Positions 1 through 64,000 of a stretch of 64,000 nt of DNA are shown here, piece by piece (the stretch's first letter is position 1; every line of letters starts with the position of its first letter). This stretch comes from Crambe crambe. Lineage: Eukaryota > Porifera > Demospongiae > Poecilosclerida > Crambeidae. The DNA is taken from assembly GCA_963924555.1 (NCBI GenBank), contig OZ004588.1, forward strand, positions 7,041,205 through 7,105,204. The letters run 5' to 3'. A program made the position numbers and the translations under genes. The notes beneath the pieces are model-generated. The model was not told where the DNA came from. It made no database searches and saw only the letters and a program-made list of their open reading frames with translations.

Positions 1-98
1 GCTCAGCAGTGAAGGACATAATGGTCATATTAGTTAGGAACAGCTCCTCTTGTTAATAAATAATTATATAATTTGTATACCCACCACCACTGAAACAG

Positions 99-3000
99 GC
101 CAGACCAGCCTAAAATATCTGAGGCTCTGTTTGGGAAGTCCAGGTTCTACCTCCTCCGCTACAACTTCAGCCACTCTCTGGATGTATGCAACCAGGTGGT
201 AGCTAGTTACGAGGGGTTTGTTCCTGCCCTGATTGAGAAAATGAAGGCTCAGTTGGCACTGCAGGACTGGGAACAGGCATTAGAGACTGCACAGAGGTTA
301 GAATTATTATGTTAAACTGTTGAACATTTTGAGAAATAATTTCATTTTAGAATTATGCTTCTATATTATTATTTGGTCAACCCCTCTCTTAAAGTGGAAG
401 CAATCTCTCTTTTAATAGAGATATTAATAATGCTCTAAATTTCAATCACCCTTAATTTACATTTCAAGGTGTTTATCAGAAAATAAAGATTGCATCGAAG
501 CCCATCGAATGGTGATCCTCAATACACTGGCACGTGAAGGTGATTGCACTGAGGCAGCCAGCATGATAGAAGACCTCACTCACCTGCTCGACAGATTCGA
601 GACAAGAAACCATGCTCTCTATTATGAAGTGTCTCTTTCCTTCGCACGAATGGTAAGCTTCTTGTTTATTTGTTTGTGTTTGTTGTTTATTTTATTTCGT
701 GCATATTAGAAATATAAGCAGTAAATAGTTCTTATGGCTCATTTACCATACATATTATTATGGCTCCATTAATAGGCTGGAGAGAGTAATCTCGTCCTTG
801 TGCAGACTAGGACTTTAGTCCAGAGAGCACTGTCTATTTTACCTACTGAAGCACTCTATATAACAGAGGTAAACAAGTCTATAAAGTTGCCCAGTTATAT
901 AATTTACTGCTCTTTCTCAGTATGCTTATCAACTGTACTTGAGTGGCAAGGTAAAGGATGCTGAGGTCGAGTACCAGAAGGCCTTGAACACTGATGAAAG
1001 CAGCATATCTGCTCTAGCGGGCCTCATCTGTTGCCAAATCAAGCAGGGCAGAACTGAACAAGCAGAACAGCATTTGGAATTTCTCTCTGAGGCATGAAAT
1101 AATGATCTGTGGGGATTAGTAGAATATTATAACATACTTCCTTATATGGTGTAGGATATTAAAATTTGTGGTCCAAACAATATTACCTAATTGAGCTAAT
1201 AAAAAATTATTCTTCCTATTAGCAATTGTGTGGCTCTGTAGGTGCAGTCCTCCATTGGGAAGCAGGCCAACCTAATCTGCCTCAAGGCACTCATTGCTCA
1301 AAATAGGAACAAACCGTCCATTGAAGTCTTGCCCATCCTTACTGAGACTATTGAGATTCACTTCAATTCCATCAAGGCAAGATATCTTGCTATAACTGAT
1401 ACTAAATTAAGGGGCCTCCTTCTCTTAATTGAGGGGTAAAAGAAGCCCTCCTTCCCTTAATTAAGGGGCAGAAGAAGCCCTCCTTCCCTTAATTGAGGAG
1501 CAGAATAAGCCATCCTTCCCTTAATTGAGGGTAGAATAAGCCCTCCTTCCCTTAACTAAGGGGTAGAATAAACCCTCCTTCCCTTAATTGAGGAGCAGAA
1601 TAAGCCCCCCTTCCCTTAATTGAGGAGCAGAATAAGCCCCCTTCCCTTAATTAAGGAGTAGAATAAGCCCTCCTTCCCTTAATTAAGGGGTAGAAAAGAA
1701 GCCCTCCTTCCCTTAATTGAGGGGCATAAGAAGCCCTCCTTCCCTTAATTGGGGGATACAGAAGCTCCCCACTCTCCCTTTAAATTGTACATTGTCATAG
1801 GCCTATATCAATATCGATTTGTATTGATTGCAGGGAACACCTCTCAGTACAAAGTACTTTGAGCAGATTAATCCTCATTTTCTCCTTGATATAGCCAAGG
1901 CCATTATGGTTTATGCTCCAGTACAGGTACAAAGTTGGTACAGGGTTCTCCCCAGGATTTATTGAAGGCATAGGGGCAAGACCATGATCACCATCAAGGA
2001 GAGGGGCCCAATGATTATGAGTGTCCTGAGATATGGCTCCTGGTGTGAAAGCCAGCCACCAGTAATGCATAGGGGGGAGAACTGAAGGCATAGTGGCCTG
2101 GTATGCCTTAAGATGCCTGGGGAGAACCCTGTGGTATTAAAGGTCATACAGACTTCTAGTTTGATCTGTATTAATTATCATAGCCTGCAGTGAGTCAAGC
2201 TCAGGCTGATCCAATTCTTAAAAGAGCTGCCTTGGTTCTAGATCCCATGCACAAGACTATGCCTGGAATGGTCGCTTGCCTCTACCAAATGGCAAAAATT
2301 AAATTTCTCTCAGGTAAGAAGAAAAATTCGTGCTCAATTTCTACAGAACCATGTCGTGAAAGTTTCCGATAAAGTGACTCCACAGTAATGTCCAAGTTAG
2401 AGATAGATTCACTCTTTCTTTCTTTTCTCCAGGAGAGATGAAGTCAGCTCAGGCATTCCTGCAACATATCATCAATAAAGATAACAACTTTATGGAGGCA
2501 CACTTGATGATGGCTCGCTTTCAGCTCCACCAGGGAAATCTTAAGCAATGCTCTGCTTCTTTGGAACTAGCTCTTAGCTCCAACTTTGAGGTGGGCACTA
2601 TTGATTCATAGTAAGAATACCCCATGAACAGATTTTGCATTCATAATACATTGGTAGTGGACACTTTGTCCTTTTTGTATTGCATCTTGAATATATGAGA
2701 GTTGACTAAGACAGAGTTTGTTCTTTCCTCCAGGTCCAAAACTACCCTATTTACCACTTGATCAAGGCTCAGTGTGAGAGGCGTGGTGGAGATGTGGAGG
2801 CAGCTCTAGCCTCCCTGAAAACTTCTATTAACTTCATCACAACCAAGAGTGGCAAATGTTAGTTATAAAGTAATGAAGTTTAAATATTATACAAAGAGTT
2901 TTGGGTAATGGGTCTTTTCATTTAACTCACTCCTTATCAACTGATACAGTATCTCGCCAACCTTTCTCAAACTTGCTGCCTTCTCTTGACATCAGTGAGA

Positions 3001-6000
3001 AAGCAACCATCTATTTGGAGCTGGCTAGTGTCCACTACCAGTTAGGAAACACCCATGAAGCCACCAAAGTCATGCAAGATGCAATAAATGCATTCACTGG
3101 TACCAGTGAAGAGTTCAGGTAAGAAAACATAAAATGTCAAAAAGAAAAGAAGAAAAGAAAAAAAAGCCTACAGCACCTGCTGTTCCCAGGCGGTCACCCA
3201 TCCAAGTACTGGGCAGGCCCGACACTGCTTAACTTCGGTGATCAGACGAGAACCGGTGTATTCAGTGTGGTATGGCCGTAGGCAATTAGAGTATTTTATG
3301 CTGGCATTAAATAGTGGTAACTGCCCATTGGCATAGGTGTAACAAAAACTCTAGCTGCCCTTTATTCCAGCCATAGCCATAGCCAATGAAAATACTTTAT
3401 GCTGGGTGGTAACTGCCATTGGCACAGGACGAAGTGTAACAGAATGCAAGCTGCCCTTTTATTCTAGACTCAATGATTTTTTTGTTATAGGCTAACAATA
3501 GCCAATTCTGAGCTGGCAATGTCAAGGGGAAATGTAGAGGAAGCCCTGTCATTACTGAGAAGTGTTGAACCAGATAATCCACATTATAGTAAAGCCAAGG
3601 AAAAAATGGCAGATATATATATAAAGAAGAGGTAAGCAGATCATTATTTTTTGATTATACGGTATCCAGTAGAAAAATAAACCCCCTAAATCTCTTATAG
3701 GAATGATAAGAAGATGTTCATTTCTTGCTATGAAGAACTGGCAAAGAAGTTACCAGGAACCCCCACAGCTCTCATGCTTGGAGATGCATTCATGAGAATC
3801 CAAGAAGTAAGCAATTGGTTGTGAAAGGGAAATTTCTTGCTAGCCATAATGTTAATCTCTATCTTTTCTTTATTTAGCCTGATAAAGCCCTTGAGATATA
3901 TGAGGCAGCCTTGAAGCAAAATGCCCGTGATGGAGTCTTGGCCAGAAGAGTGGGACAGACCCTCATCAAGACCCACAGTTACAATAAGGCTGTCATTTTC
4001 TATGAAACTGCACTCAAGAGTGAAGGACAGGAGTTCTTACGACGTGATTTAGCTGATCTCTTCTTGAAACTCCGTAAGTTCAGTCATGCTGAGAAGGTCA
4101 TCAGAGTTGCTTTGGATAAGAAAGATGAAATGATGGAGCTGCCTCAGATGATAGAGAAAGTTCAGTTTGTGTTGCTGCTGGCTAAAGTTCATCAAACATC
4201 CAGGGCAATACCAAAAGCCATTGAAGTACTGAACCGTGGTTATGAATTGCAGTCCAAGTAAGATTGTGTTTTTATCAGGGAGGGGGGAGAGAAGAGATGA
4301 TAACTTAGTGAGGTCTACAGCTGCAGGCTTTACTCACATCTCTACCTGTTGGTTTCATTGGGAATGGGGGGTGGAGATTGGGGGGAAAGAGATGTCTACA
4401 GCTGCATGGGTTAACTGTCATCTCTACATGTACAGAGTTCTTACTAGAGTGGTGATTGAGCTGGCAGATCAAGAGAAAGCAGAACTACGTAATGCAGCCA
4501 GGTACTCGCTTACTACATTAGGAAAATGTTTGTAGTTTTGAGATACTTTTTTGCCTAGGATCTGTTATGACTTGGCAGGACTCTACCATCAGAACTTAGA
4601 TATTGATAAAGCTATCAGATTCTACCGTGATGCTTTGAAGCATTGGCCTGAATACTCTGAGGCTCGTACTGCCCTGGCTAACCTTTTCCTTGAACAGGGA
4701 AAGCTGGATGATTGTGATCAAGAGTGCATTGCTATGATACGGCTCGATGAAGATGATGACCAGGCCTCTTTGGTAAAGGAATATTATTGTAGTGTGCTGG
4801 CTTGCTAAGCATGAAGACTCCAAGTTTATTTTTTTATTCTTCTCAATTTTTAACTGTGATGTAGTAATGTGAACGTACCCACATTAATTAGATCTGTGAC
4901 ATACCAATGATGTTAAGATTGTGATTCAATTTTTTATTCACAGATGAGAGCAGATCTTCTTTATTACAGAGGCTCAAGTACATTTCATGAAGCTGTCCAA
5001 CAACTCCAGGAAGTTCTAGGAAGAAAGCCTGGTATATGCATACTATTATTAACCCATCACTTCACGCTGTTAGACCCTTTAACCATAATAGCATTAAAAG
5101 AAAGGTGCATAAAACAGGGGATTTATATTACTCATACTTCAAACCTTTCCCCCACAAGTTATAATATAATATACAAGTTTATATTTGTTTCTCATTAGTC
5201 ACTTTAGCTATACACTTTCCTGCATATGCACAGCTCACTTTCAAGCTCTGTCTCGTTTGGTGAATTTGAGTAGGAAGTGTGGAGAGTTAGAAGAAGTGAA
5301 GGTTTACTTGGAGCGAGCAGAGAAGGACTGTGAACAGAGTGCCTATGAACCTGGACTCCACTACTGCAAGGGACTTTATATGAGGTACAGTCAGTCCAAA
5401 AGCGAGCTAGCTAAGATTAGTCCAAATAATTATCCATAGGTACAGACACGAGATCAATGCAGCACTGCAGTGTTTCAACCAGGCTCGTACAGATGGAGAA
5501 TGGGGTGAAAAAGCTCTCTTCAATATGATAGAGATTTGCCTCAACCCTGACAATGACATAATAGCAGGGGAAACCCTGAAATCTTCCAAGTCAGAAAGGT
5601 AACCTTTAGCATGCTAGCTACAAATAGTATTTGCTGAATTTCTTGACCAAATTTATTAGTAAAGAGATATAACTCTGCTGATCGATCAAAGTCATTGTCT
5701 TACCTATAGCACCACTAATACTTCCTCACGTGAAGACAGCATTGGTGTCACAACAGCAGAGAAGCTTCTCCAGGAGGTGACTCCTAAGTCCGCCGCTTCG
5801 GAATATAAAGTACAAATCTTGCAGTGCTATGTACTCCTTGGCAGTCACAGCAAACAGAATATAGAGAGTGCCCTTGAAAAATTTATGGCCATGGCATCGA
5901 CACGGGTGAGTTTTCGGGCAAGTGAAGTCATGACTATATTAATATTTCTCTTCCTTCCAGCGTAATGATGTTACTTTATTGCTGGGGATAGCAATAGCCC

Positions 6001-6992
6001 ATATGCTGCTCAAGCAGGTACCACGTGCTCGTAACCAACTCAAAATCATCTCCAAGCTCCAATGGACTGCACAGAATGCCGAAGATTTTGAGCAAGCATG
6101 GCTGTTATTGGCTGATCTTTACATTCAGTCTGGAAAATTTGATATGGCAGTGGACCTTTTGAAGAAGTGCATCCAATATAACAGGGTTGGAAAATTAGAA
6201 GTAGCTAAAATATAACAGCTGTTCATGATTAAGGGTAGCCTCGAACCCAGCCTCCTTTTTCCTTTTTTTTTTTTGGGGGGGGGGGGGGGGGGGCAGGAAA
6301 AAGAGGCTGGATTCGACACTAGATTAAGGGATGATCTTACTACAAATAAATACTGACTGCAAGGATTTTGGAACCCTGTGAGTGTATCCATCCTTCATGT
6401 CTATGGTTGATCTGGTATCTATTATTAGTATTAGTCACTACGCATCACAAATGCTTGCTGGAACTCCCTTTTCTTCCAGTATACATGCACAAAATAGGAT
6501 CAGTAGTAGTGATGAATAGATGAGTAGATTAGTTTCATTTTGAACTCAAAACAGTCAGTATTTCATTGCAAAACAAGATAGCTAATACATAATTATTCAA
6601 CCTTTACTTTTGTAGGCTTCAAGTAAAGCTTGGGAGTGTAGAGGTTATATCGAAGAGAAGGAACAGGCCTACAAAGATGCTGCTGAGTGCTACAAGAATG
6701 CATGGCAATTCAGCTATCATGGTGACCCAGCTATTGGTAAGTGAAATAATAAGCTACTGTTGGCAATTAAATCACAGTCAGTGAGTGGTGATAAGAAATA
6801 TAGCTAGCATTTTTCTTTCTTGATTGGCTGTTGGATTTCTGCACAGGATTCAAGTTAGCCTTCAACTATATGAAGGCCAAGTGGTATGTGGATGCCATTG
6901 ATGTGTGCCACGAGATCCTGAACAAGCATCCCAATTACCCCAAGATCAAGAAAGAGATTCTAGAAAAGTCTCGCCTCTCACTTAGGGCATAA
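99..6992 (+). CDS. TTC21B: TTC21B/IFT139, intraflagellar transport tetratricopeptide protein (3' part, 22 exons)
   Basis: A TPR-repeat subunit of intraflagellar transport complex A, which drives retrograde transport in cilia. The gene enters the window already in progress. Exons seen: 99-296, 469-652, 776-868, 921-1091, 1242-1376, 1834-1926, 2184-2313, 2433-2590, 2734-2857, 2950-3118, 3491-3631, 3701-3806, 3878-4257, 4436-4501, 4559-4772, 4944-5031, 5234-5384, 5440-5598, 5710-5905, 5961-6185, 6616-6736, 6847-6992 (TAA). Segments such as [45 protein letters not shown] and [16 protein letters not shown] follow vertebrate TTC21B in the same order, through to the C terminus. TTC21A is a vertebrate paralogue, so this is probably the single invertebrate TTC21. 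Two consecutive introns (1092-1241, 1377-1833) appear to begin with GC rather than GT. Exon borders are my reading and a few may be off by some bases. Confidence 0.93.
1405..1775. repeat. Minisatellite in a TTC21B intron
   Basis: About ten imperfect copies of a unit of roughly 37 bases with the core CCCTCCTTCCCTTAATTGAG fill most of intron 1377-1833. Units differ by small substitutions (TTGAGG/TTAAGG, GGGGCAG/GGAGCAG). No coding function is suggested; the exon upstream simply reads into it. Confidence 0.9.
3166..3283 (-). rRNA. 5S ribosomal RNA gene, inside a TTC21B intron
   Basis: Read on the minus strand, the 118-base segment starts GCCTACGGCCATACCAC and ends GGTGCTGTAGGC, so the two ends pair as helix I. 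Inside are the strongly conserved animal 5S blocks CTCGTCTGATCACCGAAG, TTAAGCAG and TACTTGGATGGGTGACCGCC, the last two covering the internal Pol III promoter region. Directly downstream on the minus strand is a T run (plus-strand A run 3161-3165 and A-rich sequence before it), as expected for Pol III termination. It lies antisense to TTC21B in the intron between exons 2950-3118 and 3491-3631. Whether it is transcribed or is one dispersed copy cannot be told from one window. Confidence 0.95.
6240..6300. repeat. Poly-T/poly-G tract in a TTC21B intron
   Basis: A T run followed by about 20 consecutive G residues at 6263-6293, inside intron 6186-6615. The rest of this intron shows no feature I can name. 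Such runs are prone to sequencing length error. Confidence 0.8.
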
Positions 6993-7194
6993 CTATAATG
7001 AGAACACTTATCCTTCGGCATCAATCCAACTATTCACTTATGTATATAGAAAACATGACTTTATTATTATAATTTTATTATAGTGAGGCCTACATCATTA
7101 TTATAAAAAGCATGTATTATGGTACACAATAATGACCCTTATAAAAATAAATTATACACTAAAACTCAATGATAAAAATATAAATAATGCTGAT

Positions 7195-8647
7195 TTACTT
7201 AGTCAACCTTTGTACCAGTAACTTCTTTAGTTTCTCAGTCTCTGCTGTTATCTCCTCCACCTTTGCTTGCAGTTTTTCATTCTCCACTTCCAGCTCTTTC
7301 ACACGACTTGACATCTTTTTGTTTCGCTCCCTCCTCTTAGCCCTGGAGACTTTGGAAGCTTGGTTGTTCTTTTCTTGTCGGAACTTTCGCTTGTCTACAC
7401 TGCCATGTTCTGTCACTTCACGAGTCTTTTTGAGCGAGATTTCCTCAGAAATAGTTTCATCATTTTTTCTTTTCCTTGAGATCTTGAGGTGGGCATCATT
7501 TGAGGAAGGGGAATTTGGAAAGAAGACATCAGAAGAGCTTGATTCAACAGAGCCATTGGGAGATGGAGTTTCTTGTGCAAAGAAAGAATTGAAGTCGAGT
7601 TCAGAATCAGAAGGAGAGTCGTTAGTTACACTGCTTAGAGCTCTGGCAAGCTCCTGGTTGGAATCAGAAGACAAGTCATACGGGTTGAATGGGAAAGACA
7701 AACGAGGGGTGATGGTTGGAGAAACGACTGTGGCAGGTGAAGAGGAAGGTATGGGAAGGGGAAGGTCAGAGATAGAAGAGGTTCCCAGAAGGTTAACACA
7801 ATCAGAGAGATCAAAAACTTCTTGGTCACGAGACGTATGCACATCACATTCACTAGAGCTAACTACTACATTACACTCAAGAGGGGTAGAGGGTGTGGCA
7901 TTATCCACACCCCCAGATATGAGGGGATCGGTGTGCTCCAGTGGAATTTGTGTTTCCTGAAGGAGGCTTATATCGGTGAAATTCGAGAGAAAGGGATTAT
8001 CCAAATCGGTCAATGAGTTCACAGGCATACATTCCAAAGAAGGCGAGGCAGGGGACACGGGTCCCGCTGAACTTGAGACAGAGGAGTTGAAACCGGAATC
8101 GGAAATACCATATTCAGATTCCAAATCCGTATCCTGCTTTGAAATTTCCACTTCAGTCACCCTAGTGCCAGCACCGTCCTCCAAACTGGAGGAGGTGTGG
8201 CCATCCTGGAGCTCAGAGAGGAACATCTGAATCAGAAAGGAGGACTGGGTGGGATCGCTACAGGAAATGGGTGTGTCAAGTCCATTGGCTGCCCCCTGGT
8301 GTCCACCTAATTATACAACATAAAAAAATTATTAAATTGTTACCATTTTTTATTTTTGTCTACTTACCCTTGCTAAAAGCAGTAGGTGGACAGTCGGACA
8401 TTGCCTTGGACAAAGAAGGAACAAACAGACTCTCTAAATCCAGGTCGATCTGGGGGTAAGACTGAAGGCCGACTGAGGCCTTCTGATCTGGCTTGTAATG
8501 TTTTGGACGATGGCATGGAGTCACTGCGGGTGAATACTGCGGCTGCGGCTTTGTGCATCTTGAGGTTGAAGATGTGGTTTGAGTTTGACTGGAAATCTTG
8601 GTAGTGGGTGAAGAACTTACGGGTAAGATATTTACTATCTTACTCAA
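7195..8647 (-). CDS. bZIP transcription factor, C/EBP- or ATF-like
   Basis: A nuclear DNA-binding protein with a C-terminal bZIP. Two exons are clear: 8368 up to about 8647, and 7195-8306, joined by a GT-AG intron (8307-8367) in phase 1. The basic region reads KNNQASKVSRAKRRERNKK, with the N-x7-R spacing of bZIP factors. A leucine zipper with heptad positions in VKELEVENEKLQAKVEEI and LKKLLVQRL runs almost to the stop. The N-terminal 300 residues are acidic and Ser/Pro-rich, like an activation domain. No ATG lies in frame before an upstream stop at 8654-8656, so the first exon or start codon is missing. I cannot assign C/EBP, ATF4 or another subfamily. The gene converges on TTC21B, with about 200 bases between stop codons, and its 5' end faces DCLRE1B. 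Confidence 0.85.
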
Positions 8648-8656
8648 CTTAAATTA

Positions 8657-9138
8657 CTGTTTGTAGCTCAAAAGTTTTTAATATCACCCAATATATCTTG
8701 CTATTTAATAAAGCAACTGCTGGGCAGAATCACAGATGAGCCTTTATGCTGTAGCACGGCCTACACAACAGATACGTCGAGTAGCAAGGTAGGAATCACT
8801 GCTTAATCCCTGGCCTCTCTTAGCTGGGGTTCACCCCTGTGAATGAAGATCGTGATATCACTTCTTGCTTGCTGACGAATACAGTTCTTTTAATCTGGTA
8901 ACCTTCAGGAGAGCTTGTCGAATGACAACAATAGGATGGTCGGCTGTATTTCACTGAAAGGCGAACTGATGGTGCAATACTTGTTACTATTAATAGTGAG
9001 GCTTAAATACGTCATTAAGTTGCTAATAATATAATCTGCAAATTTTGGGCGCGCGCGCTATTTTGGCGGCAAAACAACTTTCTAAATGTAGCGCACCATC
9101 AAGTTTCTGAGTTGTATGTGTGTGGTGTGTGTGGTGTG
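8657..9138. promoter_or_regulatory. Presumed divergent promoter region between bZIP and DCLRE1B
   Basis: About 480 bases separate the last visible bZIP exon from the DCLRE1B start. A GCGCGCGC run sits at 9049-9058 and a GT-rich tract lies just before the ATG. The missing bZIP 5' exon should lie here. No TATA box or other element is convincing; the promoter role is inferred from gene orientation. Confidence 0.4.
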
Positions 9139-12156
<3,018 letters not shown>

Positions 12157-12529
12157 AACTAAATTTTTGAAGGAGAAAAAAAAAAGAGTAATGTTCTGTC
12201 TCTGATTCAACCACTGCTTTCTTTCTACTTATTTACAATTCCATCGATCACTTGCAATCATCACTTTCTAGTTATTTTTTAAATTCATTTTATCAGTATT
12301 AATATTTTGAGAACAAAAATCTTTCGATGAAAACTGAAGAAAGTAGCTAGCTAGCTATGTTAATTAAGACAGTATTATATAATTAAAATAACTGATGGTG
12401 CAGCAGTAGAGATCACTATTTGTAGCTATAATGGTGGTGGACGACTTGGCATAAAGTGGTATAAAAAAATAAGGTCAACGATAGAATACTCTTGGGTGTT
12501 TAAAAAAAAAACCAAAAAAGGTGGTGCTG

Positions 12530-15500
12530 CTATAGATAAAACTCTCTATCTCTAGTGTTACTATTTATAGGTGTTCTATTTATAGACACTGATGTCATAG
12601 TGGGAGGAGTTCCATTGTTGTAGTCCCCGTTCTTGTGAGTCCAGCTCACTTCTTTTGAATGGTTTTTATCTAGGTTGACTATTTCCGATGACAGCTGTCT
12701 CAGTGAGGCACTGTATCGGACGATGGATGCCTCGGGGCCGTTGCTTTCATGAGTCCTATAAAACCCTCGGATCCGAGCTCCTCGTCTGTATATCACACAC
12801 CCTATCACCACACTTCCAACGACTAGAAGGACCAGTACGGCTATAAGCACTCCAATACCGATCCAGCCACCAGTACCAATGCTGTTGTCAATTGAGGGAC
12901 TCGGTCCTTTTATGGTTGTCATCTCTGTTGTGTTTGGTGTGCTACTGTCATTCGATGTAGTAATGGGCATATTTGTGGTGGGTGTGGCAGTGGTGGGTGT
13001 GTCACTAGTGGGCGTGGCAGTGGTAGGTGTGGATGATGTAGCTTGTATGTGACAGGTCATATTGCTGATCGTGGGCGTGGCAGTGGTAGGTATGGCTGTT
13101 GTAGTGATGACGAGGTGACAGATCTCATTGGAATCGGTGGTAGACACTGCAGTTGAGACACGTGCCAATGGATCTACAAAAATATTCCAATGAAAATTTA
13201 TCCCACAAAAATTTAAAAATTTCACACTAATTTAAAAATTATTTTCCTGTAATTATTATTATGGTACTATCATGTGGTGCACTGTTGGATGGCTTCGTTG
13301 GGCCACATATAATGACCCCTAAGGCCAGGTATCACCCACACCCCCAGCCCTCCTAACAATCCGTCAGTACTCACATATCAAGCAAGTATCTTGTTATAAA
13401 TGGAGATATGCTAACTGTTGCATTACATGATTAATTTACCTTGGCACATGTTTCCAGTGAAGCCCTGAGGGCAAGCACACTCCTTCATGCCCACACCTCT
13501 ATCAACACACATCTCTCCATTAACACACCCTTGTCGAGAGGTGGTGCCACTACTACAGTGCAAGCACCTATCCGTGTCAAACAGAGAATTAGTTCTGGGA
13601 ACTGCCTCCAAATTTGGTCGAAATGGTACAGAATTAGGAGTTCTTTGGAACTCAAACTCGCCCAAACATCCTTGGAATGTTGCCGATGCAAATGTATTTG
13701 TGGAACCAAATTTCAGAGGTGAGTCAAGCAATGAGTTGATTGCAGTGCTGGTTCCAGGATTGGAGAGAGAGTACGAAGCACCATTCAACATCAAAATGAG
13801 TGCAGTTCCACTTTCAGTAGAATTGAGCCTAACTTGGTATGAATGCCACTCTCCATCTGTGATTGTTACTAGGATGGAGTTGGTTTGTAAGAATGTGCCT
13901 GCTGACTTATTGTTAGATATCAGAAGCAAGATTCTATTGAAGGCAGTGATAGCAATTTCATACACATCATTTTCCACTGTGAGAAGAGCTCCGTTTACAT
14001 GGTCATCTACGAAACGTGCTTGAAAGGATATTTGGTGACTTCGCAATGAAAACGATGTGAAATCTAGCGATCGTGGCGTTTCACTGCGCTCGAAACTTAT
14101 CACGTCTGATCTCTCGATATTCTCTGCTTCCAGGTTAAGGAAATTTCTCTCTTCAGTGAGGGAGTTATAATTAAAGAACACTCGCTGGATTACGCCCACG
14201 TAATTCACCACTTCCAGTAATGACCCACCGAGACAAACGGTGGTGAAAATCGTTGAAGGAAGGTAAAGCTGCTCGCTGGGATTCGAACCACGTCTTTCAA
14301 TTTCAGTGACCACATCTTCTCCAGAGGAGCTCTCGAGCAGTACAAGATCGTAACGATCAGTCGATGTTGTTAAATCTATTTGATATAAAGTACTGTCATT
14401 CAAAAATGTATCAAGTCTGATCGATCTCGTTACATTTGAAGTGTCTCGATACTCGTACACCACCTGATAATCCTCCAATTGGATACTGAAGAAACTGCTA
14501 CCATTATCACCATGGGCAATTAATATTGTTCCCTCGGCAGGAATGGGTGTGGCAAGCTGTATGGACACTGTATTCGATGAAAGTGGTGGTTCAAAGACAG
14601 GTTTGTAGCAAGTATGTTGGTTGGTCGAATTTAGACATAGTCGATGAGTACTTGGATCTAAAGAAGGAGAGAAAAAAAAACACCGTTAATTTTACTAGGT
14701 CACATGATTACATCTTTGATGTCACATGACTGTTATCATTATTGCGTGCATTGGAATGACTGGCTGCTAATGGGGCCATTGGCACGCCCTGGGGCAAGTC
14801 TCCAATGCCAAGCATAATTCAGAAGACAGCCAAATTAAACTCCTTTTGTGGCCCCAAATTCCAAAAATCATGCAACTACTTTTTCTGCATCATCACTAAA
14901 TAGTCCTACAGCACTTCAACAAGCTAAGGCTGCCCACACTTGTGGCAACCTGCCATATGCAGAGCAGATTGCAGATAAACTTTGCACGGCTGCTGCTTCC
15001 CCTTAATGACCAACACACACACACACAACGGCCGCTGCCTGGCTTCACCAAACACTTGCACAAATTCCCTCTGTTGGAGCAACCCTGATCTTAAATATGG
15101 ACACTTTGAAGACCAGAAAAGGCGCGCCCCCCCCCCCCAAAAAAAAACAACAACACTGTCTAAGCATTCAGTATGATGCCTAGACTCACTTTGAGTGTTA
15201 AAACTTACAAAAAATTTTCCAAGTCTATATAGTCTATATCAACTTGGAAAATTTGACCAAATTTTTTGAGACCAATAACACTCAAATGCATTCAGTATAA
15301 TGCCTAGACTCACTTTTGACTGTTAAAACCTAAAATATAAAAAAATTCAGTGTTTTTTCAAAGAATTTACCAAGTCTATGGGAAAATTTCTGAAAACTGG
15401 CAGATTTTTTTTAGACTCAAATGTGAATCCAGTATGATGCCAAGGTTCACTTTTGACCATTAAAGCTTAAATCGTCACAAAAAATATTTAGCATTTTTCC

Positions 15501-18378
15501 AGAAATTTACTATATAAGTCTGCAAAAGATGGCCAGTTCACAAGACCAATAACACTCAAATGTGAATCAAAACATTCCTAGACTCACTTTTGACTGTTCA
15601 AACCTAAAGTCTATTCTCCATCGACTGCTCCCCAACAGGTCAACATAGCATGTTGTGACTTGCACCAATACAACATCAAAGGTGAGTCACTCTCAAACTT
15701 TACAAGTGGGGGAAATAGTGGAGGCCTCCAAAATTAGCATGATGAAGACCTTAATTAGCAAGAATGGCTGGCAGTAGTGGAACGAGACTCAATATCATTC
15801 TTAATTAACCATTTCAATTTCAACAATTATGCAATAACTCATTTGCCCCAAGGCCCTAACAATGTCATATTCTCATGCTCTTTTAGAAAACCTTATCACA
15901 ACATGGACACTAAACAACAACAAAACAACGTGTTCCTGATTAGAGGGGGTCTTTAATTTACCCTGAGGTTAGTTAATATCAAGTCATTAATACATATCCA
16001 TGGAGATGTCCTGAACATTAGAGAGGTGAGATTATAATTCAGAGAGAGCACAGCTCCAGAGCGCTTACGCCCAGCATAGCCCTAGGAGCAGCACATGACA
16101 TGACTTAGTCGTGATACTCACCAGCTAAGCCTAATCAGTGACCCACAGAGGACCAGCCATACGGCCAGGAGGTCAGCTGTAACTGCACCTCAAAGCAACA
16201 CCAGAGATTTCAGTGGTCTGATAAAGTATGATGATGCCATGAGGTCTACCACCACCGGTCACATAAAACCTCACCCAGGTTACGGCAAGCACGCCACCGG
16301 AGCTCTGCTCTAACCAACATTGGTCACCAAAAATTTGGATGAAACTTCCCTTATTTGTAGAATCTTGTAGTAAACACAAGTCTTGTATCAGGGAAGATGG
16401 GGATGGTCCCATGAGGAGTGTTCATAAGAACAGGCTGCAACTGCTCAATAATTGACCAAACTCAAATACCAACAGATCTCAAAGTAGAAATTAAGGTCAA
16501 GAATCCAACACTACAAATAAAGTTCCCTAACCCTGACCCCTGACCCAATTAAGAGATAAGTGGCAGGTTCTATCCCATCATACATACATACATACATACA
16601 TGATAAAACCACTCACCAAGGGCAATCTATTAAGTTACTCATGCAACAAACGACTTGGCATTGAGGACAAATACCATCACTTATTTCCAGCCAATCTCCA
16701 CATGTGCCTGGAGGGAAGACATTGCAGTGTTTGCCAATAATGGGTCAGTTAATTAATGATGTAAGGTGGAGGAGGGTTCAAAACTCGCTGATTAAATACT
16801 TCCATGCCCTCAAGTGTAGATTCCAGTTGCCATGAGCATTATGGCCTTGGTGATGTATAATACCATTGCTTGGTGATAAACTGTTACTACACTAACACGG
16901 GTATTAAGCATTCTTCCCTGATCCTACACATGCAGCGAACATTTTTTTGCTATATAGTCGGGCAGGAGAGAGGATTATGCTATTGATAATGGTCGCTAAT
17001 AAAAGCAGCCAGCAAAATGTATCAATCCCTTTTATGAGAATACAGTACATGGGCCAATTCATTGTCTGTAAGCTTTTAAATAAGGAAACCTCTGAAATCC
17101 CTTTTTGAGTATGTAAGTGGCCGGCAGCTGCAGGCATAGAAAGCTGTAATTCTTACCACAAAGCACTTACACAAACCTAGTGTTACAATCCACTTAGATA
17201 AGCCTAGCCCTAGCGCCTGCTACTATCTAGTATCTACCATGCTATAACAACTCCCTCCCCTTTGATGAATAAAGTTCTCTGTAGCTTCACCGGATGCATG
17301 CAATTTCAAACTTTCTCAGTGAAGAAACTCATACGTAATGACCTTAGAGAGATCTAAATTGTTGTCCGTATTCGTTTACTCCATGGTCAATTGAGAGAGT
17401 TTATATTGCAATCCCCACGACAATATTACAGACTTTACCCCCACATTATGAAGGCAATACAGCCACTTCCAAAAATGGAGATGTAGCCTAAGGGGGAATG
17501 CAATCCCCCTCCATTCCTCCCGGACCCACACGTACCCCCTCCACCCACAAAAGTTAGAGAACATTGCAAACATAACTCCGGGAGGACACAGGACAGGCCA
17601 AAAAAATTGCAGTTTGGCCAGCCACAGAGCTGAAATAACAGATGGCCTTTCATGTGTGTGGAGACAATAAAATATTGCCCGCTAACAGAGCATGGTCACA
17701 AACACTTCCATAGGTGTTGGACAAACAAACTTGTTAAAAATAGAATTGATAACAAGATTAGAATCAACGTGAATATTCCAATAAGTGTGAATACCATTGA
17801 ATGTGAAAAAAAAGTACACAGATATATAACACACATACAAACATATACAAACACACACACATACAAATACGGTACTAACAAGCAAGAGCACTCCGATATA
17901 TTCACCAAGTCACATGGAAACTATTGTGTCACAGCTTAAAAGGGTTACTACTTCAATGGACACACCCACCCACTTAGACTCCAAATACTCCTGTGGTCCT
18001 GTACAGTATCTCGTTAATCAGGGAGTGACACACCCACCCCCTTAGGCTACAGCCCTCACTCCAAATAGTCCTGTGTGTGGTTCCCTGTCTCAAAGGGAGG
18101 ATTAATCAACCAGGTTGGCAATGCAAAGCCAGTGCCATAGTTACAATGCACCTACGTATTGTAACAATGATCAAAAGTACAGTGCCAGTGTTAATTCCTC
18201 ATTAAATTTTTTGTCTGGCAATGTTAAGAGACATTCACACTGAAACATCTACGTACGCCATTAACAGCTAAGGGAGTACGAGTATCACCAGGAGTTATGA
18301 TAGGACAAGACCCGACTTCACTGCATCATTTCAAACACTTAATTGTTGCTATTTCGCATGTACAAGATTTATACAGGT

Positions 18379-18409
<31 letters not shown>

Positions 18410-19917
18410 GTAAGTGTCTTTTGTTTCAATCAGTGCATATTGAACAACTAGAATAACTGTAGGACTAAGGTCAATCATTCACACTCATACATAAAGGTCT
18501 GGTTAGACACATATCTGGTGATAGTCTTCATCCTGTAGCTAATAGGAATTTGAAATTGACTAGGAAAAAAAAAGAAGATTGACCGGAAAAATCAAAATAC
18601 AGGGGGAAAGTGTCCATGGCAGTACGTGCCATGGGGGGGGGGGGGGGCTGTTGGTTATTTTGAACACTAGTTGTATCGAATAAGACCCCCCATTAGTCAT
18701 GTGATGTGTGTGTTTGTGTTAAGTACTACTAACTGCATGGGTCAATGGAGAGTAAGCGTGTACAAGTTTGACTAGATTATGTATGGATGGTTCCTATAGG
18801 AACAGCTAACATGTAGATATCAGTTCTAATAGGGCATGAATGCAGTTAACAGCTCACACTGATGAAACAGATAAAAAGTTTAGTCACTGAGCTTGGGACA
18901 AATATAGAACCTTTCCTTTGAATATCACCTGGGGGGTGGGGGCCTGACCAGCTGCTTCTAATCCACCCAAGCAACAATCCTAGCATTACAGGAACTGAAC
19001 AGCTGAAGCAGCTTCTATAATAAACAGATGGTACATATCCTCGGCTCAGCCCCCTCGAGGTATACCTACTTCCACAAGAACTCACCTCTGGACTACCTCA
19101 AACCCCTAAACATCTGGCCAATATCATTACACATACATAGCAGTAAGGGACTCCCTCATTGCCCAATGTAATGGGATCATTAGACCCACACACATCAGGC
19201 CTGTACTGATGTGTGATGTAAGATTCATGCAGTCAAGGTTACACAACTGCCTTCACTTTCCCCATTGTCAAGGACACCAAACAGTTAAAATAAAACACGT
19301 GAACTAGCAATTTTTAATTAGCATTCACTTTTCACGTCATGTCAGGTTACCCTCAAAAGCTGCAGCTGTAATCAAAGCATCAGCAGAGGGGACAGGGGAC
19401 AGAAGAAAGTGCAGCTAGAGGTGGCCTTATTACACAGTCTCAAAAGCTGCTGCTCTAACTCCCCCATTTCTTGGCCAAATCCAAACCTTTAATCAAAAAC
19501 ATTAGCAGCAGAGAGAGTGTGTGTGAAACTGGTCATAATGGTCACCTCTTTGCATGGAACTGAACAAAATGGCTGCTATACAGAGGTGGTTCTTTCACAC
19601 AGTGACTTCCAATGACTTCTAATCTGAGGTATGTTCTCTCTTAGGGACGTTTCACCTTTGACCAGTGCAGTATTAATAACGTAGCCTCAGGCTAAGTCAG
19701 GTTTTCTATTGTATCTCTTGAGTCTCCACACTAAGTTAGGTTCTCCACTATCACAGAGTCTCCAGTTATTTATTGTTATGTGAAACACTTGAGTTGTATC
19801 CAAAAGTGAAAAATAAAGTTACTGCCAGCTATTCGAAAAATGAAAAGCACACAAAAGAACTATTAGTCTCTGCAAGTGATGCAATCTTGTGATAATATTA
19901 CCACTCTCTCTTTGATG

Positions 19918-19952
<35 letters not shown>

Positions 19953-22900
19953 ACACAAAAAAGGCCTGGCATTCAATCCTTGTAGCACCAAAACCCTGGC
20001 CTTATGTGTGTGTTGTTTCTTTCATTCTCATAATTGGTGGTTTGTATTGATTCGAATCAATTGGAACAGTTCCACATGAAGGTTATTTGTGCTGCATTTG
20101 GGATAAAAATTCCATTGCATCTCTTCCTTTTATTAATTTGAATGGTTTGTCTTTCCCATTTTAAGACTGTTTCTGGTGAAACACAACTTTCCACATAAAA
20201 GAAGAGTGGTTCTTTAATAACATATGTCAGGGTGTTCCTGGAGCAAATGCCTCTAGCTAATAATCATGCTAACATTTCTCAAGAATGAGTGCATTTTTTT
20301 TGTTTTGAACAAGCTCTTTTCTCTGTCTGAAGCTGTACAAACTTTCAAAGCAAACGTCCTGAAAATCAGTCTGTAAAGCTGCATCTTAAATAGGGGGATG
20401 GGAAGGGAGGGCCAGGGCTAGGGGTAGGGCTAGGGCGAGGGGGAGGGGAGAGAGGGAGGGGGAGGGAAGGGAGGCAGTCCGGAGGAATGAATATGAGAGA
20501 GCAGGGGAAGAGGTTGATTACTATCTTAGGTAAAAGCTTTAAAAGTGGAATTCACGCAACACATCTTCCCTTTCAAAGTGCCAACACATTACAGACTTCT
20601 TAAAGCACGCACACGACCACAATATCTCAGGTTTCCCAGGGTCGCAATTTGCTACATAGAGAGACATGATACCAATAGATCACATGTTCCATCACTATCC
20701 CCCGATGTCACCACCAATTATAAATCGCCATGGTGAAGCCCTGTTCTTGCACACGCTTAGTAAGTCGAACAAAAAACTTATGAGAAGTGGATCAGAGATT
20801 TATTTTACAGATTTATGCTCTCTGATGCAAGATGCTTGCTTTTTCCACTTCTTATTATGCATGAGGGGCGTACATAGGTTCTTTTGGCAGAAATTCCCCT
20901 TCTTAAAGAGAGGGCATATCTCATCTCACAGAGAGAGCAAAGGGTCATAGAGGTCAAATAGATGATTTACATGTGTGAGGTACGGTACATACATACATTA
21001 ATTTTAAAAAATCAATTTTAGCAACATTTTTCTACTATAGCTCAAAATTCCAGCAGTAACCGGGATACCAAACAAGCCATGAACTTCTGGAATCAACATA
21101 GGGATGCATACTGTATTGTAGGAAATATATGCATTGGAAGTACATGGGAGGGGGCATGGGGAGAATGCCATAAAGAAAGGGCAAGCCAACACGTACCCAA
21201 AGAGCTAAAGAGCCAGCATCTAATCACCACATTCCTCCACTTAAACTGCGTCTCCCATTAACAAGGTAAACAAATAAGTTCACCTCATTCGTATGGTCTC
21301 TCCAATTCCAATATCTCCTCCCCCACTTGGCAACCATAAAGGATCGTGATGAGCATAGCTACTTGTTTCAGCAACATGGAAACTGTCTAGAAATCTTTGG
21401 GATGTCTTAGCAGTATTATCAGTATACCCTCAGTATGTATTCCAGTATATTCTCAGTATACTCTCAGTATGATATAATTATCCCAGTATACCCTCAGGAT
21501 GTCTATTCTCAGTATACTCTCAGTATGATATCAGTATACCCTCCAGTATATTCTAATATCATGACATATTCAACCAACAGGAAGAAAGACTTTTTTTAAA
21601 AGCTGAGGTGTTACCACATTTGTTCAATGGACACGGAGAGGCCATAGAAACAATCGCTTAATAGCAATACATACTGTGACGTGGAGAGTGGACAATCAGA
21701 ATCTCTTAAGATAGAATTACTTCTGAGGCACAAAAGTCTCTTTAGTGAACTCCCCCAATGTGTTATCAACAAGGAGACAGAAAGAGCATACCATTCTAGG
21801 AATATTCCTCCTCAATCAAGATATTTAAAGTTGTAGCAGCTAAAAAGGAACAGGAAAGAGTTGATCAGAGATATCAGTTTCCTCCCCTTAACAATGTTTG
21901 AGGAAGCCCCCCTTAATTCAGAGATGGAAACTAATGAAGGTTTCTTGCAAAGAAGCAGCTCAATAATCCTTTTTCTTACGTGTGTCAATTCATCCACAGG
22001 AAGGGATGATGAGATGTAATTGATAACCCAAATATTTTCCCCCTCCCACCCCCTTTTCTTTCTCATTCACATGGAATGCCACCCCTCCCAGAAATATCAA
22101 TTACATACATCCTCCACCCCCCTCCTACATATACACCCACCCCCCAGGCATACCAACCTCGCTCAAAAACAATGACTCCTCTCTCTCTTTGAGAATTCAC
22201 CGGATAATTGATCTCTGGTTGGACAAACAATGTACTAACATTCCCTTTTATATTTGGCATGATTCAGCACACCTCCAGATAACTTCATATTTCCTCTTTT
22301 GCGTCATTTTCGCGGCTGAGTGCATGTTCGATGATATAAAGATACTGTTATGCTACACCATCCTAATTAAATATGTAATCCCTCACACGACCCTTTGCAC
22401 TTTTGATCATTCGGGATTTAACTGTTCTTGAATTACAAATACCTATTCCTTGGATTTTAATGGAGCTGTTAATAAATGTCTTTCAAATGCTTCTTAAGTG
22501 CAAAATATGCACACTTCGTGGGCTTCAGTGTTGAGGTGATGTCAACATTAAAGAGAGGACCTACAGCATATTCACTGATTGCATCTAGTTAAAGGATGAG
22601 ATCAGCTCTATCAGTTTGCAACAAGAAGGTGATCTCAAACAAGAACAATCATGTTGGTGTTATGTTAGGCATTATACCAATACACACCTCTACCAGAACA
22701 TCTCTCTAATCAGGACACGTACGTGCCTCTCCGATCAGGACATCTCTCTCACCGGGACATCAATTTTTTTTTCAAAAGCAAAAGATTCTGACGAAAAAAA
22801 AAATCATTATAAGAGGACTTCATCCCACCCCCACAGAACTTCCACATTGTGTTTTGAAAGCCTCAAAAGTGTCCCTTTAAATTTACAGTCACTTGGTGTG

Positions 22901-23466
22901 GAAGCAGGATCACTGTCTTGTTTCATGGGTGTTAACCAGCTGATAAAATGTAACAGCTACAGAAAATAAGCCGGGGGGGTTCTTCTCTTTTTGCTCCAAT
23001 TAGCTCCGAACGCTACCTATTTAAGGGATGACCACACTACAGGGATTCTGAGTGATGTGAAAGCAAATCCTAAAGTCTATTGCTTTCACTTGATCCTTTG
23101 TCATTTGCCATACCTACTCCAATTCTTGACCAAATTTCACGATTAAAATACCAGCAGAGAGCTGATCACCCACTCTATGAGCTCGTCTTTTTTTTTTGAA
23201 ATTTGGTTAAGAATTGAGAAAGTTATAGTAGTCATAATACACTTGCAGTTGCTCTGAGAGACCATTGGTTCTAAACAGATGACGGACAAAGTGTTCACAA
23301 TAGAGAGCTTTCACTACCTCACACTAAAGGAAAACAAGACCTCCTTCATTATTAAATGGGGCTCACTCTCTGTACAATGTATGATGGACAAAGCATTATG
23401 CTGAGATGCAATTGAAGAATCTATCCCACAACCTGACTATAAGTCTCCCTCTCTCCATTGCGTTTC

Positions 23467-23534
<68 letters not shown>

Positions 23535-24418
23535 AAACTTCCCTTCTAATTTCTAAGCATGCAATAATGACAATAACAACAATAGTGATGTGTTATTAGT
23601 TTGTTAGGTCCCATCTAGTTTCAATATTAAACTTCCTCACCTTCTGTGCAGTTCTCTCCTATCAGGTTCGAGTTCCGACAATCACAGAAAGCATGATTGG
23701 GCCATCTCGTAACGCATGTCCCCATGCCACACTCCTTTCCCTCGCAGGGATCTGTACAGGAGTTGAGAAGCATTCCACATTCTTGAACTGGTTCCAATGT
23801 TTGCAGTTGAGAACTAGCAGTGTTGACATTCAGATTGCCGGTGCTTGCAAATAAAACGTCCTCGACACACCCAGCGAAGTGCGTTTCATTGGCAAAAGGA
23901 GTTGAACCCAATGGAACCCCACCAATGAAAACACCATTGGATCCAAAATTTGGAACCAAATTACTAGGGTACGAGTTTATGACTGCAGCATCAGAGTCTA
24001 ACTTGTAACTGAAACGAGAGTTCGATGGATTGTGGTGCACTGTGAAGGTGTGTTGCTCGTTATTGTTCAGAATCCTTCCCAGGATCTTCGTACTGGGACT
24101 ATGAAACAACCCGGCCCCCAGATGGAGACGAAGCGTCACATTTAGGGACCCATTTTCTAACTTGACGAGAAGATACTCCCCTACAGTCTCATTCCCAGAC
24201 CACTCTGAGTAAAGAAGCAACCCGCTCCGTTCTGATGTCCGGAATGAGAATCTGACCAATCGCTGAGGACCTGGATTCAATCTTGGGTACATGATATAAC
24301 TGTCTGTTCCAAAAAATGTTCTGGCAGTGGCAGATTGCCCATTGCATTCAGAGAGCATTGAGGAAAAGAGAAGCACGAGAGACGTAATATTCAGTAATTT
24401 AAAAGAAAACGCCATCAT
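12530..24418 (-). CDS. Neurexin-like membrane protein: LamG-EGF-LamG-LamG-EGF-TM with EFYL C terminus
   Basis: A single-pass cell-surface protein. Exons 23641-24418, 13440-14657 and 12530-13173 join in phase 1 to 879 residues. Order: signal peptide (1-27, core LLNITSLVLLFSSML), laminin G (about 30-210), EGF (Cys-rich CEGKECGMGTCVTRW), laminin G (about 270-420), laminin G (about 425-600), EGF (CVNGEMCVDRG, CACPQGFTGNMC), a Thr/Pro-rich stalk built from TTATPT-type repeats, a transmembrane helix (about 769-793, IGIGVLIAVLVLLVVGSVVI) and an 86-residue tail. The tail starts YRRGARIRGFYRTHES and ends DREFYL. LamG-EGF-LamG-LamG-EGF equals the first part of alpha-neurexin. The membrane-proximal GFYRTHES recalls 4.1-binding segments, and EFYL is a class II PDZ ligand like the tails of neurexins and syndecans. 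Orthology is not proven. Confidence 0.88.
15165..15620. repeat. Interspersed repeat with internal near-copies
   Basis: Four imperfect copies of a block built around CAGTATGATGCCTAGACTCA followed by CTTTTGACTGTTAAAACCTA and AAATTTnCCAAGTCTA lie in tandem. The same block occurs in reverse orientation at about 30880-31020 and 45050-45150, so it is a dispersed family. No terminal repeats or coding capacity are visible. Confidence 0.75.
18378..18408. repeat. Poly-G run
   Basis: About 30 uninterrupted G residues in the neurexin-like intron. A similar shorter run is at 18634-18647. Length may be unreliable. Confidence 0.85.
19921..19951. repeat. (CA)n microsatellite
   Basis: About 15 CA units, in the large neurexin-like intron. 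Confidence 0.95.
21420..21555. repeat. Short tandem repeat, CAGTATACTCT type
   Basis: Roughly ten variants of CAGTATA(C/T)(C/T)CT and CAGTATGATAT follow each other within the neurexin-like intron. Confidence 0.8.
23470..23526. repeat. (CT)n microsatellite
   Basis: About 28 CT units, about 115 bases inside the intron from the end of the first neurexin-like exon. Confidence 0.95.
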
Positions 24419-25202
24419 GTTAATAATGTTTTCTTCCCAGTGGCATATAAACTAGCAATCGGTTTTAGTTGTGAGTAACTTCAACTCTTTCTCGACGGAT
24501 TATAGAACGAATTTTTCCATCAAGTCGAAAGCTTGAAGCGTCAGTTTAATATGTAGCGAAGACTCGCTGTAATATCAAAAGCGATAGCTATCTAACTTAC
24601 TAGTAGACTCTAGTTAGCTACGCCAAATAGAGATCGAAGCAGCAGCAGCAGCAGCAGTAGTAGCCTTATTCGTCTAATTCTCTGCCACAAACTTGCTATA
24701 AATAATCCACTTACCCCACACAAACACGTAAATTATCGATGGGTTATCGTCGAATGGTATTCATATCCTGTGAGAACACCTGCTAAGGAACCCATTTACG
24801 ACAAGTTAACGCCCGATATCCACCCATGTTTCCTTTTGCTTGCACGATTAGGGGCGTGGCTGGGGTTGATTGGAGGCAAGAATGAAGAAGACGAAGTTTC
24901 GTGAAAAATCTCATTTCCCCTTTGAAGGCGTGGCTCATTCGTTAATTGATTAGGAGGCAGGGATGAGGAAGACAACGTTATTTCATTTCTTGTTTATACA
25001 TTCTTTGGCTGTTTGGTGGTTTTTGACGTAAACTAGCCCAACCCACCAGCGAAATTGGAAGTGCTTATTTGTCCAACAAAAGAAAATGCTCAGAGCGCAG
25101 AGACTCCAAATAATCGCTGAGCTGAAGGAGCTAAAAGACTTAGTTCTTAGGAACGAATTTTGGCTGAGTTTGGTGGTCTAAAAGTTTGGTATTTAGAAGA
25201 AG
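24419..25202. promoter_or_regulatory. Divergent intergenic region, neurexin-like (-) and sorting nexin (+)
   Basis: About 780 bases separate the two start codons, which point away from each other. A CAG/TAG triplet run lies at 24641-24664. Two similar phrases, GGGCGTGGCTGG near 24851 and AAGGCGTGGCTCA near 24926, are each followed by GATTGGAGGCA- or GATTAGGAGGCA-like sequence, so part of the region is an imperfect direct repeat. A shared promoter is inferred from orientation only. Confidence 0.4.
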
Positions 25203-28200
25203 ATGATGGGAAGTGAAGGTGAACCAGGGACTGAGGCTGAGCAGATACAACTTCAAGAGGTGAGTCAAATGTTAGAAGAGAGAAAGGTAGGCGTGTTCTC
25301 CCAAGGATGGTGGGTACAATATGCCTAGAGGTAGCAAGCAAGCAAGCAAAGCAGGCTGCCAACTCATTTATAGCTGGTTGAATAAATTCATGAGAAAAGA
25401 ACAGCTCAAAGTAGAATAAACATTTATCCCCCCAAAGGGTGAGGTCTTTAAAATTAATCCCCCCAAAGGGTGAGGTCTTTAAAATTATTTTATTGACTGG
25501 GCTGAACTATTTTAGTTAGCAAGCTATGCATGTCTTCACATTGCTAGTGGGGCACCTCCTATATGCTGAACACAGAAACACAGGGAGGCTTGGCCACCTT
25601 GTACATTCCTTGTTCATTAGCAATGGCACTTTTTTTGTTGCTAGCAATGCAGCAAGTTGGGCAAATAAAGGGAGATTTGACCAAGTCAGAGTGTGTTGGT
25701 AGGAGGGGAAATATCTGCCATAGCGGCTATAGAGGAAGAACAATGGGTTGGATACTTGATGTGAAAATGTGATTTGGTGAATGGTTTCGGCATGATGTAG
25801 TTCACCATGACATGTTCCCTATCGTGGTAATTGACCTGTGAAGTGTTGAGGGCTTTAGTCCAAAAGGCCCTGTCATTAGCATTCAATTAATTTCTTTCTT
25901 GCTTCTCACTCTATATGTGAGTGACGTATTGAGGGATTTAGTTCAAAAGACCCTGTCATTAGCATTCAATTAAGAATAAACTTATCTGCAGTTTGCTGTT
26001 GAGTATTTTAAGGGATTTAGTGATATGAACATAATTGTACAGTCCTGAGTAGTTGAATGGATAGTGCATGGCAAAATTATGAAGTATGAACCATCAGAGA
26101 ACTATTGCTTGTACTTTGAGATCGATGATTGCATTGCATTTGTCTTCTGGAATTTGAATGCAATCCTACTGGATGACTTAATGCAATATTCATTATGTAG
26201 CAGTAGTTAGATTACGGCCAGTATAGACCTCTTTCCACCATTCATAGCTGTATTGTCCATCATTTCAAACCATAATTATCAAAAATTAGAAAAATGATAA
26301 GTAGAATGGGGACATAGTTCATTTACATCGTTCATTTTAGCATCAAATTGTCATTTTACTGGATATTTCAGTGTTCCAGACTAATAAGAAAATTCTCTAT
26401 CTTTATCTGGTGGATGATGGAATTTGATATTAAATTCTTGTCATGGTTATTGCAGTGTTTGATATGATGGATTGCTGTTCACACTATTCTTGCTGATAGA
26501 GATGGCAATGCACCTGCGTCTGAGTTCTGTTCATGCTATGAGAGGGTGCTGTATTGCATCTTGTTATCGCAATGTTGATGCATGCAGACACTTGAGAGTA
26601 GTTCCCTGGCATTAGGATTGGTAATTAGTTCTGACAAAATTTCTACAAGAGGTGCAATACAATTCAGTATTGTGTAGATGTTGTGTGCTGGATGGTGAAA
26701 GTTGTTCTTCTCCATGAAATAGGAAATATTTGCAATCACAAGTGGAAAACAATCAGTGATATTGATTCAATTACTGTTTTTTAATTGCCAATTTTCACTG
26801 GCATGGATTCCAGAATAGTTGTCCCATCAGATCTCTACTGTACACTGAATATCAGGGACAGATCCATAAGTAACCTCCAGTTGAGTATGGAAATAGAAAA
26901 TTAACAGTCAAAGAATTTTCATTTTCAGCCTGTGTATAGTGGTTAGTCAGAAAATGTCCTTTTCAGCAGATGTGGCTAGCATGATACTGTGTCCTGTTAG
27001 AGCTCACACTGCTCACACTGTGTCCTATTAATAGTGTCCTGTTAGAGCTCACACTGTGTCCTATTAATAATGTCCTATTAATAGTGTCCTGTTAGAGCTC
27101 ACACTGTGTCCTATTAATAGTGTCCTGTTAGAGCTCACACTGTATCCTATTAATAGTGTCCTGTTAGAGCTCACGCCATGTCCTATTAATACTGTGTCCT
27201 GTTAGAGCTCACACTGACTCATCTGTTGCTGTGATCTTGTTTCAGCTGCAGAGGGAGAAGGAGATGTTACAACTGTCTCTTGATGAGGCCAGGACACAGC
27301 TCAGTCAGCTCCAAGAGGAGAAGATGCAGATTAGAAAGTGGTGAGTGAGTGTGAGAGGAATGTGAATGGTGAATTAAGGAGAGAAGTGGAGGAGGGGGGA
27401 GGGGCAAACAGGAGGGACGGAGGGGGAGGGGCAAACAGGAGGGACGGAGGGGGAGGGGCAAACAGGAGGGAGGAATGAAGTACAAATGAGGAGAGAGAGC
27501 TGATCAAACAAAGAACCATTGATCTCTCTGCTTGTGATACACCAATATTCTTAAAATCAGAATGCAGCCTCCAGCAGGGAAATGTGCAGGCTAGTCATCA
27601 CAATGTGTCAGTATATTGTAGTGTTATGTACAAGATTATGTTCAGTACTCCTTCCATTTGGCAGTGGTTGTTTGGGTGTCTCCACAGTTTCCTTCCAATA
27701 TGGACAAAATGTTTGCTCTGATGGACTTGGCCGGGGATTCTCTGACAAGTCAACACAGTCATATTCAGCACACATTGTTGTCCATTACTTGCATTAACAC
27801 TGCTTCTTGTTATGAAGAGGTCTTGTGCCTTAAGAAGGGGCAAATGACAGCGTTCCAAATTGATAATTAAAGCCTTTGCCAGCTTGAGTCAGCGACTCTC
27901 TTTTCTTGTACACCAACTCTTTTTCTTGTATACTCTTGCATACTGGCTCTCTTTTCTTGTATACTCTTGCATACCGACTTCTTTTCTTGTATATCGACTC
28001 TTTTCTTGTATACTCTCTGTTGTTGTTGTGTTGTTGTTGTTAGTTGTTATTATTGCTGTTTACTTCATTTGCACCGACCAATCATTGTCACCATTGAGGT
28101 GGAGATTCTTCCCAAGCTAATATTCACTAGACGTGTTAGTGAATCGAATGCTTGAAGTGACAAGACATTATTTCATGCTGATCTTTTGTTGATTCTTCAG

Positions 28201-29351
28201 AAAATTCCTCCGAGGAAAGCATCCATTCAGTGATGCTAACAACAACAGGCATCAAGTGTGGCATAGCAACACAGGGCAGCATAGCAACACAGGGCAGCAT
28301 ACCAACCGACCTTATATGATCCCAATTCTCACACTCTTATCCACACTTTAGTAGCTTCTTGCCAAGGTCATTGCCTTTGAGGTCCACGAATCTCGCTAAA
28401 TATAGAAGATTTTGAAAGTCAGAGAAAATTTAGTAAAGTCGGTCCAGTAATGACTGCCTCCCAATAATGTGCCAAAAAAGGTCAACTTCTAAACTCTTGT
28501 GTGAGTGTGGATAGAGAAAAGACGGGAGATGGTCTTATAATTGCTGGGCTTCTTGGTCACTTGATGGTTGGTATGGAGTGACCATAAGTATCCTGTATGA
28601 GTGGGCAGGTCACTTTGTGGTTAACCATGGCTCACTGCAAATAATCTTGCAAGGGACCATAAAGCTCACACTATTGTGTCATTTTATGGTCAAGGGAAAG
28701 AACTTAGCAGTGATGACAGGGCACTAATGCTCAGGGTTTTTTGCTGAGGGTTTTTCTCCCAGCCAGCCCTGGTGACAGACTTCTACAGGGATTGCCCCAC
28801 CCCCTGGCTATTCTCCAGAAATCGTATTCATTTTGGGAGAATTTTATTATAGGGGAAGTATCATAGATCAACCCTTTGCTGCCTTTGCTGCTATAAATAA
28901 CATTTCCAGTCACAATAATAAGTGATTCAATTTGAAAGTGTAGGTCATGTAATTGTTATTTCAATCTCATGCCTTTGCCCCTCAGATTATGGGAGTAATC
29001 ATTACGGCATATCTTTTGTGTAAATGTTTACAATTGGGAGAGGCAAGATTCCCAGAATGATCGAAGCAAAATCAATAATAATGGTAAGGAATAGGTTGCC
29101 TTCATTTTGTAAATACAACCCATTTAATCTGTGGCTACAAGTAACTAGCATCAGGACTGAACCACGTGTGATGCTTTGGATGTGTTGACAAGAGTTCTGT
29201 GCATGTGTGTGTGGTGTTGTGTGTGTGTGTGTGTGTGTGCAGTTAAGGAAAATTGGAAAGTTTGATACAGTTTATGTAAGACGAGCAGCATTCTTTAGAT
29301 CTAAGGTTGTTTCAATATTGCTTGAATTCGTCCATAAGCAGCAGCAGCAGC

Positions 29352-29386
<35 letters not shown>

Positions 29387-32300
29387 AGCACCATCTATTC
29401 TACTACCACATGTCCACATCTCACTGCACTTAACTTCTGTTCCAAGACACTGTGTGGAAACCAAACGTTATCTTTCATTAACTGTGAATAAATATAGCTC
29501 TCATGTCCTTCAGAAGTGGCTTGCATTGAGTACCCAACACTTTTAAGTGTGTCACACAAACACTCTCTCAATTAGATTTCACTTGAGGGTGGTAATTCCT
29601 TCAGACACTACTATTTCACCCTTGTCACTGGAGAACCATTGAAGAAGTTGTTACTGGAGAAGCATTAATGAAGAGTTGTCATGAAGTTAGTTACTGTTAC
29701 TGGAGAAGCATTGATTTGAAGTTGTCACTTGATCCCTCGAAAGTTGTCACTGGAGAGCTATTGATTAAAAAAATAACGACCGGCAGCAGTCGTTGGCAAT
29801 TTGTTGAGTTGTCATCAACACCTGTGAGGCTCTGTAAGGTGAGCTCTCAACTTTGAAGCCATCTGGTAGCTGATGGCAATTGGATATAGCCGTTTTGGCA
29901 GCTAAAAATGATACCCTTTCCAAGAGATGGACAGAATACAGTATGGTATGTATGCATGGCTTTTCTAAGGATTGGGATAAAGTTTCGCTGTTCATATTCA
30001 GGGATGCTTCGTTACTCGTGAGATAGCAAAGAACAACAAAAAACCCAAGTTTACCTCAGCACTTCACACTTTGAGGCTTAAACCTCTTCAAAAGGCCACA
30101 ACTCTTGATCTCGTGCTAATAACGTGCTTGATGGATGCCTTTCCTGCAATACAAGCTTAGCAACTCACGCTATTTACTGATGCATTGAAGAGCTCAGAGA
30201 TCTGAGATTTACACACTTCATGTTCTGACAAGGTTTGCTAACCCATACTAGTGGACAATAGTGAATCAGGTGTGGATACGTCATTCAATATTCAGTCAGT
30301 GGTGCAGACTAGTGTTTGACCACAATCTTCTTTCAGTAATATCCAAGACTTCGTAATCTTTACAAAATTAAAATTTGGGAAGGGAGAGTTAGTAATGGAT
30401 GGTTGTTGTTAGTAGCATTTGAAGGGTGTGTGTGCTGTGCTTTTAAGCATTTCATGAAAACATCCCCCCTGATATCAATTCTGTGTCTGACTCTTTAGAG
30501 ATGTTGTGTAAACTTCTCCTTTGAAGCTCAACCATTTGCTTGCATATTGCACTCAAATATAGACAGCCATTCATATACTAAGCAGGTGCAATTGGTATAT
30601 TCGTAATATTGAGCAGTGTGAACAAGTATTGGATCTCGCTGGGGGGACTTTAGGTCACTTGTGTTTGGACGCAAGCACTCAACTGGAGACTAAACGAATA
30701 GGAAAAGGAAATTCGATTCATAACACGCTCTCATTCAAATTCAATGCTTCCTGCCTCTCTCTGGTTCTTTGTTGAGGAACAATGATTGCTTTAGGCTATG
30801 ATTGGAATCATGCATGATATGGATCCCAATGGCTACCTCTTATTTGGACCACCATTATTTTTTTTTCAGATTATAACACTAAAAGTGAGTCTAGGTATCA
30901 TACTGAATGCTTAGATTCACATTTGAGTGTTATTGGTCTTAAATAATTTTTTTGGCCATTTTTCACCAAGTCTGGAAAATTTCAAAAAAAAATAAATATT
31001 TGTGACCGATTGAGGTTTAATAATTATCATTAATATCATAAACAATTTGGCTATTTTCCCCCCTGAATTTCCAAAAAACAACTTTTAAGCTGTTTATCCA
31101 TGCATGGGGCTGGTGAGGGAGCCAGTAATCCCCAGACCTTCATAATTGACTGGTTTCTGCAATGTCCTTAGGGCCTTTGTTTGGAATTCTTCTCATTCCA
31201 ACAAGTGATATTTCCTCGAGGGGGATCATAAAAACCCACTAATATTCATACTCTGAGGCAGTCCACCAGTACTTTAGGGACAATTCACAAATTAATCATT
31301 CATAATAGCCTGGGGCAAGTCACTCATTCATAATAGCCTGATCTGACTAATTACTCTTTCATGATAACCCCGCCCCGGGGCAATTAATATCCAGTGCTTC
31401 TCAAATCCATTGACTAGGGTTGTATTCTGTTGCTATAGTTACGACCAGGCCATCCAAGAAGTCGCTGACAGTGAGGCAAAACGAGAAGTAACAGAAAAGG
31501 AGCTAAGATTTGTGAGTCTGATAAAATTAAGTACTTTTGTATAATTATTAGTTGCAAGAATTCAATTTCATTCCGTTCCAAACCACCTGCCCCGCCCCCT
31601 TAGGCACATGACCAGATCTCATCCATGTGGAAGGAACTAGAAAACATGAGACGGAAACTGGACAGTCCACTGGCAGTAAAGACCACCACAGAACAACCTG
31701 TAAGTGGACAACATGGAGAGTAAACTCAAGTTTCTGATGCTGAGTTATGACAAGCAGTAAAGGCTGATAATGTCATTGACTTGTTATTATGTCCGAGGTC
31801 AATTAGGGGCATCTATTACGTACCCACACACTCAGTTATAAATTAATTATAGCCCAGCTTCCCTAAGTGTCCAACATGACTTATAGCCCAGCTTCCCTAA
31901 GTGTCCAGCATGACTCGACTGTTATTGGTGGGTGTATTGATTCGTCTCCCATTTCATTGCAGCCTTCCAGCACTTGCATAGTCAATGACAGTTCAGTGGT
32001 GCTCCTATGCAGACTATGTCAAGAGAAAATCAAGTGAGGATACCAACTAAGTTAATAAGGGCTGCTAATTAATAGGGGCTGACCATAGTATATAGAAGGA
32101 ATGAAGGCTAATTAATCAATAGGGGCTTACCCATAGTATTTGCTGCATTGGTAATTTAAGCAATTTGATTGGTCAGTCTTCAATTTAACTGGCATCTCCT
32201 CTTTCTTCTTCTTCTTCTTCTTCTTCTACCTCACACTTTAGTGCCCAGCAGGTCAACCCCGCCCCCACCCATCCTTCAGAAGAGAGATACAATAATTCTT

Positions 32301-34014
32301 GTAGCAGACAAAATTCAAAGCAGCAGAGTCCACACAGTCCCAAGCAACAAAATCCACAAAGCAGTCCCAAGCAGAGTCCACACAACAGTCCCAAGCAACA
32401 GAGATCACGAAAAAGCAACTGGCTCTTTGGCAAGAGGCAGCAAAAGTGAGTTATTGCTTAACAATTTCAACAAAAAAGCTGCATTTGAAGTGCAAAAACG
32501 GTTCAACTAACTTGGCACTGCTACATGTTGATGTGATCATAGGCAATGTATGGGCAATGCATGGACATGTGCAGGCAATGCATGGGCATATACCTATTGT
32601 AACATGTCACATGCCATGCATTGCCTATACATGCCCACAAGTAGGCAGTTTAGACGACTTGGGATTATGAAGGCAGTAGTTCTTGAGACCATAAGCATCC
32701 ATTCATCCACACTTTATACTTTGCTGCTAGACAAATCTGACCAATCAAATTACTGACTCATCATAACAACTGATTTGTAATTACCGTATAGTGCAAAATT
32801 TTCGTGGGTCAAAATTTTCGTGGTTTTGCAAATATTCTAGTGTCAAAACCACGAAATTCACGAAATTTTTTACCCACGAAAATATCATATTGCATTGTAA
32901 TAACATCGTGTGTAGTAGATAGAGCAAAGGATTGCATTTGGTTATCTTGTCAACATTTTTTTAGAATTCAAGATGCCGAGTCCCATTCTAAGGTGTGTTC
33001 ATCCAATTCCAGTTCCAATCCCAGTTCCCCGGGCATTTTAACTAAGCAACAAAAGTCATCCAGCAATTCACTAAAGACTGGAACGAGAGTGACTAACTCT
33101 CCCTCAAGAGGAGCACCATCGTCCTCCAAGGGGGGCGGCAAGGGGGCACCGGGGAGGAGGGGTCAGGGGGAGGACTATTTGCAGGTCAACGTGACTCGTA
33201 GTAGCAGCAGTTCTGCCGATATGGCCCCATTCAAAGTAGTGACTAAAGTAAGCACGTAAAGGTAGCGTCTATTCCACTATTCAACATTTGAAACGGCTTA
33301 TGGCTATGATAATGGATCTCGTTTAATGAATATTGAACCTATTGAATTACAAACATTATCCTAACAAGATCCTAACAAGAACTTCAGCCAAACATTTTTA
33401 TTGCTGGAAAACTGCTCCCCAGCATACCTTAAGCAAAGAGGGCTCATTAAAATTTCCTTTAATAGAATGCTGATGACCACAAATACCCTTTGATGTGTGA
33501 AACCACTCCTATTAGGGACATTTAAAAATGCATTTTTCAGATTATAATCTTCTCTTCTTCCTCGATCCTAACAGACCAATCTCCCAATGTTCCCCTCATT
33601 CTCTCTGGAGGTCCATCGTTCACAGGGAGACTTCCAGTGGTTGCACTCTGCCCTCCAGGAGGTGTGTCCAGAGCGCGTGGTCCCACCCCTTCGTCCTCCC
33701 ATCTCCCTGGATGCCACCATCTCGGAATTCCAACGGTTCCTCTCCCGTGTGGCTGCTCACAATGTCCTCTCCAATCAACACCTCTTCATTGTATTCCTCT
33801 CTGGAACTGCTGAGGTCAGCAGAGACTAAGAGTTGCTGTATTGATTAAGAGTTATTATATTGATTAATTGTAGGAATTGCGTGCTCTGAGAGCTAAGCAT
33901 CGACCTCGTCGCCACTCTGACAGGATCAGATACAAACCTGCCATGGGGAGAGACACCAATTCAGGCCCCCTTGTGGATACAAAGGTGAGAGAGAGAGAGA
34001 GGGAGGGAGGGAGG

Positions 34015-34099
<85 letters not shown>

Positions 34100-36760
34100 A
34101 ACTGTGTGTAGCAGGAAATTTCATGGCTATGAAATTGAAATATCTGCCATTCAAAACTGTGAAAAATATTACCTTGTGAAGAAAACCCACTATTGAGTAT
34201 TTAAAAAAAAAACCTTCCCTGCCCCACAATAACACGAAGTTTTACTTCTTCCTCTGCAATGTGCAGGACTACCTGACGATGTTGGAACAGAATTTAGTTG
34301 GTCTCTCTTCACACTTGGAACAGAGCTCGAGAAAGGGGCATGGTTCTCCCATGGAGCGAGCGGCACATTGGTTCCAGGCCATCAGTGATTCCGAGCCTGA
34401 TCACACCTACTTGAAGAGGGCGTCGACTGACCTCGCTCGCACATGTGAAGCCATGGAAAGCCAAGTGGGGGACTCTGATGAAATGCTCTTCATCCAGAAC
34501 CTTCAGAGTCTCACGGACTATGTCAGAGTGGCCCAGGTAATTACAATTGTGCAACAGTTGAGAAGGTCATGTGACCTCTATACTGTCATTATATGACCCT
34601 ATCTCTAAAGGTCACATGACCTATCATGTGACCCTTCTATCCTAATGAATAGGTCTGGTCATATCAATTGACATACCTCTATACTGTCACATGACCTTTC
34701 CATGGGTCTAGTCATGTGACCTCTATTTACTATGCACTTGTTTTAGGATTTGCTGACTCGTGTGGAGGAGGCAGTGGACCAGTATCTGTATTGGGATGAA
34801 GAAGTCACTATCATTGAAGCTGTCAATTCTGTAAGCGCATTATTTTACTGAGGGTAACACTGAATTTACTGAGGGTAACACTGATGAATAAACTGAGGGT
34901 AACACTGATGAATTTACTGGGGGTAACACTGATGAATTTACTGGTAACACTGATGAATTTACTGGGAAGAGTAATTATGCCTGTGATGGCATTATCTGAT
35001 TGTGGTGGACTTTTGCTTCATCATCTCGGGGATAGGATTAGTCAGTAAATTTCATCAGTGAATTCATCGGTGTTACCCTCCCCTTAAATTCATCAATGTT
35101 ACTCTCTCTCTCTCACTGGTCCAGAGTCCCGTGGTTGAACAGCCTCCTGGATCACAGGAGTCTGGGGACAATGACTCTGGAGTCTCCGATGTCACTGGGA
35201 GCACCAGCACTGATAGTACTAGTGGAGACCACACCCATTCTCACAGTCACATGACCATAGGGACAGGATCACACAATACATTGGAGAATAGAACCACCAG
35301 TGAAAGATGGGCACATGTAAGCACCAATAATATAACCCCTCTCTTCTAATGGTGTTTCTAAAGTTGATGACCCATACCAATTATGACCTCTTGATCAGTT
35401 TGACCATAGATATTAGACACGGAACAGGATTGGAAACTTAATACTACCATGCGCGTGCTATCCGTGTTTGCCAGGAAATTTTGGCGCGAGATATGAATGC
35501 ATAGTTACCACATAATAGTTAAGAATGAGTTCTGCAAAAGATATCAGAGCAAATATTAGTCTAGTAGCTTAATATTAGCTGGACTAGAGTGTTTCCATGT
35601 TGTGCTTTTATAAAAATAATAAAATTTAATATGAGACTAGATCTAGCTAGATAGTATAAATCTATGAGAGATTCAGTATCTCAAGTTTTGAAAGATGAAG
35701 AGTTTAGTCTTCCTCTCCAGCCATCTATAGATACCCGTTCTTGTGCAGAGAGCTTTATGGAGTGGATAATAAAACATGATAATGCAAATAAATAATAGAA
35801 ATGTAATAATAATAACTATTTAACCCATAGTTTAACACTGCAATCAAAAAAAAACTAACAGCTATGAATCAATATAACATATATCATCCGATAGACAAAC
35901 TATTATACTACTAAAAGATACCAAACGCTTGACTTCTAAATTTATATGAGTCCTGTTCTAGTCCCACAAATTGGTAGGCCTATAAAATCTTTAGCAACAT
36001 ATCCTACACCAAAAACAGTTATTACACTCTTTATTTCAGTCTATTCCAGTAAGAAACTTTACCTTCCAAACTTCTATAGGATAAAATTGCAAGAAAAACA
36101 CTTGTACTCGTAGCTCTAGTCCCACAAAGTCTGTACCTCTCTTCCTCAGAAAATGTATTGCGACAATAGGGCTAAATTTTCTATGGTTACAACGCGGATA
36201 GCATGCGCGAAATGTATTAGCTTAATGGGAGTGACGTCACATGACGTAGGCAGTTTCCAATCCTGTTCCGTGTCTAATATCTATGGTTTGACCCATACCA
36301 ACTATGACCTCCTAATATAATATGTTTATAAAATTGACGACCTATACCAACTTAATGTGTTTATAAGTTGACCCATACCAATTATGGCCTCTCTCCCCAG
36401 GCAAGCAAACAGTGTGCTGATGCCAAGGACTACCTGGAGATGATGTGTCGTGACTTGGCAGAGGAACTCTCTCTGTTTGATCTCCAAAAGGAGAAGGAGC
36501 TGAAGCAAATCCTCCTTGACTATGCCTCTGCCCAATTGGAGAGACATGAGAAGGTAAAGGGGTGTGGTCAGTGGGAGGAGTTTTTGATAATGTTTGTTCT
36601 TTAGTTTCAGGGGAAATGGTTTGCAATGAGGTTTCTCTTGGACAGTGCCATCTCCATGGAGAACAGAGCCATTCAATTCAATCCTACCCCCACCACTGCA
36701 CCCACGGCCGATGTGTCTCCTGCCCCTCAATCAATACCCACTAACCAACTCACAACATAA
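25203..36760 (+). CDS. PX-BAR sorting nexin with N-terminal coiled coil (complete copy)
   Basis: A probable membrane-remodelling sorting nexin of the endosomal system. Exons 25203-25259, 27246-27340, 31439-31511, 31604-31699, 31963-32033, 32242-32445, 32965-33247, 33575-33814, 33874-33984, 34267-34536, 34747-34830, 35125-35316, 36401-36553, 36605-36760 join in frame to 694 residues. Residues about 15-110 form a coiled coil (LQREKEMLQLSLDEARTQLS). A Gln/Ser-rich linker follows (SPKQ repeats). The PX domain is about 270-375, with VHRSQGDFQWLH and VVPPLRPP standing where PX domains have the (R/Y)xxF-WLH and the Pro-rich loop. A helical region from about 410 to 660 with LEQNLVGLSSHLEQSS and LKQILLDYASAQLERH is BAR-like. 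I cannot name the SNX subfamily. Exons from 31439 on are duplicated at 45594-50885. Confidence 0.82.
25420..25490. repeat. Short direct repeat
   Basis: A unit of about 36 bases (CCCCAAAGGGTGAGGTCTTT followed by AAAATTAAT) occurs twice in tandem in the first sorting nexin intron. Apart from this and the 27-kb minisatellite, I see no feature in intron 25260-27245. Confidence 0.8.
26991..27215. repeat. Minisatellite, GTCCTGTTAGAGCTCACACT type
   Basis: Six or so copies of GTCCTGTTAGAGCTCACACT alternate with GTCCTATTAATAGT blocks, just before sorting nexin exon 27246-27340. Confidence 0.9.
27341..31438. other. 4.1-kb sorting nexin intron, no gene recognised
   Basis: It contains a GGAGGGACGGAGGGGGAGGG tandem repeat (27400-27470), a TCTTTTCTTGTATACTC-rich stretch (27895-28015), a GT run (29206-29240), a CAG/CAA triplet run (29337-29387) and, from about 30880, the interspersed repeat seen also at 15.2 kb. 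The left edge of the large tandem duplication falls in this intron near 30890. I see no coding exon on either strand. Confidence 0.7.
29337..29387. repeat. CAG/CAA trinucleotide run
   Basis: About 17 CAG or CAA triplets. It gives a poly-Gln frame on the plus strand but sits in an intron with no supporting splice sites or conserved flanks, so I read it as a simple repeat. Confidence 0.85.
32783..32898. repeat. Imperfect hairpin repeat in sorting nexin intron
   Basis: GCAAAATTTTCGTGGGTCAA, then CAAAATTTTCGTGGTTTT, is answered downstream by AAAACCACGAAATTCACG and TTTACCCACGAAAATATC, giving a foldback of about 110 bases. The right unit has a shortened version at about 46907-46990. This looks like a small foldback element. 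Confidence 0.75.
33986..34096. repeat. (GA)n / GGGA low-complexity tract
   Basis: A GAGA run with GGGAGGGAGG interruptions lies directly behind sorting nexin exon 33874-33984, at its 5' splice site. The right unit has the same at about 48101-48214 with a different number of repeats. Confidence 0.9.
34847..35100. repeat. 24-base tandem repeat with inverted partner
   Basis: Four to five copies of GAATTTACTGAGGGTAACAC plus TGAT are followed about 80 bases later by inverted versions (ATTCATCGGTGTTACCCTCC). The right unit has extra units (48960-49230), so copy number changed after the duplication. Confidence 0.85.
35404..36286. mobile_element. Non-autonomous DNA transposon with 35-base TIRs, left copy
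   Basis: The ends are CCATAGATATTAGACACGGA continuing to ...GGATTGGAAACT at 35404-35438 and the exact reverse complement at 36252-36286. The 883-base element is flanked by the direct repeat TTTGA (35399-35403 and 36287-36291), a five-base target-site duplication. No open frame inside suggests a transposase. It lies in the sorting nexin intron 35317-36400. A CRE-like TGACGTCA occurs near its right end. Confidence 0.88.
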
Positions 36761-36799
36761 CTGCTGATTCATAATTATAATAATTTATATTCAGGGTCA

Positions 36800-37083
36800 C
36801 GTATATGCGCGCGCGCATGCAGCTGAAAGCCGGAACTGCGCATGTGCAGTAATTCATATAGGGTGTGTCAGAAAAAAACGGGCCCCTTTGGCTGAAACCT
36901 AGTCTCGGCCCAGACTAGCTGAAACCATAGGAAATTCGAGTGCCGTAAGGTAAGAGCCGTGCTTCTGTAGATAAGAGTAATTCTTTAAATACATAGGGTG
37001 CGTTGCAGTATGTTAGAATTGTTATATACCAACTTTTTTGAATCCCGCCCCTTCGCACACTGTCATTGATTTTAATTTGATAG
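36800..37083 (+). promoter_or_regulatory. Putative promoter and 5' non-coding exon of Roco gene 1
   Basis: Between the sorting nexin stop (36760) and the first Roco coding exon lies an alternating GCGCGCGCATGC stretch (about 36808-36821) and a TGCGCATGTGCAG motif resembling an NRF1 site (about 36838-36850). A possible donor GTGCCGTAAG|GTAAGAGCC at about 36950 and the acceptor TAG at 37081-37083 suggest a 5' non-coding exon. The same arrangement is present at 50930-51212. Transcription start is not visible. Confidence 0.4.
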
Positions 37084-37093
37084 GGTAGGGAGG

Positions 37094-40000
37094 ATGATCA
37101 GATCTGAACTGGTGGAGCTGTGGAAGTGTCGGGTCCAGTACCTGAGGCAATATTATTGTTTCCATGACCACAGACCTAAGCAGAGAGGCTACCCCATCCT
37201 TTCCCCTCACGTCTGGTTCATCCCTTGCATTTTGACGCTATGGTGGACAATAATGGCAGTTATCTTTTTATTTGCTCTCAAACTGGAACATTTATTGAAC
37301 ACTGGTAAGAATTACCTCAAAATTATGTTGCATATAATATGTGCTGTTTCTGGCCTGCCAGTAACATTGTAGTCTGGCGGTGCCGACCCTTTACCTCCTT
37401 TTTCTTGGGGGTGGGGGAGGGAAAGGGTCTGGTAACTCTAGCATATACATATATATGAGTTGTGTCATTACATCACAGATTACATCACCACAAATATTTT
37501 CGCGCACATAATATGCAATTGATGGGTAGGGCTTACCGCTCACTATGGCTGATGTTGGTCAGTGTGTTTAGAGACAGGAGACATAGATGACTGAAGAGCA
37601 AGTTTGTGGAGAGCATAGCAGCCAAGGAGCTAGAGAAGAAGGGAGAGAGTCTGGATCTTGAGGCTGTTCTCAGAATAATTATCCCTGCTACAGCCTGTAA
37701 CTATTCAGGCTTTATTCAGTCGAATCTAAATGCTTCTAGAAGTGCTCATCATATCATGCACAGGGGAACTGTGGTCACTAGGTAGCTGTTTTGCCATCGC
37801 TACACTACAGTCTACAGCTAACCATGCCAGGAAGCACGCGGGTAATTAAGAAGAGCACATGCACCAATTTCTAGCAATCTGATTGGGCTGCCGTCCTGGC
37901 AGCGTTGACACAACTCGAATATGCTAGAGTTACCAGACCCTTTCCCTCTCCCCACCCCCAAGAAAAAGGGGGCCAGACTAGTAACATTGTAAAAATGAGT
38001 AGTTACTAGCAATAGAGAATTGCCACTTATTTTTTTCATGCCTTGGATTTATGTAGTTAAGGATATTCATTTAAATGGATTTCTAATTTTTCAGGTGATG
38101 TAATGAATGTCCCCAACTTCATCTCTCTTGGTTTAAACTGCATTCTGATGGTATCATGGTGGAAGCTTGCAATAAATCAGTCTGATGGAATGACCAAACC
38201 TTCTCCATCGAATGGCAAATACTGTAACACTTGCAAAGATGTGCTTTCATCTCTAAGGCAAAACTGGAAGTATTTTCAGAGAAGGGGACTTAGCTGTAGT
38301 GTCCATCACTTTGATTATCTAATGGTCACACTGTTGTTATTGATGTTAGCTGGTGACGTTGAAACCAACCCTGGTCCAGGTGAGGGTCATAGTTCAGTCT
38401 ACTAGCTAGGACCATAATTTTATTTCAAAAATCTACATAGGCAGTGGATGTAAATGTAGGGGTTGGTTTGATATGAGGCTGCAGTAGTGCTTGGCTTATC
38501 TAAGCTGCCTGGTTTGAACCACATGGTCTGACAGCAAATATCTAATCCTAATGAGTTACATGCACACAATGAGTTTGAGCCTATCAGCTGCTTGAATGTT
38601 GCACATTGCCCTAGTATATTATATTATTATACATAATGTTTGTTTATTAGTTTGTTGTTTTTGCTGTTGTTTTTGATAGCATATGAATATATGACAAATT
38701 TCATGATTTGATAATTGTATTATCTGTGTCTTGATAGATTATTTAACAATGGATGACCACTATGCAGTCACTAAAGAATTGAGTTACTTGGATAATCAAG
38801 AACTGATAAGATTGGGTACGGCACTAGGATTGTTGTATCCACACCTAAAAAGGATGATGAACCTTCCAGGAGACATGGTTGATTCATGGTTGAGGAAGGA
38901 TGATAACGTCCTTAATAAATCTGGACCTCCCACTTGGGCCAGTTTAGCTAAAGCTCTAGAGGCTATTGATCACACAGGGATTGCCGCCATGATCAGGAAA
39001 AAAGGTAATCACTTGTAGTGATAGTACTTAGCAGGGTTCTCCCCAGTGAAACTGATCAGAGCAGTGCTTGAATACCACATTAAAGGATTTTGATATTCTT
39101 ATGGCTACATTGTTTTAACCACGTAAAAGAAGAATGGGCCCCATCAGAGTGGTGTTGCACCTCTCTAACACCCTTTGGGGAGAACCCTGCTTAGTTGTTA
39201 GAATTTATGCTTTCAACCTACAGGGTACATTAAGGAATTGGATTGGTGGTGGGTGTAGGACACATAACACAGCCCAGCTAGATTTTAGGCCAACCTGTGC
39301 TCACTTGTGACTATGTTCTTGCTGCCCCAGTGCTTTCCAAGGCAATTGTTGACTATGTATTCAGCCTCTGGTCCTGTATTATGGTGATGATATCATGGAT
39401 TAAAATCATGCACACGTACACGTAGATATGGATGTGCCTCAGCCTTTGGTGCTGGGGGGAAGTAGATAATTATTCGATAGTAAAATTTTCGAGAGCTAGA
39501 ATAAATTTTCCCTCATTGGAATTAACTTGCTCTATCATATTTTATAGTGGATTATTCAGCGGATTATAAGGAAGCATTGCAGAGGGGTAAAGTTATAGTG
39601 GCTTATGCACGTGTTGTGCTCCTTGGTGCTGGAGGATCAGGCAAGAGCAGTTTCCAGCGTGGAATGAAGAATGAGCTCTTCAAAGAACTTGACAGCACTC
39701 AATTGGCTGATATCAATGCTATGAAACTAAGGGCCGTTAGTACAACTACAGCAAAGGGAGAAGGAGGGTATTGGGTGTCAGTCGATGAAAACGATGAAAA
39801 GAATGAATTAGTCGGGTTGGTACGGCTTGTATTCAATGTGCGCAGTGGGAAAGTCGAGTCAACACGTGTAGTAGAAGAAAGTGAAAGAAGTGAAGAAATT
39901 AATGTTGATACAGTAAATCCTGTTTCTGCTGAACCCGCTCATTCTGAATCTCCTACTTATTCTGCTGTAAGACAATCTGTTAAGAAGATTATAGATGAGA

Positions 40001-42393
40001 TCATTGAATTAGCCAAGAAGGATCCAACAGCCCAAGCACCTGAATCCGAGGTGTATCTGAATGTGTGGGATTGTGGTGGCCAGCAAGTCTTTCTCAACAT
40101 TCTACCAGCCTTTCTAACATCAAAATCTATATTCTTTCTTATATTTGATGCTCGAAATGATCTACATAAACCATGCATATCCCTATCCCATGGCCAAAGT
40201 CAGGTTATACTGAAAGAAGAACTGAATATGAGTACAATGGAGCTCTTATCGCAATGGATGTCTCACATTGATGCCACAAATCTTAGAGGTGATAGATCTG
40301 AGATTCCCGAGTATCCTCGTATTGTGCTGGCTGGTACCCATGGAGATGATCCTAATGTGGAAAAGAACAAAGCCAGTATCCGTAAGAAACTACGTGATGG
40401 GTACAGTAATAGCACTTATGCTGACTTGGTCAAGGATGCAGTGATCATTGACAACACAACATCAGGGACAGAGAATGCAGATCCTGGATACAAGAAAGCA
40501 CTAGATATTGTGTATCGTTTCACTTCCAACGATAAAGTGATGAAGGATACACCTGTCACGTGGGTTCTATTCAGAAGGATGTTGCATTTAGAAGCAAAGA
40601 AAAAGCCTTACTTTGAACTCACAGAAGTTGAAGAAATAGCCGATGCCTGTGACATCAAGCAAGACAAAGTTCACAGTGTCTTGAAGTTTTACCACGACCT
40701 TGCTGTATTCTTCCATTATGATGATGTTACCAATTTAAAGGACTGGGTCATAGCTGACCCTAAGAAGTTCATAGAAGATCTAGCTAAGCTTCTAGCTTTG
40801 AAAGGCTTTGAAGAAGAAAAAGATAATAGCCTGATACCTCTATGGGACCATCTCAGAAATAAAGGAATTTTAGTTCAAAAACTGTACGATGTAATTTGGA
40901 AATCCGACCAACTCCAACCTGAGGACATAATTGCCTTGTTGGAGAAATTTCTTATTGTGTCCCCTATAAAGACAGAGTACAAAGTGAAAGCCGGCGAGGG
41001 TAAAGAATACTTCGTTCCTTGCGTACTTCCTCCTTCTCCCACCACACAAGACAGTGCTCGTACTCTCAGATCCTGTAAGAAGCAAGCTGCCTCATTACAT
41101 TTGATATTTAGAAGTGTTGGGTATGTAGCCCCAGGTTTCTTCACCCGACTTGCTACGGCTCTCTCTAAGAAAGAAGGCTATGAGATAGTCTTTAATGGCA
41201 TATACAGGAATAAAGTATCTTTTTTATGTGAACTGTCAGGTTCCGAGATAGATAAACTCACAATTTCTGAAGGTAAATATTCTGTGCAAATTAATTTGAT
41301 GCGAAAGACACCACGAACAAGTAGTCTCCAAATATTCTCAAATGTGTGTCTGGAAGTTAAAAAATCTATCGAGGAATGCTGTACAGATATCTGTAAATGG
41401 TTCCCAGGCATCAAGACATCATTTGCTTTCTGCTGTGATCAGTGCAGTGCTAGTTCTCATGAGCACTTTGTTTGCCTAAAGCCAGAAACCACCCGTGAGT
41501 CAATCTTACATTGCCAAGAAGAAAAGGAAAGGGTCTATAAATTTAAAGAGGACGAGAAGAACTGGTTACAATTTAAAGAGGTAAATTCCGCATAGTATTT
41601 ACGTATTAATTATACATGGCAAATGTGTACACGATCCTTTAGTCTCATGGTTCCACTGATCCAATATCAGTTCCTGAGATTAATGGTGTTGCCAAGGAGT
41701 TTCAGAACAATCCTCGAAAATTGGCTGACTTTAAAGATGCCTCAGAGATAGCAACACAAGTTCCAGGTCCAGCAGCACTTATTAAACGCTGGATCAAAGA
41801 GATGGAATGGATTGGAGTCCCTCCTCGTCCTCACCTCATCCACCACCTTGAGTGCATTGACATGCATGAAGTGGCAGAAAAGTAATAGCTAGATACATAC
41901 TTTCTCTCAGGCTGATAATTTATTCCTCTTATTTACTTGTAGGATCAAGTATTTTGAATTTGAATCTCCATCACACACCAGCAGTGCAGTAAGTTTGAGT
42001 CGTTCTATTTTCATAATTAGCTAACATGTTTTGTTTGTTTGTTTGCAGAGACCCGAGCAAAGTGGTAATATTTTGAAAACTGTATTATCTTTAGTTAATG
42101 TGTGTTGCATGATAGATCCTTCACAGGTTTTAATGGATGACCACCATGTAGTCACTCAAGAATTGAATGACTTGAATAATGAACAACTAATGAAAGTGGG
42201 TGGGGCACTAGGATTATACCATCCACACCTAGAAAGGATGAAGAACCTTCTACCAGACATGGTTGCTTCATGGTTGAGGAAGGATGATAATGTCAGTCAA
42301 CCTCCCACCTGGGCCAGTTTAGCTACAGCTCTGAAGGCTGTTGGTCACACAGGGGTCGCCTCTGGAATCAGGAAAAGTAATACTTGTAGCTAG
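37094..42393 (+). CDS. Roco gene 1: 2A leader - death domain - Roc GTPase - COR - death domain
   Basis: Exons 37094-37304, 38095-38379, 38738-39004, 39548-41580, 41643-41881, 41943-41988, 42049-42064 (16 bases), 42116-42393 join in frame to 1124 residues. A hydrophobic leader (helices about 41-63, 79-96, 144-156) ends in a 2A-like motif at residues 157-165. A death domain follows (about 170-250), then Roc GTPase: P-loop GAGGSGKSS at about 281-289, switch II WDCGGQQ, and GTHGD near the base-recognition position. The COR domain follows (TPVTWVLFRRMLHLE, FYHDLAVFFHYDD, DWVIADPKKFI). The last exon is a second death domain. Roco proteins are regulatory GTPases; death domains recruit partners in cell-death or immune signalling. 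No LRR, kinase or ankyrin repeats are seen. Separation of leader and GTPase is inferred from the motif. Confidence 0.85.
37371..37979. mobile_element. Mutator-like non-autonomous element with 11-base target duplication, left copy
   Basis: The element begins AGTCTGGC and ends GCCAGACT; longer subterminal inverted sequence (CTTTTTCTTGGGGGTGGGGG and its complement, then GGGTCTGGTAACTCTAGCATAT) pairs the two ends. The flanks AGTAACATTGT (37360-37370 and 37980-37990) form an 11-base target-site duplication, a length typical of Mutator-like elements. In the third leader copy (about 44433-44443) the target occurs once with no element. No transposase frame is visible. Confidence 0.85.
38352..38378 (+). 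other. 2A-like ribosome-skipping motif GDVETNPGP (Roco gene 1)
   Basis: Nine codons read GDVETNPGP, a full match to the 2A core D(V/I)ExNPGP. The preceding segment is LMVTLLLLMLA, hydrophobic and probably helical, as is usual upstream of 2A cores. The exon ends one base after the last proline codon (donor at 38380), and the next exon starts the death domain, so the predicted break lies exactly at the border between leader and signalling protein. 2A sequences make the ribosome skip the last Gly-Pro bond. Confidence 0.85.
38738..39004 (+). CDS. Death-domain exon 1 of Roco gene 1
   Basis: A phase 1-1 exon giving DYLTMDDHYAVTKELSYLD through GPPTWASLAKALEAIDHTG. Six-helix death-fold features are the LGTALGL segment and the PTWASLxxAL segment with conserved Trp. 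It is only about 60% identical to its counterpart at 54382-54633 by eye. Confidence 0.85.
39548..41580 (+). CDS. Roc-COR exon of Roco gene 1
   Basis: One 2033-base exon holds the whole GTPase and COR region. G1 GAGGSGKSS, G3 WDCGGQQ and a G4-like GTHGD are present; the canonical NKxD is replaced by THGD, common in Roco GTPases. About 130 residues between G1 and G3 include a long Ser/Glu-rich insertion (RVVEESERSEEINVDTVN). A Cys-rich segment (FCCDQCSASSHEHFVC) lies near the end. The Roco gene 2 exon is nearly identical. Confidence 0.9.
42116..42393 (+). CDS. C-terminal death-domain exon of Roco gene 1
   Basis: Begins in phase 1 (DPSQVLMDDHHVVTQELND) and ends RKSNTCS-stop. The last codons contain AAAA|GTAATAC, the donor position used in the other death-domain exons, here read through to a stop. 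This suggests the exon arose by copying the internal one. Confidence 0.82.
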
Positions 42394-42679
42394 CTAGTGT
42401 ACTGTGGTTGTTATGACAGACTTTGTGCTATATACAGAGTACCTTGCAGAAACAGCCTAAAAATACTAATGGAATTGTATTATTGGTGCATCACCAGATT
42501 CACATAGCTACCTATAGGAAAAAATTGTTACCTTTTTTATTTTGATTAATATTTTGATAACTAAATTTTTATCTGATAAAATTTTTTATACAATCATGAT
42601 TGTCATGAGGTTCATGATAATATTATCAGGTATATGTAGTGGAACACAGTAGTTGTCATGGTGACCATGTGTGGTGAGG

Positions 42680-43428
42680 TCATAGGTCACAAACACTAGG
42701 TAACTTAATGTGAAAATAAGGGTGGTTCAGACAGTGCAGTGCCGATATTCTCTTACATGGTTCATACTCCAACATTTTCTGCACAGAAATAATTGCATAT
42801 AACTACAGTGGAATCTCTGAAGAGGACAACCTCTTGACAGTATGTTTCTAAATAACTTCCAACCTCTCTAACACAAAGGACAAAAGGCTGGGCCCCAAGT
42901 GTGTCCATTATTCAGAGGGTTTCAGTGTACATGTAGGCACATGTGGTGTCTTCTCAACCATTTCTACATTTAATTTCATAAACACATACCTCCAATAGAT
43001 CCACACCATCATGGTCCACCTCTTTCATGGTATTTTGTAGTTTCTGACGGGGCCAGTTGGGAAATGTTGATTTATAGTCTGGCAGACTTGTTACACCTGG
43101 CCACAGGTTGTCGTTGGGGGTACCTAGTGTCCTGGGTTTGGGGCCATGGGAAAAATTATTACAGCAAAGAACGAAGAGTGCAGTGGGTCAAGAGAACTCT
43201 CACCTAAATATTCTGAAGAGCTGATCTATTTCAGAGTCTCCAGGAAAGAGAGGACATCTATTCAACCGAAAGCAACAAATGCACAAATATCACATTTAGT
43301 AACCAGTACATATCTGAAGTAAGACTCACCATTTCAGAGAAGATGCAGCCTATACTCCAGACATCCACAGAAGTGGAGTAATACTGGGAACCCAGCAGTT
43401 CAGGAGAACTGTACCACAGTGTCACCAC
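42680..43428 (-). pseudogene. 3' fragment of the PSTAIRE CDK gene
   Basis: Copies of the last four CDK exons lie here, with the coding start of the first at 43428 and the stop at 42680-42682, matching 61807-62546. Splice sites and reading frame look intact, but everything upstream is missing: no N lobe, no PSTAIRE helix, no catalytic HRDLKPQN. Changes include loss of one codon in the [11 protein letters not shown] segment, Arg to Ser before SPEL, and a three-base deletion near the C terminus. It is the truncated inner copy of the tandem duplication. Confidence 0.88.
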
Positions 43429-43452
43429 CTGAGGTGAAGAGAAATTTGGAAC

Positions 43453-44169
43453 ACAAAGGTTGTATCAAGGTTAGTGCCATCTCCATTCACCCACAGCTGA
43501 TACATCTCCTATACCCCATAGTAGCAATCTATATATATGGCTTCATTCACTCAGAGTCACATGATGGCATACAGTTTGCTTGATACTGCCACCGAGGTCA
43601 CATGGACCAATCAGATTTGCAGGCAATGATGTCAGCATGAATCTGATTGGTCCATGTGACTTTGCTGGCTGAAGTACTAGTATAGTACAGCGGTTTTTCC
43701 AAAACCTTGCAACTTAACAGGAAAGTGGAAAGCGGAAGTGATTGGAGCCAACTGGTTGGTCAGATTGCTCATATTGATCATGTGACTGGCTTTTGCAGTT
43801 GCAAGATTTTGGAAAACCGCTGTACAGTGTCAAGCAATCCATGGATCCATGATCGATCCACTGTATGTATGTGCACGTGCGCGCATGGCGCATGTGAACA
43901 GGCAGCGCTCGCTGACATGTAAGTGTTGGCGAAAAAGGTGTCCGTGCTCGAAAGACTATCGTACAAGAGTAATACTGTATCATAAGGTAGCATTGCTTTG
44001 TAATTCTCAGGGCAGTGATCTGTAGAGATCGTGTCATACACGGACTAATCTGACCCTTTCCCTCCCCCCGCCCCCAAGAAAAAGGAGGTAAAGGGTCGGC
44101 TACCTTTGGACCCCAAAATAGTGATGGGAAATTTGTTTGCACACTGTTCAGTTACTCATTGTTTTATAG
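43453..44169. other. Spacer at the duplication junction, with two hairpins
   Basis: Unmatched by the flanking units. It contains one inverted repeat of 21-base arms (43597-43617 and 43640-43660, GTCACATGGACCAATCAGAT) and another (43685-43713 with 43797-43825, GTACAGCGGTTTTTCCAAAA). A C/G-rich hairpin at about 44050-44100 resembles the ends of the Mutator-like element (CCCGCCCCCAAGAAAAAGGA). No gene is seen. Confidence 0.7.
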
Positions 44170-44834
44170 GATTGGGAGAATGATCAGATCTGAACTGGTG
44201 GAGCTGTGGAAGTGTCGGGTCCAGTACCTGAGGCAATATTATTGCTTCCATGACCACAGACCAAAGCAGAGAGGCTACCCACCACATCTGGTTCATCCCT
44301 TGCATTTTAACACTATGGTGGACAATGATGGCAGTTATCTTTTTATTTGCTCTCAAATTGGAACATTTATTGAAATACTGGTAAGAATTAGCTCAAAATT
44401 ATTTTGCATAATATGTGCTGTTTCTGGCCTGTCAGTAACATTGTAGTACAATTTCAAAAATGAAAAAAGTGAGTAGTTACAAGCAATAGAGAATTGCCAC
44501 TGCTATTTTTTTCATGCCTTGGATTTATGTAGCTAAGGATATTCATTTAAATGGATTTCTAATTTTTCAGGTGATGTAATGAATGTTCCCAACTTCATCT
44601 CTCTTGGTTTAAACTGCATTCTGATGGTATCATGGTGGAAGCTTGCAATAAATCAGTCTGATGGAATGACCAAACCTTCTCCATCAAATGGCCAATACTG
44701 TGACCTAAGGCAAAACTGGAAGTATATTCAGAGAAGAGGACTTAGCTGTATTGTCCATCACTTTGATTATCTAATGGTCACACTGTTATTGATATTAGCT
44801 GGTGACGTTGAAACTAATCTTGGTCCTGGTCAAG
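44170..44834 (+). pseudogene. Orphan third copy of the Roco leader exons, 2A motif broken
   Basis: Two exons (44170 to about 44385; 44571-44834) correspond to the leader exons of the Roco genes. Exon 1 starts MIRSELVELWKCRVQYLRQY but has a net 10-base loss, so its frame shifts and the first hydrophobic helix is lost. The second exon has a 27-base in-frame deletion, and its 2A position (44801-44827) has Leu where the first proline of NPGP should be. No death domain or GTPase exon follows before the sorting nexin copy. It is more diverged than copies 1 and 2 are from each other and lacks the Mutator-like element in its intron. Confidence 0.82.
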
Positions 44835-45593
44835 GTGAGAATCAGTTTACTAGTTTTTTTAAAATGATGGAACCACAAAATTCCATACAGTAATTGGGCG
44901 AGCAAAGCAAACCCACACAAAAGAAATGGAGCACATACATACGACATACACATAAACAGTGCATGCACAGTTATAGACTTGGTAAATTTTTGAAAAAAAC
45001 AACAAAAAACAAAAAAAAACAGCCGAAATCTTTTTGTGACTGATTTAGGTTTTAAGTGAGTCCAGGCATCATACTGAATGCTTAGATTCACATTTGTGTG
45101 ACACTTAAAAAAAATTTTTCAAAAATATTCGTGACTGATTTAGGTTTTAATATCATTAGTATCATAAAAAACTTGGCTATTTTCCCTCTGAATTTCCAAA
45201 AAACAACAACTTTTAAGCTGTTTATCCATGGATGAGGCTGGTGAGGGAGCCAGTAATTCCCAGACCTTCACAATTGACTGGTTTCTGCAATGTCCTTACG
45301 GCCTTTGCTTGGAATTCTTCTCATTCCAACAAGTGATCTTTCCTCGAGGGGGATCATAATATTCATACTCTGAGGCAGTCCACCAGTACTTTTGGGACAA
45401 TTCACAAACTAATCATTCATAATAGCCTGGGGCAAGTCACTAAAATAATCATTCCTTTAATATAACTTATTCATAATAGCCTGATCTGACTAATTACTCT
45501 TTCATAATAACCCCGCCCTGGGGCAATTAACATCCAGTGCTTCTCAAATCCATTAACTATGGTTGTGTATCCTGTTGCTATAGTTACGACCAG

Positions 45594-48145
45594 GCCATCC
45601 AAGAAGTCACTGACAATGAGGCAAAACGAGAAGTAACAGAAAAGGAGCTAAGATTTGTGAGTCTGATAAAATTAAGACATCTTGTACTTTCGTATAATTA
45701 TTAGTTGCAAGAATTCAATTTCCATTCCGTTCTAAAACCACCTGCCTCGCCCCCTTAGGCACATGACCAGATCTCATCCATTTGGAAGGAACTAGAAAAC
45801 ATGAGACGGAAACTGGACAGTCCGGCAGTAAAGACCACCACAGAACAACCTGTAAGTCAACGACATAGAGAGTATACTCAAGTTTCTGATGCTGAGTTAT
45901 GACAAGCAGTAACGCTGATAATGTCATTGACTTGTTATTATGTCCAAGGTTAATTAGGGGCATCCATTAATTAATAATACATACCCACACACTCAGTTAT
46001 AAATTAATTATAGCCCAGCTTCCCTAAGTGTCCAACATTCCAGCACTTGTATAGTCAATGACAGTTCAGTGGTGCTCCTCTGCAGACTATGTCAAGAGAA
46101 AATCAAGTGAGGATACCAACTAAGTTAATAAGGGCTGCTAATTAATAGGGGCTGACCATAGTATATAGAAGGAATGAAGGCTAATTAATCAATAGGGGCT
46201 TACCCATAGTATTTGCTGCATTGGTAATTCAAGCAATTTGATTGGTCAGTCTTCAATTTAACTGGCATCTCCTCTTTCTTCTTCTTCTTCTTCTACCTCA
46301 CACTTTAGTGCCCAGCAGGTCAACCCCGCCCCCACCCACCCTTCAGAAGAGAGATACAATAATTCTTGTAGCAGACAAAATTCAAAGCAGCAGAGTCCAC
46401 ACAGTCCCAAGCAACAAAATCCACAAAGCAGTCCCAAGCAGAGTCCACACAACAGTCCCAAGCAACAGAGATCACGAAAAAGCAACTGGCTCTTTGGCAA
46501 GAGGCAGCAAAAGTGAGTTATTGCTTAACAATTTCAACAAAAAAGCTGCATTTGAAGTGCAAAAACGGTTCAACATAGAGTGGAGTCTTAACTTGGCACT
46601 GCTACATGTTGATGTGATCATAGGCAATGTATGGGCAATGCATGGACATGTGCAGGCAATGCATGGGCATGCATGGGCATATACCTATTGTAACATGTCA
46701 CATGCCATGCATTTGCCTTGTAACATGTCACATGCCATGCATTGCCTATACATGCCCACAAGTAGGCAGTTTAGACGACTTGGGATTATGAAAGGCAGTA
46801 GTTCTTGAGACCATAAGCATCCATTCATCCACACTTTATACTTTGCTGCTAGACAAATCTGACCAATCAAATTACTGACATCATCATAACTGATTTGTAA
46901 TTACCGTATAGTGCAAAATTTTCGTGGGTCAAAATTTTCGTGGTTTTACAAATATGAAATCCACGAAAAATTTTACCCACGAAAATATCATATTGCATTG
47001 TAATAACATCGTGTGTAGTAGATAGAGCAAAGGATTGCATTTGGTTATCTTGTCAACATTTTTTTAGAATTCAAGATGCCGAGTCCCATTCTAAGGTGTG
47101 TTCATCCAATTCCAGTTCCAATCCCAGTTCCCCGGGCATTTTAACTAAGCAACAAAAGTCATCCAGCAATTCACTAAAGACTGGAACAAGAGTGACCAAC
47201 TCCCCCTCAATAGGAGCACCATCGTCCTCCAAGGGGGGCGGCAAGGGGGCACCAGGGAGGAGGGGTCAGGGGGAGGACTATTTACAGGTCAACGTGACTC
47301 GTAGTAGCAGCAGTTCTGCCGATATGGCCCCATTCAAAGTAGTGACTAAAGTAAGTACGTAAAGGTAGCGTCTATTCCACTATTCAACATTTGAAACGGC
47401 TTATGGCTATGATAATGGATCTCGTTTAATGAATATTGAACCTATTGAATCACAAACAATATCCTAACAGGATCCTAACAAGACCTTCAGCCAAACATTT
47501 TTATTGCTGAAAAACTGCTCCCCAGCATACCTTAAGCAAAGAGGGCTCATTAAAATTTCCTTTAATAGAATGCTGATGACCACAAATACCCTTTGATGTG
47601 TGAAACCACTCCTATTAGGGACATTTAAAAATGCATTTTTCAGATTATAATCTTCTCTTCTTCCTCGATCCTAACAGACCAATCTCCCAATGTTCCCCTC
47701 ATTCTCTCTGGAGGTCCATCGTTCGCAGGGAGACTTCCAGTGGTTGCACTCTGCCCTCCAGGAGGTGTGTCCAGAGCGCGTGGTCCCACCCCTTCGTCCC
47801 CCCATCTCCCTGGATGCCACCATCTCGGAATTCCAACGGTTCCTCTCCCGTGTGGCTGCTCACAATGTCCTCTCCAATCAACACCTCTTCATTGTATTCC
47901 TCTCTGGAACTGCTGAGGTCAGCAGAGACTAAGAGTTGCTGTAAAGAGTTGCTGTATTGATTAAGAGTTATTATATTGATTAATTGTAGGAGTTGCGTGC
48001 TCTGAGAGCTAAGCATCGACCTCGTCGCCACTCTGACAGGATCAGATACAAACCTGCCATGGGGAGAGACACCAATTCAGGCCCCCTTGTGGATACAAAG
48101 GTGAGAGAGAGAGAGAGAGGGAGGGGAGGGAGGGAGGGAGGGAGG

Positions 48146-48218
<73 letters not shown>

Positions 48219-50885
48219 TGTGTGTAGCAGGAAATTTCATGGCTATGAAATTGAAATATCTGCCATTCAAAACTGTGAAAAATATTACCTTGTGAAGAAA
48301 ACCCACTATTGAGTATTTAAAAAAGAAACCTTCCCTGCCCCACAATAACACGAAGTTTTACTTCTTCCTCTGCAATGTGCAGGACTACCTGACGATGTTG
48401 GAACAGAATTTAGTTGGTCTCTCTTCACACTTGGAACAGAGCTCGAGAAAGGGGCATGGTTCTCCCATGGAGCGAGCGGCACATTGGTTCCAGGCCATCA
48501 GTGATTCCGAGCCTGATCACACCTACTTGAAGAGGGCGTCAACTGACCTCGCTCGCACATGTGAAGCCATGGAAAGCCAAGTGGGGGACTCTGATGAAAT
48601 GCTCTTCATCCAGAACCTTCAGAGTCTCACGGACTATGTCAGAGTGGCCCAGGTAATTACAATTGTGCAACAGTTGAGAAGGTCATGTGACCTCTATACG
48701 ACCCTATCTCTAAAGGTCACATGACCTATCATGTGACCCTTCTATCCTAATGAATAGGTCTGGTCATATCAATTGACATACCTCTATACTGTCACATGAC
48801 CTTTCCATGGGTCTAGTCATGTGACCTCTATTTACTATGCACTTGTTTTAGGATTTGCTGACTCGTGTGGAGGAGGCAGTGGACCAGTATCTGTATTGGG
48901 ATGAAGAAGTCACTATCATTGAAGCTGTCAATTCTGTAAGCGCATTATTTTACTGAGGGTAACACTGAATTTACTGAGGGTAACACTGATGAATTTACTG
49001 AGGGTAACACTGATGAATTTACTGGGGGTAACACTGATGAATTTACTGGTAACACTGATGAATTTACTGGTAACACTGATGAATTTACTGGGAAGAGTAA
49101 TTATGCCTGTGATGGCATTATCTGATTGTGTTGGACTTTTGCTTCATCATCTCGGGGATAGGATTAGTCAGTAAATTTCATCAGTAAATTCATCGGTGTT
49201 ACCCTCCCCTTAAATTCATCAATGTTACTCTCTCTCTCTCACTGGTCCAGAGTCCCGTGGTTGAACAACCTCCTGGATCACAGGAGTCTGGGGACAATGA
49301 CTCTGGAGTCTCCGATGTCACTGGCAGCACCAGCACTGATAGTACTAGTGGAGACCACACCCATTCTCACAGTCACATGACCATAGGGACAGGATCACAC
49401 AATACATTGGAGAATAGAACCACCAGTGAAAGATGGGCACATGTAAGCACCAATAATATAACCCCTCTCTTCTAATGGTGTTTCTAAAGTTGATGACCCA
49501 TACCAATTATGACCTCTTGATCAGTTTGACCATAGATATTAGACACGGAACAGGATTGGAAACTTAATACTACCATGCGCGTGCTATCCGTGTTTGCCAG
49601 GAAATTTTGGCGCGAGATATGAATGCATAGTTACCACATAATAGTTAAGAATGAGTTCTGCAAAAGATATCAGAGCGAATATTAGTTTAGTAGCTTAATA
49701 TTAGCTGGACTAGAGTGTTTCCATGTTGTGCTTTTATAAAAATAATAAAATTTAACATGAGACTAGATCTAGCTAGATAGTATAAATCTATGAGAGATTC
49801 GTATCTCAAGTTTTGAAAGATGAAGAGTTTAGTCTTCCTCTCCAGCCATCTATAGATGCCCGTTCTTGTGCAGAGAGCTTTATGGAGTGGATAATAAAAC
49901 ATGATAATGCAAATAAATAATAGAAATGTAATAATAATAACTATTTAACCCATAGTTTAACACTGCAATCAAAAAAAAACTAACAGCTATGAATCAATAT
50001 AACATATATCATCCGATAGACAAACTATTATACTACTAAAAGATACCAAACGCTTGACTTCTAAATTTATATGAGTCCTGTTCTAGTCCCACAAATTGGT
50101 AGGCCTATAAAATCTTTAGCAACATATCCTACACCAAAAACAGTTATTACACTCTTGATTTCAGTCTATTCCAGTAAGAAACTTTACCTTCCAAACTTCT
50201 ATAGGATAAAATTGCAAGAAAAACACTTGTACTCGTAGCTCTAGTCCCACAAAGTCTGTACCTCTCTTCCTCAGAAAATGTATTGCGACAATAGGGCTAA
50301 ATTTTCTATGGTTACAACGCGGATAGCACGCGCGAAATGTATTAGCTTAATGGGAGTGACGTCACATGACGTAGGCAGTTTCCAATCCTGTTCCGTGTCT
50401 AATATCTATGGTTTGACCCATACCAACTATGGCCTCCTAATATAATATGTTTATAAAATTGACGACCTATACCAACTTAATGTGTTTATAAGTTGACCCA
50501 TACCAATTATGGCCTCTCTCCCCAGGCAAGCAAACAGTGTGCTGATGCCAAGGACTACCTGGAGATGATGTGTCGTGACTTGGCAGAGGAACTCTCTCTG
50601 TTTGATCTCCAAAAGGAGAAGGAGCTGAAGCAAATCCTCCTTGACTATGCCTCTGCCCAATTGGAGAGACATGAGAAGGTAAAGGGGTGTGGTCAGTGGG
50701 AGGAGTTTTTGATAATGTTTGTTCTTTAGTTTCAGGGGAAATGGTTTGCAATGAGGTTTCTCTTGGACAGTGCCATCTCCATGGAGAACAGAGCCATTCA
50801 ATTCAATCCTACCCCCACCACTGCACCCACGGCCGATGTGTCTCCTGCCCCTCAATCAATACCCACTAACCAACTCACAACATAA
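45594..50885 (+). pseudogene. 5'-truncated sorting nexin copy (PX-BAR exons 3-14)
   Basis: Exons matching 31439-36760 follow in order, with open frames and most splice sites kept. The two first exons with the start codon (25203, 27246) have no counterpart. The copy of exon 5 has lost its 3' splice site: sequence reads GTCCAACATTCCAGCACTTG where the left copy has about 90 further bases including TTTCATTGCAG. Using the new CCAG as acceptor would give a frameshift and early stop. A three-base in-frame deletion in exon 4 is also present. The high identity suggests recent duplication or gene conversion. Confidence 0.82.
49530..50411. mobile_element. Non-autonomous DNA transposon with 35-base TIRs, right copy
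   Basis: Same element as at 35404-36286, with the same ends and TTTGA flanks at 49525-49529 and 50412-50416. It is shared by both units, so insertion came before the tandem duplication. Only a few substitutions and single-base indels differ. Confidence 0.88.
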
Positions 50886-51222
50886 CTGCTGATTCATAAT
50901 TATAATAATTTATATTCAGGGACCAGGGTCACGTATATGCGCGCGCATGCAGCTGAAAGCCGGAACTGCGCATGTGCAGTAATTCATATAGGGTGTGTCA
51001 GAAAAAACGGGCCCCTTTGGCTGAAACCTAGTCTCGGCCCAGACTAGCTGAAACCGTAGGAAATTCGAGTGCCGTAAGGTAAGAGCCGTGCTTCTGTAGA
51101 TAAGAGTAATTCTTTAAATACATAGGGTGCGTTGCAGTATGTTAGAATTGTTATATACCAACTTTTTTGAATCCCGCCCCTTCGCACACTGTCATTGATT
51201 TTAATTTGATAGGGTAGGGAGG

Positions 51223-54200
51223 ATGATCAGATCTGAACTGGTGGAGCTGTGGAAGTGTCGGGTCCAGTACCTGAGGCAGTATTATTGTTTCCATGACCAC
51301 AGACCTAAGCAGAGAGGCTACCCCATCCTTTCCCCTCACGTCTGGTTCATCCCTTGCATTTTGACGCTATGGTGGACAATAATGGCAGTTATCTTTTTAT
51401 TTGCTCTCAAACTGGAACATTTATTGAACACTGGTAAGAATTACCTCAAAATGTTTCTGGCCTGCCAGTAACATTGTAGTCTGGCGGCGCCGACCCTTTA
51501 CCTCCTTTTTCTTGGGGGTGGGGGAGGGAAAGGGTCTGGTAACTCTAGCATATACATATATATGAGTTGTGTCATTACATCACAGATTACATCACCACAA
51601 ATATTTTCGCGCACATAATATGCAATTGATGGGTAGGGCTTACCGCTCACTATGGCTGATGTTGGTCAGTGTGTTTAGAGACAGGAGGCATAGATGACTG
51701 AAGAGCAAGTTTGTGGAGAGCATAGCAGCCAAGGAGCTAGAGAAGAAGGGAGAGAGTCTGGATCTTGAGGCTGTTCTCAGAATAATTACCCCTGCTACAG
51801 CCTGTAACTATTCAGGCTTTATTCAGTCGAATCTAAATGCTTCTAGAAGTGCTCATCATATCATGCACAGGGGAACTCGGGTTACTAGGTAGCTGTTTTG
51901 CCATCGCTACACTACAGTCTACAGCTAACCATGCCAGGAAGCACGCGGGTAATTAAGAAGAGCACATGCACCAATTTCTAGCAATCTGATTGGGCTGCCG
52001 TCCTGGCAGCGTTGACACAACTTGTATATGCTAGAGTTACCAGACCCTTTCCCTCCCCCCACCCCCAAGAAAAAGGGGGCCAGACTAGTAACATTGTAAA
52101 AATGAGTAGTTACTAGCAATAGAGAATTGCCACTTATTTTTTTCATGCCTTGGATTTATGTAGCTAAGGATATTCATTTAAATGGATTTCTAATTTTTCA
52201 GGTGATGTAATGAATGTCCCCAACTTCATCTTTCTTGGTTTAAACTGCATTCTGATGGTATCATGGTGGAAGCTTGCAATAGATCAGTCTGATGGAATAA
52301 CCAAACCTTCTCCATCGAATGGCAAATACTGTAACACTTCCAAAGATGTGCTTTCATCTCTAAGGCAAAACTGGAAGTATATTCAGAGAAGAGGACTTAG
52401 CTGTATTGTCCATCACTTTGATTATCTAATGATTGCACTGTTGTTATTGATGTTAGCTGGTGACATTGAAACCAACCCTGGTCCAGGTGAGGGTCATAGT
52501 TCAGTCTACTAGCTAGGACCATAATTCAAAAAATGCCCACCTACATAGGCAGTGGGGCTTGGTTTGCTATGAGGCTGCAGTAGCTTATCAAAGTGCTTGG
52601 CTTATTCAAGCTGCCTGCATGATTTGACAGCAATATCCTAATAAGTTGAAGCACACACACAAATGAGTTTGAGCATACTTGATTTAGACTATAGTTAGTC
52701 ACATGCCAGTCACCTGATTGGTCAGTTAGGGGGTCTCTAAATCCCTCCCAAGAAGATTTTCTAAGCACTTAGAAAACCTGGTAAAGATGGTCATTCCAAT
52801 TGGTCCTTTTCTAGCAATGCATCGTGGTAGCCACAGTTATTGTTTCTAGGTATGCTCTGATTTTGTTGCATTTAAAAACCATGGTTATTGTTTCCAAGTG
52901 CATGTTGAGGTAAGATAAACAACTCCAGTGATTGGCTATAGTCTAGACACCTCGACCAACGGGACCACTGTTTAGAAACCTTCGGGCCCTTAGTAGTGCT
53001 CCTGCTTCGCTCAGGACGCTACAGCCCACAGCTATTAGGTTTCTAAATAGACCGTAGAATAGCCTGTCTGCTAAAAAATAACCATGACAACTTACAGATG
53101 CTTAGTATATCAAGTATTAGCCTCATACCCAGGCCCGCTTTTTTCGCGGGGCGGTGGAAAAGCGAAGGGCCTGGTATAAGTTGCATGCACATGCACTTAA
53201 TTAGACACGAAATAATATGTAATATTTCGTCCATGATGAATGATGTCATAAAAACACGTGCGCATTCAATCAGTGCAGCTTAAAGCTAGCTAGCTTGATC
53301 TGATACAACAAGAACAGCACTAAGCTTATGGTAAAAAAAAAAAGGTAAGACATGTCATACTTCGATAGGGACTCTCCTCGTCTAACCAGTTGGTAGCGAC
53401 ACAAACAAATAACTTCTTTCATAAACAGCTTGCACAGAACGCTTCTGGGAGTGAGGTGAGTTGGATCTAGTGCAGAAAGACAGAACAGTCTAGAGCAAAA
53501 TTACGATGATGTAATGTTTATTACGATTTGTGTGACGGACGTGCCCGAAAATATAGTGAATCCCTCCTAAATGGGGGGATGGAGCGCATGCAACTTATAC
53601 CAGGCCCTTCGCTTTTCCACCGCCCTGCGAAAAAAGCGGGAGGCTAATCAAGTATAGAATAAATCTCATTTATCACACCTGTCATGGAATATCAGGGTAC
53701 CTTCATTCAGAAGTTTGTCCGGGGGGGGGGGGGGGGGGGGGGGGTGGGCAGATACAAATATAGATGCTGAGGAGGGGTGTCATGGTGAACAGGTAGGTGT
53801 TGCAGAAATAGCTCATCCATTCAGAACAGGTTGTGTATGAAAGCTCATAAGATTCTCTTTTGTGTGTGTACATGATTACTGTCTGGTATGTGATTATTGT
53901 AAATTTTCAAGGGGGGCAAATGCCCCCTGCCCCCTAAATGAAACCCTGAATATGGTGAGTCATTTCACTTGTAGGCTGTATTTTCACTTGGCTTCGGCTC
54001 GTGAAAATATGGCTGCCTTACTCCCACCATATTCTACTCTGACTCGTGTAATAAGATATGTTTTTTTTTTGTTTTTTTTTTCAAGAGTCGACCACATACC
54101 AAGTAGAAAAAAACAGGCAATAAGTCTTATTCATATTTACAATGTATGCTTTTTTTACAAGAAGAACGAAGTTACTTTACAGATCCGTGATGGCAACAAA

Positions 54201-57200
54201 GCGCTGGGGTACTCGGGGAAGAAACATGCTTTGATTATTTACATTACATATTTCTTTTTTCTTTTTTCTATCTATCTATTATCTATCTACTTGGTATGTA
54301 ATTTTCTACTTGGTATGTAATGATAGCATAGCTATGAAGATATGACAATTTTATGATTTGATAATTGTATCATTTCGATAGATCCTTTGACAATGGATGA
54401 CTACTTTGCAGTCATTCGAGAATTGAATATCTTGAAGGATGGAGATATTGTGAGAGTGGGTGAGGCACTAGGATTGAACTATGACAGGATGAAGGACCTT
54501 CCAGACATGGTTGCTTCATGGTTGAGGGAGGATGATAATGTCAGGCGATCCTCTGGACCTCCCACTTGGGCCAGTTTAGCTAATGCTCTAGAGGCTTATG
54601 GTCATACAAGGATTGCCTCCAGGATCAGGACAAGTAATCACTTGTAGTGAGGCAGTACAGATTTTTGGCCATCCCTACATAATCTAGAAGAAATTTTTGG
54701 TACCCACTTGTGAATCGTATGACTATAACTTTGAGGCCAATTAAAAATTTCTGTAGGATTTTATTTTAGCCCCATGAAAGCTAAGTAGTTAATGTATTAG
54801 CTAATGTTAATGTGTAGTAGTTAATGTATTAGCTAATGTTAATGTGTAGTAGTTAATGTATAGCTACTTCTCATGTAATTCCATGAGGGTATCATGTCTA
54901 CAAAGAAGCTTGGACTGTTCAGAAGAGCCAATAAGTTTCGTAGTAGCTTGAAAATTAAAACAGATCTTTCCATGCATAAAGGAATTAATGCATGTATGAT
55001 CAGCAAATTTATGTCATCCACCATTTGAAACATGGTCGACACTACTGCATCCACACAGAACAAGCAGGCTGTGCACTCGCTTGTCTTGCGTAGCTAGACC
55101 CCCACTATACCAAAGATCTGCCTCAAATTGTTTCTAGCACTCAAAAAAAGGCACAAGCATCTTATTGCATGCTACACAAATTTTTACGTGGATCACACGC
55201 CCCATCCTCATGATTGTCAGCCCTTTTATCATGCGCATCTCTGACTGCTAACATTATTTACACCGGACTCTTCCCCCCTCCTCCTCTTCTTCCTTTCTTC
55301 TTCCTCTTTCCTCTAGAGTCTGGCTAGTGAGACTAAGATAGAAAATGCTTCAACAAGGCTTTAGAGGAATCCAATATCAGCTACTGGGTTTGGCTCACAC
55401 TCTTCAGAAGTAGAAGCACAAGTTTATGAAGCCTCATCTGGTAGAGGTTATCTTAAAGTCCATGATTTGCTACAGTTTTCTCAGTCATTTTTTGTCTTTC
55501 ATAAAAAAGGTACCAAATGAAAGCTTATTCTCAGCTCTAAATTTTGAATTGAATAAAATATCCTAGGGAGTTGATATATAAGGCCAGAAGTCATCCCTTT
55601 GAATCAATCGTCATCCCTCAAAAAATTTATATTGCAGTAAAAGTTTTCCAGTCATACATAAAGATCGATTTATTTCATTTCATTATTCTCAATGATTCTT
55701 GTAATGAATTTCCATAGGTTGTTTGCTTGGTTTGTATGTACCTATAACCAAGAGTAAATCTTGCTATAATCTTTCTCATGGCAATTGTTGACTATGTCTT
55801 CAGCCTCTGGTCTCATTGTTCTAGTTAGCTTCTTGCTGTATTAAGGTGATGACATCATGGATTCACATACTTAGATATGGATGTGCCTCAGCACTTTGGT
55901 ACCGGAGGGAAATAGTTATTTCAATAGTAAGAGCTAGAATAAATTTTCCCTCATTGGAATTGACTTGCTCTATGGTCATAATATATATAATAATATGTAA
56001 TAGTTAGAACACGGTAGTCTGGTGATTATGGCCAATAAACAACCGAATCCGAGGGCGCAGCCCGAGGATAAGGTTGTTTATTTGGCCATAATCACCAGGA
56101 CTACCGTGTTCTAACTGTTATATATCCCCAGGGCGCACGATTTCATTGGTCGGTCTGTAGCTAGAGCGTAGCTACCCCTTAGTTACGAAACAAAACGAAA
56201 ACTCCTGCCATGGCTTGTCCCTGTCCTGTGGTGTGCCGTTGTTCAGACGCCAACTCTAGCCTCGTGCTCTCAAGCAAGACTACGAACTACGAGGCTCCTC
56301 CCATGCCCACCACACCCAGCTATTAACGAGTTCCTCCACCCACGTTTTGTGTTTGCTAGCGACAGCGAAGCTAGTGGAAGGTATGACGCCAAATACCAAT
56401 GGGCCTTAGAAATAATTTCTTCTTGTGGAAAATTGCAAAAAAAAAAAAAGAAGTTTCCTTGTGACCCAGCACCAGATGACTTCTTCATTTTCCAACAATC
56501 AGCTATAAACTACCCAGAGACAGAAATAGATTCTTTAGTAATAGTTAATGACAATGTTATATACTGATCGTTAACTTCATAATCATCTTCTTCCAACAGT
56601 CAGCTATAAACTACCAACATAATACAGAGACAGAAATAAACTCTTTAGTAATAGCTAGGTAATGACAATGTTATCTGATCATTATCTCATAGATTATCTT
56701 CATTATCATCTTCTTCCAACAGTCAGCTTCAGAAAACCTAAAACTGTTGTTATTCATAGCCTGGGGAACAGTGCGTTATGACTGTGCGTTATGAGTCATA
56801 ACGCACTTTACCCTAAGGGAGGGAATTTATGACAGTAAGAGCACTTTTCTCTATGGGAGTAAATGTATTAGGTGGGATATATATATATATATATATATAG
56901 ACTCAAGTTTATTAGCATAGCCATAAATTTTTTATTTATTTTATAGAATATTTAGCAGATTATAAGGAAGCATTGCAGAGGGGTAAAGTTAAAGTGGCGT
57001 ATGCACGTGTTGTGCTCCTTGGTGCTGGAGGATCAGGCAAGAGCAGTTTCCAGCGTGGAATGAAGAATGAGCTCTTCAAAGAACTTGACAGCACTCAATT
57101 GGCTGATATCAATGCTATGAAACTAAGGGCCATTAGTACAACTACAGCAAAGGGAGAAGGAGGGTATTGGGTGTCAGTCGATGAAAACGATGAAAAGAAT

Positions 57201-60200
57201 GAATTAGTCGGGTTGGTACGGCTTGTATTTAATGTGCGCAGTGGGAAAGTTGAGTCAACACGTGTAGTAGAAGAAAGTGAAAGAAGTGATGTTGATACAG
57301 TAAATCCTGTTTCTGCTGAACCCGCTCATTCTGAATCTCCTACTTATTCTGCTGTAAGACGATCTGTTAAGAAGATTATAGATGAGATCATTGAATTAGC
57401 CAAGAAGGATCCAACAGCCCAAGCACCTGAATCCGAGGTGTATCTGAATGTGTGGGATTGTGGCGGCCAGCAAGTCTTTCTCAACATTCTACCAGCCTTT
57501 CTAACACCGAAATCTATATTCTTTCTTATATTTGATGCTCGGAATGATCTACATAAACCATGCACATCCCTATCCCATCTCCATTGTCAGGTCAAATCAG
57601 AGGAAGAACTGAACATAAGTACAATGGAGCTCTTATCGCAATGGATGTCTCACATTGATGCCACAACTCTTAGAGGTAATAGATCTGAAATTCCCGAGTA
57701 TCCTCGTATTGTGCTGGTTGGTACCCATGGAGATGATCCTAATGTGAAAAAGAACAAAGCCAGTATCCTTGACAATCTATGTGTTGGGTACAGTAATAGC
57801 ACATATGCTGATTTGGTCAAGGATGCAGTGATCATTGATAACACAACATCAGGGACAAAGAGTGCAGATCCTGGATACAAGAAAGTACTAGATATTGTGT
57901 ATCGTTTTACTTCCAACGATAAAGTGATGAAGGATACACCTGTCACGTGGGTTCTATTTAGAAGGATGTTGCATTTAGAAGCAAAGAAAAAGCCTTACTT
58001 TAAACTCACAGAAGTTGAAGAAATAGCCGATGCCTGTGACATCAAGCAAGACAAAGTTCACAGTGTCTTGAGGTTTTACCACGACTTTGCTGTATTTTTC
58101 CATTATGATGATATTACCAGCTTAAAGGACTGGGTCATAGCTGACCCTAAGAAGTTCATAAAAGATCTAGCTAAGCTTCTAGCTTTGAAAGGCTTTGAAG
58201 AAGAAAAAGATAATAGCCTGAAACCTCTATGGGACCATCTCAGAAATAAAGGAATTCTAGTTGAAAAACTGTACGTAGCAATTTGGAAATCCCACCAACT
58301 CCAACCTGAGGGCATGATTGCCTTGTTGGAGAAATTTCTTATCATGTCCCCTATAAAGACAGAGTACAAAGTGGAAGCCGGTGAGGGTAAAGAATATTTC
58401 GTTCCATGTGTACTTCCTCCTTCTCCCACCACACAAGATAGTGCTCGTACTCTCAGATCCTGCAAGAAGCAAGCTGCCCCATTACATTTGATATTTACAA
58501 GTCTTGGGTATGTAGCCCCAGGTTTCTTCACCCGACTTGCTACTGCTCTCTCTAAGAAAGAAGGCTATGAGATAGTCTTTAATGGCATATACAGGAATAA
58601 AGTATCTTTTTTATGTGAACTGTCAGGTTCCGAGATAGATACACTCACAATTTCTGAAGGTAAGTATTCTGTGCAAATTGATTTGATACGAAAGACACCA
58701 CGAACAAGTAGTCTCCAAATATTCTCAAATGTGTGTCTGGAAGTAAAAAAATCTATCGAGGAATGCTGTACAGATATCCGTAAATGGTTCCCAGGCATCA
58801 AGACATCCTTTGCTTTCTGCTGTGATCAGTGCAGTGCTAGTTCTCATGAGCACTTTGTTTGCCTAAAGCCAGAAACCACCCGTGAGTCAATCTTACATTG
58901 CCAAGAAGAAAAGGAAAGGGTCTATAAATTTAAAGAGGACGAGAAGAACTGGTTACAATTTAAAGAGGTAAATTCCACATATTATTTACATATTAATTAT
59001 ACATGGCAAAGAAGTAAATTCCACGTGGATAATTGTAACACTATAAAAATTTATCTTATCTTATTTATTTTAGTTTGAGCATTCAGCTGATCCAATATCA
59101 GAAAGTGAGGTCCAAACCATTGCTGAAGAAGTTCAGAAGAATCCAGAAAAAATTAAAGACCTTAAAGATGCCTTGGAGATGAGTGAATCTGAAGTTGAAG
59201 AGCCAAAGGACATAATCAATTGTTGGATAAATCAAATGAAGCAAATGAAGCCAGAGTCAGTTCAACCTCGCCCTCACCTTGTTCATTACCTCAAGTGCAT
59301 TGGTATGGGAATGTATGCTGAAAAGTAAGTTCGTCGGATTAGTCAGTTATAGGATACTCATGGAGGGCACTCATGGTATTTAGAAACCCTTGGGTCCCTA
59401 GTAGCATCCCAGGCTGCCACAGCCTAGGCACTCGGAGGTTTCTAAACACCATAGATCCCTTGGTCATTGTGTCTTCATGTACATCATTCAACATGATTAA
59501 CACATCCTCTTATAATTACAGGTTGAAGACTCCTAAACTGAAATTGAAGTAAGTACATGTACAATGGACCATATAAGAAGTGTCCTATAATTATTAGTGC
59601 CTTCATTTTTCCAATTAGGGTGGGTGCTCTACTGTGGGCTATATACCATAACTCATCGCATCAATTATCATGTACATGTTCTAATTACAGGCTGCCAAAG
59701 AATCGCAAGAGAAATACTGCGTTTATTGTGTTCATCGTCATTCTTGTTGTGCTATTGCTAATTGGGCTGCTGATTTGTTGTGTACAGATTAATCTTGAGT
59801 ATTTTCAAAGTGATTCAACTGAAGGTGCATAAAATGTTTAGCTATTTGTTATTCATTGGAAATAATAGTAATTAATGATGTAATAATAATAATATTATAT
59901 TATACATGTTTCAGGGATTGATAATAGCAAACCGACTCCTACTGCATCTGACAATGAATTTCTTTCTTTCTATGATTCATTCATTTTATGTAGCTTCAGA
60001 TTATAGTGCAGTAATGTACGTATATGTAGGGATTATTGGGAACAAAGATTGATCCCATTTCCATCCTTCATTCCTACCCTTGTTTCCTTATTTGTTTGAG
60101 CAATGGTCATCCCTACATTTTTTCATTTCACGGAAATATTTTTTCCCTTATTATACATGTTTCAGGGGTTGATAACGACTACTGCAAACCGACTCCTACT

Positions 60201-60991
60201 CCTACTGCATCTGACAATCAATTTAAAGGTATTTCTTTCTATGATTCTTTCATTTATGTAACCTTCAGACTCATATAATAACTAGAGATGCTCGTATAGC
60301 ATTAGTTGGGCGAGCAAGCAGCCAGTGGTCATTTCAATGTGCTCCTTCCTCACTTATGATTATATAGCCCCAACAGTGACTTTTGATATCTAGCTATTCA
60401 GGTTGTTAACTGACTTGGTGCATTCCCTGAACCCAGGCTACCACTCCTGTTCAGACTCAGTAGCTAGTCTCTCAAATAATGAGGCCTCATTTGCTCTAAT
60501 CTGGCAGCTCTGTGTTCTGCTGACTCTGCTCTCCTTCTGGCTCTCATTTGCTCTGCTCTTGCAGCATTATCTTCTGCTGACTCTGCACATTCCCTCCTCC
60601 TGGCTCTATCTGTCGCATTTCTTTGCTAGTCTTATTTTTCTCTGTTCCTTTGACTCTGTTCTCCTTCTAGCTCTGTCTCTTTCATTTCTTACATGAGGTC
60701 TTGCTCTTCTTTGCTGGTCAGTTTCTAGAGGGTGTTCTGGGACCCTCCTTCGCTTGTTTTCTGGTTCTCTGGGTTCCATAATACTCGCTACAATAGTGTT
60801 TCAACTTCAAGCTTAAGGAAAATGATTGCTTATTATGACGTTGCTTAGTAGCTATTTCATGCGCATGTGTAAGCGCATGCGCATTTTGAGTGACGTACGT
60901 GTAACATATAAATATCGCAATTTTCCATTTTGACCAATTAGTGTGGGGCTTCGCTCGCTTCGCTCGCTCGCCAATAATAATAATAATAATA

Positions 60992-61034
<43 letters not shown>

Positions 61035-61529
61035 TCAGGGGTTGATAATAGCCGACTCTTATACTAACGGTATAGACTTAATGACTGCCAGTATGCATAG
61101 CTAAGCTTGCTTGTTTTAAAGAATGAGGACACAAAATAATGCCCACCATGATTTCCTTCTTTTAGTGGATTCTAATGTACCAACTCTTATTGACATGTCT
61201 CAGGCTGTTAATGATAATTATTATTCCTCTTAGGATCAGATCCTTCACAGGTTTTAACAATGGATGACCACCATGCAGTCACTCAAGAATTGAACGACTT
61301 GAGTAATGAAGATCTGATAAGAGTGGGTGGGGCACTAGGATTACACCATCCAAACCTTAAAAGGAGTAAGAACATTCTACCAGACATGGTTACTTTTTGG
61401 TTAAGGCAGGATGATAGAGTTACTGAAACCTCTGGATCTCCCACCTGGGCCAGTTTAGCTACAGCTCTGGAGGATGTTGGTCACACAGGGGTCGCCTCCA
61501 GGATCAGGAAAAGTAATACTTGCAGCTAG
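51223..61529 (+). CDS. Roco gene 2: 2A leader - death domain - Roc GTPase - COR - TM - death domain
   Basis: Exons 51223-51433, 52202-52486, 54382-54633, 56947-58967, 59074-59324, 59522-59548, 59691-59824, 60166-60228, 61234-61529 join in frame to 1179 residues. Leader, 2A motif (GDIETNPGP), Roc (GAGGSGKSS, WDCGGQQ, GTHGD) and COR match gene 1. The first death domain (MDDYFAVIRELNILKDGD) is clearly different. Unlike gene 1, exon 59691-59824 adds a membrane helix (AFIVFIVILVVLLLIGLLIC) after a basic stretch (LPKNRKRN), then a short Thr/Pro segment, before the last death domain. A stop follows the helix exon if its donor is not used (TEGA-stop), so a shorter isoform ending after the helix is possible. 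Terminal exons could also be spliced differently. Confidence 0.78.
51478..52086. mobile_element. Mutator-like non-autonomous element, right copy
   Basis: Same element and same AGTAACATTGT duplication (51467-51477 and 52087-52097) as in the left unit, in the intron between the two leader exons. About 30 bases upstream of it in the intron are missing compared with the left unit. Confidence 0.85.
52459..52485 (+). other. 2A-like ribosome-skipping motif GDIETNPGP (Roco gene 2)
   Basis: Matches D(V/I)ExNPGP with Ile at the second position, an allowed variant. Upstream helix is LMIALLLLMLA. As in gene 1, the exon ends one base after the final proline codon. The Val to Ile change keeps the consensus, while the third copy at 44801-44827 does not. 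Confidence 0.85.
53116..53648. mobile_element. Non-autonomous DNA transposon with TIRs, CAAGT target duplication
   Basis: Ends ATTAGCCT ... AGGCTAAT, with long inner inverted arms (CCCGCTTTTTTCGC, GCGGTGGAAAAGCGAAGGGC, CTGGTATAAGTTGCATGC near 53134-53190, complement at 53588-53640). The left arm has an extra 10 bases after ATTAGCCT. Flanking CAAGT at 53111-53115 and 53649-53653 is a five-base target duplication. It lies in the long intron 52487-54381 of Roco gene 2 and is absent from the left unit. Confidence 0.82.
53719..53743. repeat. Poly-G run
   Basis: About 24 G residues in the Roco gene 2 intron, broken by one T at the end. The rest of this intron, from the TIR element to 54381, holds T-rich runs but no recognised gene. 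Confidence 0.85.
54382..54633 (+). CDS. Death-domain exon 1 of Roco gene 2
   Basis: Phase 1-1 exon (DPLTMDDYFAVIRELNILK to GHTRIASRIRTS). It shares the MDD start, LGL, LPDMVASWLR and GPPTWASL blocks with the other death-domain exons, but the middle is shortened by several residues and many surface positions differ from the exon at 38738-39004. Confidence 0.85.
56003..56115. repeat. Near-perfect 113-base foldback
   Basis: GTTAGAACACGGTAGTCTGG at the left end is answered by its complement at the right end, and the inner halves (GGCCAATAAACAACC / GGTTGTTTATTTGGCC, CCGAGGGC / GCCCGAGG) also pair, leaving a very small loop. It is probably a foldback element; the left unit has no counterpart. Confidence 0.8.
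56784..56806. repeat. Palindrome GTGCGTTATGA-G-TCATAACGCAC
   Basis: A 23-base sequence with 11-base arms around one base, preceded by a partial copy of its left arm. It may be the end of the same foldback family. Confidence 0.8.
56947..58967 (+). CDS. Roc-COR exon of Roco gene 2
   Basis: Counterpart of 39548-41580, with the same G1, G3 and COR motifs and the same Cys-rich C-terminal segment. Differences are scattered substitutions and a four-residue deletion in the insertion (ESERSDVDTVN against ESERSEEINVDTVN, counted with flanks). The frame runs on past the donor at 58968, but I place the exon end at GAG|GTAAATTCC as in gene 1, because the next exon (59074) then continues the homologous protein. 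Confidence 0.9.
59691..59824 (+). CDS. Transmembrane exon unique to Roco gene 2
   Basis: The exon reads a basic segment (LPKNRKRN), about 24 hydrophobic residues and a short acidic end (QSDSTEG). It is absent from gene 1. It ends at GAAG|GTGCAT, a weak donor; without splicing, translation stops at 59830-59832. Confidence 0.7.
59915..60228 (+). repeat. Duplicated linker exon, first copy lacks a donor
   Basis: Two similar blocks, 59915 onward and 60166-60228, both follow CATGTTTCAG and encode (I/V)DN...KPTPTASDN. The second ends in TTTAAAG|GTATTT, a plausible donor; in the first the AAAGGTA is missing. A third remnant (TTCAGGGGTTGATAATAG) is at about 61034-61051. I use only the second as exon. 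Confidence 0.72.
60285..60975. other. Intronic stretch rich in CTCTGCTGACT-like repeats
   Basis: Imperfect repeats of CTGACTCTGCTCTCCTTCTGGC occur at 60500-60690, followed by GCGCATGTGTAAGCGCATGCGC and a CGCTTCGCTCGCTCG end. GGGCGAGCAA-type sequence also occurs at 60308 and near 44896. It may be a mobile element, but I cannot define its ends. Confidence 0.45.
60971..61034. repeat. (TAA)n trinucleotide repeat
   Basis: About 20 AAT/TAA units, with one slip, in the last intron of Roco gene 2. Confidence 0.95.
61234..61529 (+). CDS. C-terminal death-domain exon of Roco gene 2
   Basis: Reads SDPSQVLTMDDHHAVTQEL to RKSNTCS-stop. It is close to the last exon of gene 1, with differences concentrated in the middle helices (HHPNLKRSKNILPDMVTFW). 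It holds the same unused donor-like GTAATACT before the stop. Confidence 0.82.
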
Positions 61530-61806
61530 CTAGTGTACTGTGGTTGTTATGACAGAATTTATTCTATATACAGAGTACCTTGCAGAAACAGCCTAAAAAT
61601 ACTAATGGAATTGTATTATTGGTGCATCACCAGATTCACATAGCTACTTGTAGGAAAAAATTGTGACCTTTTTTATTTTGATTAATATTTTGATAACTAA
61701 TAAAAATTTTTATACAATCATGATTGTCATTATGAGGTTCATGATAATATTATCAGGTATATGTAGTGGAACACAGTAGTTGTCATGGTGACCATGTGTG
61801 GTGAGG

Positions 61807-64000
<2,194 letters not shown>

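Follow-up and report, generated by a model that had tools for sequence, protein, structure and literature searches.

The closest described system is the 2A signal of sea urchin NLR proteins, for which the published account gives ∼80% skipping in vitro with a cytosolic free product (Roulston 2016, PMC4981915) and, for a core mutant unable to skip, transfer of the fused form to the Golgi (PMC4981915). This precedent bears out a statement in a first-pass annotation of the DNA studied here, that 2A-like leaders occur on some animal proteins of the innate-immune type. In a second study, the residues 28–48 positions before the skip site, which occupy the ribosome-translocon junction, were able to suppress skipping when the upstream protein entered the ER (De Felipe 2010, PMC2978324). 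In principle, the two papers support both a free and a tethered outcome (PMC4981915, PMC2978324). The StopGo/2A core itself has been defined as (D/G/C/N)(V/I)ExNPGP, with a leucine-rich stretch that ends in (A/S/C)G before the D (PMC12846837).

Here, a 64,000-nucleotide stretch of genomic DNA from the sponge Crambe crambe, referred to throughout as the window, was analyzed. Our best reading of the window gene, and one that we consider probable, is that a working 2A element stands between a membrane leader and a Roco protein and splits them during translation; the core, its upstream context and the splice frame all fit, as does the conservation seen across 70 exon-1 loci.

Results

The features of the window gene, designated copy A, are as follows.

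37094–37304, + strand: exon 1, with the start ATG, the N-terminus and the predicted first membrane helix (leader residues 1–70); GT donor, open frame
38095–38379, + strand: exon 2, with the predicted second helix, a basic loop, a leucine-rich stretch and the 2A core; AG/GT bounds, in frame
38355–38378, + strand: StopGo/2A core DVETNPGP, with a G just before it; from sequence and translation
38738–39004, + strand: exon 3, death-domain-like exon DD1, directly after the last Pro codon, with an in-frame ATG as its fifth codon; in-frame join
39548–41580, + strand: exon 4, Roc GTPase and COR; Pfam COR-A E = 1e-12 and Roc E = 1.6e-8, both above the curated cut-offs
41643–41881, + strand: exon 5, a linker without a Pfam family; in-frame model and Pfam scan
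41943–41988, + strand: exon 6, a short linker exon, one of two in-frame choices; in-frame model
42127–42393, + strand: exon 7, encoding the second death-domain-like copy, DD2, up to the stop codon; in-frame model with stop, 61% identical to DD1

The first-pass annotation had described a leader of 164 residues with three hydrophobic segments and the terminus GDVETNPGP. The two exons and the motif stand, but the leader has 165 residues when the final Pro is included (164 in the released leader, with GDVETNPGP as the C-terminal end of the full 165), and only two of the segments are helix-like. Kyte-Doolittle means calculated over a 19-residue window reach 2.28 for residues 42–60 and 1.62 for residues 79–97, and both stretches resemble membrane helices. 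The third hydrophobic segment (residues 138–156, mean of 1.55) merges into the core and appears better read as the leucine-rich part of the 2A element itself. The core falls within the published definition (PMC12846837), and the LLMLAG that precedes its D fits, by eye, the leucine-rich class ending in (A/S/C)G. The numbers of basic and acidic residues in the leader are 7/3 for residues 1–39, 1/2 for residues 63–78 and 7/2 for residues 98–142. Because basic residues flank the helices, the positive-inside rule predicts a cytosolic location for both leader ends. The stretch 28–48 residues before the skip site reads CKDVLSSLRQNWKYFQRRGLS and carries 5 basic residues and 1 acidic residue; it includes the NWK..RR part of the leader, whose N, W and two R residues recur in 12 or 13 of the 13 copies compared.

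The earlier observation that exon 2 ends one base past the last Pro codon was correct: this codon ends at 38378, and a single G at 38379 is followed by a GT donor. The exon 2/exon 3 junction reads ...NPGP-DYLTMDDHY, and in the predicted spliced model the reading frame stays open past the last Pro to the stop at 42393, giving a product of 1115 residues, of which 951 follow the skip site, with GT-AG boundaries for all introns. The gene order in this one open frame is leader, 2A, DD1, Roc-COR, linker and DD2. The Roc match (35.2 bits, cut-off 27) precedes the COR-A match (48.6 bits, cut-off 35.3), as the Roc-then-COR arrangement of a Roco protein has it, and the P-loop GAGGSGKS is present in the Roc-COR frame. 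The exon structure between 41881 and 42127 is provisional because two in-frame variants fit, the alternative being a 16-base exon at 42049–42064 in place of 41943–41988.

The next exon had also been said to begin a death domain in frame. The in-frame join was upheld; the death-domain label fared less well, in that a Pfam scan of the window exons for a death domain gave no match at E ≤ 1. A Death match at E = 0.085 was obtained in one of six scanned copies. When a DD1 profile was compared with solved structures, the best match was a proteasome subunit (0.005), and a single-sequence search of solved structures with DD1 did not establish the death fold. Alignment of the DD1 profile with two Pfam-supported Death exons (loci L012 and L010, see below) returned an hhalign probability of 3.7%. 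Sequence evidence of this kind lends weak support to exon 3 as a death domain.

Two further copies of the leader are present in the window.

44180–44827, + strand: copy B, a decayed leader only, with exon 1 in two pieces in different frames and the core DVETNLGP (44804–44827); from sequence
51223–51433, + strand: copy C exon 1, identical in protein to that of copy A; exon-1 search
52202–52486, + strand: copy C exon 2, with the core DIETNPGP; from sequence
54357–54647, + strand: copy C DD1 open frame; open frame and similarity
56916–59078, + strand: copy C Roc-COR open frame; Pfam COR-A 8.6e-12, Roc 1.1e-8
61218–61529, + strand: copy C DD2 open frame, with the C-terminal IRKSNTCS and stop as in copy A; open frame and similarity

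The sole change in the core of copy C relative to copy A is V to I, an allowed one; in copy B, exon 1 is broken and the NPGP of the core is lost (NLGP). The duplicated flanks are ∼95% identical in DNA (31965–38583 versus 46038–52677 and 39538–41623 versus 56937–59010), and the DD1 exon between them (38676–39021 versus 54328–54650) shows 77% DNA and 60% protein identity, as if this exon had been exchanged or were diversifying faster than the duplicated flanks. An upstream gene at 36356–36604, with a weak Vps5 match under the cut-off, has a copy near 50481–50729 and was duplicated along with the leader. On the minus strand, a protein kinase exon (Pkinase 5e-19) lies at 62518–62796, and a shorter frame that is related to it by eye lies at 43258–43464 in the other copy of the duplicated unit. 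Elsewhere in the window, a very long (CT)n/(AG)n run of ∼400 bases occupies 10716–11127 and Laminin-G frames occupy 12530–14685 and 23627–24451 on the minus strand, the former adjoining a frame with a mucin-like match under the cut-off and, as judged by eye, one hydrophobic segment.

Exon 1, chosen as a genome query independently of the motif, returned 71 rows, which correspond to 70 loci, the broken exon 1 of copy B accounting for two rows. An intact own core was found within 20 kb at 67 of these 70 loci: 66 of the 71 rows have their own core at this distance, and C11:2600385 adds DVEINPGP at C11:2598758. The three loci lacking an intact core within 20 kb are copy B (NLGP), C8:1019684, which is a fragment of 29 residues, and C1:4959773, for which the search yielded no core. 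Exon 1 of copy A is 62–81% identical to 8 relatives, and a pN/pS of 0.27 was calculated for this exon from 10 sequences, the window's two included. For exon 2, pN/pS was 0.04 in the core and 0.53 in the remainder, values that are biased because the loci were picked by motif.

These loci bear on the alternative that the leader is a plain membrane anchor, with a motif that is poorly active in its long transmembrane context and a tethered Roco protein as the main product. A 2A element that is active in vitro can be blocked in vivo by engagement with the ER (PMC2978324), and sponges are reported to have NLRs with transmembrane architectures (PMC12909245). However, an anchor would leave unexplained both the intact core at 67 of 70 exon-1 loci and the recurrence of one core after leaders of several kinds (see below), and we regard this alternative as unlikely.

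To place the core in its genomic context, the genome to which the window belongs (143 Mb, 119 contigs) was searched for DNA coding D(V/I)ExNPGP. A total of 207 core-coding sites was found and all were placed, 167 being DVExNPGP and 40 DIExNPGP. Chance was rejected as the origin of the motif, because ∼0.12 sites were expected from the window base composition and reversed-pattern controls in the same 143-Mb genome gave 0 sites. Sites within one base of the DVExNPGP pattern numbered 226 (control, 3) and comprise, by subtraction, 167 exact sites, 40 of the DIE form and 19 others. The 207 sites are not independent, since they group in 61 clusters at gaps of up to 100 kb, the largest containing 23 cores. 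The first-pass annotation, which treated the motif as a feature of a single gene, was right about the window site, but this site is one of 207 in the genome.

Beyond the window, 33 of the 207 sites were read (25 at 10 kb and eight at 3 kb, on contigs C1, C3, C5 and C21) together with the two intact window copies; the largest arrays (C9, C10 and C8) lie outside this 33-site reading. Six kinds of leader were distinguished by eye among the 33 sites: the window type (10 sites), a C1 type (nine), a C5 type (eight), a C1/C3 type (three), a C21 type (two) and the single leader of L010. Among leaders of the other kinds, L002, L008 and L014 resemble the window leader, but weakly and over the last 42–53 residues only; therefore, the leader kinds may not all be unrelated. 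The run L001–L009 (C1:3.55–3.99 Mb) consists of nine tandem DVELNPGP cores with one leader kind.

Except where a join is given below (L012 and L010), "downstream" at loci other than the window gene means close to the core on its own strand. Death, death-like, Roc/COR, NACHT or Ig sequences lie downstream of at least 14 of the 33 sites (L009, L010, L012–L014, L016–L018, L027 and L029–L033), several of these matches being weak. Within the window type, L016, L017, L018 and L033 are similar to the window Roco protein (tblastn, 1.2e-7 to 6.8e-20), with Roc or COR-A matches under the Pfam cut-offs in L016, L018 and L033. Death-like exons lie downstream in L027, L030 and L033, a weak Death match (0.0098) in L016, and I-set, NACHT and LRR in L029. 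In the C1/C3 type, Death matches were obtained for L012 (1.1e-4, 22.6 bits, exactly at the cut-off) and, under the cut-off, for L013 and L014 (2.1e-4 and 4.5e-4). L010 has a Death match above the cut-off (1.1e-5, 25.9 bits). The C21 type is followed by Ig in L031 and L032 and by NACHT-LRR in L032. L009, of the C1 type, has an Ig_3 match of 29.7 bits against a cut-off of 30; at this locus the 2A core precedes an apparent extracellular domain. For the C5 type (eight of the 33 sites), no immune-type domain was recognized downstream in singly scanned frames, and L015 of this type has a TAZ zinc finger downstream.

A Pfam scan at E ≤ 0.001 of 106 sense-strand downstream frames (≥100 residues, from 28 of the 33 loci) gave Ig_3 in 10, Death in nine, Roc in four, NACHT in two and COR-A in one. 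The same frames speak to the idea that the motif is left over from a non-LTR retrotransposon or a virus and no longer has a function. Although 2A elements are known in non-LTR retrotransposons (PMC4981915, PMC11512398), a retrotransposon or viral Pfam family was found in 0 of the 106 frames at this threshold, eight loci being covered by 1.5 kb downstream only. The introns in the gene and the tandem arrays of cores likewise argue against a relic, which we find barely credible.

A clear phase-1 GTRAG donor was present ∼30 codons or fewer after the core at 9 of 17 loci examined, which were picked from the 33; a second, phase-2 GTRAG match in L011 was left out of this count. The other eight loci (four C5-type loci, the two C21-type loci, L001 and L018) have at best weaker GT sites, some of them in phase 1 by eye, and L031 and L032 would reach a stop six codons past the core if unspliced. 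The in-frame join of leader to downstream exon is thus shown only for the window gene, for L012, where an in-phase join was computed, and for L010, where it was traced by eye.

These joins are relevant to a further alternative, in which alternative or separate transcripts carry the leader exons and most Roco protein is made from the ATG of exon 3. An ATG near the DD1 start is found in copies A and C, and in copy A it has A at −3 and G at +4. Against this, the homologous death-domain-like exons of L027 and L030 lack this ATG, although the L030 exon is perhaps not the first after the core, and the leader joined in frame in all three genes checked. Production mainly from exon 3 is, in our judgment, distinctly improbable.

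The families concerned are very large in this genome, with 232 NACHT candidates (103 scored), 339 COR-A candidates (150 scored) and 335 DD1-like exon candidates (150 scored). A death-like exon from the best 150 of 335 candidates lies within 4 kb of a core, among 204 cores, in 20 cases downstream on the same strand, in two upstream and in 0 on the other strand, an asymmetry that is informative for linkage within the candidates scored. In the C9 array of 23 cores, nine sit 63–571 bases ahead of a death-like exon, among the matches listed. For the best 103 of 232 NACHT exons, a core lies within 8 kb upstream of five and downstream of one (six versus five within 25 kb); for the best 150 of 339 COR exons, the corresponding numbers are six and nine (25 versus 25 within 25 kb), and there is therefore no excess of upstream cores for COR. 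The neighborhood of NACHT and COR exons was accordingly dropped as proof of linkage, the NACHT excess being only slight (five versus one at 8 kb). Most NACHT and COR exons on these lists are without a nearby core, and 2A leaders therefore mark at most a subset of these genes. At C21:1.29–1.64 Mb, at least 15 NACHT exons lie on one strand, among the matches listed, with only three 2A cores between them; leaders may have been gained or lost within this array.

Discussion

The first-pass annotation proposed that one mRNA yields a membrane peptide and a free Roco protein or, when skipping fails, a membrane-tethered one, which would set the ratio of the two receptor forms. The motif, frame, splice signals, Roc-COR region and recurrence are all found in the sequence; the two products themselves we infer, together with transcription of the gene, the occurrence and efficiency of skipping, the topology of the leader in the membrane, a tethered form, a set ratio and an immune role. 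With a working 2A element, the whole gene would be translated as one open frame, leader first. The two helices of the leader would probably engage the ER and dock the ribosome there, with both leader ends on the cytosolic face if the positive-inside rule holds. When the 2A core reached the center of the ribosome, the Gly-Pro bond would mostly be skipped and a 164-residue membrane peptide freed. The ribosome would then continue, releasing a free cytosolic Roco protein with proline as its first residue. Where skipping failed, a fraction of the Roco protein would stay tethered to the leader on the cytosolic side of the membrane.

Should this hold, some gene models for a "transmembrane NLR" or "transmembrane Roco" may in fact represent two proteins, and it becomes testable whether failed skipping serves animals as a way of putting receptors on membranes. 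This genome would offer a natural system for cellular 2A, since its 207 core sites form tandem arrays and a good share of the sites read are receptor-like. A wider proposal, speculative and in our view doubtful, is that 2A leaders act as one common layer across part of the immune-type intracellular repertoire of this animal. Distinct families of leaders would then have been placed repeatedly before Death, Roco and NLR genes, ER engagement or translation state would set the tethered/free ratio for many receptors, and NWK..RR would be the tuning part.

With the 2A elements of non-LTR retrotransposons, the window gene shares a 2A core in an animal genome; no reverse transcriptase or endonuclease was found downstream, where Roc-COR lies instead, nor in any of the 106 frames elsewhere. 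Such retrotransposon 2A elements are reportedly the subject of a 2013 study by Odon. With the leucine-rich class of viral StopGo/2A (PMC12846837), the gene has in common the core octapeptide and a leucine-rich stretch ending in (A/S/C)G. Unlike the viral elements, the window core belongs to an animal gene with introns and closes an exon whose donor is in phase 1. Roc and COR-A matches above curated cut-offs are shared with Roco proteins, from which the gene differs in having death-domain-like exons at both ends and a leader that is predicted to come off. As far as our searches reach, three features are new in the literature searched, namely a long leader spread over two exons, a Roco protein as the target and the scale; Rao 2025 (Cell Rep., on eukaryotic and viral 2A) may already list such genes.

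The nearest parallel is with the 2A signals of sea urchin NLR proteins, which are likewise N-terminal and hydrophobic, carry D(V/I)ExNPGP, precede an immune-type protein and have two fates (PMC4981915). By contrast with the 26-residue sea urchin signal, the window leader has 165 residues encoded by two exons. The former was reported in 14 of 87 NLR entries, whereas 207 core sites with several leader kinds are present here. The downstream protein is a NACHT-type NLR in the sea urchin and Roc-COR in the window gene, although at two other loci, L029 and L032, the core does have NACHT-LRR frames behind it. Finally, the fused sea urchin form enters the exocytic pathway, whereas hydropathy and charge predict that the window form would face the cytosol.
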